NCBI RefSeq assembly: GCF_008727775.1
Contig: NZ_CP044232.1
Location: forward strand, 1,922,001-1,986,000
DNA: 64,000 nucleotides
Source of the DNA: Microbacterium lushaniae
GTDB taxonomy: Bacteria > Actinomycetota > Actinomycetes > Actinomycetales > Microbacteriaceae
Direction of reading: 5' to 3'
The notes under the pieces were generated by a model. It saw only the letters and a list, made by a program, of their open reading frames with translations, did not search any database and was not told the DNA's origin. The translations under genes were made by a program, and so were the position numbers. The stretch's first letter is position 1; each line of letters starts with the position of its first letter. Positions 1-64,000 of this stretch are shown here, one piece after another.

Positions 1-16
1 ATCCACCGCGCCGGTT

Positions 17-270
17 CCCGAACTCCTCAAATCCGAGCCGGATCCGCCTCGATCCGACCTCTGGCCGACCCTGCGCGCTGATTTTGAGGAGTTCGGGAGG
101 GCGCGCCCGCACCCGCGCCGCTCCGACCACCAGCCAGGCTCCACGCGCCCCCTACAGCCCGCCTAGGGCACCAGCCAACCGCCGGCGTCCCAAACTCCTC
201 AAATACGAGCCGGATCGTCCCGAACCCGGCCCTCGTGCGCCGGTTCGGCGCCGCCATTGAGGAGTTCGGG
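17..270. repeat. Dispersed CGAACTCCTCAAA repeat, four copies
   Basis: Four copies of a 14-bp motif, CCCGAACTCCTCAA or its complement, lie at 17-30 (forward), 84-97 (reverse), 189-202 (forward, one mismatch) and 257-270 (reverse). Alternating orientation gives two potential long-loop stem structures. The same motif forms a second, larger array at 44750-45232. No convincing gene is seen in 1-400; the short open frames here are high-GC noise. Function unknown. Confidence 0.8.
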
Positions 271-315
271 ACGACCGTGGGGCGAACGGGAGCGACCGGT
301 CCCGGGCGACGCGAC

Positions 316-391
316 GCGCGTACGCACCGCCGTGCGCCGCACCAGCGCCGCGCGTACGCACGGCCCTGGGGCCACGCGCCGCACCAGCGCC
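316..391. repeat. Short imperfect direct repeat near tRNA
   Basis: The strings GCGCGTACGCAC and GCGCCGCACCAGCGCC each occur twice, about 34-42 bases apart (316 and 350; 334 and 376). This looks like a small partial tandem duplication just 3' of the tRNA on the minus strand. Nothing suggests that it is coding. Confidence 0.5.
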
Positions 392-407
392 ACGCGGTGG
401 CGATCTG

Positions 408-481
408 TAGGGCGGGTGGGACTTGAACCCACGATCGTCGGGTTATGAGCCCGCTGCCTTGACCAGCTTGGCCACCGCCCC
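408..481 (-). tRNA. tRNA with CAU anticodon (Met, possibly Ile2)
   Basis: A 74-nt cloverleaf reads on the minus strand. The 7-bp acceptor stem has G1 to G7 opposite CCGCCCU, the anticodon loop is CTCATAA and the T-arm is GGGTTCAAGTCCC. The anticodon is CAU. Elongator or initiator Met is the default reading. A tRNA-Ile2 whose C34 is converted to lysidine cannot be excluded without covariance scoring. Confidence 0.88.
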
Positions 482-518
482 CTGCGCATCGAGCCTACCG
501 GCCGGGACGCCTCCGCGA

Positions 519-1511
519 TCAGTCGGTGCGCGGCTTCCTGCTGCCCCTGCTGCGCGGGATGGGCAGTTCCTGGGAGTCGCTCACGATCTGCGGGTGATGC
601 CGCGTGAGCTGGATGACGCCCCACATCGCCACGGCGCCGGCGACGGCGAATCCGACCAGCGCCCAGACGGGAGCGGTCGAGGCCTCGCCGAGCACGAGCA
701 GTCCGATGAGCACCGCCACGAGAGGGTCGATGACCGTGAGGCCGGCGATGACGAGGTCGGGAGGGCCCACCGAATAGGCCGTCTGCACGAAGTACGCCCC
801 GACGGCGACGGCGGCCAGGAGGGCCACGACGCACAGCAGCGTGAGCCACTCGAAGTCGCCACTCTGGATGCGGCTGATCACGACCTTGGCAAGGGTGGCG
901 ACGAAGCCGTAGATGACGCCGGCCGCGGTGATGTAGAACAGCGCGCGCATCCGCTTGCGCAACCACACCCACAGCACCGCGAAGACCACGATCACCACGG
1001 CGAGGATCGCGAGGATGATGAACAGCTCGCTGGTGCCGACCTCGTGCTCGGTGGCGAAGAAGGCCGCGATCGTGACGAAGATCAGGATGCCGCCGATGCA
1101 CGCGCCGATCGCGATGATCGATTGCCGCGTCGGCTTATGCCCTGACAGGCGAGCGTTCAGCAGCGTCGTGACGACCAGCGCCACCGCCCCCAGCGGCTGC
1201 ACGAGGATCAGCGGAGCCACCGAGAGCGCACCCAGCTGACACGCGATCGCGAGCGCCAGCATGACGGTGCCCACGACCCATGACGGGCGACTCAGGAGCG
1301 CGAGCAGCTGCCCGCCGTTCAGGCCGGAGGTTCCCGCCTTGCCGGAGAGCCGCTCCACCTTCGCGACACCGCGGTGCTGGTACTGCGCACCGAACGACAT
1401 GAACACCGCACCCAGCAACGCCAAGGGGATCCCCAGCAGGATCCCGGGGTCGCGGAAGATGCCGACGAGTTCGTCGGTGACATCCCCCAGCGAGAGGTCG
1501 ACGCCAATCAC
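519..1511 (-). CDS. DMT-superfamily integral membrane transporter
   Basis: A 330-residue, strongly hydrophobic protein with about nine to ten predicted membrane segments spread over the whole length. A cytosolic basic tail (RSRGSRKPR) is at the C-terminus. The paired five-helix pattern and the loop GGQLLALLSRPSWVVG match the actinobacterial branch of the drug/metabolite transporter (EamA-like) superfamily. The substrate cannot be read from sequence. The gene stands alone between a tRNA and the divergent def gene, about 40 bp away, so the two probably share a promoter region. Confidence 0.8.
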   Translation of the reverse strand: MIGVDLSLGDVTDELVGIFRDPGILLGIPLALLGAVFMSFGAQYQHRGVAKVERLSGKAGTSGLNGGQLLALLSRPSWVVGTVMLALAIACQLGALSVAPLILVQPLGAVALVVTTLLNARLSGHKPTRQSIIAIGACIGGILIFVTIAAFFATEHEVGTSELFIILAILAVVIVVFAVLWVWLRKRMRALFYITAAGVIYGFVATLAKVVISRIQSGDFEWLTLLCVVALLAAVAVGAYFVQTAYSVGPPDLVIAGLTVIDPLVAVLIGLLVLGEASTAPVWALVGFAVAGAVAMWGVIQLTRHHPQIVSDSQELPIPRSRGSRKPRTD

Positions 1512-1553
1512 CCCTCGACACTATCCGCCCAAGCCGCTCGATAGGCTCAAGGC

Positions 1554-2120
1554 GTGGCTGTTCTCCCGATTCGCATCATGGGCGATCCCGTCCTGCACGC
1601 CCCCGCCGACCCCGTCACCGAGATCACCGACGACATCCGCCGGCTCGTCGCCGACATGTTCGAGACGATGGATGCTGCGCCCGGCGTGGGCCTCGCCGCT
1701 CCCCAAGTGGGCGTCGGATTGCGGCTGTACGTGTACAGCTACACCGACGACGACGGTGCCCCCTGGCGGGGTGTGATCATCAACCCGGACCTGTGGATGC
1801 GTCCGCTGGAGCCCGGCGTCCCCGATCCCGACGACGAGTCGGAGGGGTGCCTGTCGTTCCCCGGCGAGCGGTTCCCGCTCCGTCGCTCGGAAGAGGTCGT
1901 GGTCACCGGAACCGACCTCGACGGAGAGGCCGTGCGCATCCAGGTGTCGGGGTGGCGCGCACGGATCATGCAGCACGAATTCGATCACCTCGACGGCGTT
2001 CTCTACATCGACCGCCTGGATGACAGCGACTGGAAGACGACGCAGAAGATCGCCCGTAAGCGCGGGTGGGGCCGGCCCGGCGCCGCCTGGCTGCCGGGCG
2101 TGGACGACCTCGACGCCTGA
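1554..2120 (+). CDS. def: Peptide deformylase
   Basis: The enzyme removes the formyl group from the N-terminal Met of nascent proteins. The 188-residue length is typical. All three family motifs are present: GVGLAAPQ (44-51), EGCLS (97-101, with the Cys metal ligand) and HEFDH (141-145, with the two His ligands and the catalytic Glu). The start is GTG at 1554, just after the divergent transporter. The C-terminal extension after the HEFDH helix (IARKRGWGRPG) is common in actinobacterial type I enzymes. Confidence 0.95.
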   Translation: MAVLPIRIMGDPVLHAPADPVTEITDDIRRLVADMFETMDAAPGVGLAAPQVGVGLRLYVYSYTDDDGAPWRGVIINPDLWMRPLEPGVPDPDDESEGCLSFPGERFPLRRSEEVVVTGTDLDGEAVRIQVSGWRARIMQHEFDHLDGVLYIDRLDDSDWKTTQKIARKRGWGRPGAAWLPGVDDLDA

Positions 2121-2199
2121 CGGACGGCGGCGTCTGTCACATCCGGCCTCCAGCCGCCACCCCTGTTCTCAGGGGCCGGGTGGGCGCTTGAGTAGGCGC

Positions 2200-2886
2200 A
2201 TGGACGCATCCGATCGCTCGACGCCTCTGGCCGTGCTGTTCGACATCGACGGGACCCTCGTGGATTCGAACTACCTCCACGTGGACGCGTGGTCACGTGC
2301 GTTCAGGGAGGCGGATCACCCCGTGGATACGTGGCGGATCCATCGCGCGATCGGGATGGACTCCGGAATACTCCTGGACGAACTGCTCGGCGAGCAGGCC
2401 GACGCGGTCGGCCCGGCCGTGAAGGAGGCGCACGCGCGGCTCTATGCAGCGATGTCCGAGCGCCTGCGTGTGTTCGACGGTGCACACGAATTGCTGCAGG
2501 TTCTCGCCGATCGCGGACACACCATCGTGCTGGCCACCTCCGCTCCGCCGGAAGAGCTCGAGATCCTGCTGCAGGTGCTCGACATGGGCGACACGCTGGA
2601 TGTGGTCACCTCGGCTCAGGACGCCGAGACCGCGAAACCCGAACCTGACATCCTCAATGTCGCGGTCGAGCGCGCGGGCGTGACGCCGGACCGCGCCGTC
2701 ATGGTCGGCGACGCGGTGTGGGACGTGCAGGCCGCGGCTCGCGCCGGGGTGCCCTGCATCGGCGTGCTCAGCGGCGGAACCGGACGCGATGACCTTCGCT
2801 CCGCCGGCGCTGTCGCCGTGTACGACGATGTGGCGGCGCTCCTGCGCGAACTGGATGCAAGCCCGCTCAGCGGAGGGCAGGAATAA
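2200..2886 (+). CDS. HAD-superfamily phosphatase / phosphoglycolate phosphatase-like
   Basis: A 228-residue HAD hydrolase. Motif I is FDIDGTLVDS (nucleophile Asp15, acid/base Asp17), motif II lies around LATSAPPEE, motif III Lys is in TAKPEPDI, and motif IV is MVGDAVWD. The helical cap between motifs I and II places it in subclass I, with beta-phosphoglucomutase and phosphoglycolate phosphatase. The open frame extends further 5', but ATG at 2200 is the start that begins the conserved fold. It follows def by 79 bp. The substrate is unknown. Confidence 0.85.
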   Translation: MDASDRSTPLAVLFDIDGTLVDSNYLHVDAWSRAFREADHPVDTWRIHRAIGMDSGILLDELLGEQADAVGPAVKEAHARLYAAMSERLRVFDGAHELLQVLADRGHTIVLATSAPPEELEILLQVLDMGDTLDVVTSAQDAETAKPEPDILNVAVERAGVTPDRAVMVGDAVWDVQAAARAGVPCIGVLSGGTGRDDLRSAGAVAVYDDVAALLRELDASPLSGGQE

Positions 2887-2926
2887 GCGGCTGACCTGGA
2901 CTGTTCTCCCCTGCGGAGGAGAACGC

Positions 2927-3190
2927 ATGAAGGGTGATCGGGTAGAGATCGTGATCGACGCGGGTGGCGGCGCCGCTCGCACGTATGAGATCGAAGCAAG
3001 CCGCGCAGGGCGCCGAGTGGACGTGACCCATGGCAGAGGCCTCGTCGAAGTCTCCGAGGTGACCCGCTCGGGAACGCCGGTGCGCACAGCCCGCTTCATG
3101 GCCAATCGGGTCATCGCGCTCGTCGAGCACCCGGCCGATGAGGTCGCCGCCCGAGCTGACGAGTACCCGCCGCTGCGCCGCGCCGCCTGA
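2927..3190 (+). CDS. Small hypothetical protein
   Basis: An 87-residue protein with no family I recognise. A strong ribosome-binding site (GGAGGAGAA) precedes the ATG by a few bases, which supports it as a real gene. The sequence is soluble, of mixed charge, with alternating hydrophobic residues (VEIVIDAGG, VDVTHGRGLVEVSEV) that suggest a small beta-rich domain. It follows the HAD gene by 40 bp and could be co-transcribed with it. Confidence 0.7.
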   Translation: MKGDRVEIVIDAGGGAARTYEIEASRAGRRVDVTHGRGLVEVSEVTRSGTPVRTARFMANRVIALVEHPADEVAARADEYPPLRRAA

Positions 3191-3199
3191 CGCGGGCCG

Positions 3200-3394
3200 T
3201 CAGGCCGAGTGGGCCTCGCGGTGCGCGGCTTCCATGGCCGTGGACTTCAGCTGGAGGATGGCGAGGGCTTCATGAAGTGCGCCCACGGGGGCCTCGATCT
3301 CGTCGAAGTGGTGCAGGAAGCCGTTCGCGTCACGGGCGGTGACCGTGACGAACGCGTGTCCGTGGCGCGGTACCCGCTCACCCTTCGTCCGCAT
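3200..3394 (-). CDS. Small hypothetical protein
   Basis: A 64-residue basic protein from ATG at 3394, which has a GGGGGAG Shine-Dalgarno sequence upstream. In-frame ATG codons at 3409 and 3418 would give 69 or 72 residues. A short beta segment (HAFVTVTARDANGF) is followed by an amphipathic helix rich in Leu and Ala (GALHEALAILQLKSTAMEAA). I do not recognise a family. It converges with the small gene ending at 3190. Confidence 0.55.
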   Translation of the reverse strand: MRTKGERVPRHGHAFVTVTARDANGFLHHFDEIEAPVGALHEALAILQLKSTAMEAAHREAHSA

Positions 3395-3526
3395 CCTGCG
3401 CTCCCCCATCCGCCGCACTCCTTCCGCTGCGTCCGAGGCTACCCGGCAGCGGTGCGACGCAGCATCCGGACACGCGAGAACCGTTTCCCGACATCGTCGG
3501 CACCCGGCGTGTCGGGCACAAAGGGA

Positions 3527-3553
3527 AAGGCCCGGGGTGGAAGCCCGGGCCTT
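3527..3553 (-). terminator. Intrinsic terminator after tRNA-Asn
   Basis: A perfect 10-bp stem (AAGGCCCGGG against CCCGGGCCTT, 3527-3536 and 3544-3553) with a 7-base loop. On the minus strand it is followed by TTTCCCTTT, as expected for a factor-independent terminator. It lies 36 bp beyond the 3' end of tRNA-Asn. Confidence 0.75.
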
Positions 3554-3588
3554 AGGTGAGAGCCGCGTTAGATGACGCGGTACTCTCG

Positions 3589-3661
3589 CTCCCCGGCTTG
3601 GACTCGAACCAAGAACCTATCGGTTAACAGCCGATTGCTCTGCCAATTGAGCTACCGAGGA
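3589..3661 (-). tRNA. tRNA-Asn(GUU)
   Basis: A 73-nt cloverleaf on the minus strand. The acceptor stem is TCCTCGG against CCGGGGA, the discriminator is G, the anticodon loop is CTGTTAA (anticodon GUU) and the T-arm is TTGGTTCGAGTCCAA. CCA is not encoded. Confidence 0.95.
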
Positions 3662-3723
3662 ATATGTTCCGCGTCGTGCGCGCAACCCCACCATGCTAGC
3701 AAAGCATCGCGCGAGTTCCGAAC

Positions 3724-4497
3724 TCAGCGCACCGCCGCGCGTTGCGCATCGGTGCCGTCGGGGGTCCACAGGAGCGCGTCGGCGCCGTGGCCGTACGCCA
3801 CCGGGTGCCCGCCCCGCAGCACGAGCACGTCGGCGTCGAGTTCGCGCGTCGCGTCCACGTCGTTGGTGACGATCAGCGCAGCCATCCCGTGATCGTCGCG
3901 GCGCCGGATGATCGCGTCGCGGGCTGCGGTGCGCACCTCGATGTCGAGGTTCGCGTAGGGGTCGTCCGCGACCAGCAGTCGGGGCTCGAGCACGAGGGCA
4001 CGCGCCAGGGCGACACGCTGGCGCATCCCGGCGCTCAATTCGTACGGGTACTTCGCCGCGGCGCCCAGGGGCAGCTGCATCTCGTCCAGGAGCGTCGCCA
4101 CGCGCACCGCCAGCGCACGCGCGTTCACGCGGCGGTCGCGACTGGTGATCGGCTCGGCGATGACCTCCGACACGGTCAGGCGCGAGGGCAGGTCAGCGCC
4201 GGCGCGCTGCGGCATGTATCCGACCACGTAGGTCAGCTGCCGGCGTGCGCGGCCGGGATGGCGCGCATCGATGCCCTCGACGTCGGCCGAGCCGCCGACG
4301 GCGCTCAGCCCGTCTTCGGTGCGGCCGGCGAGGAAGGCCGCGAGCGTGGACTTGCCGGCGCCGGTGGGGCCCATGACGGCGAGCACTCCCCCGCGCGGCA
4401 GGGTGATCGACACTCCCTCGACCACCCTCGTGCCGCTACGAGCGAGGGACAGATCGTCGGCGCGGACGGCGGTATCCGCTTCGGTGAGGCGACGCAC
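3724..4497 (-). CDS. ABC-type ATP-binding protein with degenerate catalytic residues
   Basis: A 257-residue nucleotide-binding domain. Walker A is GPTGAGKST (43-51), the Q-loop is Gln97, the signature is LSAGMRQR (154-161) and Walker B is LLVADD (174-179). Two residues normally needed for hydrolysis are changed: the Walker B Glu is Asp179 and the switch His is Asn212 (IVTND). No permease or binding-protein gene is adjacent. It lies 33 bp beyond the dnaG stop codon. It resembles the OppD/nickel-type ATPase branch in layout but may be an orphan or regulatory ATPase. Confidence 0.8.
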   Translation of the reverse strand: MRRLTEADTAVRADDLSLARSGTRVVEGVSITLPRGGVLAVMGPTGAGKSTLAAFLAGRTEDGLSAVGGSADVEGIDARHPGRARRQLTYVVGYMPQRAGADLPSRLTVSEVIAEPITSRDRRVNARALAVRVATLLDEMQLPLGAAAKYPYELSAGMRQRVALARALVLEPRLLVADDPYANLDIEVRTAARDAIIRRRDDHGMAALIVTNDVDATRELDADVLVLRGGHPVAYGHGADALLWTPDGTDAQRAAVR

Positions 4498-4530
4498 CCC
4501 TCCATCCTGCCGTGCGCAGGGAGCCTCGCG

Positions 4531-6396
4531 CTACTCGGCCGAGATCAGACGCTGCCGCTCCCGGTCGAGATCGCGCAGTCGGATGCGGAAGCCCCGGCCC
4601 TCCTCGGAGTCGGCGGGAACGCGTTGAATCGCACCGAGGAGGTCGGTCTTCTCGCGCTCGAGCGAACGCACCACCAGACGCCGGGCGAGGTCGTTCGCCG
4701 ACGCCACGGCGTGGTTCTCGTCGCGCGCAGGGAAATCGGCGGTGAGCAGCTCTGCGGCCAGCGAGCGGAACGGCTCGCGCACCGAACCCACGACATCGGC
4801 GGCCCACCCCGGTCGGGCGGCATCCACACCGGCGGCGATGGCCGTGCGCACCACTTCCAGCGCGGGCGAACGGAACGTCACCGCCAGGGCCCGGGCGAGC
4901 ATGACGGGGTCGACCCTGTGTCCGTACTGCAGGAACGACATCAGCGCATCGCGCTCGAGCGCCGTGTCTCGGTCACGTGGCAGCGAGGCGATCGACACGC
5001 GCACCTGCACCGGCTGCTCGTCCTGGGCAGCGCCCGCACGCGGCGCGGCGGGGCGCTCGGTGCTCCCCGTGCGGCTCGCCGCCCGTGCGGCCCGCTCGAC
5101 GGCGGCGGCGACCTCCGGCAGGTCCAGCCCCAGGCGGCGCGCGAGCACGCGCGTGTACCCGGGGCGGAGGGAGGGGTCGCGGATCTCGGCGACGATGGGC
5201 GCCGCCGCGCGGAGAGCGCCGGCTCGCCCTTCCACCGTGGCGAGGTCGAAGCCGGCCAGGCGCTGGTCGATGACGAACTCGAACATCGGGGCTTTCGTCT
5301 CCAGAAGCGCCCGTACGGCTCCGTCACCGCGCTCCAGCCGCAGGTCGCACGGATCCAGGCCTCCAGGCGCCACGGCGACGTACGTCTGCGCCGCGAACCT
5401 CTTCTCCTCGCCGAAAGCCCGGAGCGCGGCCTTCTGGCCCGCCGCATCCGGGTCGAACGTGAAGATCACCTCGCCCGACGCCGAGTCATCACCCATGACC
5501 CGTCGCAGCACCGTGATGTGGTCGGTGCCGAACGCCGTGCCGCACGTGGCCACCGCGGTCGTCACGCCGGCCAGGTGGCAGGCCATCACGTCGGTGTACC
5601 CCTCCACCACGACCACCCGGTGGGCGCGGGAGATCTCGCGTTTGGCGACGTCGAGGCCGTAGAGCACCTGCGCCTTCTTGTAGATCGGCGTCTCGGAGGT
5701 GTTGAGGTATTTCGGGCCGGGGTCGTCGTCGTACAGCTTGCGTGCGCCGAAGCCGATGACCTGACCGGTCACGTCGCGGATCGGCCACACCAGGCGCCCG
5801 CGGAACCGGTCGTACACCCCGCGCTGGCCCTGCGACACCAGCCCCGCCTGGGTGATCTCCTCGCGCGTGAACTTCTGCGCCAGCAGATGGTCGGTCAACG
5901 CCGACCAACCCTTGGGCGCGTAGCCGACTCCGAAGTGCGCAGCGGCGCCGGCATCGAATCCGCGCTCCCCCAGGAAGCGCCGGCCTGCGTCGGCGTCGGG
6001 GTCGGACAGCCGGGCACGATAGAACTCCGCCGCCGCCGCGTTGGCGGCGTACAGCCGCGACCGGCCGCTGGTCTCGGGCGCTGCGCCGCCGTCCTCGTAG
6101 TGCAGGGTGTACCCGACCCGTGCCGCCAGACGCTCTACCGCCTCCGTGAACGACACGTGGTCCATCGCCCGCAGGAACGAATAGACATCGCCGGATTCGC
6201 CGCATCCGAAGCAGTGGTAGTAGCCGACCTGCGGGCGCACGTGGAAGCTCGGGCTGCGCTCGTCGTGGAATGGGCACAGGCCCTTGAGCGATCCGACCCC
6301 GGCGGCCTTGAGCGCGACCCGCTCCCCCACGATGTCGGCGATGTTCGTGCGGGCCTTGACCTCGTCGATGTCGCTCTGGCGGATGCGGCCGGCCAT
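4531..6396 (-). CDS. dnaG: DNA primase
   Basis: Primase makes the RNA primers for replication. The 621-residue length is normal. The order is an N-terminal zinc-binding domain with CPFH and CFGC ligand pairs, a TOPRIM RNA polymerase domain (VVVEGYTDVMACH; FTFDPDAAGQKAA) and a C-terminal helicase-interaction region. The ATG at 6396 shares one base with the dgt stop codon (TGATG), so the two genes are translationally coupled. The reading frame stays open far upstream, but the zinc finger fixes the start. Confidence 0.96.
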   Translation of the reverse strand: MAGRIRQSDIDEVKARTNIADIVGERVALKAAGVGSLKGLCPFHDERSPSFHVRPQVGYYHCFGCGESGDVYSFLRAMDHVSFTEAVERLAARVGYTLHYEDGGAAPETSGRSRLYAANAAAAEFYRARLSDPDADAGRRFLGERGFDAGAAAHFGVGYAPKGWSALTDHLLAQKFTREEITQAGLVSQGQRGVYDRFRGRLVWPIRDVTGQVIGFGARKLYDDDPGPKYLNTSETPIYKKAQVLYGLDVAKREISRAHRVVVVEGYTDVMACHLAGVTTAVATCGTAFGTDHITVLRRVMGDDSASGEVIFTFDPDAAGQKAALRAFGEEKRFAAQTYVAVAPGGLDPCDLRLERGDGAVRALLETKAPMFEFVIDQRLAGFDLATVEGRAGALRAAAPIVAEIRDPSLRPGYTRVLARRLGLDLPEVAAAVERAARAASRTGSTERPAAPRAGAAQDEQPVQVRVSIASLPRDRDTALERDALMSFLQYGHRVDPVMLARALAVTFRSPALEVVRTAIAAGVDAARPGWAADVVGSVREPFRSLAAELLTADFPARDENHAVASANDLARRLVVRSLEREKTDLLGAIQRVPADSEEGRGFRIRLRDLDRERQRLISAE

Positions 6397-7733
6397 CAGC
6401 GTCCGATCCCCGCCGAGCGCGTCGCTCCGGGTGCCCAGATCCCGATGGATGCGGCGTCCACCTCGCCGACCAGGCGGCTGTGCCAGGCCAGGGCGAGCTG
6501 ATCCGTCAGGCTGGCGACCTGGTCGACCACGACGCGTTTGCGCTGCGCGTCGTCCTCTGCCGCGCCGAAGTCGGCCGCATGCAGGGGGTCCAGCGCCTCC
6601 GGCGCCTCCCACAGGGCGGTGGCGAGCCGCTTGAGCACGCGGCGCTGCTCCTTGTACAGCGCCCGGCGCCCCTCGATCGAGACGACGGTGGCGCCGATGA
6701 TGCCCTTGAGCACGGCCATCTCGGCCTCGATCACGCGGGGCACCACCACGTGGGCACGGTAGCGCGTGAGCGTCTCGAAGGGATAGGCCTCGCGCGTCGC
6801 GGTGGTCGCCGCTCGCGCGAATCGTCCGATCAGGTCGCTCGTGAGGTTCTTCAGCCGTGCCAGCGCGGGACGCGTGCCGTCGAAGCCGTCGATCCATTCC
6901 GGAAGGCGCATGAGCCGGAAGAGGGCGTCTTCCAGTTCGTCGCGGGCGAAGTCGTATCCCACCCACGTCTGGATGGCCGAGAGCAGGGCGCCGTGCTCGG
7001 CGGTATCGGAGAGCCGGGAGGGATCGAGGTAGCGGTTGGTGATGGCGTCTTCGAAGTCGTGCACCGAGTAGGCGATGTCGTCGGAGAGGTCCATGACCTC
7101 CGCTTCGATGCAGCGCACCCGGCCGGGCGCGCCCTCGCGCATCCACCGGAAGACCGACTCGTCGTCGGGGTAGACCCCGAACTTCAGCCGGCCGCCGGGG
7201 TCGGGCACGGGGTGATCCGCCGTCCACGGGTATTTGCACGTGGCATCCAGGCTCGCCCGAGTGAGGTTCAGCCCATGGCTGCGTCCATCGGCATCGATCA
7301 CCTTGGGCTCGAGCCGGGTCAGGATGCGCAGGGTCTGCGCATTGCCCTCGAATCCGCCGATGTCCTCGGCCCACTCGTTGAGGGCTCGTTCGCCGTTGTG
7401 ACCGAACGGCGGGTGCCCCAGGTCGTGACTGAGGCACGCGGTGTCGACCACGTCGGGTGAGAGCTGCAGAGCCGTGGCGAGTTCGCGGCCCACCTGCGCG
7501 ACTTCGAGCGAATGCGTCAGGCGGTTGCGGGCGAAGTCGGCGGGGCTGGCCGGGCTGAGCACCTGTGTCTTGGCGGCCAGGCGCCGCAGTGCCGCCGAGT
7601 GCAGCACGCGGGCGCGATCGCGGGCGAAGTCGTCGCGGCGGGAGCGGTGTTCCTCCGGACGGAAGCGGTCGGCGTCGGAGTCGCCGTAACCGGCGGGCCG
7701 GGCGGAGCCGCCGGACGTGACCTCAACCGCCAC
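6396..7733 (-). CDS. dgt: Deoxyguanosinetriphosphate triphosphohydrolase-like protein
   Basis: An HD-domain dNTP triphosphohydrolase that splits dNTPs to nucleoside and triphosphate and so tunes precursor pools. Metal ligands are visible as RLTHSLEV and SHDLGHPPFGH. GTG at 7733 gives 445 residues and overlaps the dusB stop by 11 bp. The run dusB-dgt-dnaG with overlapping ends is a conserved actinobacterial operon and links nucleotide pool control to priming. Confidence 0.93.
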   Translation of the reverse strand: MAVEVTSGGSARPAGYGDSDADRFRPEEHRSRRDDFARDRARVLHSAALRRLAAKTQVLSPASPADFARNRLTHSLEVAQVGRELATALQLSPDVVDTACLSHDLGHPPFGHNGERALNEWAEDIGGFEGNAQTLRILTRLEPKVIDADGRSHGLNLTRASLDATCKYPWTADHPVPDPGGRLKFGVYPDDESVFRWMREGAPGRVRCIEAEVMDLSDDIAYSVHDFEDAITNRYLDPSRLSDTAEHGALLSAIQTWVGYDFARDELEDALFRLMRLPEWIDGFDGTRPALARLKNLTSDLIGRFARAATTATREAYPFETLTRYRAHVVVPRVIEAEMAVLKGIIGATVVSIEGRRALYKEQRRVLKRLATALWEAPEALDPLHAADFGAAEDDAQRKRVVVDQVASLTDQLALAWHSRLVGEVDAASIGIWAPGATRSAGIGR

Positions 7734-8895
7734 TGGAATCCAGCTCCGCCTCGGCCAGGTGGCGGGATGCGGCGTCGCCCAGCTCGCGGGACTGCAGCCA
7801 GCCGTCCGGCAGCGCTGCGCGCTTGGGGCTGCCCGCGCGGCCGCGCTGCCCTTCGGCGGCGGCGCCGGGGTACGGGGCGTCGTGGTCGAGCCCGGCCAGC
7901 AGCTCATCGATCTGGGCGAGGGTGGACACCGTGGCCAGCGCCGCGCGCACGTCACCGCCCACGGGGTAGCCCTTGAAGTACCACGCCACGTGCTTGCGGA
8001 TGTCGCGGCATCCGCGGGCTTCGTCCTCCAGGAACTCCACGAGCAGCTCGGCGTGGCGCCGGAACGCCTGCGCGACGAAGCCGAGCGTGGCATCCACCGG
8101 CGCACCGGCCGCGGCCGTCGAAGGCCCGAGCGCGCGGGCGAGGTCGCCGAACAGCCACGGGCGGCCGAGGCAGCCGCGGCCCACGACGACGCCGTCGCAT
8201 CCGGTCTCGGCCATCATGCGCACGGCGTCTTCCGCCGACCAGATGTCTCCGTTGCCCAGCACGGGGATGCTCGTCACGGCCTCCTTCAGCGCCGTGATCG
8301 CCGCCCAGTCCGCGACGCCGGAGTAGAACTGCGACGCGGTGCGGGCGTGCAGCGCGACGGCGGCGGCGCCGGCATCCTCCGCGATCCGGCCCGCGTCCAG
8401 GAACGTGAGGTGATCGTCGTCGATGCCCTTGCGCATCTTCACGGTGACCGGCACGTCGCCTCCTGCGCGCACCGCGCGGGTCACGATGTCGCGGAACAGC
8501 GACGTCTTCCACGGCAGGGCCGCTCCCCCGCCCTTGCGCGTGACCTTGGGCACGGGGCATCCGAAGTTCAGATCGATGTGATCGGCGCGGTCTTCTTCCA
8601 CGAGGATGCGCACGGCCGCCTCGACCGTGGCGGGATCGACGCCGTAGAGCTGGATCGAGCGCGGCGTCTCGGACTCGTGGTGGCGGATGAGGCGCATCGT
8701 GGTCGCGTTGCGCTCCACGAGTGCCCGGGTCGTGATCATCTCGCTGACGTAGAGGCCTGCGCCGTACTCGCGGCACAGACGCCGGAACGCGGTGTTGGTG
8801 ATGCCTGCCATCGGCGCAAGCACGACGGGGGCGTCGAGCACGTGGGGTCCGATGCGCAGCGGGCGCGTCGGGGCGAGGGCGGTGGTCACAGTCAT
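7723..8895 (-). CDS. dusB: tRNA-dihydrouridine synthase
   Basis: An FMN-dependent enzyme that reduces uridine to dihydrouridine in tRNA D-loops. The 390-residue protein has the TIM-barrel start VLAPMAGITNTAFRR, the catalytic Cys motif LNFGCPVPKVTRKGGG, the FMN phosphate motif GNGDIWS and the VGRGCLGRPWLF segment near the C-terminal helical domain. It is the first gene of the dusB-dgt-dnaG operon and is divergent from the glutathione peroxidase gene, 53 bp away. Confidence 0.95.
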   Translation of the reverse strand: MTVTTALAPTRPLRIGPHVLDAPVVLAPMAGITNTAFRRLCREYGAGLYVSEMITTRALVERNATTMRLIRHHESETPRSIQLYGVDPATVEAAVRILVEEDRADHIDLNFGCPVPKVTRKGGGAALPWKTSLFRDIVTRAVRAGGDVPVTVKMRKGIDDDHLTFLDAGRIAEDAGAAAVALHARTASQFYSGVADWAAITALKEAVTSIPVLGNGDIWSAEDAVRMMAETGCDGVVVGRGCLGRPWLFGDLARALGPSTAAAGAPVDATLGFVAQAFRRHAELLVEFLEDEARGCRDIRKHVAWYFKGYPVGGDVRAALATVSTLAQIDELLAGLDHDAPYPGAAAEGQRGRAGSPKRAALPDGWLQSRELGDAASRHLAEAELDSSGG

Positions 8896-8948
8896 ATTCT
8901 CCCAGACGAACGGAGCCTGCCGCCGCGGGCAGGAACTAACCTGGGGAG

Positions 8949-9449
8949 ATGACGACGGAGTCCACAGATCTGCGCAGCATCCCCTTCCGCACGGCGGAGG
9001 GAAACACCGCCACGCTCGGCGACTACGGCGACGGTGTCGTGATGGTCGTGAACGTCGCCTCCAAGTGCGGACTGGCTCCCCAGTACGAGAAGCTCGAGGA
9101 GCTCCAGCGCACCTACGGCGATCGGGGACTGACGGTGCTGGGCTTTCCCTGCAACCAGTTCCTGGGGCAGGAGCCGGGTTCGGTGGAGGAGATCCTGGAG
9201 TACTGCTCCACCACGTGGGGCGTGACCTTCCCCATCATGGACAAGGTGCGCGTCAACGGGTCGGCCGCAGCGCCGGTCTACAAGGCGCTCAAGAGCGCAC
9301 CCGACCTCGACGGCACGCACGGTCCCGTCCTGTGGAACTTCGAGAAGTTCGTGATCACGCCCGCGGGAGGCGTACACCGGTTCCGCTCGCAGGTCGCGCC
9401 CGATGACAAGGCGATCGTCTCTGTCATCGAGGACGCGCTCCCCCGCTGA
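8949..9449 (+). CDS. Glutathione/thiol peroxidase (Cys form)
   Basis: A 166-residue peroxidase of the GPx family. Peroxidatic Cys40 is in NVASKCGLA, Gln70 is in GFPCNQF, and Trp129-Asn130 are in PVLWNFEKF. Cys replaces the selenocysteine of animal enzymes. Actinobacteria generally lack glutathione, so thioredoxin or another thiol system is the more likely reductant (family knowledge, not seen here). It converges with the DsbA-like gene. Confidence 0.92.
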   Translation: MTTESTDLRSIPFRTAEGNTATLGDYGDGVVMVVNVASKCGLAPQYEKLEELQRTYGDRGLTVLGFPCNQFLGQEPGSVEEILEYCSTTWGVTFPIMDKVRVNGSAAAPVYKALKSAPDLDGTHGPVLWNFEKFVITPAGGVHRFRSQVAPDDKAIVSVIEDALPR

Positions 9450-9455
9450 CGGGCC

Positions 9456-10142
9456 CTATCCGGCCGACACGTTAGCCGGCTGCCCGGCGCGTTCGGCCCA
9501 CAGCTGCCGCGTGATCTGAGCGAAAGCCGCCGGGGGCTGCGCGCCGCTGACGCCGTACTGACCATCGATCACGAAGAACGGGACGCCGTTGATGCCGTAC
9601 GCGGCGGCCTGCTCCTGATCGGCCCGCACATCGCCGAGGTGGCGCTGCGACTCCAGAGCCGCGCGCGCCTCGTCGGCAGGCAGACCGACCTCGGATGCGA
9701 GCGAGACGAGCTCGTCGGTTCGGCCCAGGTGGCGGCCCTCGACGAAGTACGCCGACATCAGCCGCTCGACCATCTCCAGCTGACGGCCCTGCGCCTTGGC
9801 GAAGTGCAGCAGTTCGTGGGCCTTCACGGTGTTGGTGTGCTGGAGCAGATCGAACCGGTACGAGAGCCCCGCCTCGGCGGCGACGCCGGTGACGCGCTCC
9901 AGCATCTGCTGGGCCTGTTCGCGGGAGATCGCCTTGTGCTGGGAGAGGTAGTCCATCTGGCTCCCCTCGAAATCGACCGGAGTGTCCGGCGACAGCTCGA
10001 ACGAGTGGTACTCCACCTCCACCTGCGGGGCGTCGGGGTCGGTCGACACCTCCGCCAGGCCACGCTCCAGGTTCCGCTTGCCGATGTAGCACCAGGGGCA
10101 GGCGATGTCACTCCACACGTCGATCTTGATCGCTTCACTCAC
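9456..10142 (-). CDS. DsbA-family oxidoreductase, FrnE type
   Basis: A 228-residue thioredoxin-fold protein with the active site CPWC in WSDIACPWCYIGKRN close to the N-terminus and an inserted helical domain. There is no signal peptide, so it acts in the cytosol. The family is annotated as 2-hydroxychromene-2-carboxylate isomerase/FrnE-like disulfide isomerase. GTG at 10142 puts the motif at the usual distance; the frame is open further upstream. The end FFVIDGQYGVSGAQP is typical. Confidence 0.88.
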   Translation of the reverse strand: MSEAIKIDVWSDIACPWCYIGKRNLERGLAEVSTDPDAPQVEVEYHSFELSPDTPVDFEGSQMDYLSQHKAISREQAQQMLERVTGVAAEAGLSYRFDLLQHTNTVKAHELLHFAKAQGRQLEMVERLMSAYFVEGRHLGRTDELVSLASEVGLPADEARAALESQRHLGDVRADQEQAAAYGINGVPFFVIDGQYGVSGAQPPAAFAQITRQLWAERAGQPANVSAG

Positions 10143-10206
10143 AACACGTGCAACGAGCACCGGCGCCTCTCGTATTCCCGGAGCGGCATGATCGGACGGA
10201 ATGTGG

Positions 10207-11016
10207 TCAGATGCCGCCGGGCGAATCCACCGCGTGCCCGAACCGGCGGTCGCGGTCGAGGTAGACGTCGATCGCATCCCACAGGTGGGTGCGCCGGAAG
10301 TCGGGCCACAGCGTGTCGAGGAACACGAACTCCGCGTACGCGGACTCCCACAGCAGGAAGTTCGACGTGCGCTGCTCGCCGCTGGAGCGCACGAACAGGT
10401 CGACGTCGGGCATGTCGGGCTGGTAGAGGTGCCGGGCCACCAGCCGCTCCGTGATGGCGGAGGGCTTCAATCGTCCGGCGGCGATCTCCTCCCCCATCCG
10501 TCGCATCGCATCGACGAGCTCGACCCGCCCGCCGTAGTTGACGCACATCGTGAGGGTCAGCACGTCGTTGCCGGCGGTGAGCTGCTCGGCGAACTGCAGC
10601 TCCTTGATGACCGATCCCCACAGGCGCGGCTTGCGTCCGGCCCACCGCACCCGCACGCCCCATTCGTTGAGCTGGTCGCGACGACGGTGGAGCACTTCGC
10701 GGTTGAACCCCATGAGGAAGCGCACCTCGTCGGGAGAGCGCTTCCAGTTCTCGGTCGAGAACGCGTACACCGACAGGTGCTTCACCCCGGCTTGGATGGC
10801 CCCGGCCACGACGTCCAGCAGCGCCGCCTCCCCCGCCCGGTGCCCCTCGACACGGGTCAGGCTGCGGCGGTTCGCCCACCGGCCGTTCCCGTCCATGACG
10901 ATCGCCACGTGTGCCGGCACCGCCCCCCGCGGGTAGGTCGGCGGATACTCGCCGGTCCAGTCCACGGGTCGGAAGGGCACCGCGTCGCGATGCGTGTAGG
11001 GCTTGGCTGCCATCAT
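10207..11016 (-). CDS. uppS: Undecaprenyl diphosphate synthase (cis-prenyltransferase)
   Basis: It condenses isopentenyl diphosphate units into the lipid carrier of peptidoglycan synthesis. In the 269-residue protein the catalytic motif is [13 protein letters not shown], and [10 protein letters not shown] and the C-terminal [15 protein letters not shown] motif are all present. ATG codons at 11016 and 11013 are both possible; the stop of recO falls inside this ATGATG, so the genes are coupled. Confidence 0.95.
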
Positions 11017-11741
11017 CCGGCTTCCACGTGCGCGAGCGAGCGGATGCCACGTTCCAGATGCCACTGCGCGTATGCCGCGATGAGCCCGGATGCGGCGCTG
11101 GTCGCCGCCGGTGCCGCCTCGTCGACCTGCTGCCACTCACCGCGCAGCAGTGAGCGCAGCAGCGACGCCGTCGGGGCCGCCACGCGCGCCGACCCCACCG
11201 GGGCGCACGCGGCGCACACCATCCCGCCCAGCTGTGCGACGAACGCCTCATGCTCACCGGGGGCTGCGCACCGCGCGCATTCGTCCAGGCCGGGCGCCCA
11301 TCCCGACAGCGCCATCGCCCGCAGCATGTACGAGTCCAGCACGCTGCGGGAGGCGTGCTCGCCACGCGCGAGCGCGCGCAGGCCGCCGACGAGGAGCAGG
11401 TACTGCTGCGGGGTCGCCTCCGCTTCGTTCAGGCGGTCGGCGGTCTCCACCATCGCGTTCGCGGAGGTGTACCGGTCGTAGTGCACGGCGATGTCGGCAC
11501 CGTACGCACCGAGGGACTCCGCCTGCTGCACGATGTCGAGCGAGCGGCCCTTGTACAGCATCACGTCGGCCACCATGAACGGTTCCAGGCGCGAGCCGAA
11601 CCGGGACGACGTGCGGCGCACCCCCTTGGCCACCGCGCGGATCTTCCCGTGCCGGCGACCGAGCATCGTCACGATGCGGTCCGCTTCGCCCAGCTTGTGG
11701 GTCCGCAGGACCACGACCTCGTCGCGGTAGGTGGGCACCAC
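11013..11741 (-). CDS. recO: DNA repair protein RecO
   Basis: The recombination mediator that loads RecA at gaps with RecR. In the 242-residue protein the N-terminal OB fold begins [22 protein letters not shown] and a helical region follows. A zinc site of two CxxC pairs (CARC and CAAC) is found near residue 190. Two GTG codons (11741 and 11738) can start the frame. The next gene, uppS, overlaps its stop. Confidence 0.94.
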
Positions 11742-11798
11742 CCCATTATCCGCCCGCCTGAGGCTTCCCCGCGAAGCGCGCGCCAGGAGAATGGTTCC

Positions 11799-12497
11799 AT
11801 GACGTCGCAGATGCTCATCATCCCTCTGTGGGCCGACCTCCTCGCCGTCGGCCTCGGCGGCGTTCAGGGGGCGCTGTTCGCATCGGGCTTCCGCGGTCAG
11901 CAGCGGCTGGACCTGCTGGGCGTGGCGATCATCGGCATCGTCACCGGGATGGGCGGCGGCCTCATCCGCGATCTGCTGCTGGGGGTGGTCCCCGCGACGC
12001 TGCAGAGCAACTGGTACCTGCTGACCGCCTCGGGCGCCGCCCTGGTCGGGATGCTGCTGGCCGGCATCTTCCAGCGCCTGAACGCCGCCATCATCGCGCT
12101 GGACGCGCTCGTGATCGGGCTGTTCGGCGCGTTCGGGACGAGCAAGGCGCTCGCAATCGGCCTTCCGCCGGTGCCCGCCGTCTTCGTCGGGGTGTGCTCG
12201 GCGGTGGGGGGTGGCGTGCTGCGGGACATGATGATGGGCCTGCCGGTGGCGATCATGCACGTCGGATCGCTCTATGCGGTGGCCGCCGGTGCGGGATGCG
12301 CCGTCCTGGCCACCGCGGAGGCGCTCGGCGCGCCGCTGCAGATCGCGGCGATCGCCGGGATCGTCGTGACGACGGTCATCCGCATCCTCGCCGTCGTCTT
12401 CGACGTGTCGCTGCCGGAACAGCGGATGCTGCATCGGCGCAAGGTCGCCGTCGAGACCTCGACCATCCCGGTCGTGCGCCCCCACGACGCAGACTGA
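11799..12497 (+). CDS. TRIC-type cation channel family protein
   Basis: A 232-residue membrane protein with seven predicted helices in two repeats of three. Each repeat carries the Gly-rich kinked motif ([13 protein letters not shown] and [13 protein letters not shown]) diagnostic of the UPF0126/TRIC potassium channel family. The start is ATG at 11799 with AGGAGA upstream. The ATG at 11791 is out of frame and closes at once. It is divergent from recO and converges on leuA. Confidence 0.9.
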
Positions 12498-12508
12498 CCT
12501 CCCGCCCG

Positions 12509-12552
12509 CTCCTGCCGTGAGATGCCGCCTGCGCGGCTTCTCGGGGCAGGAG
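12509..12552. terminator. Possible bidirectional terminator between TRIC and leuA
   Basis: CTCCTGCC at 12509-12516 can pair with GGCAGGAG at 12545-12552, with a smaller GC stem in the loop. It sits in the only gap between two convergent genes. No clear U-tract is present. Confidence 0.35.
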
Positions 12553-12567
12553 CGGAGCGGCAGGTGG

Positions 12568-14391
<1,824 letters not shown>

Positions 14392-14445
14392 TTAGAACGA
14401 GGCCTCGCCGCGGCAGCTAAGAAGGAGCAGACCGCCGGAAAGCAC
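14392..14445 (-). CDS. leuL: Leucine leader peptide upstream of leuA
   Basis: A 17-residue open frame with GTG start and TAA stop, reading MLSGGLLLLSCRGEASF. Codons 6-9 are four consecutive Leu codons (CTG CTC CTT CTT), and codon 2 is also Leu. It ends 63 bp before leuA. Leu-codon leader ORFs upstream of leuA are an established attenuation device in actinobacteria. I read this from the sequence; no Shine-Dalgarno sequence was confirmed. Confidence 0.72.
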   Translation of the reverse strand: MLSGGLLLLSCRGEASF

Positions 14446-14520
14446 GATGTCAGGCTACACCTGCTCGCTCGCGCGGTCGAACGACGTGAGACGATCCGGG
14501 CTGTGGAGACACACTCAGGT

Positions 14521-15123
14521 ATGCGGCGGATCCTGCGTTCGACCCCCCTGCTTGCCGTGTGCACGGCGGCGGCCCTGCTTTCCGGGTGCGCGAGCACCCC
14601 CTCCGCCGCCGGCCGGCAGGAGCCCGCGCTGCCGGAAGAGGAGGTGGTGGGAGCAGGAACGGTGCTCGACGAGGGCGACGGCGCGCAGCTGTGCCTCGGG
14701 CCGGTGGCCGAGTCGTTCCCGCCGCAATGCCGCGGCATCCCTCTGCACGGCTGGTCGTGGGACGACGTCGTGCCCGATGCCTCCTCCGGCGACGTGCGCT
14801 GGGGGGCCTACGCGGTGCAGGGCCGCTACGACGGTGAGGCGCTCACGGTGACGACGGATGCCACGCCTCTGGCCCTGTACGACCCGGAGCCGTTCCCCTG
14901 GCCCGACGGCACGGGAACGGCCGACGAGGAGGAGCTGGCGCGGATCGGCGAGGAGGCGGTCGGCCGCTTCGCCGACGCGTTCCTGACCGCCACCCCCCGC
15001 GACGGCCGGCTCGAGGTCGTCGTGGTGTGGGACGACGGGACGTGGCAGCGCCAGGCCGACGCCCAGTACGGCGACGGCCTGGTCGTGGTCACCTCGGCGC
15101 TGCGCTCCGTGCGGGAGGGCTAG
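14521..15123 (+). CDS. Putative lipoprotein of unknown function
   Basis: A 200-residue protein with a classical lipoprotein signal: basic N-terminus MRRILR, a hydrophobic stretch and the lipobox LLSGC with Cys at about residue 23. The mature part is acidic, with two further Cys (QLCLG and PQCRG) that could form a disulfide outside the membrane. I do not recognise a family. ATG at 14521 is preferred; GTG further upstream is possible. It is divergent from leuA and converges on era. Confidence 0.75.
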   Translation: MRRILRSTPLLAVCTAAALLSGCASTPSAAGRQEPALPEEEVVGAGTVLDEGDGAQLCLGPVAESFPPQCRGIPLHGWSWDDVVPDASSGDVRWGAYAVQGRYDGEALTVTTDATPLALYDPEPFPWPDGTGTADEEELARIGEEAVGRFADAFLTATPRDGRLEVVVVWDDGTWQRQADAQYGDGLVVVTSALRSVREG

Positions 15124-16028
15124 AAGCCCAGGCGCCCGAGCTGCTTGGGGTCGCGCTGCCATTCCTTGGCCACGCGCACGTGGAGTTTCAGGAACACCCG
15201 CGTGCCGACGAGCGGTTCGATCTGCGCGCGCGCCCGCGCGCCCACATCCCGCAGCCGGGATCCCTTGTGACCGATGATGATCGACTTCTGGCTGTCGCGC
15301 TCGACGACCACGCTCGCGTGGATGTCGGTCATCGATCCGGTCTCCCGCGTGGCGATGTCGTCGATCGTGACGGCGATCGAGTGCGGGAGCTCGTCGCGCA
15401 CGCCTTCCAGCGCGGCTTCGCGGATGATCTCGGCGATGCGGTCCTCCAGCGACTCGTCGGTGACGACGCCTTCCTCGTACAGGGCGGGCCCCTCCGGCAT
15501 CAGCGGGAGCAGCTCGTCGGCCAGCACGTCCAGCTGATCGTGGGTGAGGGCCGACAGCGGGATCACCGCATGCCAGTCCTCCCGCAGCGCGTCGACCTCG
15601 ATGAGGCGCTCGGTGATCTGCTCGCGCGAGGCGGCGTCGGTCTTGGTCACGATGGCGACCTTCTTCGCGCGCGCGTACCCCGACAGCGAATCCGCGATCC
15701 GGCGGTCGCCGGGGCCCACCTTCTCGGTCGCGGGCACGCAGAAGGCGATGACGTCGACGTCGCCCAGCACCTGCTCCACGAGGTCGTTGAGGCGCTGGCC
15801 GAGCAGGGTGCGCGGGCGGTGGATGCCCGGGGTGTCCACGATCACCAATTGCCCACCGGGGCGGTTGACGATGCCGCGGATGGCGCGGCGCGTCGTCTGC
15901 GGCTTGTCGCTGGTGATCGCGACCTTCTCCCCGACGAGCGCGTTCGTCAGCGTGGACTTGCCCACGTTGGGTCGACCCACGAAGGTGACGAAGCCGGATC
16001 GTTTATCGGGTGCGGAGGCGTGGTCCAT
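15120..16028 (-). CDS. era: GTPase Era
   Basis: A ribosome-assembly GTPase that binds the 16S rRNA 3' end. The 302-residue protein has G1 GRPNVGKST, G3 DTPGIH, G4 TKTD and a C-terminal KH domain (IIGHKGSRLRDVGARAR). The ATG at 16028 shares its first base with the stop codon of the upstream choloylglycine-hydrolase-like gene. In related genomes era normally follows the CNNM gene directly (family knowledge). Confidence 0.95.
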   Translation of the reverse strand: MDHASAPDKRSGFVTFVGRPNVGKSTLTNALVGEKVAITSDKPQTTRRAIRGIVNRPGGQLVIVDTPGIHRPRTLLGQRLNDLVEQVLGDVDVIAFCVPATEKVGPGDRRIADSLSGYARAKKVAIVTKTDAASREQITERLIEVDALREDWHAVIPLSALTHDQLDVLADELLPLMPEGPALYEEGVVTDESLEDRIAEIIREAALEGVRDELPHSIAVTIDDIATRETGSMTDIHASVVVERDSQKSIIIGHKGSRLRDVGARARAQIEPLVGTRVFLKLHVRVAKEWQRDPKQLGRLGF

Positions 16029-16999
16029 CAATTCTGCATGTGTATCTGTTGGCCCTTTATCAGTGGGTAGGAGGCCAGCGCCGTGCCGTCGAGATCTTCC
16101 TTGTGCATGTCGACGCCGGTGACCTGGCTGTTCTCGTAGGTCGTGTAGTAGTAGACGCCCTGATCGGTGTTGCAGCAGGACGAATAGATCGTGATCTCGA
16201 ACTTGTCGCCGACATGCACGCATCCCCGCTGCTGGGCGACGGATCCGAGGATGTGGAAGAACTGGCTGATCGACTCCGATTCGGAGTCTCCCGAGACCGA
16301 GTTCATCTTCGTGAACACCGCCTTGACGAAGCGGGAGGAGGACGACAGGTCCCCGGGAAGGCCGATCGCGCCCATTCCGCGGCTGTAGGTGTCCAACGGC
16401 AGGTCCTCGGAGAACCTGTTCTCGGGAGGGTACGTGGACAGGTGCATGAAGTCGTTCAGCTTGAAGCTCTGGATGTCGAAGGTGGGGTTGTTGGCGAGGA
16501 CACCGGTGGGGTTGTCGTAGACCTTCAGCCCCTCCTTCACACTCTCTACAGTAATCGACTCGTTCCGGTCGGAGATGATCCAGTGCAGCGGCGAAAGGGG
16601 GTACGCGTCGCTGAAATTGATCTTCACGAGGTTCAGCGAAGCGAGCGCCGTGCGCGCTTGCGCCACCGTCTCGAACTGCCCGAGGATCCACGGGATGAAT
16701 TCGAACGGCGTGATGTTCGTCTTGCCGTCGGCTTCAGGCTTGTAGTCGGCGTTCTCCGGGAAGTTCAGCCCCGCCATGCTGAGGCCCTTCTCGTTCGTGG
16801 CGTCGTAATACAGCGGATAGCCGTCCACCACCGTCGCCATTCCGATGATGGCGTGATGCGTGTCCAGCGCCGGCTCTTTACGGAACTCGAAGGGGAAACT
16901 CCGCGGGGTGACGGTGACCGCCTCGTTGTAGGAGAACTCGAGGTCGAGGTTGCGACCGAAGTAGTGGTCCTTGGTCGTGTAATTGGTTGCCGTGCACAT
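16028..16999 (-). CDS. Choloylglycine hydrolase family (bile salt hydrolase / penicillin V acylase)
   Basis: A 323-residue Ntn hydrolase that cleaves amide bonds, such as conjugated bile salts, penicillin V or N-acyl homoserine lactones. The nucleophile Cys2 is exposed by Met removal (MCTATNY). Arg16 and Asp19 (GRNLD), Asn79 (GLNFP), Asn170/171 (LANNPTF) and Arg223 match the catalytic set, so it should be active. No signal peptide is seen. Base composition is visibly less GC-rich than its neighbours, and the protein looks like Firmicutes bile salt hydrolases. It sits between the CNNM gene and era and overlaps the era start by one base. Acquisition by transfer is the likely origin; the true substrate is open. 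Confidence 0.9.
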   Translation of the reverse strand: MCTATNYTTKDHYFGRNLDLEFSYNEAVTVTPRSFPFEFRKEPALDTHHAIIGMATVVDGYPLYYDATNEKGLSMAGLNFPENADYKPEADGKTNITPFEFIPWILGQFETVAQARTALASLNLVKINFSDAYPLSPLHWIISDRNESITVESVKEGLKVYDNPTGVLANNPTFDIQSFKLNDFMHLSTYPPENRFSEDLPLDTYSRGMGAIGLPGDLSSSSRFVKAVFTKMNSVSGDSESESISQFFHILGSVAQQRGCVHVGDKFEITIYSSCCNTDQGVYYYTTYENSQVTGVDMHKEDLDGTALASYPLIKGQQIHMQN

Positions 17000-17061
17000 C
17001 GGGCTGCCTCCGACTTCTCGTGTGTCCCGCGTCGGTTCGATGGGCGCCGGGGGCACCCATC

Positions 17062-18399
17062 CTAGGCAGAGGTGTCGGTGTCCCGTCTAGGGTCCACCCG
17101 GATCTCCCCGGTGCGCGGACGCGTCGGCGTCTCCTCGGATGCGGGCTCCTCGGCGCGCTCGACGAAAACCGTCGCGATCCCGCGCCCGCGTCCGCGGGAT
17201 GCGCCGCCGGTCATCACGAGCCCGGCGTACTCGGCCGTGGCCCCCGGCTGCGGGATGCGGCCGAGAGCCTTGCCCAGCAGGCCGCCGATGGAGTCGACGT
17301 CCTCGTCGTCCACCTCGATGCCGAACAGGTCGCCCACCTCGTCCACGCCCAGCCGCGCGCTGACGCGGAATTTCCCGGGCTCGAGTTCGGTGATCTCGCT
17401 CGAGCGGGCGTCGTACTCGTCGGAGATGTCGCCCACGAGCTCCTCGATGAGATCTTCCAGGGTCACGAGCCCCGACACGCCGCCGTACTCGTCGATCACC
17501 AGGCACACGTGCACGGCGTCACGCCGCATCTGCTGCAGGAGTGTCTCGGCGCGCATCGACTCGGGCACGAACACCGCAGGGCGGGCGATGCGGCGGATGG
17601 GAGCATCCCGCCACCCCTGCTCGTCGCGGAACCCGAACTGCACGAGGTCTTTCAAATACAGCATCCCGACCACGTCGTCGGCCTCGTCGTCGATCAGCGG
17701 GACGCGCGAGATGCCCTTCTCCAGGAACAGCGTGAGCGCCTCGCGGGTGCTCGCCCCGGCGTCGACCGACACCATGTCGGTGCGCGGCACCATCACTTCG
17801 CGCACGTAGCGGTCGGTGAAATCGAAGACCGAATGGATGAGCTCGCGGTCATCCTCTTCGATGAGCTCGTTCTCGGCGGCTTCGTCGATGATGCTGAGCA
17901 GCTGCTCCTCTGAGGCGAAGGATGAGCCGTGCGAGACGCCGGGCGTGACACGGTTGCCCAGAGCCACCAGAGCGTACGCCAGCGGGCCGAGGATGATGCG
18001 CAGACCCCGGATCACCGGCGCCGCGGCGCGCAGGAGCCCCCGGGCGTGCTGGCGGCCCACCGAGCGCGGGCTGGCCCCGACCGCGACGAAGGAGATCGCG
18101 GTCATGATGACCGCCGCTGCCAGCGTCGCCCACCAGAGGTTGTCGAACAGCAGCACGAACGCCACCGTCACCAGCACGGCCGCGCTGGTCTCGGCCAGGA
18201 CGCGGATGAACGAGACGGCGTTGGCGTGCGCGTCGGGGTCTGCCGCGATCCGGCGCAGGGAGGTGGCGCTGCGCCCCTCGGCGGCCAGGTCGGCCAGGTC
18301 GGAGCGCGACGTCACGCCCAGCGCCGCCTCCACCGCGACCATGAGCCCGCCGAAGGCGACCAGGAGGAGCGCGCCGACGAGCAGGAGCGCTTCGGTCAT
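17062..18399 (-). CDS. Hemolysin C / CNNM-family membrane protein with CBS domains
   Basis: A 445-residue protein. The N-terminal DUF21 membrane domain has about four helices (residues 1-150), followed by two CBS domains (residues about 200-320; VMVPRTDMVSVDA, GVSGLVTLEDLIEELVGDI) and a C-terminal CorC/HlyC domain. The family is linked to magnesium and cobalt export. The ATG overlaps the ybeY stop by four bases (ATGA), so it belongs to the phoH-ybeY operon. Confidence 0.93.
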   Translation of the reverse strand: MTEALLLVGALLLVAFGGLMVAVEAALGVTSRSDLADLAAEGRSATSLRRIAADPDAHANAVSFIRVLAETSAAVLVTVAFVLLFDNLWWATLAAAVIMTAISFVAVGASPRSVGRQHARGLLRAAAPVIRGLRIILGPLAYALVALGNRVTPGVSHGSSFASEEQLLSIIDEAAENELIEEDDRELIHSVFDFTDRYVREVMVPRTDMVSVDAGASTREALTLFLEKGISRVPLIDDEADDVVGMLYLKDLVQFGFRDEQGWRDAPIRRIARPAVFVPESMRAETLLQQMRRDAVHVCLVIDEYGGVSGLVTLEDLIEELVGDISDEYDARSSEITELEPGKFRVSARLGVDEVGDLFGIEVDDEDVDSIGGLLGKALGRIPQPGATAEYAGLVMTGGASRGRGRGIATVFVERAEEPASEETPTRPRTGEIRVDPRRDTDTSA

Positions 18400-18863
18400 G
18401 CGCGACGGCGGCGTTCAGCCGACTGGAAGCCCACGATGAGGTCCTTCTGCAGCGCGAACATCTCCCGCTCCTCGGCCGGCTCCGCGTGATCGAACCCCAG
18501 GAGGTGGAGCAGGCCGTGCGTGGTGAGGAGGATGAGCTCGTCCTGGGTCGAGTGCTTGGCGGCGACCGCCTGCGCCTCGGCCACCTGCGGGCAGAGCACG
18601 ATGTCGCCCAGGAGCCCCGCCGGTGTGGGCATGTCTTCGGTGCCGGGGCGCAGCTCGTCCATGGGGAAGCTCAGCACGTCGGTGGGACCGGGCTCGTCCA
18701 TCCACTGCACGTGCAGAGCCTCCATGGCGCCTTCGTCGACCAGGACGATGGCGACGTCGGCGTCGGGGCTGACGTGCAGTTCGTCGAGGTTGTACTCCAT
18801 GAGGCGCAGCAGCACCTTCTCGTCCACCTCGACGCCGGACTCGTTGTTGATCTCGATGGTCAT
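18396..18863 (-). CDS. ybeY: Endoribonuclease YbeY (16S rRNA maturation)
   Basis: A 155-residue metalloenzyme for 16S rRNA 3'-end processing and ribosome quality control. The zinc motif HGLLHLLGFDH has all three His. It overlaps phoH upstream and the CNNM gene downstream by four bases each, so the three are translationally coupled. Confidence 0.95.
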   Translation of the reverse strand: MTIEINNESGVEVDEKVLLRLMEYNLDELHVSPDADVAIVLVDEGAMEALHVQWMDEPGPTDVLSFPMDELRPGTEDMPTPAGLLGDIVLCPQVAEAQAVAAKHSTQDELILLTTHGLLHLLGFDHAEPAEEREMFALQKDLIVGFQSAERRRRA

Positions 18864-19966
18864 GATCGGCCTCGCCTCGGCATGTGGTCGCGCGGCCCGC
18901 CGGTGCGGCCGGCGCGGCGCTCGGCGCGATTGGCGAACTCGCCGGCCTCGTCGCGCTCGCGCTTGGCGACCAGGCGCTTCTCGTCGTACTCGCTGTACGC
19001 GTCGACGATGCGGCCGACGAGTGTGTGCCGCACCACGTCGTCGCTCGTGAGGTAGGCGAAGTGGATGTCGTCGACGCTGGAGAGGATGCGGGTGACCAGG
19101 CGCAGACCGGACGTGCCCTGGGGCAGGTCGACCTGCGTGATGTCGCCGGTGACGACCATCCGCGTGCCGAAGCCCAGACGCGTGAGGAACATCTTCATCT
19201 GCTCGGGCGTGGTGTTCTGCGCCTCGTCGAGCACGACGAACGAATCGTTGAGCGTGCGCCCGCGCATGTAGGCCAGCGGTGCGACCTCGATCGTGCCCGT
19301 TGCCATGAGCTTCGGCACGATCTCGGGGTCGATCATCTCGTTGAGGGCGTCGTAGAGCGGTCGCAGGTAGGGGTCGATCTTGTCGGTGAGCGTGCCGGGA
19401 AGGAACCCGAGCCGCTCGCCGGCTTCGACGGCGGGCCGGGTGAGGATGATGCGGCTGACCTCTTTGCGCTGGAGCGCCTGGACTGCCTTGGCCATCGCGA
19501 GATACGTCTTCCCCGTACCGGCCGGCCCGATCCCGAAGACGATGGTGCTCTCGTCGATGGCGTCCACATACGCCTTCTGGCCGAGCGTCTTGGGCCGGAT
19601 GACCTTGCCGCGCGAAGAGAGGATCGCCTCCCCGAGCACCTCGGAGGGGCGCGGACCGCCACCGGCCTCGGCGCTGCTGCGCAGGATGCGGCTGGAGCTG
19701 GAGACGTCGGTGGGGTCGAGACCGTGTCCCGCCTTGGTCATCGCCAGGAGCTCGTCCACGAGGGAGCGCGCGCGAGCGACCGCCTCGCGGGGCCCGGTGA
19801 GCGTGATCTCGTTCCCGCGCACGTGCACGTCCACGTCGGGATGCTCCTTCTCCACGACACGCAGCAGCCGGTCCTGCGGGCCGAGGAGCTGCACCATCGC
19901 CACGCCGTCCGCGTAGACGTGATCGACGGCGACGTCGGAATCGTCAGGCACCGAGGCTCGCTTCAT
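18860..19966 (-). CDS. phoH: PhoH-like ATPase
   Basis: A 368-residue cytosolic ATPase of the PhoH2/YbeZ type that works with YbeY in RNA metabolism. A KH-like N-terminal part is followed by Walker A GPAGTGKT and Walker B FVVLDEAQN. ATG at 19966 overlaps the HIT gene by 23 bp. GTG at 19951 (363 residues, 8-bp overlap) is the alternative; the sequence does not decide. Confidence 0.93.
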   Translation of the reverse strand: MKRASVPDDSDVAVDHVYADGVAMVQLLGPQDRLLRVVEKEHPDVDVHVRGNEITLTGPREAVARARSLVDELLAMTKAGHGLDPTDVSSSSRILRSSAEAGGGPRPSEVLGEAILSSRGKVIRPKTLGQKAYVDAIDESTIVFGIGPAGTGKTYLAMAKAVQALQRKEVSRIILTRPAVEAGERLGFLPGTLTDKIDPYLRPLYDALNEMIDPEIVPKLMATGTIEVAPLAYMRGRTLNDSFVVLDEAQNTTPEQMKMFLTRLGFGTRMVVTGDITQVDLPQGTSGLRLVTRILSSVDDIHFAYLTSDDVVRHTLVGRIVDAYSEYDEKRLVAKRERDEAGEFANRAERRAGRTGGPRDHMPRRGRS

Positions 19967-20291
19967 CCAGGTCGCCGCCGAGCACATGCGCGTGGACATG
20001 GAAGACGGTCTGCCCCGCCTTGGGTCCGGTGTTGAACACGAGGCGGAAGTCGCCCCCCGCGTGCTCGGCCGCGACGCTGTTGGCAAGGCCCACGATCTCG
20101 GCGAGGAGGCTCGGGTCACCGGCGGCCAGTTCGACGACGTTGCGGTACTCGCTCGACTTGGGGATCACCAGCAGGTGGACGGGAGCCTTGGGTGCGATGT
20201 CGCGGATGACGAAGGCGTTCTCGGTCTCCGCGATGATCTCGCCGGGGATTTCGCCCTCGAGGATGCGCGTGAAGATCGATGGTTCGCTCAT
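19944..20291 (-). CDS. HIT-family nucleotide hydrolase
   Basis: A 115-residue histidine-triad protein, HINT branch, which hydrolyses nucleoside phosphoramidates. The triad is HVHAHV near residues 99-104, and the start FTRILEGEIPGEIIAETE is typical. It is the first gene of the HIT-phoH-ybeY-CNNM-era run. The 90-bp gap to rsmE holds a short GC stem but no gene. Confidence 0.95.
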   Translation of the reverse strand: MSEPSIFTRILEGEIPGEIIAETENAFVIRDIAPKAPVHLLVIPKSSEYRNVVELAAGDPSLLAEIVGLANSVAAEHAGGDFRLVFNTGPKAGQTVFHVHAHVLGGDLDEASLGA

Positions 20292-20381
20292 AGGTCCAGT
20301 CTATTCACCGGCCACCCCTACGAGGCGAGCCCCTCGCGACCCCGCTGCCGACGGGGCGGGTAGGCGATCAGGAGACCGGTG

Positions 20382-21113
20382 TCACCAGCGGCCGAGCGCG
20401 ACGTTGGCGACCGACAGGGCCGCCGCGCCCGCGGTCGAGGTCCGAAGCACCGTCGTCCCGAGGCGCACCGGCTCCGCGCCGGCGGTCGACAGCGCCGACA
20501 GCTCGTTCGGCGACACACCGCCTTCGGGACCGACCACGAGAGCGATTCCGCGGGAATCGGCGCCGAGGTCCAAAGCGGTCAGCGGCTGTGTCGCCGACGG
20601 CTCGAGCACCAGCATCCGAACCCCCGGCATCAGCCGCGTGAGCCCGGCGGTGTCGACGGGCTCCGCCACTTCGGGCAGCCACGCGCGGTGGGCCTGCTTG
20701 GCGGCCTCCCGCACGATGGTGCGCCAGCGGGCGAGGGCCTTGTCGGCCTTGCCGTCCCAGCGAGACACGCTGCGCTCGGCCTGCCACGGGATGATGCGGT
20801 CGACGCCGAGCTCGGTGGCCGCCTGCACCGCGAGCTCGTCGCGGTCACCCTTCGCGAGGGCCTGCACGAGGATCAGCTGCGGGGTGGGCGCATCCACCGT
20901 CGTGCGCGTCGCGACGCGCACGACCACCTCCCGCGCAGACACCTGCGTCGCTGCACCCTCCAGCCACACTCCGCGGCCGTCGCCCACGGTCACCGTCTCC
21001 CCCGCACGCAGGCGCCGGACGTTCGCGGCGTGGTGTGCCTCGGCTCCGCTGAGCACCACGTCATCGCCGGGCTGCGCGGTGGACGCGGTGTCGGCGAGGA
21101 AGTGCAGCGCCAC
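20382..21113 (-). CDS. rsmE: 16S rRNA m3U1498 methyltransferase
   Basis: A SPOUT-class methyltransferase acting on 16S rRNA. The 243-residue protein has an N-terminal PUA-like domain (GAEAHHAANVRRLRAGE) and a trefoil-knot SAM site (ALVVGPEGGVSPNEL; VRLGTTVLRTSTAG). It follows dnaJ by only 3 bp, as in many actinobacteria. Confidence 0.95.
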   Translation of the reverse strand: MALHFLADTASTAQPGDDVVLSGAEAHHAANVRRLRAGETVTVGDGRGVWLEGAATQVSAREVVVRVATRTTVDAPTPQLILVQALAKGDRDELAVQAATELGVDRIIPWQAERSVSRWDGKADKALARWRTIVREAAKQAHRAWLPEVAEPVDTAGLTRLMPGVRMLVLEPSATQPLTALDLGADSRGIALVVGPEGGVSPNELSALSTAGAEPVRLGTTVLRTSTAGAAALSVANVALGRW

Positions 21114-21116
21114 GGG

Positions 21117-22238
21117 TCAGCCGTTCCGGAACCGGTCGCGCAGCTTCGCGAACAGCCCCTGATGGAACTCCGCCAGGTGCGGCCCCGGCGCCTTCGTGCG
21201 GCGGGCGAACTCCTCGATGAGGGCCCGCTCCTTGCCGTCCAGGCGGGTGGGGGTCACCACATGCACGCCCACCCGCAGGTCTCCGCGCTGCGTGCCGCGC
21301 AGCGGCGTGATGCCGCGGCCCTTGATGGTCAGGACGTCACCGGACTGCACACCGGGACGCACCTCCAGCTCCACCTCGCCGTCCAGAGCCTCGATCGTCG
21401 TCTCGGTGCCCAGGATGGCGTCGGGCATCGACACCTCCAGGGTCGCCAGCAGGTCATCGCCCTCGCGGCTGAACACCTCGTGCGCGGCGACGTGGATCTC
21501 CAGGTACAGGTCGCCGTTCGGGCCGCCCGCGGGGCCGACCTCGCCCGAGCCGGGGAGCTGGAGGCGAAGGCCGGTCTCCACGCCGGCGGGGATGTCCACC
21601 GACACGGTGCGGCGCGCGCGGACGCGGCCCTGGCCCTGGCAGGTCGCGCACGGGTACGGGATGGTCGTCCCGTAGCCCTGGCACGTGGTGCACGGCTGGG
21701 ACGTCACGACGTTGCCGAGGAGACTCCGCACGGTGCGCTGGACGTTGCCGCTGCCGTGGCAGATGTCGCACGTCACCTCGGACGTGCCGGGCTGGCAGCA
21801 CGAGCCCTGACACGTCTCGCACAGCACGGCGGTGTCGACCTCGAGGTCGCGGTGCGTGCCGAACACGATGTCGCCGAGCTCCAGGTTGACGCGCACCAGC
21901 GCATCCTGCCCGCGCTCGCGCCGCGACCGGGGACGCCCGGCGCGCCCGCCGCCGGCACCGCCGAAGAAGGTCTCGAAGATGTCGCTGAAGCCGCCGAAGC
22001 CTGCGGCCCCTCCCGCGCCGGCGAACGGATTCGAGTCGCCGCCCATGTCGTACCGGCGGCGCTGATCCGGGTCGCTGAGCACGTCGTACGCGTGCGTGAC
22101 GAGCTTGAAGCGCTCCGCCGCATCCTCGCCGGGATTGACGTCGGGATGCAGTTCTCGTGCCAGTCGCCGGTACGCACGCTTGATCTCGTCGGGTGACGCG
22201 TCGCGCGCGACGCCAAGGACCTCGTAATGGTCAGCCAC
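21117..22238 (-). CDS. dnaJ: Chaperone protein DnaJ
   Basis: An Hsp40 co-chaperone of DnaK, 373 residues. The J domain has HPD (ELHPDVNPG), then a Gly/Phe region ([15 protein letters not shown]), four zinc-binding repeats ([32 protein letters not shown]) and the C-terminal substrate domains. The first repeat ends in Cys rather than Gly. It lies 51 bp behind hrcA, the usual setting for the second actinobacterial dnaJ, so it is probably under CIRCE/HrcA control. Confidence 0.95.
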
Positions 22239-22289
22239 AGTCGCCTTCCTGCCCGCTCTCGGCGGGATCGTTCGTAGACCGGATGCGCC

Positions 22290-23330
22290 TCAGCGGCTGT
22301 TCTCGTCCTCTTCGAGCATCCGGGTCAGATAGTGCGCGACGGCGCGGACCGCCGCGAGGTTGGAGGGATAGTCCATCCGGGTGGGACCGAGCAGCCCGAC
22401 CCGGGCACCGCTGGCCGGCGCGTCGTAATCGCTCACGAGCACGGATGCCTCGGTCAGGCCGAACGGCTCGTTCTCACGTCCGATGCTCGCCGACAGACCC
22501 TGCTCGTCGGCGACCATCTCGCTCATCAGGCGCAGCAGCGTCACCTGCTCCTCGATCGCCTCCAGGAGCGGGTAGATACTGCCGCGGAAGTCGGATTCTC
22601 GGCGCGCGAGCGTCGCCGCACCGGCCATGACGAGCCGGTCCTGCCGGAACTCCTCGAGCTCCTCCGCCAGCACCCGCAGGATCGGCTGCGCCATGGCGTC
22701 GACGCCGCCGGCAGCGGGCGAGCTGCCGCTGAGGATCGTGGCCAGGCGCTCGGACGCATCGCGCACCGAGTGCCCCACGACGAGGCCTCCGATCCGGCTG
22801 CGCAGCTGGGCCAGATCGGACTCGGTGGGCTCCTCGCGAGAGAACGCCATCCGTTGCGTCACGCGACCCGTGTCGGTGACGACGACCACGAGCATGCGGC
22901 CGCCGCCCAGGCTGACGAGCTCGACGTGGGTGACGTTCGCCGTCGCGAACGAGGGGTACTGCACCATCGCGACCTGGCCCGTGAGGCGCGTCAGAGCGCG
23001 CACGGTGCGGCCGAGCAGGTCGTCGAGGTCGCCCGAGTCGTCGAGGAACGACACGATCGCCGAACGCTGCGCAGCCGAGAGCGGGCGCAGCTCCGCCAGG
23101 TGGTCGACGAAGACGCGGTAGCCCTTGTCGGTGGGAACGCGCCCGGAGGAGGTGTGGGGAGCGATGATCAGCTCCTCATCCTCCAGCAGCGCCATGTCGT
23201 TGCGGATGGTCGCCGCCGATACGCCGAACGCGTGCCGCTCGACGATCGCCTTGCTGCCGACCGGTTCTCTCGTGTCGACGAAGTCCTGCACGATGGCCCG
23301 CAGCACCTGGAGCCCGCGTTCGGTGACCAT
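22290..23330 (-). CDS. hrcA: Heat-shock repressor HrcA
   Basis: A repressor of chaperone genes that binds CIRCE operators. The 346-residue protein has an N-terminal winged helix (SAATIRNDMALLEDEELI; HTSSGRVPTDKGYR) and a GAF-like middle domain. ATG at 23330 begins the conserved MVTERGLQVL; an upstream ATG at 23375 lies within the operator. A CIRCE palindrome immediately upstream implies autoregulation. Confidence 0.96.
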   Translation of the reverse strand: MVTERGLQVLRAIVQDFVDTREPVGSKAIVERHAFGVSAATIRNDMALLEDEELIIAPHTSSGRVPTDKGYRVFVDHLAELRPLSAAQRSAIVSFLDDSGDLDDLLGRTVRALTRLTGQVAMVQYPSFATANVTHVELVSLGGGRMLVVVVTDTGRVTQRMAFSREEPTESDLAQLRSRIGGLVVGHSVRDASERLATILSGSSPAAGGVDAMAQPILRVLAEELEEFRQDRLVMAGAATLARRESDFRGSIYPLLEAIEEQVTLLRLMSEMVADEQGLSASIGRENEPFGLTEASVLVSDYDAPASGARVGLLGPTRMDYPSNLAAVRAVAHYLTRMLEEDENSR

Positions 23331-23348
23331 GGCACTCCTTTCCAGGCG

Positions 23349-23375
23349 CTGGCACTCATACACTCTGAGTGCCAA
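23349..23375 (-). promoter_or_regulatory. CIRCE operator for hrcA-dnaJ
   Basis: Two 9-bp arms separated by 9 bp: TTGGCACTC, nine bases, GAGTGCCAG on the minus strand. They match the CIRCE consensus TTAGCACTC-N9-GAGTGCTAA with conservative changes. The site begins 19 bp upstream of the hrcA start. Confidence 0.92.
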
Positions 23376-23408
23376 TTCTAGCGGAGAAGTCCGAACGGCC
23401 GCCGAGGC

Positions 23409-24626
23409 TCACTGCGTGAGGGTGCGGACGACCGCGTCGGCCAGCAGCCGCCCGCGCCGCGTGAGCACGATGTGGCCGCGCACCGCGTCCGCTCCCTCGA
23501 CGAGGCCGTCCGCCACGAGCCCTGCCACCGCGTGCCGCCCCTCCGCGAGCAGCTCCGCGACGGGGTAGCCCTCGCGGATGCGCGAGCGCAGCAGGACCTC
23601 CTCCAGACGCCGGGATGCCGCATCCGGCCGTTCCCGCCCCGCCGCCGGCGAGGCGCCCTGCGCGAGCCGCGCGGCGTAAGCGGCGGGGTGACGCACGTTC
23701 CACCACCGCAGCCCCGCGACGTGACTGTGCGCGCCGGGGCCGTAGCCCCACCAGTCGGCGCCGCGCCAGTAAGCGAGGTTGTGACGGGAGCGGTGCTCGG
23801 GCCCACGCGCCCAGTTGGAGACCTCGTACCACTGCAGTCCGGCGGCGCCGAGCATGTCGTCGGCGAGCTCGTACATGTCGGCTTCGAGGTCGTCGTCGGG
23901 TTCGGCCAGCTCTCCGCGGCGGATCTGGCGGGCCAGCTTCGTCCCGTCCTCCACGATGAGCGCGTACGCCGACAGGTGATCGGGTCCGAGCGAGATCGCC
24001 TCCTCGAGCGAGGCGCGCCAGTCCTCCAGCGACTCCCCCGGTGTGCCGTAGATGAGATCGACGCTCACATCCAGGCCGGCCGCACGCGCGGCGGCGACCG
24101 CGGTGCGCACGTTGGCGGGGTCGTGCGTGCGGTCAAGTGCCGCCAGCACGTGCGGGCGGGCGGACTGCATTCCGATCGACATGCGGGTCACCCCGGCCGC
24201 GGCCAGTTCGGCGGCCACCGCATCCGTCACGGTGTCGGGGTTGGCCTCCACCGTCACCTCGGCCCCGGGAACGAGGCCGTACGCATCGCGCACGCCGTCG
24301 AGCATCCGCGCGAGGTCGCCCGCGGGCAGGAGGGTGGGCGTGCCGCCGCCGAGGAAGACGGTGGATGCGGCCCGCAGCGGGCCGGCCGCCGCCATCACGC
24401 CGACCGACAGTTCGATTTCACGCAGCAGCGTGTCGGCGTACTGGTCCTGACGCGCGCCTCGCAACTCGGAGGAGGTGTACGTGTTGAAGTCGCAGTACCC
24501 GCACCGCACGCGGCAGAAGGGCACGTGCAGGTATACGCCGAAGTCGACGCCGGCATCGGTGCGCACGTCGAGTGGGAGCGCGCCGTCGGCCGGTGCCGGG
24601 TCGCCGAGAGGAAGGGCAGCGCCCAT
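23409..24626 (-). CDS. hemW: Radical SAM heme chaperone HemW
   Basis: It is related to the anaerobic coproporphyrinogen oxidase HemN but acts in heme delivery. The 405-residue protein has a 4Fe-4S motif CRVRCGYC (Cys38, 42, 45) directly followed by Asp-Phe, then FLGGGTPTLL and a C-terminal HemN domain. The ATG at 24626 overlaps the stop of the upstream DUF1990 gene (TGATG). A longer frame upstream is not needed. Confidence 0.93.
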   Translation of the reverse strand: MGAALPLGDPAPADGALPLDVRTDAGVDFGVYLHVPFCRVRCGYCDFNTYTSSELRGARQDQYADTLLREIELSVGVMAAAGPLRAASTVFLGGGTPTLLPAGDLARMLDGVRDAYGLVPGAEVTVEANPDTVTDAVAAELAAAGVTRMSIGMQSARPHVLAALDRTHDPANVRTAVAAARAAGLDVSVDLIYGTPGESLEDWRASLEEAISLGPDHLSAYALIVEDGTKLARQIRRGELAEPDDDLEADMYELADDMLGAAGLQWYEVSNWARGPEHRSRHNLAYWRGADWWGYGPGAHSHVAGLRWWNVRHPAAYAARLAQGASPAAGRERPDAASRRLEEVLLRSRIREGYPVAELLAEGRHAVAGLVADGLVEGADAVRGHIVLTRRGRLLADAVVRTLTQ

Positions 24627-25276
24627 CAGGACGACGTGGCGTACAGCGGCGAGATCGCGCGCAGATAACGCTGGAAGAGGTCGCGCCGGCGGTGGCGGAT
24701 GAGCCGGGGATACAGGCGGTAGATCAGCGCGGCGGGTGCGTCGAAGGCGCGCACGGTGAACCACACCTCGTCGTTGTCACGCCACTCCAGCAGGAAGAAC
24801 TCCTCCCCGCTGACGACCGAATTCCCCACGGTTCCGAGGATGAACCCGACGCGGCGGGGCTCCTCGACGACCGAGATCACGCGGAGTTCGGCGTCGGCGC
24901 GCAGACGGCGCACGCGTCCGTGCAGGCGGACGGTCGTCCCCGGGGCCACGAACGGCATGCCCTCCGCGTCGAACCGCTGCTCGGACTCAAGGCGACTGGG
25001 TGCGATCGGGTTGCCCTCGGCGTCGTATCCGACACCCGAGTACATCGGGCCGGGAGCTGGGCGCACATCGGTGATGGTCAGGCCGCCTTCCCGCTGTGCA
25101 GCCCACGACAGCAGGGCCTCGCTCGCGGTGGTGAAGCGCTCTTCGCCGCTGCCGATCCGCCAGCTCTCCTCCGCGGGGATCGAGCGCTCCGGCGGGTACT
25201 GGAGGAGGTCGGGCGCCTGCGTGGCCCCCACGGCGGCATAGTCCACCGTCTCATCTCGAAAAGTCCCGCGGCGCAT
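24626..25276 (-). CDS. DUF1990 family protein
   Basis: A 216-residue protein matching the actinobacterial DUF1990 family: N-terminal DYAAVGATQAP, a START-like beta-rich middle (VRLHGRVRRLRADAELRVISV) and the conserved VGFILGTVGNSVVSGEE followed by FDAPAALIYRLYPRLIRHRR. Biochemical role unknown. It overlaps the hemW start by one base. Confidence 0.82.
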   Translation of the reverse strand: MRRGTFRDETVDYAAVGATQAPDLLQYPPERSIPAEESWRIGSGEERFTTASEALLSWAAQREGGLTITDVRPAPGPMYSGVGYDAEGNPIAPSRLESEQRFDAEGMPFVAPGTTVRLHGRVRRLRADAELRVISVVEEPRRVGFILGTVGNSVVSGEEFFLLEWRDNDEVWFTVRAFDAPAALIYRLYPRLIRHRRRDLFQRYLRAISPLYATSS

Positions 25277-25333
25277 GCCTTCCAGGCTACTTCGCGTTGC
25301 CGAGTGATGTCTGCGGCCGCACCCCGAGGGGCG

Positions 25334-26059
25334 TCACTGATGAACGTGCGCGTGCTCGTGACTGTGCACGGCGGTCGCTCCCGGCCGCGTCCACTGCGCC
25401 GTCGGACGGCCGTCTCTGCGCCAGAACGAGTACGGCGCGATCTGAGGCCAGCCCTCGGGCGAGTCCTCCCACGCCTCACGGCGTCCGTAGGGCGTCAGGT
25501 CGAGCAGGTGCAGCGAGCTCATGATCGTCTCGACCCCGCGGCCGTACGTCTCGTACGTGAGGAAGACGCGGCCACCGACGCGCAGGTAGCTCGAGATGCC
25601 ACCACCCCCCGCGATCGCGGGATCGGTGATGCCGCGAGTGGAGTACCACGGATGCGTGTAGCCCATGAACTCGCGGAACGGCGCGACCTCTTCGTAGGGG
25701 CCCTCCGTGAAGACGGCGAAGGAGACGCCGGCCTCGCGGAGGTAGACCGCATCCTGGAAGTCCCAGATGCTGATCGTGCAGCCCTCGCACTGCTCTTCGA
25801 ACGGCTGCCCGTCGAACCACATGTGCTTGTAGACGACGAGTTCGTCGCGGCCGTCGAAGATGTCCAGGAGCGAGGTCGCGCCGTTCGGCCCGATCAGGGC
25901 CACGGGGTCGATCTCCGTCATGGGGAGCCTTCGGCGCTCCGCGGCGATCGCATCGCCCTCGCGAGTGTGCGCCTTCTCGCGCGCGAGCAGGACGGCGCGT
26001 CGGCGGTCCCACTCCTCGCCGTCGACGATCGGTGGCAGCGGTGTGCGGTGAGTGTCCAT
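25334..26059 (-). CDS. DUF899 thioredoxin-like family protein
   Basis: A 241-residue protein with a thioredoxin-like fold seen in the segment YKHMWFDGQPFEEQCEGC, which holds a CxxC pair, and the family hallmark HPWYSTRGITDPAI. It is often annotated as a dithiol-disulfide isomerase, though substrates are not established. The C-terminus is His-rich (HSHEHAHVH), a possible metal-binding tail. ATG at 26059 is chosen. It is divergent from an HxlR-type regulator 70 bp away that may control it. Confidence 0.85.
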   Translation of the reverse strand: MDTHRTPLPPIVDGEEWDRRRAVLLAREKAHTREGDAIAAERRRLPMTEIDPVALIGPNGATSLLDIFDGRDELVVYKHMWFDGQPFEEQCEGCTISIWDFQDAVYLREAGVSFAVFTEGPYEEVAPFREFMGYTHPWYSTRGITDPAIAGGGGISSYLRVGGRVFLTYETYGRGVETIMSSLHLLDLTPYGRREAWEDSPEGWPQIAPYSFWRRDGRPTAQWTRPGATAVHSHEHAHVHQ

Positions 26060-26129
26060 GCGCGGTACGCTAAACCTATCGCGCAGTCGTGTAAAGATTG
26101 CGGCGAACATTGCTGAAGGGCGGGCCGAC

Positions 26130-26810
26130 GTGCCGATCAAGCACACCTACGCCGAGCACGGCGATGCCTGCCGCGCGGCGAACGCGCTGGACGTCGTGGG
26201 CGATCGGTGGTCGCTCGTCATCGCGCGCGAGGTGGTCCTCGGCCCCAAGCGCTTCGCCGACCTGCTCGCCTCGGTGCGGGGCATCACCCCGAGCGTGCTG
26301 AGCGAGCGCCTGCGGACACTGCAGGCCGCCGGGGTCGTCGAACCGGTCGTGCTGAGCGACCTCGGTCGCACGCGCGCCTACCAGGCCACGCCGTGGGGGC
26401 GCGGGCTCGAGTCGGTCTTGGAGTCGCTCGGCCGATGGTACTCCGCCGGCCCCTCCCCCGAGACCGCCGGCGGGATGACCCCGGACGGCGTGGCGCTGGC
26501 GATGCGCACCATGGCACCACCCGGATGGTCGAGCGGCCCCGCCCTCGCCCTCACACTGCACGACGGACGGCTCTCCGATCCGCCCTCGTTCCCCTACACG
26601 GTCGATTCCGACGACGGGCGACTCACGGTGACGCCGGGACTCCCCGCGGCAGCGCGCACCAGCATCCGCGCCGACGCGACCGCGTGGAGCGAGGTGCTCT
26701 TCGGCACGACGTCGCTTGCCGCCGCCGAGCACGACGGCGGCGTCGTCGTCGGGGGCGACCGGAGCGAGGCGGCTCGCCTGGTCAAGGCGTTCCGGACGCC
26801 CGCGGCGTGA
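26130..26810 (+). CDS. HxlR-family transcriptional regulator
   Basis: A 226-residue protein. The N-terminal winged helix is of HxlR type (CRAANALDVVGDRWSLVIAREV; FADLLASVRGITPSVLSERLRTL). A C-terminal extension of about 110 residues resembles sterol-carrier-like domains fused to some members. GTG at 26130 is preferred over upstream ATG because the conserved domain begins directly after it. It is divergent from the DUF899 gene, the probable target. Confidence 0.85.
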   Translation: MPIKHTYAEHGDACRAANALDVVGDRWSLVIAREVVLGPKRFADLLASVRGITPSVLSERLRTLQAAGVVEPVVLSDLGRTRAYQATPWGRGLESVLESLGRWYSAGPSPETAGGMTPDGVALAMRTMAPPGWSSGPALALTLHDGRLSDPPSFPYTVDSDDGRLTVTPGLPAAARTSIRADATAWSEVLFGTTSLAAAEHDGGVVVGGDRSEAARLVKAFRTPAA

Positions 26811-26829
26811 CGTCGCGGCCTTCGCGCGC

Positions 26830-28677
26830 CTACTTCTGCTTGCCCTCGACGTCGCCGGAGAGCGCGGCGATGAACGCCTCCTGGGGCACCTCGACGCGGC
26901 CGACCATCTTCATGCGCTTCTTGCCCTCCTTCTGCTTCTCGAGGAGCTTGCGCTTGCGGGTGATGTCGCCGCCGTAACACTTGGCCAGCACGTCCTTGCG
27001 GATGGCGCGGATGTTCTCGCGGGCGATGATCCGCGCACCGATGGCCGCCTGGATGGGGACCTCGAACTGCTGCCGCGGAATGAGTTTGCGCAGGCGCTCG
27101 GTCATCATCGTGCCGTACGCGTAGGCCTTCTCACGGTGCACGATCGAGGAGAACGCGTCGACCGCTTCGCCCTGCAGCAGGATGTCGACCTTCACGAGGT
27201 CGGCCGTCTGCTGGCCGGCCGGTTCGTAGTCGAGACTGGCGTATCCCTGCGTCCGGCTCTTCAGGTGGTCGAAGAAATCGAAGACGATCTCGCCGAGCGG
27301 CATGATGTACCGCAGTTCCACGCGGTCCTCGCTGAGGTAGTCCATGCCGAGCAGCGAGCCGCGACGCGACTGGCACAGCTCCATCACGGTGCCCACGTAG
27401 TCCTTGGGCAGGAGGATGCCGACCTTCACGATGGGCTCGGACACCTCTGCGACGCGCCCATCCGGATACTCGCTGGGGTTGGTCACCGAGATCGTCTCGC
27501 CGGTGTCGGTGGTGACCTCGTACGTCACCGACGGTGCGGTGGTGATGAGGTCGAGATCGAACTCACGGGACAGCCGCTCGGTGATGATCTCCAGGTGCAG
27601 GAGACCCAGGAAGCCGCAGCGGAACCCGAAGCCGAGCGCGACCGAGGTCTCCGGTTCGTAGTGGAGCGACGCATCCGACAGCTTCAGCTTGTCCAGCGCC
27701 TCGCGGAGGTCGCCGTAGTCGCTGCCGTCGATCGGGTAGATCCCGGAGAACACCATCGGCTTGGGGTCGGTGTAGCCCGGCAGAGCCTGGGTGGCGGGCT
27801 TGCGCGCCGTCGTGATCGTGTCGCCGACCTTCGACAGGCGCACGTCCTTCACGCCCGTGATGAGATACCCGACCTCGCCGACGCCGAGCCCGCGCGAGGG
27901 CACCGGCTCCGGGCTGGAGACCCCGATCTCGAGCAGCTCGTGGGTGGCCTTCGTCGACATCATCTGGATGCGCTCGCGCGGTTCCAGTGCGCCGTCGATC
28001 ATGCGCACGTAGGTGACGACACCGCGGTAGGCGTCGTACACCGAGTCGAAGATCATGGCGCGCGCGGGCGCGTCGGCGTCACCGCGGGGCGCGGGGATCT
28101 CCTCGACGATCCGGTCCAGCAGTTCTTCCACGCCCTGGCCCGTCTTGCCACTGACCCGCAGCACGTCCTCCGGGCGGCCGCCGATGAGGCCGGCCAGTTC
28201 GGCGGCGAACTTCTCCGGGTCGGCGGCGGGGAGGTCGATCTTGTTCAGCACCGGGATGATGTGCAGATCGTTCTCCAGCGCCAAATACAGGTTCGCCAGG
28301 GTCTGCGCCTCGATGCCCTGCGCGGCGTCGACGAGCAGGATCGCGCCCTCGCAGGCGGCCAGCGACCGGCTCACCTCGTAGGTGAAGTCGACGTGACCCG
28401 GGGTGTCGATCATGTTCAGCGCGTACGTCTCGGCGGCGGAGGCCCACGGCATGCGCACGGCCTGACTCTTGATCGTGATGCCGCGCTCGCGCTCGATGTC
28501 CATGCGGTCCAGGTACTGGGCGCGCATGTCGCGGTCGGCGACGACGCCGGTGATCTGCAGCATCCGATCGGCCAGCGTCGACTTGCCGTGGTCGATGTGG
28601 GCGATGATGCAGAAGTTGCGGATCAGCTCGGGAGGGGTCGCAGACGGCTCGAGAGGCTTCAGGGCACGGGGTGACAT
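26830..28677 (-). CDS. lepA: Elongation factor 4 (back-translocase LepA)
   Basis: A ribosome-associated GTPase, 615 residues. G motifs are [21 protein letters not shown] and NKIDLP. EF-G-like domains and the LepA-specific C-terminus ([17 protein letters not shown]) follow. It stands alone and converges on the HxlR gene. Confidence 0.97.
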
Positions 28678-28754
28678 GTCCCGTCGATTCTACGGGGGCG
28701 GCGCCTGAGGAACGGGCAGGCGCCGCAGCCCGTCCACCGGGCGCCACGCCGAGA

Positions 28755-28812
28755 GTGCATCGACTCGGCGAGAGTGCACCGGATTCGGTGCACTCTCGCC
28801 GACTCGATGCAC
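28755..28812. repeat. 26-bp-arm palindrome between lepA and a hydrolase
   Basis: Arms at 28755-28780 and 28787-28812 are reverse complements with a single mismatch, separated by six bases (GGATTC). The motif GAGAGTGCA recurs within the arms. There is no U-tract on either strand, and the element lies upstream of both divergent genes, so a terminator is unlikely. It looks like a mobile or REP-like palindrome. Confidence 0.85.
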
Positions 28813-28850
28813 ATTCGAGGGGCGCGCGGGGCGTGGTTAGGCTGGACGGC

Positions 28851-29570
28851 ATGACGGTCCAGGTGGTGCTCGTGCACGGCATCCGGACGTCGGCCACCAT
28901 GTGGCGCGCGCAGGTGGCGTACCTCCGAGAACGCGGCATCCCTGTGACCGCCGTCGACCTGCCCGGGCACGGATCGCGCCTCGGCGAGACGTTCAGCCTC
29001 GAGGGCGCCTTCGCCGCCATCGACTCCGCCGTCCGTGCCGCTGCCGAGCACGGGCCCGTCCTGCTGGTCGGGCACTCGATGGGCGGGCTCCTGACGATCG
29101 AGTACGCCGGGGCGGCCGATGCGCCGCCGGTCGCCGGTCTCGTCGCCGCATCCTGCACCGCCATCCCACGTGGCGTGGGGCTCGCCGCCTACCGGATGAT
29201 CGCGCGGGGCTTCGACGCGCTGCCGGGCCGCGGCATCAAGATCACGAAGTACATGCTGGGCAAGACGCTCCCCGCCGAGACGCGGGACGACTTCGGCGCC
29301 GGCGGCTACGCGTTCGACGCCCAGGACGCCGCGATGGCGAGCCTGTCGGTGCTGGATCTGCTGACGGCGCTCCGACGCATCCGCGTGCCCGTGTGGTTCG
29401 TCAACGGTCAGTACGACCAGCTCCGGATCAACGAGCGGCTGTTCCGCAAGGTCGCCCCCGACGCCGAACTGATCGTCGTCCCGCGCACCACACACCTGGT
29501 CTCCGCGATGCGCCCGGAGGTCTTCAACGCGGTGCTGAACCTCGCGATCACGACCATCGAGCAAGACTGA
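28851..29570 (+). CDS. Alpha/beta-fold hydrolase
   Basis: A 239-residue cytosolic hydrolase. The oxyanion region is VLVHGIRTS, the nucleophile elbow is VGHSMGG, the acid is likely Asp in NGQYDQLR and the His is in [11 protein letters not shown] at 28851. No cofactor or pathway context; the substrate is unknown. It precedes rpsT by 112 bp. Confidence 0.85.
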
Positions 29571-29682
29571 TAGACTCGGTGATTGGCTTGCGTGTGGGTT
29601 CCCACCCTCACGACCGCCGTGCGACACCCCTCTCTTGTCTCGCGGCATTGACCAGATCACTCCGAACGAAAGACCGTCGAAC

Positions 29683-29943
29683 GTGGCGAATATCAAGTCG
29701 CAGATCAAGCGCAACAAGACCAACGAGAAGGCGCGTGCGCGCAACAAGGCCGTCAAGAGCGAGCTGAGGACCGAAGTGCGTCGTACGCGCGAGGCCATCG
29801 CCGCCGGCGACAAGGCCGCCGCGCAGAAGGCACTGGTCACGGCGACCAAGAAGCTCGACAAGGCCGTGAGCAAGGGCGTCATCCACGAGAACCAGGCGGC
29901 GAACCGCAAGTCGGCCATCGCCAAGAAGGTCGCAGCCCTCTAA
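29683..29943 (+). CDS. rpsT: 30S ribosomal protein S20
   Basis: An 86-residue, Lys- and Ala-rich helical protein starting GTG ([21 protein letters not shown]). It binds 16S rRNA early in 30S assembly. Followed within 10 bp by a strong terminator. Confidence 0.97.
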
Positions 29944-29953
29944 GACCACGATC

Positions 29954-29983
29954 AAGGCCCGTCCCGTTCGCGGGACGGGCCTT
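29954..29983. terminator. Bidirectional terminator of rpsT and holA
   Basis: A perfect 13-bp stem (AAGGCCCGTCCCG against CGGGACGGGCCTT) with a TTCG tetraloop. It lies 10 bp after rpsT and 33 bp beyond the convergent holA stop. Confidence 0.85.
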
Positions 29984-30016
29984 CGTCGTGCCCGGGCGCA
30001 TCCAGGCCGCGGAGGT

Positions 30017-31054
30017 TCAGGCCGCGAACGGCGCCCGGGTGGCGATCACGGTGATCATCCGCTCCAGCGCGAACACGGGGTCGCGCGAGGCGCCCTTGAC
30101 CTCGGCATCCGCCCGCGCGGTGGCGTGGATCGCCATGCCCAGGGTCACCTGCGACCATCCGACGAGGTCGCGGCGGGCGCGATCGACCTGCCAGTCCTTC
30201 ATGCCCAGGCGCGCGGCAAGCGCCCGGGAGGGTTCGCGGCTCCCGGCCACGCGGGCCATGGTGCGAAGCTTGGATGCCACGGCCGCGACGAGGGGCACGG
30301 GGTCCGAGCCCGATGCGAGCGCGTGGCGCAGCGCCAGCAGCGCATCCCCGTATCGTCCGGCGATCGCGAAATCGGCGACGGTGAACGCGGAGGTCTCCAC
30401 GCGCCCGCCGTAGTACCGCTCGACGATCCGGTCATCGATATCGCCGGGCACATCGGCGATGAGCTGCTGGCACGCAGAGCCCAGCTCGGTGAGGTCGTCG
30501 GCGAAGGCCGACACCAGCGCACGCAGCGCCGTCGGCGCGATCCGCTTGCGCGCGGCGGAGAACTCCCCCGCCGCGAAGTCGTAGCGGTCCGAATCCCGTT
30601 TGATCGCCGGGCAGGCGATCTCGATGCCCCCGCCCTCGCCGGCGCGGATGGCGTCGAGGAGCTTCTTGCCGCGCACGCTCGCTCCCGTGTGCCGCAGGAT
30701 GACGGTGGCACCCTCCTGCGGCTGGGCGAGGTAGCCCACGGCTTCGGCGAGGAACGCGTCGGAGCACCGTTCCACACCCGATACGCGGACCAGACGAGGC
30801 TCGCCGAACAGCGAGGGCGATGTGACGGCGAGGAGGGTTCCGGGTGCGTAATCATCCGCGCGCAGATCGGTGACCTCGAGGCTGGGATCCTCGGCCTTCA
30901 GGTACTCCCGGATGCCGGCGGTGGCCCGCTCGGCGCAGATCTCCTCCGGCCCCGAGACCAGCACGATCGGCGCGGGCTGCGGATCGCGCCACGACACCTG
31001 CGGGATCGCCGAGCGCGCCTTGGCGGGCGCGCTGCGCCGGGATGTCGAGGCCAT
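30017..31054 (-). CDS. holA: DNA polymerase III subunit delta
   Basis: The clamp-loader subunit that opens the beta clamp. The 345-residue protein has the typical start IVLVSGPEEICAERA and the helical C-terminal region (YGDALLALRHALASGSDPV). It follows comEC by 9 bp, the widespread comEA-comEC-holA order. Confidence 0.93.
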   Translation of the reverse strand: MASTSRRSAPAKARSAIPQVSWRDPQPAPIVLVSGPEEICAERATAGIREYLKAEDPSLEVTDLRADDYAPGTLLAVTSPSLFGEPRLVRVSGVERCSDAFLAEAVGYLAQPQEGATVILRHTGASVRGKKLLDAIRAGEGGGIEIACPAIKRDSDRYDFAAGEFSAARKRIAPTALRALVSAFADDLTELGSACQQLIADVPGDIDDRIVERYYGGRVETSAFTVADFAIAGRYGDALLALRHALASGSDPVPLVAAVASKLRTMARVAGSREPSRALAARLGMKDWQVDRARRDLVGWSQVTLGMAIHATARADAEVKGASRDPVFALERMITVIATRAPFAA

Positions 31055-31063
31055 GTCTCCAGC

Positions 31064-33385
31064 CTAATGACCGTCTGCGACGCTCCGCTCCCGCCACAGC
31101 CGGAGCCCACCGTCCTCCTGCCACACCGCCACGGTTCCATCCACATCGGTGCGGGCCACGCGCGTGCCACCGGCACGCAGCACTGAGAGGAGACTGTCCC
31201 GAGGATGTCCGTAGTCGTTGTCCCGTCCGACCGGGATGAGCGCGAGTTCGGCATCGACCGCGTCGTAGAGAGCGGGATCCTGGTCGGCGCTGCCATGGTG
31301 GGCGACCTTGACCACGGCGTAGTCCCGCGATGATGCACTCGCCCGCATGCGGGCCTGCGGTTCGGCCGAGAGGTCGCCGAGCAGCAGGATCGGCGGCACG
31401 CCGCCGTCGCGCACCTCGATGGCGATGCTCGCGTCGTTCCCGGCCTCGTGCACGGATGCCGCGGGCCACAGGACGCGCACGGCGGCGGTGCCCAGCGGTA
31501 TGGCGTCGCCGGTGAGCACCTGCCGGCGCGCGGCTCCGCCCGCCTCCAGCCGGGCCAGCGTGCGGGCCCCGTCGGTGTCGGGCGGGCCGTGCCACACGCG
31601 GGCGACCCGGCCGATCACCGCCTCCACTCCCCCGGCGTGGTCGGCGTCGAAGTGCGTGAGGACGAGCAGGTCGAGACGCGCGATGCCGAATCGGTCCAGG
31701 CACTGCCGGAGGAGGGCGGGATCGGGCCCGGTGTCGATCAGCGCGACGGAGGACTCCGAGCGCACCAGCACGGCATCCCCCTGGCCCACGTCGCACATCG
31801 CGATCTGCCATGCGGCCGGAACGGTCCACGGCGCGGCGACGCCCACCAGCGCCGCCTGCCCCGCACCCCAACCGAGCGTCGCTGTGACGACCGCGACGCT
31901 CGCGCCGCGCAGGATGCGTCGGCCCTTCGTGCCCGGAGGCACCAGGAGAGCCGCGATCAGGGCGCTGCACACGACAGCCAGCGCCACGGCTCCCGGTACC
32001 CCCTCGGGCCAGGGCAGTCGCTGGGCCGGCAGCGCGGCGACCGTGTCGGCGATACCGGCGATCCACGCAGCCGGAAGCCAGGCGATGGCCACCAGGCCGT
32101 CCTGCACCAGGGGCAGGGGCGCCGCCACGCACGCCAGGAGCCCGGCGACCGTCGCCAGTGGCGCAGCGGGTCCGGCGAGCATGTTCGCCGGGACGCCCAG
32201 GATCGCCACGTGCGGATCGAGCACGATGAGGAGAGGCCCGCATGCCAGCTGCGCCGCGAGCGGAACGGAGATGGCCAGCGCAAGCATCCGCGGCATCCAC
32301 CGACCCAGGACTGCGGCGAGGGGACCGGCGAGCACGAGCAGCGAGGCGGTTGCGACCACCGAGAGGGCGAAGCCCCATGTGAGAGCGAGCCACGGATCGA
32401 TCATCAGCAGCGCCGCGACAGCGACGCTCAGGACCGCCAGGCCCGAGCCGGCACGCCCCAGTGCCACCGCGAGCATCGCGATCGAGGCCATCGCACCCGC
32501 GCGCACGACACTGGGTTCGGGGGTCACGAGCAGAACGAACACGCCGAGCGCGCCGAGGCCCGCGGCAACGCGCGCCCCGCGGCGAGCCCCGCACAGTGCC
32601 GCGACGCCGAACGCCAGCCCGACCACGATCGCGCAGTTGGCGCCGGAGACGGCGGTCAGATGCGTCAGCGCGGCGCTGCGCATCGACTCCTCCAGCGTGG
32701 CGTCCACCGCCGCGGTGTCGCCGAGGGCCAGACCGGGGATCAGTGCCGCCCCGGGCGGCGGAAGACGTGCAGCCGCATCCGCCAGGCCGCGGCGCAGCTG
32801 TGCGAGCGGCGCCCAGATCCCCGCGGGCGGGTCCACCACCTCCACGGGTGCGGACGCACGGATGACGGCGACCTCCCGCTCCCCGGCTTCGGGAGGAAGC
32901 GGGACGCCCCGAACACGGATGCGCGCCCCGAGGTCGACGCCCGCGAGCGACGCCGCATCCGCCGCCGGCACCCCCAGGCGCACCGTGGCCGCACCGGAGA
33001 CCGCCTCGGCGCCGGCGCGGATGGTGCGGGCGGTCGCGTCGAACCACACATCCCCGGACGAGGAAGGGTCGAGCCGGCCCGTCACGGTGGCCTCCACGTC
33101 GACCGCGCGCCCCGGCTCCGCGACCGAGCGCGCCTCCGCTCGCGCGGGCTGCACGATGCCGACGTGCGCGCACACCGCACCACCGACGGCAAGGCACACC
33201 GCCACCACGCCCCATCCTGCGCGCGCCCGGGTGGTCACGAGCATCCCGGTGACCACCGTCGCCGCGCCGGCGCACAGGATGACCGCCACCGAGCCCGCCC
33301 ACGGCGGGGCGAGGACCGCGAACACCGCGGCCGCCCACGCCGTCGCTGCCAGCGGCACCACGCGCACCCCGCGCCGAGCGTTCAC
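31064..33385 (-). CDS. comEC: ComEC/Rec2-family DNA uptake channel
   Basis: A 773-residue membrane protein. The N-terminal DUF4131/OB region comes first, then the multi-helix competence domain (ALTHLTAVSGANCAIVVG), then a C-terminal metallo-beta-lactamase-like domain with THFDADHAGG, the nuclease-type metal site. It moves single-stranded DNA across the membrane in competent bacteria. Its start overlaps the comEA stop by four bases. Confidence 0.93.
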   Translation of the reverse strand: MNARRGVRVVPLAATAWAAAVFAVLAPPWAGSVAVILCAGAATVVTGMLVTTRARAGWGVVAVCLAVGGAVCAHVGIVQPARAEARSVAEPGRAVDVEATVTGRLDPSSSGDVWFDATARTIRAGAEAVSGAATVRLGVPAADAASLAGVDLGARIRVRGVPLPPEAGEREVAVIRASAPVEVVDPPAGIWAPLAQLRRGLADAAARLPPPGAALIPGLALGDTAAVDATLEESMRSAALTHLTAVSGANCAIVVGLAFGVAALCGARRGARVAAGLGALGVFVLLVTPEPSVVRAGAMASIAMLAVALGRAGSGLAVLSVAVAALLMIDPWLALTWGFALSVVATASLLVLAGPLAAVLGRWMPRMLALAISVPLAAQLACGPLLIVLDPHVAILGVPANMLAGPAAPLATVAGLLACVAAPLPLVQDGLVAIAWLPAAWIAGIADTVAALPAQRLPWPEGVPGAVALAVVCSALIAALLVPPGTKGRRILRGASVAVVTATLGWGAGQAALVGVAAPWTVPAAWQIAMCDVGQGDAVLVRSESSVALIDTGPDPALLRQCLDRFGIARLDLLVLTHFDADHAGGVEAVIGRVARVWHGPPDTDGARTLARLEAGGAARRQVLTGDAIPLGTAAVRVLWPAASVHEAGNDASIAIEVRDGGVPPILLLGDLSAEPQARMRASASSRDYAVVKVAHHGSADQDPALYDAVDAELALIPVGRDNDYGHPRDSLLSVLRAGGTRVARTDVDGTVAVWQEDGGLRLWRERSVADGH

Positions 33386-33972
33386 ACCCGCACCTGCTCA
33401 CGCAGGCCCGCGAGGAGCTTCTCGCCGATCCCGGGCACGGCCAGAAGGTCCTCGACGCTCGCGAATCGCCCGTTCTCCTCACGCCAGGTGAGGATGCGGT
33501 CGGCCAACGCCGGCCCGATACCGGGGAGCTCCTCCAGCGCCGCCGCATCCGCGGTGTTGAGGTCGACCATCGGATCCACCGGTGACGCCGCGGCCGGGTC
33601 CGGCATCGCACCCGCGACGGGCACGACGATCTGCTCGCCGTCCTGCACGGCCCGCGCGAGGTTGACGGCACCGCGGTCGGCGTCGGGCGCGAAGCCGCCG
33701 GCAGCGGCGATCGCGTCGACGGCCCGCGCGTCCGGCTGCAGGGCGTACAGCCCGGGTGCGCCGACCGCCCCGGCGACATGGACGTAGACGACGGCCGAGG
33801 CAGACGGCGAGGACGGGGGCTCGGAGGCGAGCGGCACGGTCTCGGCGGCGCCCGACGCGCCCCGGACGATGCCGATGCCGACGGTCACGGCGAACACCGC
33901 CAGCACCAGGACGATGGCTGCTCCCGCGCCCAGCCGCCGGCGGGCCCGGCCTCGCTCATGTCCCGACTCCAC
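33382..33972 (-). CDS. comEA: ComEA-family DNA-binding competence protein
   Basis: A 196-residue protein with a basic N-terminus, one membrane anchor (AAIVLVLAVFAVTVGIGIV), an SLBB domain (VYVHVAGAVGAPGLYAL) and a C-terminal helix-hairpin-helix pair (LEELPGIGPALADRI; VPGIGEKLL) for DNA binding. GTG at 33972. Only comEA and comEC of the competence machinery are in the window. Confidence 0.9.
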   Translation of the reverse strand: MESGHERGRARRRLGAGAAIVLVLAVFAVTVGIGIVRGASGAAETVPLASEPPSSPSASAVVYVHVAGAVGAPGLYALQPDARAVDAIAAAGGFAPDADRGAVNLARAVQDGEQIVVPVAGAMPDPAAASPVDPMVDLNTADAAALEELPGIGPALADRILTWREENGRFASVEDLLAVPGIGEKLLAGLREQVRV

Positions 33973-34090
33973 ATGCGCCAGGCTAGGGCGCGCGCGACTC
34001 CGGAGCGCGGTGAGACGGACCACCCGTGGAGCGGGGCGCCGGAGACGCGGACTGGGGAGGAGAGGCCTCGAAGGATGCGAGAATCCGGGG

Positions 34091-34807
34091 GTGACGCGCA
34101 CGGGTTCCTCCTCAGCTGCCGCACGCAAGCGCGCGCGCACGCGCACACGGTGCCGGAGCCGCCGCACAGCGCGGGCGAGACGCGCTCGCCGCGCGCGCAT
34201 CACGGTGACCTCGATCGTCAGCACGGTCTGCGTCGTGCTGATCGCCGGCGTCGCCGTCCTGGTCGGCACAGCCGTCCAGGCGTTCGAGGACGCCGCGCAG
34301 GGCCTGGGCGAGATCGGCGGCGACTTCACCGCCGTACCGCTCACGGTGGCACCGCCCCCGGCGTACGACGCCGAGCAACTCGGCAATGCGGCGACCATCA
34401 TGGCCGCGGGCGCCGATATGGGCCTGTCACTGCGCGACCAGGCCATCGCCGTCATGACCGCGATGGGTGAGTCGTCACTGCGCAACATCGACTACGGCGA
34501 TTGGGAGACGAGCGGCGTCACCAACCCCGACGGATCGCGCACGACGTCGATCGGACTGTTCCAGCAGCAGGACGGCTGGGGGACCCGCGAACAGCGCCTC
34601 GATGCCCGCACCGCCGCGACCCTCTTCTATGCCGCCATGCTCGAGAAAGTCCCCGAGCCGGAGCGCCTGCAGACGGAACCGACCCTCATCGCCCACCGCA
34701 CGCAGATCAACCGCGACCCTCAGCACTATGGGAGGTATTGGCCCATTGCCGTCCGCGTCGTGGAGGAGCTCTCCGGAGAGCAGATCCCCGGCGTCGCCGC
34801 CCCCTGA
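34091..34807 (+). CDS. Membrane-anchored lysozyme-like protein
   Basis: A 238-residue protein. A very basic cytosolic head (RKRARTRTRCRSRR) is followed by one membrane helix (STVCVVLIAGVAVLVGTAV) and an extracellular domain with the pattern AVMTAMGESSLRN and TSIGLFQQQDGWGT. That pattern recurs in actinobacterial lysozyme-like/transglycosylase-like domains. A role in cell-wall turnover is inferred. GTG at 34091 lacks a clear ribosome-binding site, so the start is uncertain. Confidence 0.7.
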   Translation: MTRTGSSSAAARKRARTRTRCRSRRTARARRARRARITVTSIVSTVCVVLIAGVAVLVGTAVQAFEDAAQGLGEIGGDFTAVPLTVAPPPAYDAEQLGNAATIMAAGADMGLSLRDQAIAVMTAMGESSLRNIDYGDWETSGVTNPDGSRTTSIGLFQQQDGWGTREQRLDARTAATLFYAAMLEKVPEPERLQTEPTLIAHRTQINRDPQHYGRYWPIAVRVVEELSGEQIPGVAAP

Positions 34808-34844
34808 GGGCAGCGACGCCGGTGCTCAGACCCGCCGGCCGGGG

Positions 34845-37424
34845 CTACTTCGTGGAGAAGCTGACGACCTTCGGGGCGCGCACGACCGCACGGACGATCT
34901 CGCGCTCGCCGAGCGCGCGCTGCACCTTGGCGTCGCCGCGGGCCAGGGCCTCCAGTGCGGCAGCATCGATGCGGGCGGGCACCTCGAGGGTGGCACGCAC
35001 CTTGCCGTCCACCTGGACCACGGTCGTGACGGTCTCCTCCACCAGCAGGGTGGGGTCGGGCGAGCGCCACGTCGCGAGGCCCACGAACGGCTCGTAGCCG
35101 AGCACGGCCCACATCTCCTCGGCCGTGTGCGGGGCGAACAGGTCGAGCACCATGGCCGTGACCTCCGCCGCCTCGCGGACCGCCGGGTCGCTCGCGCCGG
35201 CGCCCGAGTCGATCGCCTTGCGCGTGGCGTTCACGAGCTCCATGAGACGCGCCACGACGACGTTGAACTTGGTCTGCTCGACCAGGCCGGGCGCGTCGGC
35301 GAGCAGGCGGTGGGTCACACGGCGCAGCGCTGCATCGCCCTCGGCCCACACCACGTCGGGGCTGCTGTCGACGTCGTGCGCGACACGCATCGCCCGCGCC
35401 AGGAACTTCGCCGCCCCGGTGGTGGAGACGTCGTCCCAATCCTTGTCATCCTCCACGGGCCCCGCGAAGGCAAGCGCGACGCGCAGCGCGTCGGCCCCGT
35501 GGGTGTCCAGCTCCTCCTGGAACAGCACGAGGTTGCCCTTGCTCTTGGACATCTTCGTGCCGCCCAGGATGACCATGCCCTGGTTGATGAGGTTGGAGAA
35601 CGGCTCGGTGAATTCGACCATGCCCATGTCGAACATCGCCTTGGTCACGAACCGGGCGTACAGCAGGTGCAGGATCGCGTGCTCGACGCCGCCGATGTAG
35701 AAGTCGACCGGCCCCCACTTGTCCGCCTCGCGGCTGGAGAACGGCTGGGTCTCATCTCCGGGCGAGAGGAAGCGCATGTAGTACCACGACGAATCCACGA
35801 ACGTGTCCATCGTGTCGGGGTCACGCCGCGCGGGCGCTCCCGTCTCGGGGTCCACCGTGTCCACCCACCCGGATGCCGCGCCCAGCGGTGACGTGCCCTT
35901 GGGGGTGAGATCCAGCCCCTCCACATCGGGCAGGCGCACGGGGAGTTGATCCTCGGGTACCGGCAGGATGCGCCCGTCCTCGGTGTGGATCATCGGGATG
36001 GGCGTGCCCCAGAAGCGTTGGCGGGAGATCAGCCAGTCGCGGAGGCGGTAGGTCTTCGCCGCACGACCGTGGCCGCTGGCCTGGAGGATGTCGATGACCC
36101 TGGCGATCGCCGTGCGCTTGGACAGTCCGTCCAGCGGCCCGGAGTTGACCATCCGGCCTTCGCCGGTGAGCGCCACGCCCGTACGGGCCGGGTGGACCTC
36201 GTCCAGCTGCCCGCCGAGCGGATCGATGGGCACGCCGTCCTCGTCCACCTCGATCACCGGGATGGCACCGGTCACCGGCGCCGTGGTGTCGACCACGACG
36301 GTCACGGGCAGGTCGAACGCGCGCGCGAAATCAAGGTCGCGCTGGTCGTGCGCGGGGACGGCCATGACCGCCCCGTGCCCGTAGTCGGCCAGCACGTAGT
36401 CGGCGGCCCAGATCGGAAGCCGCGCCCCGTTGACGGGGTTGATGGCGTAGCGCTCAAGGAAGACACCGGTCTTCGGCCGGTCGCTGGACTGCCGGTCGAT
36501 GTCGGTGGTCTTGCGCACGCCGTCCAGGTAGTCCTGGAAGCGCATACGCGCCTCGGGCGAAGCATCCGCCACCAGCTCGGCGGCCAGATCGGAGTCGGGG
36601 GCCACGACGAAGAACGTCGCGCCGTACAGGGTGTCGGGACGCGTGGAGAACACCGTCACGGTGCCCGGCCGGCCCTCGATCTCGAAGTCGATGTCGGCGC
36701 CGATCGAGCGGCCGATCCAGTTGCGCTGCATCTGGATGACCTTCTGCGGCCAGAAGCCCTCCAGCTGGTTCAGGTCATCCAGCAGGCGGTCGGCGTAGTC
36801 GGTGATCTTCAGGTACCACTGGGTCAGCTTCTTCTTGACGACCTCGTTGCCGCAGCGCTCGCAGCGACCGTCCACGACCTGCTCGTTGGCGAGCACCGTC
36901 TGGTCGAACGGGCACCAGTTGACCGGGCTCTCCTTGCGGTACGCCAGCCCCCGCTCGTAGAGCTTCAGGAACAGCCACTGGTTCCAGCGGTAGTACTCGG
37001 GGTCGCTGGTGTGCAGCACGCGACTCCAGTCGAACGAGACACCGTAGTCGTGCAGGCTCGCCTTCTGCTGCGCGATGTTCGCGTACGTCCACTTCACGGG
37101 GTCGGCGCCGCGCTGGATGGCGGCGTTCTCGGCGGGCAGCCCGAAGGAGTCCCACCCGATCGGGTTGAGGACGTTGTATCCGCGGTGACGCCAGAACCGC
37201 GCCACGATGTCGGAGTAGAGGTAGTTCTCGGCGTGCCCCATGTGCAGGTCGCCCGACGGGTAAGGGAACATCGCCAGCACGTACTTGCGCGGGCGGGAAT
37301 CCTCGTCGCCACCGGCACGGAACGGGTCGCGCTCGGCCCAGAGGTTCTGCCACTTCCGCTGGATCGCGTGCGGGTCGAATCCACCGCTCTCGGCAGCGGT
37401 CGGGGGGGTCGTGGTTCGGGACAC
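34845..37424 (-). CDS. leuS: Leucyl-tRNA synthetase
   Basis: A class I synthetase of 859 residues. HIGH motif is HMGH ([10 protein letters not shown]), KMSKS is in [10 protein letters not shown], and the CP1 editing domain has the conserved region around [14 protein letters not shown] zinc site is formed by CPFD and CERC. Single gene, converging on the lysozyme-like gene. Confidence 0.97.
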
Positions 37425-37493
37425 GGAGAAGCCAATCTGGAACGTCGGGTTTCGCGCCGAAGGCGCTCTGTCAACGTTACCGGAACGCCGTCC

Positions 37494-38798
37494 TCACCAG
37501 CCGGGGGGCAGCCCCGCACCCAGCGCGGCCAGCGGTGCGCGCGCCTTCAACGCCACCTCCGCCACCTCCGCCTGTGCCTGCGAGCGCCACGTGATGCCGC
37601 CTCCCGCACCGACGTACGCCCCGTCGGGGCGGGTGAGGATGCTGCGGATGACCATCGCGAGGTCGCCTGACCCGTCGCTGCCGATCCAGCCGAAACACCC
37701 GGCGAACACCCCGCGCGGGCCGCCCTCCAGGTCGTGGAGGATCGACATGGCCGACAGCTTCGGTGCCCCCGTCATGCTGCCCGCCGGAAAGGTCGCTTCC
37801 AAGACGTCCCCCACGGTCGTACCGGGTTCCAGCGTCCCGGCGATCGTGCTGACCAGCTGATGCACCGTCGGATACGTCTCCACCTCCAGGAGCCGTTCGA
37901 CCGTGACGCTGGCGGCGTCGCACACGCGCGACAGATCGTTGCGCATCAGATCCACGATCATGACGTTCTCAGCGCGCTCTTTCGGATCGCTCCGCAGATC
38001 CTCGATAAGGGCCGCATCCGCCGACGCATCCGCGCCCCGCCGCCGGGTGCCCTTGATCGGGTGCGTGCGCACGGTCCCCTCCGCCAGCTCCAGGAAGCGT
38101 TCCGGGGTGGCGCTCACCAGTGCGACGTCGCCGAAACGGAGGAGACCGCCGTGGTGTGACGGTGCCGCCCGACGCAAACGCCCGTAGACGGCGAGGGGGT
38201 CGAACTCGCCCTCGATCTCGATCTCGAAACGCGTGGTCAGGCACAGCTGGTACGCGTCGCCTTCGCGGATGGCGTCGCGGCAGCGTTCGATCAGCGCGGC
38301 GTACTCCCGCGGGGCGTGCCGCGCGGTGGCCCGGGCCTCGTCGGCCGCGGGGGGCGTGGTGGCCGGAGGCGCCGCCAGCAGAGCGTCGACCACCGCCTCG
38401 GCGCGGCCGGATGCCGACATCGCCCACACCCGCCCGGAGGCGTGATCGAACGCGATCAGTTCGTCCGTTCGCACCCACATCTCGTCCGGGGTCGCGTCGC
38501 CGCGATCGCGGACCGGGGCGCCGGCCGCCTCCGCTCCGGCCTCGTAGCCCACCCATCCGACCCACCCGCCGAGGAACGGACCGGCCGGCGACATCTTCGG
38601 ATGCTGCGTCGCATCCACCGATCGCACCCTGGCCGTGTCTGTTTCGGGGTCGCCTGCGCCCACCCAGCTCCACCCCGTCCGGGCGTCGGGGCCGGCGTCG
38701 AGCCAGAACACGTGGGAGCGGTCGGCCGCGAGCATGGCGAACGCGGCCGCGGGGTCGACCCACCGTGGGAGGGGCGCGGCGGGAATCGGCGGAAGCAC
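37494..38798 (-). CDS. pabB: Aminodeoxychorismate synthase component I (PabB-like)
   Basis: A chorismate-binding enzyme of 434 residues for folate p-aminobenzoate synthesis. The active-site segment is HPIKGTRRRG; Lys in PIKGT is the mark of PabB, where anthranilate synthase has Ala. GSMTGAPKLSAM and DLAMVIRS are conserved. No pabA or pabC gene lies beside it. Divergent from dedA. Confidence 0.88.
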   Translation of the reverse strand: MLPPIPAAPLPRWVDPAAAFAMLAADRSHVFWLDAGPDARTGWSWVGAGDPETDTARVRSVDATQHPKMSPAGPFLGGWVGWVGYEAGAEAAGAPVRDRGDATPDEMWVRTDELIAFDHASGRVWAMSASGRAEAVVDALLAAPPATTPPAADEARATARHAPREYAALIERCRDAIREGDAYQLCLTTRFEIEIEGEFDPLAVYGRLRRAAPSHHGGLLRFGDVALVSATPERFLELAEGTVRTHPIKGTRRRGADASADAALIEDLRSDPKERAENVMIVDLMRNDLSRVCDAASVTVERLLEVETYPTVHQLVSTIAGTLEPGTTVGDVLEATFPAGSMTGAPKLSAMSILHDLEGGPRGVFAGCFGWIGSDGSGDLAMVIRSILTRPDGAYVGAGGGITWRSQAQAEVAEVALKARAPLAALGAGLPPGW

Positions 38799-38840
38799 GC
38801 TCTCAGGCTAGAGGGGGTGAGCGGCTCTAGGCTCTCACCC

Positions 38841-39503
38841 GTGAACGAGATCCTCACGGACGTGCTCGATGTGGTGCAGAGCGTGGATCCCGTCGTGCGC
38901 ACGCTCGTGGCGGGCCTGGCGATCCTGCTCGAGACCAGCGTGCTGGTGGGCCTGGTCGTCCCCGGCGACACGATCGTCATCGTCGCCGCAACGGCGGTCT
39001 CGTCGGTCGTCGAGGGCGTCGCGCTCGGCGTCGCCGTGCTGGTGGGGGCGCTGATCGGCGAGAGCATCGGCTTCGCCCTGGGCCGTTTCCTCGGCCCCCG
39101 CATCCGGGCGTCCCGGCTGGGCCGGCGGATCGGCGAGCGCAATTGGGAACGCTCGGAGCGGTATCTGCGCCGCCGCGGGGGCCCCGCCATCTTCCTGTCG
39201 CGCTTCCTGCCGGTGCTGCATTCACTGGTTCCCCTCACGGTGGGGATGAGCGGATACAGCTACCGGCGCTTCCTCGCGTGGACGGCACCGGCGTGCGTGG
39301 TCTGGTCGTCGCTGTACATCTCGGTTGCGGCTCTGGCGGCGGGGACGTACCGTGAGCTGGCCGACACGCTCCACTCCGCGGGCTACATCTTCGTCGGTGT
39401 GATCGTGGTCTTCCTCGTGCTGGTCTTCGTCGGCAAGAAAGTCATCGAACGCCTCGAGCGGCGACACCTGGACGAGCCGGAGCCTGAGGACGTGGAAAGC
39501 TAG
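38841..39503 (+). CDS. DedA-family membrane protein
   Basis: A 220-residue protein with four to six membrane segments and the family signature FLSRFLPVLHSLVPLTVGMSG preceded by ALIGESIGFALGR. The superfamily includes undecaprenyl-phosphate and phospholipid flippases. GTG at 38841. It is followed after 5 bp by the App1-type gene, so the two are one transcript, which fits membrane lipid handling. Confidence 0.9.
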   Translation: MNEILTDVLDVVQSVDPVVRTLVAGLAILLETSVLVGLVVPGDTIVIVAATAVSSVVEGVALGVAVLVGALIGESIGFALGRFLGPRIRASRLGRRIGERNWERSERYLRRRGGPAIFLSRFLPVLHSLVPLTVGMSGYSYRRFLAWTAPACVVWSSLYISVAALAAGTYRELADTLHSAGYIFVGVIVVFLVLVFVGKKVIERLERRHLDEPEPEDVES

Positions 39504-39508
39504 AGACG

Positions 39509-40552
39509 ATGTCCTCCTCCCCGCCCCCACGCACCAAGATCCTCTGGCTCGCCCGTCTCGAGCGCCGCCTGCACTCCTGGCGCGAGCGTCGCGCGCGCGG
39601 GAGGGGGCTGCGCCCGCAGGTGACAGGCTTCCCCGGCTACGGCGGGGAGGACTGGGTGCGCGTGGTCGGCCGGGTCCTGATCGCCCCACCGATGCGCAAA
39701 GATGCCTCCGGCGAATACGCCAGCGTGCGGGGCTGGCGCAGCTTCGTCGCCGTCCCGGTCGGGTACGCGCAGGTGCGCATCACCGTGCAGGGCACCACCC
39801 ACGAGGTCGTCGCCGATCGCGGCGGCGTCATCGACACCGTCGTCCCCGCTCGCCTGGACCCCGGCTGGCAGACCGTGACGATGTCGGTGGAAGACAGCGA
39901 GCCCGCCGAGACACGCGTGTTCATCGTCGCCTCCGACGTGCGCTTCGGCGTCGTCTCCGACGTCGATGACACCGTGATGGTCACCGCGCTTCCCCGGCCG
40001 CTGCTGGCGGCGTGGAACTCCTTCGTGGTGGACGAGCACGCCCGCCAGCCCGTGCCCGGGATGGCAGTGCTGCTGGAGCGGCTGACGCGGGAGAACCCCG
40101 GCACGCCCGTGCTGTATCTGTCCACGGGGGCGTGGAACGTCGCCCCCACCCTCATCCGCTTCCTGCGTCGTCACCTCTTCCCGCCCGGGTCGATCCTGCT
40201 CACCGACTGGGGGCCCACGCACGACCGGTGGTTCCGCAGCGGAAAGGACCATAAGTCGAGCAATCTGCAGCGTCTGGCGGCGGAGTTCCCCCAGATCCGC
40301 TGGCTCCTGGTCGGCGACGACGGCCAGCACGACGACCAGATCTACACGAAGTTCGCCATCGAACATCCGGGCCACGTGGCCGCCGTGGCGATCCGCCGGC
40401 TCTCCCCCACGGAAGCCGTGCTCGCCGGTGGCCGCACGGTGGTGGACGACCACTCGGCCGCCAACGTGCCGTGGGTCACCGAGTCCGACGGAGCGGGCCT
40501 GCTGGAGCGGCTGGAGGACGTGGGGATCGTCTCCACCGACCCGCACGCCTGA
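39509..40552 (+). CDS. App1-family (DUF2183) phosphatidate phosphatase-like protein
   Basis: A 347-residue protein of the App1 catalytic domain family. The HAD-like active site is DVDDTVMVT (around residue 151) with YLSTGAWN, and WGPTHDRWFRSGKDHK and VGDDGQHD complete it. Yeast App1 is a Mg-dependent phosphatidate phosphatase; the bacterial substrate is not proven. Co-transcribed with dedA. Confidence 0.88.
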   Translation: MSSSPPPRTKILWLARLERRLHSWRERRARGRGLRPQVTGFPGYGGEDWVRVVGRVLIAPPMRKDASGEYASVRGWRSFVAVPVGYAQVRITVQGTTHEVVADRGGVIDTVVPARLDPGWQTVTMSVEDSEPAETRVFIVASDVRFGVVSDVDDTVMVTALPRPLLAAWNSFVVDEHARQPVPGMAVLLERLTRENPGTPVLYLSTGAWNVAPTLIRFLRRHLFPPGSILLTDWGPTHDRWFRSGKDHKSSNLQRLAAEFPQIRWLLVGDDGQHDDQIYTKFAIEHPGHVAAVAIRRLSPTEAVLAGGRTVVDDHSAANVPWVTESDGAGLLERLEDVGIVSTDPHA

Positions 40553-40580
40553 CGTCGGCGGTCTCGCGTACCGTTGACGC

Positions 40581-41294
40581 ATGTGCGGTCGATTCGTGGT
40601 GGCGAACGTCGGCTCCGAGCTCGTCGGGGTACTCCGGGTGGATGCGGAGGCAGAGGATCTGCCCGCGCCGTCGTACAACATCGCCCCGACCGATCGCGCA
40701 GCGATCGTGCTGGATTCGGCCAAGACCGACCCGCCCACGCGTCGCCTGGAAGCCGCGCGCTGGGGACTGGTTCCGGGGTGGGCGAAAGATCCCAAGATCG
40801 GTGCGCGGGCGTTCAACGCGCGCAGCGAGGAGCTCGAAGACAAATCGATGTTCCGCCGCGCGCTGCACAAGCGCCGCGCCGTGATCCCCGCCAGCGGGTA
40901 CTACGAGTGGAAGGTGACCGACACGGGGAAGGTGCCGCACTTCATCCATCCCGCCGCGGGAAGCCCGATGTTCTTCGCGGGGTTGTACGAGTGGTGGAAG
41001 AACCCCGCCGTCCCCGACGATGACCCCGGCCGCTGGCTGCTGAGCTTCACGATCCTCACCCGCGACTCCATCGGACACCTCGGGTCGATCCACGACCGGA
41101 TGCCCCTGTTCATGGATCCCGACCATGCGGACGCGTGGCTCGACCCCTCGACCGAGAACGTGCGCGACGTCCTGGACGCCGCGATCGATGCCGCACCGGC
41201 GATCGCAGACACCCTCGAGGACCACGTCGTGTCCAAAGCTGTCGGGAACGTCCGCAACAATGGCCCTGAGCTGATCGAGCCCGTCGAGGAGTGA
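40581..41294 (+). CDS. yedK: SOS response-associated peptidase, HMCES/YedK family
   Basis: It crosslinks covalently to abasic sites in single-stranded DNA. The 237-residue protein has Cys2 (MCGRF), Asn33 (SYNIAPT), Asn79 (FNARSE), Glu109 (GYYEW) and His171 (IHDRMP); all catalytic residues are present. It lies 28 bp after the App1 gene and 7 bp before a hydrolase gene. Confidence 0.95.
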   Translation: MCGRFVVANVGSELVGVLRVDAEAEDLPAPSYNIAPTDRAAIVLDSAKTDPPTRRLEAARWGLVPGWAKDPKIGARAFNARSEELEDKSMFRRALHKRRAVIPASGYYEWKVTDTGKVPHFIHPAAGSPMFFAGLYEWWKNPAVPDDDPGRWLLSFTILTRDSIGHLGSIHDRMPLFMDPDHADAWLDPSTENVRDVLDAAIDAAPAIADTLEDHVVSKAVGNVRNNGPELIEPVEE

Positions 41295-41301
41295 CGCGCC
41301 C

Positions 41302-42111
41302 GTGACGCGACCCGCCATCACCGCGCGGGGCGAATGGCCGCCAGGAGTGGCGTACTTCCGCCTCGGGGCTGGCGCGCACACGGTGTTCTTCCCCGGATTG
41401 TCGGGAACGCCCGACCTCCCCTCCGGTGCGGACATGTGGATGCAGCGGCAGCTGCTGGCACCGCTGGCCCGGGGCCGTGAGCTGATCTGGATGAACCGGC
41501 GCAAGGATCTCGTCCCGCCCACCACGATCGGCCGCATCGCGCAGGACGGCGCCGACGCCATCCGCGCGCAGCTGTCGCCGCCGGTGGATGTCATCGGGGT
41601 GTCCACCGGCGGCAGCGTCGCGCTGCAGCTCGCCCTGGACCATCCCGAGCTGGTCCGGCGCCTCGTCGTCGTCGCCTCGGCGCACCGGCTGAGCGACGAG
41701 GGCCGCCGCGTGCAGCGAGAACTGGCAGCGGCCGTGCGCGCCGGGAGGCCCCGGCGGGCCGGCGCCGCCGGCATCGGCGCGATGGCGGCAGGATCGTGGG
41801 GTGCCGCCGCGTTCGGGGCGGTGGGGTGGCTCATGGGGCGCGGGGTGTTCGGGCGCTCGGGTCCTGACCTCCTCGCCGTCGTCGACGCCGAGGACACGTT
41901 CGACGTCGGCGACCGGCTGGGCGAGATCGCCGCCCCGACCCTGATCGTCGGCGCCGAGCGCGATCGCTACTACTCGGCGGAGCTGTTCCGCCGCACGGCC
42001 GAGGGCATCCCGCACGCGCAGCTGGTGCTGTACCCGCGGACCGGTCACCTGGGCACGACGCTGCGGCGGCGCTACTACCGGGACGTGCGGAGCTTCCTCG
42101 ACGCCGCGTGA
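41302..42111 (+). CDS. Alpha/beta-fold hydrolase
   Basis: A 269-residue hydrolase. The nucleophile elbow is GVSTGGSV, the acid is probably Asp or Glu near LIVGAERDRYY, and the His is in RTGHLGTT. GTG at 41302. Last gene of the dedA-App1-HMCES cluster. The substrate is unknown. Confidence 0.85.
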   Translation: MTRPAITARGEWPPGVAYFRLGAGAHTVFFPGLSGTPDLPSGADMWMQRQLLAPLARGRELIWMNRRKDLVPPTTIGRIAQDGADAIRAQLSPPVDVIGVSTGGSVALQLALDHPELVRRLVVVASAHRLSDEGRRVQRELAAAVRAGRPRRAGAAGIGAMAAGSWGAAAFGAVGWLMGRGVFGRSGPDLLAVVDAEDTFDVGDRLGEIAAPTLIVGAERDRYYSAELFRRTAEGIPHAQLVLYPRTGHLGTTLRRRYYRDVRSFLDAA

Positions 42112-42114
42112 GCG

Positions 42115-45232
<3,118 letters not shown>

Positions 45233-45282
45233 CACGACGGCGCTCCTCTCCGGTGCACGGTCGTCGTGTTGACGACGGTGCC

Positions 45283-46473
45283 TCAGCCCGCGGGGCTGCA
45301 CCCCGGACACGGCACGAAGCCCGCACCGGCGTCGGCGCGGGCGAGCCGCAGGGCTGCCACGCGGGTGGCGGCCTCGTCGAGCCGCGCCGCCGGCAACGCA
45401 CCCGACTCGACCGCGGCGACGATCCCGTCCACCATCCGGGGAGCGGAGTCGGCCGTGCTGAACATGACCGAGAGCACCAGGTCGCTGCCGGCTGCCAGCG
45501 CGGCGACGCCGTTGGCCACCGGGTCGGCGTAGGCGGGATCGCCGGAGGCCTGCAGCATCCCGAGGTCATCGGTCACCGACACCCCCGTGAAGCCGAGCTC
45601 CTCCCGCGCGATCCGGTGCCACTGCGGTGACAGGGATGCGGGGAGTTCATCCACCGCGGGATACCGGAGATGGCCGAACATGAGCAACGGAGCACCGGCG
45701 TCGATGCCCGCGGCGAAGGGCACCGCATCCGTCTCCATCCACTCGGCGAGGCTCTTTCCGCTTTCGGGGATGCCCGCGTGCGAGTCGCCGGGAGCGGCAC
45801 CATGCCCCGGGAAGTGCTTGAGGGTGGATGCCGCGTGCGCGCCCTCCCCCGCCACGGCAGCGGCGACGCGCGCAGCGGCGCCGTCGGGGTCGGCCCCGAG
45901 GCTCCGGCCGAAGATGAACATCGACCGGTCGGCGGTGACATCGGCGACGACGCCGAAGTTGACCGAGATGCCCGCTCGGTCCACCAGCGCGGCGCGTGCG
46001 GCGAACGCGTCCTGGGTCGCACCGGATGCCTCCTCCCGCAGCGTGCGGGCACCGGGGAAGCCGTCCCAGGGCAGGCGGGAGACATCGCCGCCCTCCTGGT
46101 CGATCGCGATGAGCGGCGGGAACGAGGGGTCCGCCGTGAGCGCACCGGTGAGCGCGCGCAGCGACTCCTCGTCGCCGGGGACGTTGGCGCCCATCAGGAT
46201 GAATCCGCCCAGCCCGTTGCCGGTGACGTATGCGGACGCGGCGGCCGGGTCGGTCGTGGGGATGTGTCCCATCACGACGCTCGCGGCCTTCTCGCGCAGC
46301 GACATCCCCGCCGCGAGGTCGGCGGCACGTGCGAGCCGGTCCTCCGCGTCCTCCGGGGCGGCGACCACGCGCACTTCGGGCGCGCTGTCCGCGTGCGCGG
46401 CAGGATGCGGGGCAGCCACGGCCAGAAGGAGCATCGCTGCCGCCCCCAGCAGGGCGAGAGGAAGCCGGATCAT
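45283..46473 (-). CDS. Secreted glycoside hydrolase family 3 protein (NagZ-like)
   Basis: A 396-residue protein with an N-terminal signal peptide (LALLGAAAMLLLAVAA then AHADS). The GH3 barrel has IDQEGGDVSRL, the catalytic His/Asp segment KHFPGHG, and the nucleophile in VTDDLGML. Related enzymes release N-acetylglucosamine from peptidoglycan fragments. It is exported, unlike cytosolic NagZ. The C-terminal Cys pair (PCPGC) is unusual. Confidence 0.88.
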   Translation of the reverse strand: MIRLPLALLGAAAMLLLAVAAPHPAAHADSAPEVRVVAAPEDAEDRLARAADLAAGMSLREKAASVVMGHIPTTDPAAASAYVTGNGLGGFILMGANVPGDEESLRALTGALTADPSFPPLIAIDQEGGDVSRLPWDGFPGARTLREEASGATQDAFAARAALVDRAGISVNFGVVADVTADRSMFIFGRSLGADPDGAAARVAAAVAGEGAHAASTLKHFPGHGAAPGDSHAGIPESGKSLAEWMETDAVPFAAGIDAGAPLLMFGHLRYPAVDELPASLSPQWHRIAREELGFTGVSVTDDLGMLQASGDPAYADPVANGVAALAAGSDLVLSVMFSTADSAPRMVDGIVAAVESGALPAARLDEAATRVAALRLARADAGAGFVPCPGCSPAG

Positions 46474-46483
46474 GCCCGCGAGC

Positions 46484-46657
46484 CTACGTGTCGTGCCTGG
46501 TGGTCCCCTCAGTCCGAGGGTCCATCGCCGTCGCGTCCGACGGCCTGGTCCACGGGCCTGTGCGCAGTGCGTCGCGGGCGACCGCGATCTCCTCCGCGCC
46601 GCCCGGCTCGGCGTCGCTCCGCGCGCCCGCGGGCGGGCGGCCCTCCGCGGCGGTCAT
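46484..46657 (-). CDS. Small hypothetical protein coupled to DUF5996 gene
   Basis: A 57-residue frame whose ATG overlaps the stop of the upstream gene by four bases (ATGA), the usual coupling in this genome. The sequence is Ala-, Glu- and Asp-rich without a recognisable domain. It may be chance; the overlap is the only support. Confidence 0.4.
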   Translation of the reverse strand: MTAAEGRPPAGARSDAEPGGAEEIAVARDALRTGPWTRPSDATAMDPRTEGTTRHDT

Positions 46658-47559
46658 GCGCGACCGGTCTCGCGGGGCCACGTGGCGGATGCGGACGCGC
46701 GCCGATACGTCGCGTCGAGGAATCCCCGCAGGGCGGCATCCGGGTCCTCGGCGGTGCGGACCCGGGCGTACGGCAGCAGGAACTCGCCCAGGTCGTCGTC
46801 GAAGTAGGCGCCGTCCACGCCGAGGTCTCGTTCTCGGAAGCCGGGCGGCTCGGGGTAGGCGTACGAGTAGAAGGCACCCTCTCCCGCGCCGCCGGGCCAG
46901 TATCCGGCGCTGGAGACCTCGGAGTCGTACGCCTCGTGCATCACCCGGTCGGGGCAGTTGGGCGCGCCGCCCGGATGACGCGGAGCCGGGCGGCCCGAGA
47001 AGCGCGAGGTGGCGAGATCGAACGCGCCCCAGAAGAAGTGCACGGGACTCGCCTTCCCCCGGTAGGCGGCGCGGAACCCGTTCAACACGCGCGAGGCGGA
47101 GACCAGGGAGATCCAGAACCGATGCGCCGCCTCGGGGTCGTACGCGGCAGGGCGCGTGTCCTGATCGAAGGGGACGACATCGGCAAGCTCGACTGGTACG
47201 GGGTAGAGCTCGACGTCTGCGCCGAGCTCGGCCAGCAGCCCGGTGAACTCGGCGTAGAACGCCGCGATCGTCCCCGGGCGAAGGGCGAGGTCGCCTTCGC
47301 GACCGTCGGTGTGCAGAATCCGCAGCCGGTGGTCGACGAAGTCGAACCGGATCTCCAGGCCTCCGGTTCCCAGCGGCATGAGCGACGTGGTCAGCCCGCG
47401 GCTGTCCACATACAGCGGGACGTTCCACCAGTGGTTCACCAGGGGCGTGAGGGCCAGGCGGACCTTGCCCGCCATCTGCGTCCACAGCTGAACGGTGTCC
47501 CGGGTATCGGCCCACTCCTGCACGGGCAGCGGCGGCCACGATGCGTCCGTCATCGTCAT
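46654..47559 (-). CDS. DUF5996 family protein
   Basis: A 301-residue protein, soluble, with the family landmarks WPPLPVQEWADTRDTVQLWT, LTPLVNHWWNVPLYV, SPVHFFWGAFDLATSRFSGR and SEVSSAGYWPGG. No biochemical function is known to me. ATG at 47559 starts the conserved region; the frame is open upstream. It ends in an ATGA overlap with a small gene. Confidence 0.82.
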   Translation of the reverse strand: MTMTDASWPPLPVQEWADTRDTVQLWTQMAGKVRLALTPLVNHWWNVPLYVDSRGLTTSLMPLGTGGLEIRFDFVDHRLRILHTDGREGDLALRPGTIAAFYAEFTGLLAELGADVELYPVPVELADVVPFDQDTRPAAYDPEAAHRFWISLVSASRVLNGFRAAYRGKASPVHFFWGAFDLATSRFSGRPAPRHPGGAPNCPDRVMHEAYDSEVSSAGYWPGGAGEGAFYSYAYPEPPGFRERDLGVDGAYFDDDLGEFLLPYARVRTAEDPDAALRGFLDATYRRASASATWPRETGRA

Positions 47560-47650
47560 GCGTCCTCCTCGGGGTGTGGGCACGGCGGTCCCGGCCCCCT
47601 CCAGCCCGTACCGGTCATGCCCGCAGGCTACCCGGGCCCGACCGTCCCCG

Positions 47651-48184
47651 TCAGTGCGCTTCCCCCGCACCGGCGCCAGCATCGCCGGTGCTGCTGAGCA
47701 GCCGTGCGCCCGTACGCAGCGTGGGCGCGGCGAGGCGTCGGTGCACGCGGGAGACCAGCGCCCACACGAGCCTGCGGCGGCGCGACGAGAACGCGAAGGC
47801 CGTGGTCAGACTCACCGACCCGGCAGACGTGTCGATCAAGAGTCGTGCGACCGCCCCCGGGCCGCGGACACCGAGAAGGATGTGTTCCTGATCCTCGGCG
47901 TGGATCTTCCACCCTGCCACGGCGTCGGGGCGGCCGTCGGGCCCCACCTCCAGTCCGAGCACGGTGTGGAAGATGAGGGAACGGCTGGCGCGATCGATGC
48001 CCTCTTCGAAGGTCGCTTCCGCCCAGCGTCGCGGGCTCGCGCGGACGTCGGTGACCAGGGTGAAGCGATCCGCGTACGTGGGCGTGATGTCCAGACGCAA
48101 GGGCGCCTCCGCGGGCGACAGAACCCCGCCGCGCACGTCTCCTGCAGTGCCGCCGGGTGTGATGCGTGTCATGGCGCCCTCCAA
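47651..48184 (-). CDS. Hypothetical protein divergent from a TetR regulator
   Basis: A 177-residue protein that I do not recognise. A central beta-rich stretch (LIFHTVLGLEVGPDGRPDAVAGWKIHAEDQEHILLGV) resembles small ligand-binding (START/DUF2867-like) folds in pattern only. Starts at 48184 or 48172 are possible. It faces the TetR gene across a 68-bp gap and is the likely regulatory target. Confidence 0.65.
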   Translation of the reverse strand: MEGAMTRITPGGTAGDVRGGVLSPAEAPLRLDITPTYADRFTLVTDVRASPRRWAEATFEEGIDRASRSLIFHTVLGLEVGPDGRPDAVAGWKIHAEDQEHILLGVRGPGAVARLLIDTSAGSVSLTTAFAFSSRRRRLVWALVSRVHRRLAAPTLRTGARLLSSTGDAGAGAGEAH

Positions 48185-48252
48185 GTGTGCGCGAGCGTAT
48201 AGTTCGAGAGGTTAGCCGCCTCCCGCCAGGGCGGCAAGGGTGGGAGCGCCGC

Positions 48253-48783
48253 ATGGTGAATCTGAAGACGACGAGATCGGCTTGGATCGACGCTGCCTTC
48301 GTCGTCCTGGCCGAGGAGGGGGTGGACGCCGTCGGGCCGGAAGCGCTGGCACGTCGCCTGGGGGTGAGCAAGGGCGGGTTCTACGGATACTTCGGCACTC
48401 GGGCCCGCTTCCTCGCGGAGGTGCTGTCGACGTGGGAGCAGGAGGTCACCGAGGGGATCGCCGGCCGGGTCGGCGTCGAGGGCGACCCGCGTGAGCGTGT
48501 GCGCGCGCTGGCTCTGGCACTGCGATCCGAGGTACCGCCCGCCCTCGGCGTGCAGACGGAGGTCTCGATTCGCACCTGGTCGCGGCGTGACCCGACCGCC
48601 CGCGCCACGGTCCAGCGGGTCGAGCATGCGCAGGCTGCATTCCTCCGGGATCTCTTCCGCGCATACTGCAGCGAGCAGGAGGCGGAGTTCCGCACGGTGG
48701 TGGCCATGTCCGTGCGCCTGTCGACGCATTTCCTGCACGACGACGCGGCCGTGGATCTCGTCGTGGCCGAGTTGATCCGCTGA
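48253..48783 (+). CDS. TetR/AcrR-family transcriptional regulator
   Basis: A 176-residue protein with an N-terminal TetR DNA-binding domain (AAFVVLAEEGVDAVGPEALARRLGVSKGGFYGYFGTRARFL) and a helical ligand domain. ATG at 48253. It probably controls itself and the divergent gene at 47651-48184. Confidence 0.92.
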   Translation: MVNLKTTRSAWIDAAFVVLAEEGVDAVGPEALARRLGVSKGGFYGYFGTRARFLAEVLSTWEQEVTEGIAGRVGVEGDPRERVRALALALRSEVPPALGVQTEVSIRTWSRRDPTARATVQRVEHAQAAFLRDLFRAYCSEQEAEFRTVVAMSVRLSTHFLHDDAAVDLVVAELIR

Positions 48784-48804
48784 CGGGGGGATGCTCCGCG
48801 AACG

Positions 48805-49272
48805 TCACAGCGCCGGGTCGGTCACCACAAGCGCGGTGAGTTGGCGACGCAGGGCAGCCCCGCCGTCGGATGTGGCGGAGCAGAGGATCGCGTCGTAATC
48901 GCGGGCGCGTGCGTGACGCTCGCTCAACCAGATGTGCCCCGTCTCGGTCACGGCGAGGAGGTTGCGGCGCCGGTCGGCGGGATCGTGCTCGCGCGTGAGG
49001 AGCCCCGCGTCATCGAGTGCACCGAGCACCGTCACCAGGTCGCTGGGATCGGCCGACATGGCACGCGCGAGGTCGCGTTGCGCGCACGGGCCGAGATGCT
49101 CGAGCCAGCACAGGGCGACGTAGTGGGGGAAGCGCAGGGCCTCGCCGGCGAAGTGGCTCTGGGAGAGCCTCGCCGCCGAGCGGACGGCGCGGGTCAGCAG
49201 GTAGGGGGTGCTGGCGGCCAATCGCGGCGGCAGTACCGCATCCGCTTCCGCCTGCTCGTGGGGGGAACCCAT
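48805..49272 (-). CDS. MarR-family transcriptional regulator
   Basis: A 155-residue winged-helix regulator: GPCAQRDLARAMSADPSDLVTVLGALDDAGLL, then the wing DPADRRRNLLAVTETG. ATG at 49272 is preferred; an upstream ATG at 49329 would overlap the divergent hydrolase start. It probably regulates that hydrolase. Confidence 0.9.
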   Translation of the reverse strand: MGSPHEQAEADAVLPPRLAASTPYLLTRAVRSAARLSQSHFAGEALRFPHYVALCWLEHLGPCAQRDLARAMSADPSDLVTVLGALDDAGLLTREHDPADRRRNLLAVTETGHIWLSERHARARDYDAILCSATSDGGAALRRQLTALVVTDPAL

Positions 49273-49328
49273 GCCCCGAGCGTATCCACTACTCGCGGTC
49301 GCGAGAAGATCGTGGGACACTCCCATCA

Positions 49329-50370
49329 ATGTATCGGAATCCTCACGAAGGCTGGCACGGACCCCTGCCGCCGAGCCTCGCGCGCCGCGGGTTCACGCAC
49401 GAGTTCGCCCCGGTCGCCGACGGCGTCACCCTGAGCTTCGTGCGGGGGCCCGCGCACGGCACGCCGCTCGTGCTCATCCCCGCGCAGATGGGAACGTGGC
49501 AGACGTATACGGCCGTCGCTGCGGATCTGTCCGACGACTTCGAGGTGTTCGCCGTGGACGTCACCGGCCATGGGTCTTCGACGTGGACCCCCGGCGACTA
49601 CACGTGGAACACGGTCGGGCGTCACTTGGAAGACTTCCTCGAGCGGGTCGTCCGACGTCCGGCGGTCGTGGCGGGCAACTCCTCCGGAGGGATCCTCGCG
49701 CTCTGGCTGGCGGCGAACGCTCCCGACTCGGTCGCGGCCATCGTGCTGGAGGACGCCCCGGTCTTCTCCGTCGAGTGGCCGCGGTTCCGCGATCGCGATC
49801 GCTTCGTCTACCAGGGTCTGGTCCACGCCGTGGACGTGCTCGGCGACGTCACGCACCGGCAGCTGGCGGACTACTTCCGCGGCCAGGAGCTGCCGGTCTC
49901 CCCCCGCCGGGTCAAGCGCATGCCCGACTGGGTGGTCGACGCCCTGGGCCGTGGTGTATCCCGTTGGGAGCAGCAGCATCCCGGTGAGCCATCCGGCTTC
50001 CAGGCGTGGTGGGCACCATCATCCTTCGGCGACCTGTTCCGCTCACTGTCGATGTTCGACCCCGACTTCGCCCGGTCGTTCGTGGACGGGCGCATCTACG
50101 CCGACTTCTCCCACGAACAGGCTCTGCGCACGACCACCGCGCCGATCCTGCTGATGCATGCCCGGTGGATGCGACTGGAGCGCTACGGCCTCGTCGGCGC
50201 GATGGACGACGACGATGCCCGCCGAGTCGTCGCCCTCGCCCCCACAGACCCGACTCTGGCGATCGCGCGCAAACCACGTGATCCACCGCTACGACCGAGC
50301 CGGCTACGTCCGGGAACTCCGCGCCTTCGCTCGCACGCTTCCCACCCCGCGCCAAGGGCCCGCGGGATAG
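49329..50370 (+). pseudogene. Alpha/beta hydrolase with a frameshift near the C-terminus
   Basis: The first 310 or so residues are a normal alpha/beta hydrolase: GHGSSTW, nucleophile elbow GNSSGG, acid region LLMHARWMR. At about 50264-50270 the frame is lost. The true C-terminus, RANHVIHRYDRAGYVRELRAF with the catalytic His, continues in the +1 frame and stops at 50370. Loss of two bases from the GCGCGC tract explains it. In the original frame translation would run on through the tRNA. The protein is probably inactive, unless this is a sequence error. Confidence 0.75.
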
Positions 50371-50393
50371 GCGGCCGAGGAGCGCCCGGACAC

Positions 50394-50426
50394 GAAAACG
50401 CCCCGCCGATCGGACGGGGCGTTTTC
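50394..50426. terminator. Bidirectional terminator at left end of tRNA-Ala copy
   Basis: A perfect 12-bp stem (GAAAACGCCCCG, 50394-50405, against 50415-50426) with T-runs on both strands. It lies 17 bp beyond the 3' end of the left tRNA-Ala copy and also serves the hydrolase gene. Its position indicates that it was the native terminator of the tRNA before the element inserted. Confidence 0.88.
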
Positions 50427-50441
50427 GGGATTCTCGACTTC

Positions 50442-50521
50442 GGTGGACCTGAGGGGACTCGAACCCCTGACCCCCTGCATGCCATGCAGGTGCGCTACCA
50501 GCTGCGCCACAGGCCCGGATG
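50442..50521. repeat. Left attachment-site repeat of the island
   Basis: 80 bp identical to 63529-63608. Identity breaks immediately on both sides (C against T on the left; G against C on the right). It covers the complete tRNA-Ala plus two bases 3' and five bases 5' of it. Confidence 0.9.
50444..50516 (-). tRNA. tRNA-Ala(GGC), left copy
   Basis: A 73-nt cloverleaf with acceptor GGGCCTG against CAGGTCC, anticodon loop ATGGCAT (GGC) and discriminator A. The three bases after it are CCG, so CCA is not encoded. The 5' flank is island DNA, so this copy has probably lost the native promoter and may be silent. Confidence 0.9.
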
Positions 50522-50881
50522 GTCTCTCACCGACTGCCAAAACCCCCGGAATCCAGCCCCTCAGCTTCACTCCAGTGGTGGTGAGATCCACCATACGCGA
50601 CTGGCCCTCGAGGGATCAGGACGGTCATCGAAGACTCTAGATGTTTCTGAACCGTCTAGTTGGTGACTACAACTCGAGTCGCCGTTCGCGGTCAGGCCAG
50701 CAGCGCACTGAAGCAATGGTTCGTGTAGGCCTCACCCGGCTCGATCCGGCAAGAGCGGGCCCCTCGTGGTTTCTCCGCGCCGCCGCCTCGCGGGCGCTGC
50801 AACGACCCATTTTTGCCGCAACACGCCCTAACGCCGAGCCCGGTCAGGGCGTGTTGCGGCAAATGGGTGCGTGCGTGGGGG
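50522..50881. other. Gene-free left end of the island
   Basis: About 360 bp between the left att repeat and yjdM. The only open frame (50641-50913) has no coding character and runs through a palindrome. Nothing else is recognisable here apart from that palindrome. Confidence 0.6.
50805..50868. repeat. Palindrome with 23-25-bp arms
   Basis: ACCCATTTTTGCCGCAACACGCCCT (first 20 bases from 50805) pairs with 50846-50868, with a two-base bulge in the T run and a 16-base loop. It lies just 3' of yjdM on the minus strand and could terminate the cluster. Its size and sequence also fit a mobile palindromic element. Confidence 0.75.
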
Positions 50882-51252
50882 TCATAGAACCTTCTTCAGG
50901 ACACTCGACTTGAGCTGCATCCGACCGAATCACGGCACGTTCGCACGATGTCGTGGTCTCCGACGCCATCCTCGATGAGGCGGATGCCGCGCACCTTCGT
51001 TCCGACTTTCACCACACCCCCGCCGGCGCCCTTCACCCTGAGATCCTTGACGACCGTCACGGTGTCGCCATCGGCGAGCCCGTTGCCCACGGCATCCGTG
51101 ATCGCTGCCGCCGATTCCGAGACGTCCTCGGCGGACTCAGCCGACCACTCGTGCCCGTACATCGGACACTCGAGCAGTGCGCCCTGCTCGTAGGTGTGCG
51201 CCTCATGGCACTGCGGGCACGCAGGGAGAGCGTCGAGATTCGGATCGGTCAT
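50882..51252 (-). pseudogene. yjdM: YjdM/PhnA-family zinc-ribbon protein, decayed
   Basis: The N-terminal zinc ribbon and the SH3-like domain (DGDTVTVVKDLRVKGAGGGVVKVGTKVRGIRLIEDGVGDHDI) are intact in outline. Three lesions are visible. The second ribbon pair reads CPMY where CPxC is expected. After GDHDI a one-base loss shifts the frame, giving a nonsense tail that stops at 50896. In the shifted frame the true tail FGRMQLKSSVLKKVL is still readable, but a TGA replaces a Gly codon before it. The family's function is uncertain. ATGA coupling links it to the gene upstream. Confidence 0.75.
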
Positions 51253-51770
51253 GACTGCTTCCCGACCCGGAGCAGCTGGGTCGCCGCGGTTGTGAGGAAG
51301 AGCCCGAGGCCCGCCACGAGGGCGCTCACACCGAAAGCCAGCACCGACGTCATGAGGGACGTGCGCAGCGAGGCCGCTGTCGAGAGCGCAGAGCTCTGGT
51401 TGCGCAGGTCCCGCGCCTCATAGCTGTGAGCGTCGACGCCGCGTAGCGCGGCGCTGATGTCGGCGAAAGTCCGACCGCCCGCACCACGCTCAGCGTTGCC
51501 TTTGATGACGAGCGCCTCGACGTACGCACTGACAGGACCCTGTACGGGCTGGCCTGCGAAGATCGGAGCGTTGCCCGGCACCTCGATCCGTTCGGCCCGG
51601 AGCTGCTTCGTCACGACGAGCCACGCGGCGCTGCCCGCGACGACGAAGGCGGTCCCTGCGGTGAGAGCGAGCGCACCCACGCGATGCAAGGCGGAGTCAG
51701 GGGGCAGCGACGTATCGAGAGTCCTTCCGGTCGGAAGTCCACGAGCGCTCGCGGGTTCTCGAGGAATCAT
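51249..51770 (-). CDS. Two-helix membrane protein, LigA-annotated family
   Basis: A 173-residue protein with one membrane segment near residue 40 (GALALTAGTAFVVAGSAAWLVV) and a second near the C-terminus (SVLAFGVSALVAGLGLFLTT). The loop between them carries FAGQPVQGPVSAYVEALVI. Actinobacterial homologues are often mislabelled aromatic ring-opening dioxygenase LigA; nothing here suggests a dioxygenase. Function unknown. Coupled to yjdM by ATGA. Confidence 0.72.
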   Translation of the reverse strand: MIPREPASARGLPTGRTLDTSLPPDSALHRVGALALTAGTAFVVAGSAAWLVVTKQLRAERIEVPGNAPIFAGQPVQGPVSAYVEALVIKGNAERGAGGRTFADISAALRGVDAHSYEARDLRNQSSALSTAASLRTSLMTSVLAFGVSALVAGLGLFLTTAATQLLRVGKQS

Positions 51771-51797
51771 TCCACGGATCGACGAGGCGTCTACGCG

Positions 51798-53003
51798 TCA
51801 CCGCAGCTGTGCCGCCGCGCGCGCCAGCTGAGCGATGATGTCCTCGCACTGGGAGGGCGAGATCTCCTGGGAGATGCCGTGCACCGCCAAGAGCACATCT
51901 ACATCCGCGATTCTGCCGCGCACCTGGACGGACCGGACCGCTGCCCCCGAATGCAGCGCGCCGTCATCGGGCTCGTAGTTTTCCTCGAGCTCGCTCATCG
52001 CCGCGAGGAGTTGCCGCCGCAGATGCGGGGTGTGGCTGCCGCGGGAGAACTCCTCCACCACGCCGTCGAATGCTCCGTGAGGCTGCGAGACCAGCGCGAC
52101 CGAGGCTCCACGCTCACGCGCGCGCTCCACACGATCCGGCCAGTCCTCGAGCCGTTCACTGCGGCGCGACCGAGCGAGCCAATCCCGTAGCTCGGAGTCC
52201 CCATCGATCAGGAGTGCCCCGAATGGCGGGGCAAAGGGCAGCCGCCGACCGAGCACACTCGTGGCACGATTGGGCTCTTCGCCCACGGAAGCCACCGCAA
52301 TGAGCTCGTCGCCCACACGGGCGAAGACCACGACTTCGCGACCGAGATCCGAAGCAAGCCCGTCAAGAGCAGGACGCTCCGCTTCAATCGCGCGCACAAC
52401 CGGCACGATCGACGTTTCGCTCGGCAGAGCCGCCGTGGCTGTCCGAAAGGACCCGATGCTGCCCTGCAAGTACACAAGCGGAACGACAGAAGCGAAAGCC
52501 TCGAACGCGAGGACTTCGCCGACGATGAAGTCGTGGTCCCCGAGCGACATCGATCCGGCGAGGGAACACTCAAACCACGCCGCCACGCCGTCGATAATCG
52601 GCAGGCCCCCGGGCGAGGAGTTCACCCCGACACCCGCGAGCTTGTCCGACGCGCCCTTCGTCGCGAGCACCCGCACGAGCTCCTCGTGGCCGTGCGCCAG
52701 CACGTTGACGACAAATGTTGGACACTCTCGCAGTCTCGCGTACGAGGAAGAGCCCGCCGAGGGAAAGAACCCGATCAGGGGCGGCTCGATGGAGACAGAC
52801 ACGAACGTGCCCACCACCATCGAAACGGCCTCGCCATCGGGATGGAGAGCCGTGATCGCGCACACGCTCGTCGGCGCGTGGGTCACCGCAGACCACAAAG
52901 CGCCGCCGTCCGCGCGCGCGCCACGCAAGGATAGCGAGCTGGCGGCACGTCCCGCCGGGGCGGCTACCGCAGATGCAGCGGCCGCCCCGGACGCGGTCGT
53001 CAC
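51798..53003 (-). CDS. Flavin reductase fused to an IclR-type effector domain
   Basis: A 401-residue protein. Residues about 35-190 are a flavin reductase-like (FMN-binding split barrel) domain: APTSVCAITALHPDGEAVSMVVGTFVSVSIEPPLIGFF and DHDFIVGEVLAF. Residues about 210-395 resemble the ligand-binding domain of IclR regulators (VFARVGDELIAVASVG; LPFAPPFGALLI) but have no DNA-binding helix-turn-helix. It should reduce FMN with NAD(P)H for the adjacent luciferase-family monooxygenase. The fused domain suggests control by a substrate or product, as the effector-bound C1 reductase of p-hydroxyphenylacetate hydroxylase does. GTG at 53003 overlaps the dipeptidase stop by four bases; GTG at 53012 is an alternative. 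Confidence 0.82.
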   Translation of the reverse strand: MTTASGAAAASAVAAPAGRAASSLSLRGARADGGALWSAVTHAPTSVCAITALHPDGEAVSMVVGTFVSVSIEPPLIGFFPSAGSSSYARLRECPTFVVNVLAHGHEELVRVLATKGASDKLAGVGVNSSPGGLPIIDGVAAWFECSLAGSMSLGDHDFIVGEVLAFEAFASVVPLVYLQGSIGSFRTATAALPSETSIVPVVRAIEAERPALDGLASDLGREVVVFARVGDELIAVASVGEEPNRATSVLGRRLPFAPPFGALLIDGDSELRDWLARSRRSERLEDWPDRVERARERGASVALVSQPHGAFDGVVEEFSRGSHTPHLRRQLLAAMSELEENYEPDDGALHSGAAVRSVQVRGRIADVDVLLAVHGISQEISPSQCEDIIAQLARAAAQLR

Positions 53004-53986
53004 GACCCCCACACCTCGCGGTACAGGCGCAGCCAGTTGCCACCGAGAATCTTCTTGATCGACGCGTCGTCATAACCCCGGTCCTTCAGGCCCGCCTCGA
53101 TGTTCGGCATCTCCTTGCCGGTATCCAGACCAGCCAGCGCGGGGTCCGGGCGCGGCACCTGGGGCTGTGCACCGGGGATCTTGCCGTGCAGGCGGCGGAG
53201 GTAGTGCCAGTACGCCATGTCCTGCCCCTCGCAGAGGTCGGTGGCGATGGCGACATGGTCGGGGCCCGCGAACTGAACGACGTCGTCGATGGCGTCCAAG
53301 AACGCGTCGATCGTGGCGTCGAAACCGCCCGGCAGGAAGCGCGGGAACGCGTTCGCGCCGATGACTCCACCGCGATCGATGAGTTCCTTCACGACGGCGC
53401 GCGGCTTGTTGCGCGCGTGATTGGAGAACTCGCGCAGGTTGGCGTGGGTGATCGCCACCGGGGCCGTGGAGTGCTCGATGGTGTCGAGGCTGCTCTGATC
53501 ACCGACGTGCGAGAGGTCGATCAGCATGCCGAGCTCGTTAAGCTTGCGGACGGTGAGCTTGCCGAAGGTCGACAGACCCTCGTCCTTCTCCTCGTAGCAT
53601 CCGTTCGCGACGAGGTTGCGCAGGTTGTACGCGAGCTGCACAATGCGGATGCCGAGGGTATGAAACACCTCGAGGCGCTCGAAGTCGTTCTCAATCGGCG
53701 AGATGTTCTGCCATCCGAGAATGACGCCGAGCTTTCCCTCAACGTGGGCGCGTTCGATGTCCGCCGCCGTGCGCACCTGGATGAGGCGGTTATCCGCCTT
53801 GAACCGGCGCTGCCACTTGGCGCACTCGTCGACGCTCTCTTCGAAGCCTTCCCAGACAGCAACCGTCGCGTTGGCGGCCGCCACTCCCCCGGCAAGGAGA
53901 GAGTCGTAGACGACGGGCGAATCCCAGTTCGAGGGGTTGCAGCCGTCGATGATGAGCGTGCGGTCGGGGCTGAGCGTGGTCATCAC
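53000..53986 (-). CDS. M19 (membrane dipeptidase) family amidohydrolase, variant metal site
   Basis: A 328-residue TIM-barrel protein of the renal dipeptidase family. Conserved parts are MLIDLSHVGDQSSLDTI, APVAITHANLREF and VAIATDLCEGQD. The N-terminal HxD metal pair of classical M19 enzymes is absent (IIDGCNPSNWD), and the bridging Glu region reads GWQNISPIEND. It therefore belongs to a divergent M19 subfamily, and the substrate is unlikely to be a simple dipeptide. Coupled at both ends to its neighbours by four-base overlaps. Confidence 0.85.
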   Translation of the reverse strand: MMTTLSPDRTLIIDGCNPSNWDSPVVYDSLLAGGVAAANATVAVWEGFEESVDECAKWQRRFKADNRLIQVRTAADIERAHVEGKLGVILGWQNISPIENDFERLEVFHTLGIRIVQLAYNLRNLVANGCYEEKDEGLSTFGKLTVRKLNELGMLIDLSHVGDQSSLDTIEHSTAPVAITHANLREFSNHARNKPRAVVKELIDRGGVIGANAFPRFLPGGFDATIDAFLDAIDDVVQFAGPDHVAIATDLCEGQDMAYWHYLRRLHGKIPGAQPQVPRPDPALAGLDTGKEMPNIEAGLKDRGYDDASIKKILGGNWLRLYREVWGS

Positions 53987-55158
53987 GCCTCCTTCGGGGC
54001 GAAGTGCGGCATGACCTCGTCCGCGATGATGCGGAGCAATTCGAGGTTGTCAGCGTGCGACGCGGGAATGTGCAGGTTGAAGAGGAACTCCTCCAGACCG
54101 GGAAGCCGCGCTTCGATCTCGCGCAGGCAGGTCACGAGCTGCTCGGGGGTGCCTGCGAACCACGCGCCCGAGGCGAGCGTGTCTTCGAAGCTCGTCATGC
54201 GCGGCTGCTCGGGAATCGGCAGACCGGCTTCCTTGTGCAGCTCGATGAGCTCGTCGGTGTAGAGGAACACACCCAGCGGAGCACCGAACTTGGCGTACTC
54301 CTCGAAGTTGGGCAGCGCTTGGGCGCGCGCCTCTTCTTCGGTGGGCGCGACGAACGCGCGCATACCGACGATGAGGTTCTCTCCGAGCTCGAGCTCAACA
54401 CCCTGGCGTGCGTAGGCGTCGCGGTAGCCCTCAGCGATGGCGTACGTCACGGTGAGCGGCATTCCCGCAACCATGCCGCGGATGTTGTTGCGCGCCATGA
54501 AGTCGAGCCCAGCGGGGTTACCGCTCGTGGTGGGCTGCCAGATCTCCACCTCGTGAGTGGGCTTGGGGACAAGCGTGATCGTCTCGAACGCCTCGCCGCG
54601 GTGGGTCGATCCCTTCGGGGGAAGATCGAAGTAGGTGCCGTGGTGCTGCCAGTCGTCCTCGGAGAACGCCTTGCGGAGAACCTCGACCTCCTCCTCGAAG
54701 TACGCGCGACGCTCAGCGTCGGGCATCCCGATCATGGCCGGGTTCATGGTGACGATCTCACGCTCGTGGTACCCCCGGCCGACACCGAACCGAATGCGGT
54801 TGCCGGTGAGGTGGTCTGCCGTCGCGTAGTCCTCCGCCAGACGAAGCGGATTCCACGTCGGAATGATGTTGAAGCCGCAGCCCAGGCGCACTTTCGTCGT
54901 GTTCTGCGCGAGCCACAGCGACGTCATAGGGAGGTTATGCAGAACCTCGTAGCCCTCGTGCTGGAAGTGGTGCTCGGCCAGCCACAGAGTGTCGTAGCCC
55001 CATTCGTCGCATGCCCGTGCAATGCGGAGGCTCGCGTCGTAGACCGACATGAGCCGGTCGTTGTCGTAGCGACGCTCGTGGACGGCCGGACCGTCATACC
55101 CAAGCTGATCGCCGTCGATGACGCCGCCCTGATAGAGAACGCTGAAGCGCGAGATCAT
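53983..55158 (-). CDS. LLM-class flavin-dependent monooxygenase
   Basis: A 391-residue luciferase-like TIM barrel: WGYDTLWLAEHHF near residue 55, LGCGFNIIPTWNPLRLAEDYATADHLTGNRIRFGVGRG near 95-130, and an insertion with FDLPPKGSTHRG. Such enzymes use reduced FMN and oxygen for C-H, C-S or C-N attack. The reductase two genes away is the likely FMNH2 source. It lies 4 bp after the hydrolase gene and overlaps the M19 gene by four bases. Confidence 0.88.
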   Translation of the reverse strand: MISRFSVLYQGGVIDGDQLGYDGPAVHERRYDNDRLMSVYDASLRIARACDEWGYDTLWLAEHHFQHEGYEVLHNLPMTSLWLAQNTTKVRLGCGFNIIPTWNPLRLAEDYATADHLTGNRIRFGVGRGYHEREIVTMNPAMIGMPDAERRAYFEEEVEVLRKAFSEDDWQHHGTYFDLPPKGSTHRGEAFETITLVPKPTHEVEIWQPTTSGNPAGLDFMARNNIRGMVAGMPLTVTYAIAEGYRDAYARQGVELELGENLIVGMRAFVAPTEEEARAQALPNFEEYAKFGAPLGVFLYTDELIELHKEAGLPIPEQPRMTSFEDTLASGAWFAGTPEQLVTCLREIEARLPGLEEFLFNLHIPASHADNLELLRIIADEVMPHFAPKEA

Positions 55159-55162
55159 GGTG

Positions 55163-55939
55163 CTATTCCTTGTCGTTGGTGGGTCGCGCGAGAGCTGCGC
55201 TGACGAGGTCGGTGAATTGCGTGGGCTGTTCGATGTGCGGGAAGTGGCCGGCGTCGGTGATGGACTCGAACGACGCGCCAGGAAGGTCCGCGGCTAGTGC
55301 GCGGACACTGTCGATCGGCGTTCGACGGTCCTCGCTCGCGCCGATCACGGTCACGTTCGCCGTGATCTGGCCCAGACGCGGCGTGAGATCGAGGGTGTAG
55401 AGACCCTCCATGAGGCCCCGGAAGGCCTCCCGCGATACGCCGACAAAGCGCTCGATGAGGGTCGCCCTGGTCTGATCGGTAAGCGCGGCGAAGGTCATCC
55501 CCTCGACCAGGCGTACGGCGTACTCCGCGACCGTGAAGGTCTGGAAGTCGGAATCCAGGCCAGTGAGGCGACGTTCGCGTTCCTCAGCGGTCACCTGCAC
55601 AAAGGTGTTGATCACGATCAGGTCAGTCACGCGCTCGGGATGCCGAGTGGCGATGTCGATCGCCTCGCAGCCGCCCATCGAGACGCCGAGGACCGCGAAG
55701 GTCTCGATGCCTTCCGCGTCGAGCGTTTCGATGACGTCATCTGCGAACACGTCCGCGCCGGGCGTGGGCTCGTACGCGCTTTCGCCGTGGCCACGACGAT
55801 CCAGCGCGACGACACGACGCCCGTCGAGCTCGGGCAGAGCCGGCCAGTCACGGGAGTCCAAACCCATCGCGTTGAGTAGAACCAGTGTTGCGGCGTCCGG
55901 GCGAGTACCGGGTGCCAGTTCACGGAATTTGAGCAGCAC
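55163..55939 (-). CDS. Alpha/beta-fold hydrolase of the catabolic cluster
   Basis: A 258-residue protein resembling 3-oxoadipate enol-lactonase-type hydrolases: LLNAMGLDSRDWPAL, DRRGHGES, nucleophile elbow GVSMGG, acid in GASEDRRTP and His in DAGHFPHIEQP. GTG at 55939 has an excellent AAGGAGGG ribosome-binding site. It is placed between the TRAP permease and the monooxygenase. Confidence 0.88.
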   Translation of the reverse strand: MLLKFRELAPGTRPDAATLVLLNAMGLDSRDWPALPELDGRRVVALDRRGHGESAYEPTPGADVFADDVIETLDAEGIETFAVLGVSMGGCEAIDIATRHPERVTDLIVINTFVQVTAEERERRLTGLDSDFQTFTVAEYAVRLVEGMTFAALTDQTRATLIERFVGVSREAFRGLMEGLYTLDLTPRLGQITANVTVIGASEDRRTPIDSVRALAADLPGASFESITDAGHFPHIEQPTQFTDLVSAALARPTNDKE

Positions 55940-56042
55940 GATGCCACCCTCCTTTTTGTCGGAACGGATCAGTAGAAGTTTTCGGGTGCGGCAATCACCG
56001 CCGGCCACCCGGAATCATCGGGCGACCAGCGATACAGCGCCG

Positions 56043-57353
56043 TTAGGAGGACGAGGCGGAGTATGGAAGCCAGGTGGCGAGATCGGGGAAGGCCCAGAGC
56101 AACACCAAGCCGACGATCATGGCGAACACGAACGGCCACGAACCGCGGTACGCGTCGCCGAGCTTCGCGTCGGGGTACAGCTTCTTCTGTACGCCGTGCA
56201 GCACGAACAGGTTCATCCCGTACGGCGGGGTGATCATTCCCACCTCGACGAGGAGGACGACGATGACGCCGAACCAGATCATGTCGAAGCCGGCCGCCGC
56301 GACGAGGGGAACAATGATCGGAAGTGTTGTGACGATGACGGCGAGCGAGTCAAGGAATGCGCCCGCGATGAGCATGACGATCACGATGATGAGCATCAGC
56401 ATGAACGGCGACAGGTTGGCTGCGACGAGTGCTTCACCCGCGGCCCTCTGAACACCGAGGTATCCCAGCGCCGTCTGCATGATGTTCGCCCCGAGAAGCA
56501 AGAACATGATCATCGCGGTGGTCGCCGCCGTCGACGCGAACGTCTCCTTGAGCATCGACCAGTTGACCCGCTTCTTCAGCAGGGCAAGGACGAACGCTCC
56601 CGCGACGCCGAAGGCGGCAGATTCCGTGACCGTCGCGATACCGAGGTAGATCGAGAGCACCACGATGAGCATGAGCGCGATGAACGGAACGAGAGACAGC
56701 GACGCACGGATCTTCTCCCCCACGGGCACGCTCTCGCCGCGCGGGAGGTCACTACGTCGGATGCCGAAATACAGCGCGACGAGCATGAACAGCAGCGTCA
56801 GCATGATGCCCGGCACAATGCCGGCCATGAGCAGGTCTCCGATGGATTCCTTCGCGATCATGCCATAGATGACGAGCACCATCGACGGCGGGATCATGAT
56901 TCCCAGGGTTCCGCCCGCGGCGAGCGAGCCGAGCACCATGGGGCGGGGGTAGCCCTTTTCATAGAGCTGAGGAATGGCGACAGAACCGATCGTGGAGGCG
57001 ACCGCGACTGAGGTTCCCGACACCGAACCGAACATCGCCGAAGCGATGACGTTCGTATGGAGGAGCCCGCCGGGGACGCGGCCCATCCACATCGCCATCG
57101 TGCGATACATGCTGTCGGTGACACCGCTGCGCACGAGCAGGTCGCCCATCAAGGCGAACAGCGGAATGACGATGAGGGTCGTGTCGGAGAAAAGTTCCCA
57201 GGCAGAGTGACCCATGAGGCCGAGCGTCGGCCGGTCGGAGAAGAAGGTCAGCAAGATGATGCCGACGAACCCGAGCGCAACGGCGACATGGGTTCCGAAG
57301 ACGAACGCGCCCGCGAGAACGAGAATCAGGACGAGTAGGGCTTCCAGCAGCAT
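56043..57353 (-). CDS. dctM: TRAP transporter large permease subunit
   Basis: A 436-residue membrane protein with about twelve helices, a member of the ion-transporter superfamily. Hallmarks are FALMGDLLVRSG, GSVSGTSVAVASTIGSVAIP, GTLGIMIPPSMVLVIYGMI and MITPPYGMNLFVLHGV. It forms the sodium-driven channel of the TRAP system. Its start shares one base with the dctQ stop. Confidence 0.95.
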   Translation of the reverse strand: MLLEALLVLILVLAGAFVFGTHVAVALGFVGIILLTFFSDRPTLGLMGHSAWELFSDTTLIVIPLFALMGDLLVRSGVTDSMYRTMAMWMGRVPGGLLHTNVIASAMFGSVSGTSVAVASTIGSVAIPQLYEKGYPRPMVLGSLAAGGTLGIMIPPSMVLVIYGMIAKESIGDLLMAGIVPGIMLTLLFMLVALYFGIRRSDLPRGESVPVGEKIRASLSLVPFIALMLIVVLSIYLGIATVTESAAFGVAGAFVLALLKKRVNWSMLKETFASTAATTAMIMFLLLGANIMQTALGYLGVQRAAGEALVAANLSPFMLMLIIVIVMLIAGAFLDSLAVIVTTLPIIVPLVAAAGFDMIWFGVIVVLLVEVGMITPPYGMNLFVLHGVQKKLYPDAKLGDAYRGSWPFVFAMIVGLVLLWAFPDLATWLPYSASSS

Positions 57354-57865
57354 CAGGCGACCTCACCGTCGAGTGCAGGGTGCGCCGCCGGTCCGACGAT
57401 GGCGTCGAGCAGCGCGAGAACGGTCATGAACACCAAGGCGATGACAGCGAACGTCTGCGGAAAAGCGATGGGGACGGAGGTGGACTGCACGACAGCGCCG
57501 GTGGCAAGTGAGCGGTCAGCGACCGTCCACAGCGCCGCCGCGATGATGCCCGTGAACGCCGCCATCGCGAGCGAGCTGAAACGCGCACAGAGACGGTGCA
57601 GCTTCGCGGGATAGCGGGTGACGATGACCTCGATCATGATGTGCGACCCCGCCTGCAGTCCGTAGGGGAATGCCGCGGCGAGGGTGAAGGCGGCGAGAAC
57701 CGAGACGATCTGCTCGGTCGCACCAGTGGAGATCGAGAAGAAGTGCCGCGAGAGGGTGTCCGCGAGGAGGAAGACCGCGATCACCGCGATCAACCCCCCC
57801 GCGAGAAATCCCAGCCCTCGGGCGACGTGTCCCAGGAGCGCTCGCGCTCGCGTGACAATTGTCAT
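57353..57865 (-). CDS. dctQ: TRAP transporter small permease subunit
   Basis: A 170-residue protein with four membrane helices and the DctQ signature (ATEQIVSVLAAFTLAAAFPYGLQAGSHIMIEVI). It partners DctM and lies 46 bp downstream of dctP. Confidence 0.94.
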   Translation of the reverse strand: MTIVTRARALLGHVARGLGFLAGGLIAVIAVFLLADTLSRHFFSISTGATEQIVSVLAAFTLAAAFPYGLQAGSHIMIEVIVTRYPAKLHRLCARFSSLAMAAFTGIIAAALWTVADRSLATGAVVQSTSVPIAFPQTFAVIALVFMTVLALLDAIVGPAAHPALDGEVA

Positions 57866-57911
57866 GAGTGATGACTCCTCTAGGAATAGAAGGCCGAGGG
57901 CCGGGAGGAAA

Positions 57912-58961
57912 CTACTTGATCGAGAAGCCGGCGAAGGTGGCCAGGTTCTCGTTGAAGACGGCGACAGCGTCTTCGCCGGAACGAGCAGCCCAGTTCTTCA
58001 CCACAACGTCCTGAGACATCGTGGCGAGCTTGGAGCTCCACTCGCTGTCGACGGGAACGACGACGACGCCTGCTTCTTCGGCGCGGACCGTGCCACCCTC
58101 GGTGGCCTCACGGGCGATGTCCCAGCTCGTCTCGCTGAAGACCTCGGCGGATGCCGTGATCGCGTCGCGATCAGCGTCCGTCAGAGACTCCCACATCGGC
58201 TCGTTCATGACGGCGAGCGCACCGGTGCAACCGAGGTTCACGTCAACGAGGTGCGAGGAGACCTCTCCGAGGCTGAGGTCGGAGCCGGCGGTGGCACCCG
58301 TGATGACACCGTTGATGACACCGCGCTGCATCGAAGCGTAGGTGTCTGCCAGCGGCATGGAGACCGGCTCGGCACCGAGCGAGCGGACGATGTCGGACTG
58401 TGCTTCACCGAACGCGCGCACCTTCATGCCCTGGATGTCTGCGAGGTCGGTGATATCGCGGTCGCTCCACAGGTAGATGCACTCCCACCCGATCGAACCG
58501 AGTACGTGACCGCCAGTGGATTCGGGGAGTCCATCCAGACCCGAGGACCACGCTTCCCACGCAGACTTGGAGGTGTCGAAGCCATCGAAGACGCCCGGCA
58601 GCTGCACGCCCTCGATGAGCGGCTGCTCACCGGCGACGAATCCAGGGATGATCTCCATCATGTCTGCAAGGCCATCGGAGACGAGGCTGATCGCTTCGGA
58701 ACCGTTGAAGCCGAGTTCGGCCATGTCCGTGAGTTCGACCGTGATCGCTCCGTCGGTGCGCTCTGCGAGGTCTTCAGCGAAGGCCTCCCAAGCCTGGAAC
58801 GGGAGTGACGATCGCGAGTTGGCGACTGCCTTGAGCGTGACGGTGCTGTACCCATCCGTCGCGGTCTCTGCATCGGCACCGGTGTCCCCGGCGCACCCCG
58901 CGATTGCGAGCAGTGAACCCGTGACGACTGTGGCGAGAACAGCCTTCTTCGTACGCGACAT
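57912..58961 (-). CDS. dctP: TRAP transporter substrate-binding lipoprotein
   Basis: A 349-residue extracytoplasmic binding protein. A lipoprotein signal with lipobox AIAGC tethers it to the membrane. The conserved IQGMKVRAFGE holds the Arg that in DctP proteins grips a substrate carboxylate, and MQRGVINGVITGA is the second hinge motif. A carboxylate-bearing ligand is therefore likely. ATG at 58961 has AAAGGTG upstream. First gene of the minus-strand catabolic operon. Confidence 0.94.
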   Translation of the reverse strand: MSRTKKAVLATVVTGSLLAIAGCAGDTGADAETATDGYSTVTLKAVANSRSSLPFQAWEAFAEDLAERTDGAITVELTDMAELGFNGSEAISLVSDGLADMMEIIPGFVAGEQPLIEGVQLPGVFDGFDTSKSAWEAWSSGLDGLPESTGGHVLGSIGWECIYLWSDRDITDLADIQGMKVRAFGEAQSDIVRSLGAEPVSMPLADTYASMQRGVINGVITGATAGSDLSLGEVSSHLVDVNLGCTGALAVMNEPMWESLTDADRDAITASAEVFSETSWDIAREATEGGTVRAEEAGVVVVPVDSEWSSKLATMSQDVVVKNWAARSGEDAVAVFNENLATFAGFSIK

Positions 58962-59101
58962 CGGCGCACCTTTCAATTTGGGGGTAGTCGGCGACACGCT
59001 CAACGAGCCGCTGGAGGTGGGAATACTCTGACATGCCGTAAACCCGTCCCAAGACGCCAAGTTGTATAAATCAGTGCCGACCGCGCGCCACGAGGGCATC
59101 C

Positions 59102-59117
59102 GTTTCGAGCACGAAAC
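59102..59117. promoter_or_regulatory. Inverted repeat in the dctP-pucR gap, possible operator
   Basis: GTTTCG (59102-59107) and CGAAAC (59112-59117) are perfect complements four bases apart. They sit in the 204-bp divergent gap between dctP and the PucR-type gene and could bind that regulator. Short; could be chance. Confidence 0.35.
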
Positions 59118-59165
59118 AAATCGGTAACACTTTTCGCTCGTTTTCTCCTGCCGAAGTGTCTATAG

Positions 59166-60719
59166 ATGCGCCATGATGATGCCGTGCCTGTGAATGGTCC
59201 AGCTCTCCGCGACATCGTCGAGGACCCCACCCTCCGACTCCGCGTCGTTTCCGCGACCTACACCCCCGACCTCTCGCTCACGGGCTTCTCGGTGAGCGAG
59301 CTGCCCGACCCCACTGCATATTGGGATGAGCCGGGAACCATCCTCCTCACGACGGCACTCTCACTGGACCGCGACTCCTCTTCCGCGATGCGCGACTATG
59401 TCTCTCGTCTGCGCGAGGGTGGGGTCATCGCCGTCGGCATCGCGATCGGACCCCACGTCCTTGGGAAGGCGCCCGATCGACTCCTGCATGAAGCAGATGC
59501 GCAGGGGGTGACCGTCTTCGAGGTGCCGCTGAGCACACGATTCATCGGCGTCACACAGGCGATCGTGGATCTACTCAGTCGCGCGAAGTACGAAGCGCGC
59601 ATCCGCGCCCTCGACGTGCAACGAGATTTCTCTCGTGCAGCGCTACGGGCGGACGGGGCTCACCTCATCGTCGACCGTCTGGGAGGCGCCATCGACGCGG
59701 CTGCGGCAGCTCTCATCCGCGCGGACGGCAAAGTCCAGGAGGCCAGCTCCCGATTTCCGCACGACCAGCTTCCGGTGATCGCAGACGAGATCACGCAGAT
59801 CATCCCGCGGGGCCTGCACATCACCGCAAGCATCGCTCTCGGAAATGCGGGGAACGCGCTCATCTATCCGATTGGCCTCGACGAACGCCCCTCCGCTTAT
59901 CTCGCTGTGACCCACGCATCAAAGCTCGGCGACTCCGACCGCGGCGTGATCGCATCGGCCGTTGCCATGCTCGCCCTCCACCTGGATCGTGGCGCCGGGG
60001 AGACACGCATACAGCGGGCTGCCCGACGGCGCCGCGTGGGCGCACTGGTGACAGGCGTACAAGACCATGTCGACCTTCTCAGCGATATCGCCGACCTCGC
60101 TCCCTTCCCCTACCGCGACGATGATGTCGTGGTGCTGGTCGCGACGGCCCCAGAAGACAATGCGAAGCTCATCGACGAGCTCGAGCGGTCTCCCGCGCTC
60201 GCGGGCTGCGAGATGGCTCTGCTCGAGCAGCGGATCGTGGTGATCACAACCGCCGACCGCAGCGAGCGCAACATCGATGACCTCCTCACTCGCGCCATGC
60301 GCATCGGTGTCTCACGACCGGTTGCTTTCGACGACGTGGCGGACGCGTACGACAGCGCGTTGCGCGCGCACGCGACGGCTCGAGCGCTCGCCAGAGACGT
60401 GGTGCGGTCGTCATCGAGCCTGGCCAGCCCGATCACGGCGCTCGTTCCACAGCAGGTTCTCGGGACGTGGGCGCGAGATGCCGTGTCCGAGTTGAAGACG
60501 GTCCTGGGTGAGGCGCGGTATGAAGACGCGATCGCTGCGCTCGCCGCATACTTGCGCACCAACGGTTCGATCACGCAGGCGGCAGCCGAGCTCGGAGTTC
60601 ACCGCCATACCCTGCGCGCACACCTGCACGCAGTCGAGCAAGCCATTGGCGCCTCGTTCCAAGATCCCGATACGCGCGCCAGCGTCTGGCTCATGTTGCG
60701 AGCCATGCACATCGTTTGA
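59166..60719 (+). CDS. PucR-family transcriptional regulator
   Basis: A 517-residue protein. The N-terminal PucR ligand domain (residues about 10-130, YWDEPGTILLTTALSL, HEADAQGVTVFEVPL) is followed by a central CdaR/GGDEF-like part and a C-terminal helix-turn-helix of the PucR type (AAYLRTNGSITQAAAELGVHRHTLRAHLHAVE). ATG at 59166 or GTG at 59184. It is divergent from the TRAP operon and is the obvious local activator. Confidence 0.92.
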   Translation: MRHDDAVPVNGPALRDIVEDPTLRLRVVSATYTPDLSLTGFSVSELPDPTAYWDEPGTILLTTALSLDRDSSSAMRDYVSRLREGGVIAVGIAIGPHVLGKAPDRLLHEADAQGVTVFEVPLSTRFIGVTQAIVDLLSRAKYEARIRALDVQRDFSRAALRADGAHLIVDRLGGAIDAAAAALIRADGKVQEASSRFPHDQLPVIADEITQIIPRGLHITASIALGNAGNALIYPIGLDERPSAYLAVTHASKLGDSDRGVIASAVAMLALHLDRGAGETRIQRAARRRRVGALVTGVQDHVDLLSDIADLAPFPYRDDDVVVLVATAPEDNAKLIDELERSPALAGCEMALLEQRIVVITTADRSERNIDDLLTRAMRIGVSRPVAFDDVADAYDSALRAHATARALARDVVRSSSSLASPITALVPQQVLGTWARDAVSELKTVLGEARYEDAIAALAAYLRTNGSITQAAAELGVHRHTLRAHLHAVEQAIGASFQDPDTRASVWLMLRAMHIV

Positions 60720-60766
60720 CCCGAGGACGTTGTACTCGCGTCATCCCACCTCACGAAAGGACGGTC

Positions 60767-61090
60767 TTGCACATACACATCACAACAGACGGCGTCACCG
60801 TCACCGATCTCGAGGAGCTCCGCGCGCTCGACGCTGTCATCGAACCCGGGGTGGATGCCGACAGCATCCTGCGCTCGACGCATGCGGGCCACGTCGTCGA
60901 TGACGACCACATCGCCGTTACCCTGGCATTCCTGCGCGCGTCTGCCCTCGGCGCGAACCTCCCGGCAGGATGGGAGGCGGGTTTCGAGAAGACCGTCGCA
61001 TATGCCGAGTCCAAGGGATGGGTCCTGCAGGATCCACCTGCGCTCCGTGTGCACGTCGTCCAGAACGAGACGCTCCCACCCTCCGCCTGA
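60767..61090 (+). CDS. Hypothetical protein, TTG start
   Basis: A 107-residue acidic protein that I do not recognise (LHIHITTDGVTVTDLEELRALD; HVVDDDHIAVTLAFLRASAL). No ATG or GTG fits near the 5' end, but GAAAGGAC lies six bases before TTG at 60767, so a TTG start is proposed. It follows the PucR gene by 47 bp on the same strand. Confidence 0.68.
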   Translation: MHIHITTDGVTVTDLEELRALDAVIEPGVDADSILRSTHAGHVVDDDHIAVTLAFLRASALGANLPAGWEAGFEKTVAYAESKGWVLQDPPALRVHVVQNETLPPSA

Positions 61091-61093
61091 ACA

Positions 61094-61210
61094 TCAGCGC
61101 GCGTGGATGGTCACGACACCCCAGTAGGTCGGGTGCGCGTCGTTCCATGCGTTCCGCTGTGCGGCCAGGCGCGCTGCCCGCTCGTCGTCGCTCGGCGGCG
61201 CGTCACTCAT
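61094..61210 (-). CDS. Very small hypothetical protein (38 aa)
   Basis: MSDAPPSDDERAARLAAQRN starts a 38-residue frame that overlaps the upstream gene's stop by eight bases. The end NDAHPTYWGVVTIHAR looks protein-like. No family recognised. It converges on the 60767-61090 gene. Confidence 0.5.
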   Translation of the reverse strand: MSDAPPSDDERAARLAAQRNAWNDAHPTYWGVVTIHAR

Positions 61211-61478
61211 GGTGGTCCACTGCGAGAGCGCCGTCGAGCTCAACGAGAGCTGTGAACAACTCCTCGCGCGTCGCGGTGGGGTCGGTGATCGCTCTTGCGA
61301 AGAGCGCACGCATCCGTTCCCGCTCGGCGTCGGACACATCGCCGAGCCGCGCGAGACACCATTCAATGTCGTCGGCGAGGCTATAGCTCGGATCATCCAC
61401 CTCGATGCCGGGGTAGTACAAGAACGCGAGCACAGCCACGTACTCCAGGACGGCGTCAGCGCGCTCACGATCGCTCAT
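61203..61478 (-). CDS. Hypothetical protein
   Basis: A 91-residue acidic, helical protein (MSDRERADAVLEYVAVLAFL; YSLADDIEWCLARLGDVSDAERERM) with no family recognised. It is co-directional with and overlaps the 38-residue gene. Possibly accessory to the island. Confidence 0.6.
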   Translation of the reverse strand: MSDRERADAVLEYVAVLAFLYYPGIEVDDPSYSLADDIEWCLARLGDVSDAERERMRALFARAITDPTATREELFTALVELDGALAVDHHE

Positions 61479-61572
61479 GGCATGAAGGTGCGCACCCAGC
61501 GCCCACGATTCGCGCGGCGATGTCTGCTGGTCGGTCTACTGTCGTGCATGTTCGGCCCGAGGAGGAAGCCCA

Positions 61573-61857
61573 ATGGCCGAACCGCGCCCGTGGCACCCGC
61601 TCCTCGCAGCGCGCGAAGGGCCGACGAGCACGTGGATCTTGGTGGACGCGTTCGACCGCGTGTAGGGCACCATCGAGATCGCCGGGTGAACGCCACCGAA
61701 GTCCGCTATCGTGCCAGCTTCCTGGGTCATCGGCTGGTCAAGAACCCTCCGCCTCGCCTACGAGCGGGTCCACGGTGAGTTCCTGCGGAACCACGGCCCG
61801 AACGGCGGACCGTTCGCGAGTTGGGACACGAACGATCGAGGTGGACCGATCGAATAG
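61573..61857 (+). pseudogene. Decayed hypothetical gene beside the integrase
   Basis: GGAGGA precedes ATG at 61573. The frame reads MAEPRPWHPLLAAREGPTST onward to DAFDRV, then meets TAG at 61663. Coding character continues as GTIEI, shifts frame (VNATEVRYRASFLGH) and returns to the first frame as IGWSRTLRLAYERVHGEFL up to TAG at 61855. One nonsense codon and two frameshifts mark a dead gene. The remnant is adjacent to the 3' end of the integrase. Confidence 0.7.
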
Positions 61858-61860
61858 TTA

Positions 61861-63140
61861 CTATGCCACTTCGATGTCTTCCTCGTCGAGGAAGTCCAGC
61901 GCCGGATCATCGACCGCTCCGTCGTCGGTCGAGAGCAACGAGGTATCGGGGTCGACCCGGCGTAGCGTCCGTTCGAGGATTCCCGCCAGCCCCCGATCCA
62001 CGCTGCGGTCGGGCTTGATGTAGTGCCCTTCTGTGATCGCGCTCGATCCGTGGCCGAGGAAGGTGGCGGCAGCGTCGGCGCTCGCCCCGCGCGCGATAAC
62101 CGTTGCACCGGTCCGTCGGTACCAGCGCAACGTGATCCGCTCCCCCACGAGATCTGCCAGCTCGAGGAACGCTCGGAAGGCCCGTCGCACATTGAACAGG
62201 CTCAGTGGCTTGCTCGCACGATTGGCGAAGATGGTCCGTGTCGGATCGATGGCCGAGATGCCGGCAAGCCGTGCACGAAGGACGTCCGCGGCGAAGTCGG
62301 GGACCGCGATTCGGCGGATGGAGTGCTCGGACTTGGGGTGGTCTTGGCGTACGGCCCCGCTGCCGGTGCGCAACACGACCGTCCCCTTCACCGAGATCGT
62401 CATCCCGCTGGGACCGTCCTCGACATCGCACACGCGGAGAGCGAGGCACTCACCGATGCGCAACGCAGTGCCGAGGAGCACTTCGATGACGTCGCGCACT
62501 TGACCGTCGGGCTTCGGACCCTTCACGTCCGGTCCCGTCCGCCACCGAGTCGCGGCGTCGCGGCGTCGCGGATGGCGCTGATCTGCGCCACGGTCAGCGC
62601 TTGCGGCTCGCCCTTCGGCCGACGCAGCGGACTCGTTCCCTGCACCGGGTTCCGCGGGATGGCATCGTGCCGGAGCGCGAAACCGAAGAGGAGATTGAGC
62701 ATGGTCCGCGAGTGCTTCGCTCGCGAGTATGACACCGCGCGCTCGGAGCGGAGGAACCATTCGACCCGCCCCGTCGTGATCTCGCCCAGCGTGAAGTGCT
62801 CGAACTGAGGCAGCACGTGGAGACGGAGATCGTCACGGTAGTTCTCCTTTGTCCCATCGGATAGCTTCTGCAGCTCGAGGTCCTCGAGCCACAGGCCGGC
62901 GAGATCCCGGAAGGAGCTGGTGAGGTCGAGCAATCCCCCGGTCCCGAAACCGGGCCGTTCGAGCAGACGCTGCCTCAACCTCGCTCGAGCTGCCGAGCCC
63001 GTGCGGGCGGCGCCCGTCACTCTCCGCAAGCGCCCGTCGGCGTCGCGAATCCGCGCCAACGCCACGTACGACGATCCTCGCCTCCTGACACTGATGGTTC
63101 CGTATGAACCGATCTGGGTGCGCGGCCGCCCCCCGTTCAC
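61861..63140 (-). pseudogene. int: Tyrosine recombinase (integrase), frameshifted by an 8-bp duplication
   Basis: The N-terminal half (GTG at 63140) shows an AP2-like arm domain (SYGTISVRRRGSSYVALARI) and a SAM-like core-binding domain. The catalytic half is in another frame: ALRIGECLALR (first Arg), GATVIARGASADAAATFLGH (the H-x-x-R region is HxxR-like, here YRRTGAT) and EGHYIKPD (Tyr nucleophile). The frames join if one copy of the tandem repeat GCGGCGTC (62552-62559, 62560-62567) is removed: RDAAT then continues as RWRTGPDVKG. A full-length protein would have about 424 residues. Ribosome-binding site GGGGGAG precedes the GTG, just after xis. Confidence 0.85.
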
Positions 63141-63160
63141 AACACTCCCCCGCTGTGTCG

Positions 63161-63478
63161 CTACTCGTCTGCCAGCTCCATTCGGTGCACCCATGCGTCG
63201 ATCTCGCTCTTGCGAAATCTCAGCTGCGTGCCGACGCGGAATCCACGGGGTCCACGGCCCTTGCTCCGCAGGTCGTAGATCGTCTGGACGGAGACCTTCA
63301 GCTCGGCAGCAAGCTCGGCCAACGAGACGTAGTTCCCGTGTCCTGACTCGGAGGCGCCAACAGCGTCCATATAGCGAAGGTGCGCGTCCCTTTCCGCGTA
63401 CCTTCCAGATACTTCGAGAAGGTCCGAGAGCGCACTGCGGCGCTCCGGTGAAGTGTCCAGTAAACGACGACCAAACAT
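63161..63478 (-). CDS. xis: Excisionase-like helix-turn-helix protein
   Basis: A 105-residue protein. The C-terminal half is a MerR/excisionase-type winged helix: YVSLAELAAELKVSVQTIYDLRSKGRGPRGFRVG then LRFRKSEIDAWV. It lies 20 bp upstream of the integrase and 52 bp downstream of the right tRNA-Ala 3' end on the same strand, so read-through from the tRNA promoter may drive both. Confidence 0.88.
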   Translation of the reverse strand: MFGRRLLDTSPERRSALSDLLEVSGRYAERDAHLRYMDAVGASESGHGNYVSLAELAAELKVSVQTIYDLRSKGRGPRGFRVGTQLRFRKSEIDAWVHRMELADE

Positions 63479-63528
63479 CCAAGCTCCCTGATCAGAGAGT
63501 GAAGATTCGGTGCTTTACCGGGAGTTTT

Positions 63529-63608
63529 GGTGGACCTGAGGGGACTCGAACCCCTGACCCCCTGCATGCCATGCAGGTGCGCTACCAGCTGCGCCACAGG
63601 CCCGGATG
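63529..63608. repeat. Right attachment-site repeat of the island
   Basis: 80 bp identical to 50442-50521. It adjoins xis and int on the left and chromosomal DNA on the right, so it carries the host 5' flank of the tRNA. Confidence 0.9.
63531..63603 (-). tRNA. tRNA-Ala(GGC), right copy, probably the functional one
   Basis: The same 73-nt tRNA as at 50444-50516. Here the bases after the discriminator read CCA. The upstream flank is chromosomal, so this copy should keep the native promoter. Its native terminator has been displaced 13 kb away by the island. Confidence 0.93.
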
Positions 63609-63714
63609 CTGCCTCACGAGGCAACCCCCCAAGGTTACTACATTCCGAGACCTCGCTCGAACCAGCACGGGCGTCGGCGGTGCCGGATATGGTGCTCACA
63701 ACGAAGGGAATGCC

Positions 63715-64000
63715 ATGCCCTCACTCGGCAACATCGTGTTCTACGCCGACGATCCGCCCGCGCTCGCGCGGTTCTGGTCCGACGTCTTCAGGTACCCGCA
63801 TTCGACGTTCGACGGTGAGCTGCGCGAAGCCCTGCTCGCGAGCGGCCTGACCGAAGACGACCTCGCACGACGCGGGCTCGCCGAAGATCCCTCCGGCCGC
63901 GGGCCGCGCCTGTTCTTCCACCATGCCGACGGGCCGAAGACCGACCGCAATCGCATCCACATCGACGTCACCGCCGACCGTCCCGACGGCCAGCTGCAGA
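63715..64000 (+). CDS. VOC-family (glyoxalase-like) protein, partial
   Basis: The first 95 residues of a vicinal-oxygen-chelate domain protein: IVFYADDPPALARFWSDVF, then RLFFHHADGPKTDRNRIHIDV with a His-x-Asp metal-type segment. A GAAGGGAA ribosome-binding site precedes ATG at 63715. The gene runs off the window, so the second repeat and the function cannot be judged. Confidence 0.85.
   Translation, partial: MPSLGNIVFYADDPPALARFWSDVFRYPHSTFDGELREALLASGLTEDDLARRGLAEDPSGRGPRLFFHHADGPKTDRNRIHIDVTADRPDGQLQ

What the first reader, a model, noticed from the sequence alone, without database searches (positions are those of the whole stretch)
50442..63608. tRNA-Ala island bounded by full-length 80-bp tRNA duplicates
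Both ends carry an identical 80-bp segment containing the entire tRNA-Ala(GGC). Most tRNA-targeting elements duplicate only the 3' part of the gene. Here the whole tRNA plus five bases of 5' flank is duplicated. xis and int sit exactly where expected for insertion at the tRNA 3' end. The cargo is catabolic rather than phage or conjugative.
Basis: partly seen in the sequence, partly recalled or inferred. Interest (0 to 1): 0.72.

Follow-up and report, generated by a model that had tools for sequence, protein, structure and literature searches.

The report
Crippled mobile island carrying whole tRNA
A 13-kb stretch of imported transport and catabolism genes in a Microbacterium genome looks like the broken remnant of a conjugative element family that, unusually, carries a complete alanine tRNA gene at its integration point, so both ends of the island show a full tRNA instead of a tRNA and a fragment.

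Summary
Confirmed: an exact 80-bp repeat (50442-50521, 63529-63608) with a complete tRNA-Ala(GGC) in each copy. It bounds an island: the nearest relative held (G313) has one tRNA between the same flanks, apart from 1.7 kb on the left. Relatives show its nature. Seventeen Microbacterium genomes, this one included, share the distal end, a conserved arm followed by a tRNA-Ala copy. In four of them the copies bound ICEs of 64-67 kb with a 13-gene backbone (VirD4- and VirB4-like, MobF relaxase). The window keeps both ends, a frameshifted integrase and a 41-residue stub of one backbone gene: a defective, ICE-derived island. The surprise is family-wide: attP carries a whole tRNA. In 16 distal copies bases 1-39 deviate in 2 of 624 cells, the adjacent flank in 81 of 595. 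Four more distant integrase relatives have only a 3' fragment from base 39-42 on the same contig; four others showed no second copy. Distal copies in G420 and G514 differ from the host at base 4, so the 5' half is element-borne. The five extra flank bases are coincidence. Why the 5' half is kept is unresolved.

The parts
63528..63603 (-). tRNA-Ala(GGC), promoter-proximal copy (attL): native promoter side plus, by inference, element-derived 3' part; CCA encoded
50442..50516 (-). tRNA-Ala(GGC), distal complete copy (attR): by inference element-derived 5' part and chromosomal 3' part
50517..50684 (.). conserved distal end (arm) of the element family
   Evidence: blastn to G018 over 50537-50684 and to G179 over 50537-50623; alignment of 17 sites
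50590..50595 (-). TATGGT here, TATGCT at the matching place in 14 of 16 arms by script (G186's is visible): -10-like box, untested
   Evidence: no sigma-70-type promoter found by scan
50537..50549 (+). CCAAAACCCCCGG, distal arm motif 1, inverted relative to the proximal motif
50565..50573 (+). CTTCACTCC, distal arm motif 2 (exact in 15 of 16 arms)
63518..63530 (-). CCAAAACTCCCGG, proximal arm motif 1, overlapping the tRNA 3' end
63496..63504 (-). CTTCACTCT, proximal arm motif 2 (CTTCACTCC in most relatives listed)
63161..63478 (-). xis-like helix-turn-helix protein (105 aa)
   Evidence: PF12728, TIGR01764 above its cut-off
61864..63140 (-). tyrosine integrase, frameshifted: N-terminal part 63140-62556, catalytic part 62562-61864
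62549..62571 (.). 8-bp tandem array that shifts the int frame
   Evidence: 12 of 12 spanning homologues lack the 8 bases
61118..61240 (-). 41-residue stub (73% identity) of the first ICE backbone gene after int; ICE homology ends here
   Evidence: blastn to G018 ends at 61123
59166..60719 (+). PucR-family regulator
   Evidence: PF07905, PF13556
57912..59099 (-). TRAP transporter solute-binding protein DctP
   Evidence: PF03480, NF037995
57353..57865 (-). TRAP small permease DctQ
   Evidence: PF04290
56043..57353 (-). TRAP large permease DctM
   Evidence: PF06808, TIGR00786
55163..56008 (-). alpha/beta hydrolase (3-oxoadipate enol-lactonase-like, below NCBI cut-off)
   Evidence: PF00561
53983..55158 (-). 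luciferase-like (LLM) monooxygenase
   Evidence: PF00296
53000..53986 (-). membrane dipeptidase family M19
   Evidence: PF01244
51798..53012 (-). flavin reductase-like domain protein
   Evidence: PF01613
50896..51252 (-). PhnA/YjdM zinc-ribbon protein
   Evidence: PF03831
50399..50416 (-). terminator-like hairpin past the distal tRNA, on the chromosomal side
   Evidence: 1 found, 0.5 expected in shuffles

Best explanation
The segment is an ICE-derived genomic island, now transfer-deficient, integrated at the 3' side of the tRNA-Ala(GGC) gene. Its parent family is a tyrosine-integrase ICE (64-67 kb, T4SS-type with MobF relaxase) of Microbacterium whose attP has the order: distal arm, complete tRNA-Ala gene, proximal arm, xis, int. 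Strand exchange inside the tRNA (3' of base 4; by analogy with outgroup integrases near base 40) left a promoter-proximal tRNA with host 5' part and element 3' part, and a distal tRNA with element 5' part and host 3' part. Because the element also brings bases 1-39, the distal remnant is a complete tRNA gene instead of the usual fragment. In this strain the backbone was lost, transport and catabolic genes fill the middle, and int has a frameshift, so self-excision is unlikely. Shown: repeat, both tRNAs, family, backbone in relatives, single-tRNA sites, differing distal copies in G420 and G514, broken int. Inferred: exact crossover, the circular attP itself, order of loss and cargo gain, any transcription of the distal copy.
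For: Exact repeat and two complete tRNAs. Empty site: G313 has window 43.6-48.8 kb at 77-84%, one tRNA, then window 63610 onward at 90%; G006, G007 and G024 also show one tRNA between flanks. The distal arm with a tRNA copy is in 16 of 366 genus genomes, this one included (E <= 1e-25), and G090 is a 17th; the copy is 75/75 in 11 of 17 and 74/75 in G288. ICE backbone of 13 G070 genes: 13 of 13 in G132, G216, G288; 12 plus 1 on two contigs of G018; 1 in the window; 2 in G179, 1 in G350, 0 in G213, G186, G333 (E <= 1e-10). Backbone products: VirD4/TraG, SSB, M23, Prim-Pol, MobF relaxase, VirB4-like. The stub ends mid-gene. G420: proximal GGGTCTG...CAGATCC, distal GGGCCTG...CAGATCC; G514: proximal GGGTCTG, distal GGGCCCG. 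Int frameshift.
Against: No relative shows the exact junction of 50441 with 63609. The cargo matched no other of 361 genus genomes at E <= 1e-100, so its arrival cannot be traced. G420's distal copy is on another contig than its integrase, and G514's is not followed by a recognised native terminator, so those two are less certain ends. G466, an integrase relative at 66%, has only a 3' fragment, so the whole-tRNA state is not universal near this clade. Excision was not tested.
Confidence: 0.85

Rival explanations
1. The whole-tRNA copy is a functional part of the element, kept by selection: as a tRNA gene, or so that transcription from an element promoter at the distal end passes through a normally processed tRNA into xis-int on the excised circle, while after integration the host tRNA promoter drives xis-int.
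For: Bases 1-26 of the distal copy deviate in 2 of 416 cells, the adjacent 40 flank columns in 81 of 595 (Fisher p about 2e-17, not corrected for shared ancestry). TATGCT sits 76-78 bases before the tRNA in 14 of 16 arms. xis starts 49 bp after the tRNA. ICEKp1 switches int between the host tRNA promoter and an element 3'-end promoter (PMC13023037, abstract and passages).
Against: A simple scan found no sigma-70-like promoter there. The distal copies of G420 and G514 have acceptor mismatches and lose the predicted cloverleaf, and G298's is disturbed; those of G090, G196 and G247 are broken. Related integrases manage with a 3' fragment.
Confidence: 0.3
2. The 5' half is a passive relic captured once in the ancestor and kept identical by gene conversion or repeated exchange with the host tRNA gene, which is itself under selection.
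For: The proximal tRNA copies seen in Microbacterium have the same bases 1-73, so conversion would leave no trace; one origin of the trait is compatible with the integrase tree (1 change, support 76/69).
Against: Differences between element and host 5' halves persist in G420, G514, G018 (base 9), G298 (base 24) and G090 (base 6), so conversion is not complete or fast.
Confidence: 0.45
3. An independent small mobilizable element (IME or CIME) rather than a reduced ICE.
For: G350 (23 kb) and G179 (28 kb) have the same two ends and at most 2 of 13 backbone matches; G350's int frame is unbroken.
Against: The window keeps a mid-gene stub of a backbone gene and G179 a relaxase piece at 80% identity, which points to loss from an ICE.
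Confidence: 0.12
4. Plain duplication of a tRNA gene with unrelated DNA between the copies, no site-specific recombination.
For: Two full-length tRNAs; such a case seems to exist in G325, where each of two copies has its own promoter-like and terminator-like flank.
Against: The distal copy has the element arm, not a promoter copy; the proximal copy is joined to conserved xis-int DNA; the same architecture recurs with different contents in other genomes.
Confidence: 0.02

Closest known systems
T4SS-type ICEs integrating at tRNA genes (such as ICEKp1, ICEclc)
   Same: tyrosine integrase next to the tRNA 3' end; relaxase and coupling protein in the large relatives; tRNA terminator displaced to the far end, as in ICEKp1 (PMC13023037, abstract and passages)
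   Different: attP carries the whole tRNA; that ICEKp1 and ICEclc leave only a short 3' repeat is recalled, not read
Genomic islands as defined by Islander (tDNA plus displaced tDNA fragment)
   Same: tRNA target, integrase, direct repeat, orientation
   Different: the displaced copy is not a fragment. Islander rejects hits inside known full-length tRNA genes; of its 3919 islands 3760 have 3' and 159 have 5' fragments (PMC4383910, passages)
Archaeal integrated elements with long att sites
   Same: att sites of 102 bp and 243 bp are reported for two Thermococcales elements, long enough to hold a tRNA gene, and enclose the shorter att of related integrases (PMC8371274, passages): the nearest possible precedent seen
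   Different: archaeal, other integrase families; whether those sites contain a whole tRNA was not stated in the passages seen
Actinomycete ICEs (AICEs, such as pSAM2, SLP1)
   Same: actinobacterial host, mostly tRNA targets, tandem arrays; one attL of 81 bp in Frankia, extending beyond the tRNA 3' end (PMC3218068, passages)
   Different: AICEs use one FtsK-like translocase (same source); the relatives here have VirD4/VirB4-like proteins and a MobF relaxase
Tycheposons of Prochlorococcus and others
   Same: tRNA at the border, tyrosine recombinase, metabolic cargo (second-hand from PMC10872708, passages)
   Different: ICE ancestry with conjugation genes; the original tycheposon paper was not read

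Membership tests
T4SS-type ICE (the parent family) | integrase with flanking att repeats | tested here: met
   paired tRNA copies on one contig in G070, G216, G132, G288; integrase aligned without break in them and in G018
T4SS-type ICE (the parent family) | relaxase, coupling protein and T4SS ATPase | tested here: met
   G070 by profile (the VirB4-like matches are below NCBI cut-offs), G132, G216, G288, G018 by homology
T4SS-type ICE (the window itself) | conjugation genes present | tested here: not met
   1 of 13 backbone genes, only a 41-residue stub
T4SS-type ICE | excision and transfer | not testable with these tools
   needs living cells
Islander-type tRNA island | regenerated tRNA plus displaced tRNA fragment | tested here: not met
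   displaced copy is a complete tRNA gene
AICE | FtsK/SpoIIIE translocase as sole transfer protein | tested here: inconclusive
   none of the 20 of 48 called G070 proteins scanned with Pfam matched FtsK; 28 were not scanned
Tycheposon | defining modules of the Prochlorococcus elements | not tested
   only a second-hand description was read

The most novel reading that the evidence does not exclude
A conjugative element family keeps a complete host-type tRNA gene inside attP because it is used: as a second tRNA gene, or as a processed leader between an element promoter at the distal end and xis-int on the excised circle. Every integration then adds a full tRNA-Ala gene to the host, and such islands would be missed by searches that require a tRNA fragment.
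Probability: 0.3. Interest if true: 0.65.

Novelty: new variant of a known kind. Interest (0 to 1): 0.48.

Why it matters
The published Islander procedure looks for a tRNA and a fragment and rejects second copies that are full-length tRNA genes, so a family with a whole tRNA in attP would be missed. The family also offers a natural comparison, related integrases with and without the tRNA 5' half beside their core site, for asking what that half does. For the strain itself it explains the extra tRNA gene and frames the origin of a catabolic cluster not found in other genomes of the genus searched.

Tried and rejected
A third tRNA-Ala call at 41736-41814 was rejected: its sequence does not match the tRNA in a blastn of the window. 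An extra tRNA fragment that would make 48784-50441 a second island: none in a pattern search with up to 3 mismatches. The cargo elsewhere: no match in the other 360 of 361 genus genomes at E <= 1e-100, a strict limit that would miss diverged clusters; no near match among plasmids. Literature on complete tRNA genes in attP: searches (8-15 rows listed of up to 331 papers; only open-licence papers held) listed no titled precedent; passages of PMC5495485, PMC3146451, PMC3218068, PMC4383910, PMC8371274, PMC11476347 and PMC10872708 were read. Williams 2002 is not held and the SLP1 originals were not listed, so a precedent in print cannot be excluded.

Rows dropped and results not counted: the pairwise means use 14 of 17 sites (G090, G196, G247 have broken copies); one search uses 16 of 17 (no G090). 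One search cut at E <= 1e-25, so more decayed distal ends like G090's can be missing. Of ten outgroup integrase loci fetched, four gave a 3' fragment (G466, two in G456, G467), one a full copy (G514), and five no second copy in the stretch held (G420, G516, G068, G568, G440; G420's was found later on another contig). In one search, among six genomes, only G685 has its fragment within 100 kb of the integrase-side tRNA on one contig; G688's is 0.4 Mb away in the other orientation, the rest lie on other contigs, so that these are the matching ends is inferred. The tree gives the split only 76/69 support, and 7 of its 22 rows are in neither group.
Full report
What was checked. Both copies are tRNA-Ala(GGC) on the minus strand and score 64.4 bits each with the Rfam tRNA model. 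A search of the closed 3.65-Mb genome found these two and a third tRNA at 83% whose anticodon reads CGC. The right copy runs into the island as CCAAAAC, so CCA is encoded; the left copy ends CCG.

It is an island. In G313, the nearest relative held by flank identity, window 43.6-48.8 kb (77-84% identity) is followed after about 90 bp by a single identical tRNA and then directly by window 63610-68000 at about 90%. In G006, G007 and G024 one tRNA lies between left-flank DNA (ending near window 44.6 kb) and right-flank DNA (from about 64168). G010 and G020 also have one tRNA, with other DNA or weaker matches on the left. No island DNA matched in the stretches of these genomes that were compared. 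The left junction is not proven to the base, because 48784-50441 is missing in G313 too, and 49330-50441 matched only one of the other 360 genus genomes, weakly and elsewhere in its chromosome.

The family. Searching 295 genus genomes with the xis-int end gave long matches in G216, G018, G175, G192, G117, G132, G156, G070, G221, G288, G179, G161, G213 and G284 and shorter remnants beside the tRNA in others; 89 genomes matched in all, many only weakly. Record titles show the genus to be Microbacterium. Searching 366 genus genomes with the distal end gave 16 with the arm plus tRNA, this one included, and G090 is a 17th. Distances between paired copies on one contig: 13.1 kb in the window, 23 kb in G350, 28 kb in G179, 34 kb in G213 (composite), 38 kb in G333 (whose int-side end differs), and 64-67 kb in G216, G070, G288 and G132.

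The parent is an ICE. Thirteen genes are shared by the large elements. In G070 they include a VirD4/TraG-type coupling protein, SSB, an M23 peptidase, Prim-Pol, an ArdC-like N-terminal domain and a TrwC/MobF relaxase-helicase, a VirB4-like ATPase (below NCBI's cut-off) and an SCO6880-family protein (above it). All 13 match in G132, G216 and G288; G018 has 12 on one contig and the relaxase on another. The window has a 41-residue stub of one (61118-61240, 73% identity), where homology to G018 also stops (61123). G179 keeps a piece of the relaxase at 80% identity; its M23-domain matches (37-45%) may be unrelated. So the window and G179 look like ICEs that lost their backbone.

The window's integrase is broken. 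Its N-terminal and catalytic parts are in different frames: an 8-bp tandem unit in 62549-62571 is extra relative to 12 of 12 homologues that span the place. Intact genes exist in relatives. G179 and G213 have truncated integrases and G186 only short pieces.

Cargo. A TRAP transporter (DctP, DctQ, DctM), an LLM monooxygenase, a flavin reductase-like protein, an M19 dipeptidase, an alpha/beta hydrolase resembling 3-oxoadipate enol-lactonase, a PucR-type regulator and a PhnA-like protein. Cut-offs for specific enzymes were not reached, so the substrate is unknown. The cluster matched none of the other 360 genus genomes at E <= 1e-100 and no plasmid in a near search.

The whole tRNA is a property of the family. 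At the proximal end most of these islands have the native promoter-side flank, the tRNA, then CCAAAACTCCCGGTAAAGC or close to it. At the distal end the tRNA is preceded by a conserved arm with GGAGTGAAG (15 of 16 arms) and CCGGGGGTTTTGG or close to it, the reverse complements, with few changes, of the proximal CTTCACTCC and CCAAAACTCCCGG: the tRNA lies between inverted arm motifs. Of 17 distal copies 11 are identical to the tRNA over 75 bases and G288 over 74; G018 differs at base 9, G298 at three places, and G090, G196 and G247 are broken. CATCC belongs to the distal arm and matches the promoter side only in some hosts (window, G132, G350), so the shared block is the tRNA itself.

Conservation. 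In 16 distal sites tRNA bases 1-39 deviate from consensus in 2 of 624 cells, bases 1-26 in 2 of 416, the last 40 columns of flank in 81 of 595 and columns -100 to -41 in 105 of 959 (Fisher p about 2e-17 and 5e-15 for bases 1-26, ignoring shared ancestry). Bases 40-75, by inference host-derived, deviate in 26 of 576, mostly in the broken copies. By the usual geometry the 5' half of the distal copy comes from the element, so an element-borne sequence is being kept constant, by selection or by exchange with the host gene.

Where the crossover lies. In G420 (integrase 67% identical) the integrase-side tRNA reads GGGTCTG...CAGATCC and the other copy GGGCCTG...CAGATCC; in G514 (71%) they read GGGTCTG and GGGCCCG. 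So bases 4 (and 6) of the distal copy are not the host's, and exchange falls 3' of base 4; that the CAGATCC end does not pair with GGGCCTG suggests an origin from another tRNA and an exchange 5' of base 69, but A69 is in both copies, so this is inference. G420's copies are on different contigs, and G514's second copy is not followed by a recognised terminator. More distant relatives leave fragments that start at tRNA base 42 (G466, tRNA-Ala), 40 (G456, tRNA-Thr) and 39 (G467, tRNA-Met; G456, tRNA-Lys), all on the integrase's contig; G516, G068, G568 and G440 showed no second copy in the stretch held. In six Nocardioides, Tetrasphaera and Marmoricola genomes fragments start at 31-45, mostly on other contigs. 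This suggests an exchange near base 40. On the integrase tree the whole-tRNA and fragment groups are separated by one branch (support 76/69), compatible with one origin in Microbacteriaceae but not strong.

Mechanism. Best supported: integrase-mediated exchange inside the tRNA, as in ordinary tRNA-targeting ICEs, with an attP that includes bases 1-39 as well. What the extra half does is open. One possibility is a promoter switch as described for ICEKp1, where the host tRNA promoter drives int when integrated and an element 3'-end promoter drives it when excised (PMC13023037; abstract and passages). Here TATGCT lies 76-78 bases before the distal tRNA in 14 of 16 sites; the window has TATGGT at -79, and in G186 the script picked another site though TATGCT is visible. 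xis starts 49 bases after the tRNA. Against this: no sigma-70-type match by simple scan and disturbed predicted folds in G420, G514 and G298, while the window's copy and G018's keep the cloverleaf. A passive relic kept identical by exchange with the host gene remains somewhat likelier.

Literature. Islander (PMC4383910, passages) describes the island signature as a tRNA plus a fragment and rejects matches that fall within known full-length tRNA genes. A review of archaeal integrases reports two att sites longer than 100 bp (PMC8371274, passages), the nearest possible precedent seen. Searches of the open-licence library listed no title on a complete tRNA in attP; this does not show that none exists.

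Noticed in passing
L072 (G186) 7942-16592: Three full-length tRNA-Ala copies in tandem, two elements in a row; the second is a ~1.4-kb remnant with a different int-side end, so a second element type may also carry a full tRNA.
   Followed up: partly
L216/L217 (G333), tRNAs at G333:C1:1109707 and 1147429: Both tRNA copies are followed by the same 50 bases (CTGTGATGAGTCGCGACATAGG...), so the int-side end seems replaced or overwritten; similar GTGATG sequence follows a tRNA copy in G222, G070 and G514.
   Followed up: no
L298 (G212) 1773-5271: A 3.4-kb interval between two full tRNA-Ala copies whose int-side and distal flanks look like a more divergent arm pair.
   Followed up: partly
L068 (G213) 8760-8834 and 16355-16429: Degenerate tRNA copies in a composite array, one with a changed but still complementary T stem next to a second int-side end; a distal arm in the same array is cut off after about 18 tRNA bases.
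   Followed up: partly
L069 (G284) 9896-9970: A 36-bp 3' tRNA fragment (bases 40-75) beyond a decayed integrase of this family: the ordinary fragment state at the same tRNA.
   Followed up: partly
L220 (JACEFY010000001.1): Record labelled Stenotrophomonas maltophilia P13 carries this ICE and tRNA and is placed in the window's genus group here (G288): probably a mislabelled assembly.
   Followed up: no
window 48784-50441: DNA absent from G313 (MarR-like and alpha/beta hydrolase reading frames, named by eye) between the conserved left flank and the distal tRNA, with no further tRNA fragment.
   Followed up: partly
window 50812-50863: Inverted repeat with 21-bp arms (95% complementary) between the distal arm and the PhnA-like gene, perhaps a terminator.
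   Followed up: no
L297 (G325) 1767-4386: Two tRNA-Ala(GGC) genes 2.5 kb apart, each with its own promoter-like and terminator-like flank: apparently a true gene duplication.
   Followed up: no
window 63161-63478: The xis-like protein also matches, below the curated cut-off, a helix-turn-helix model of a methylation-associated defence system (NF047737).
   Followed up: no
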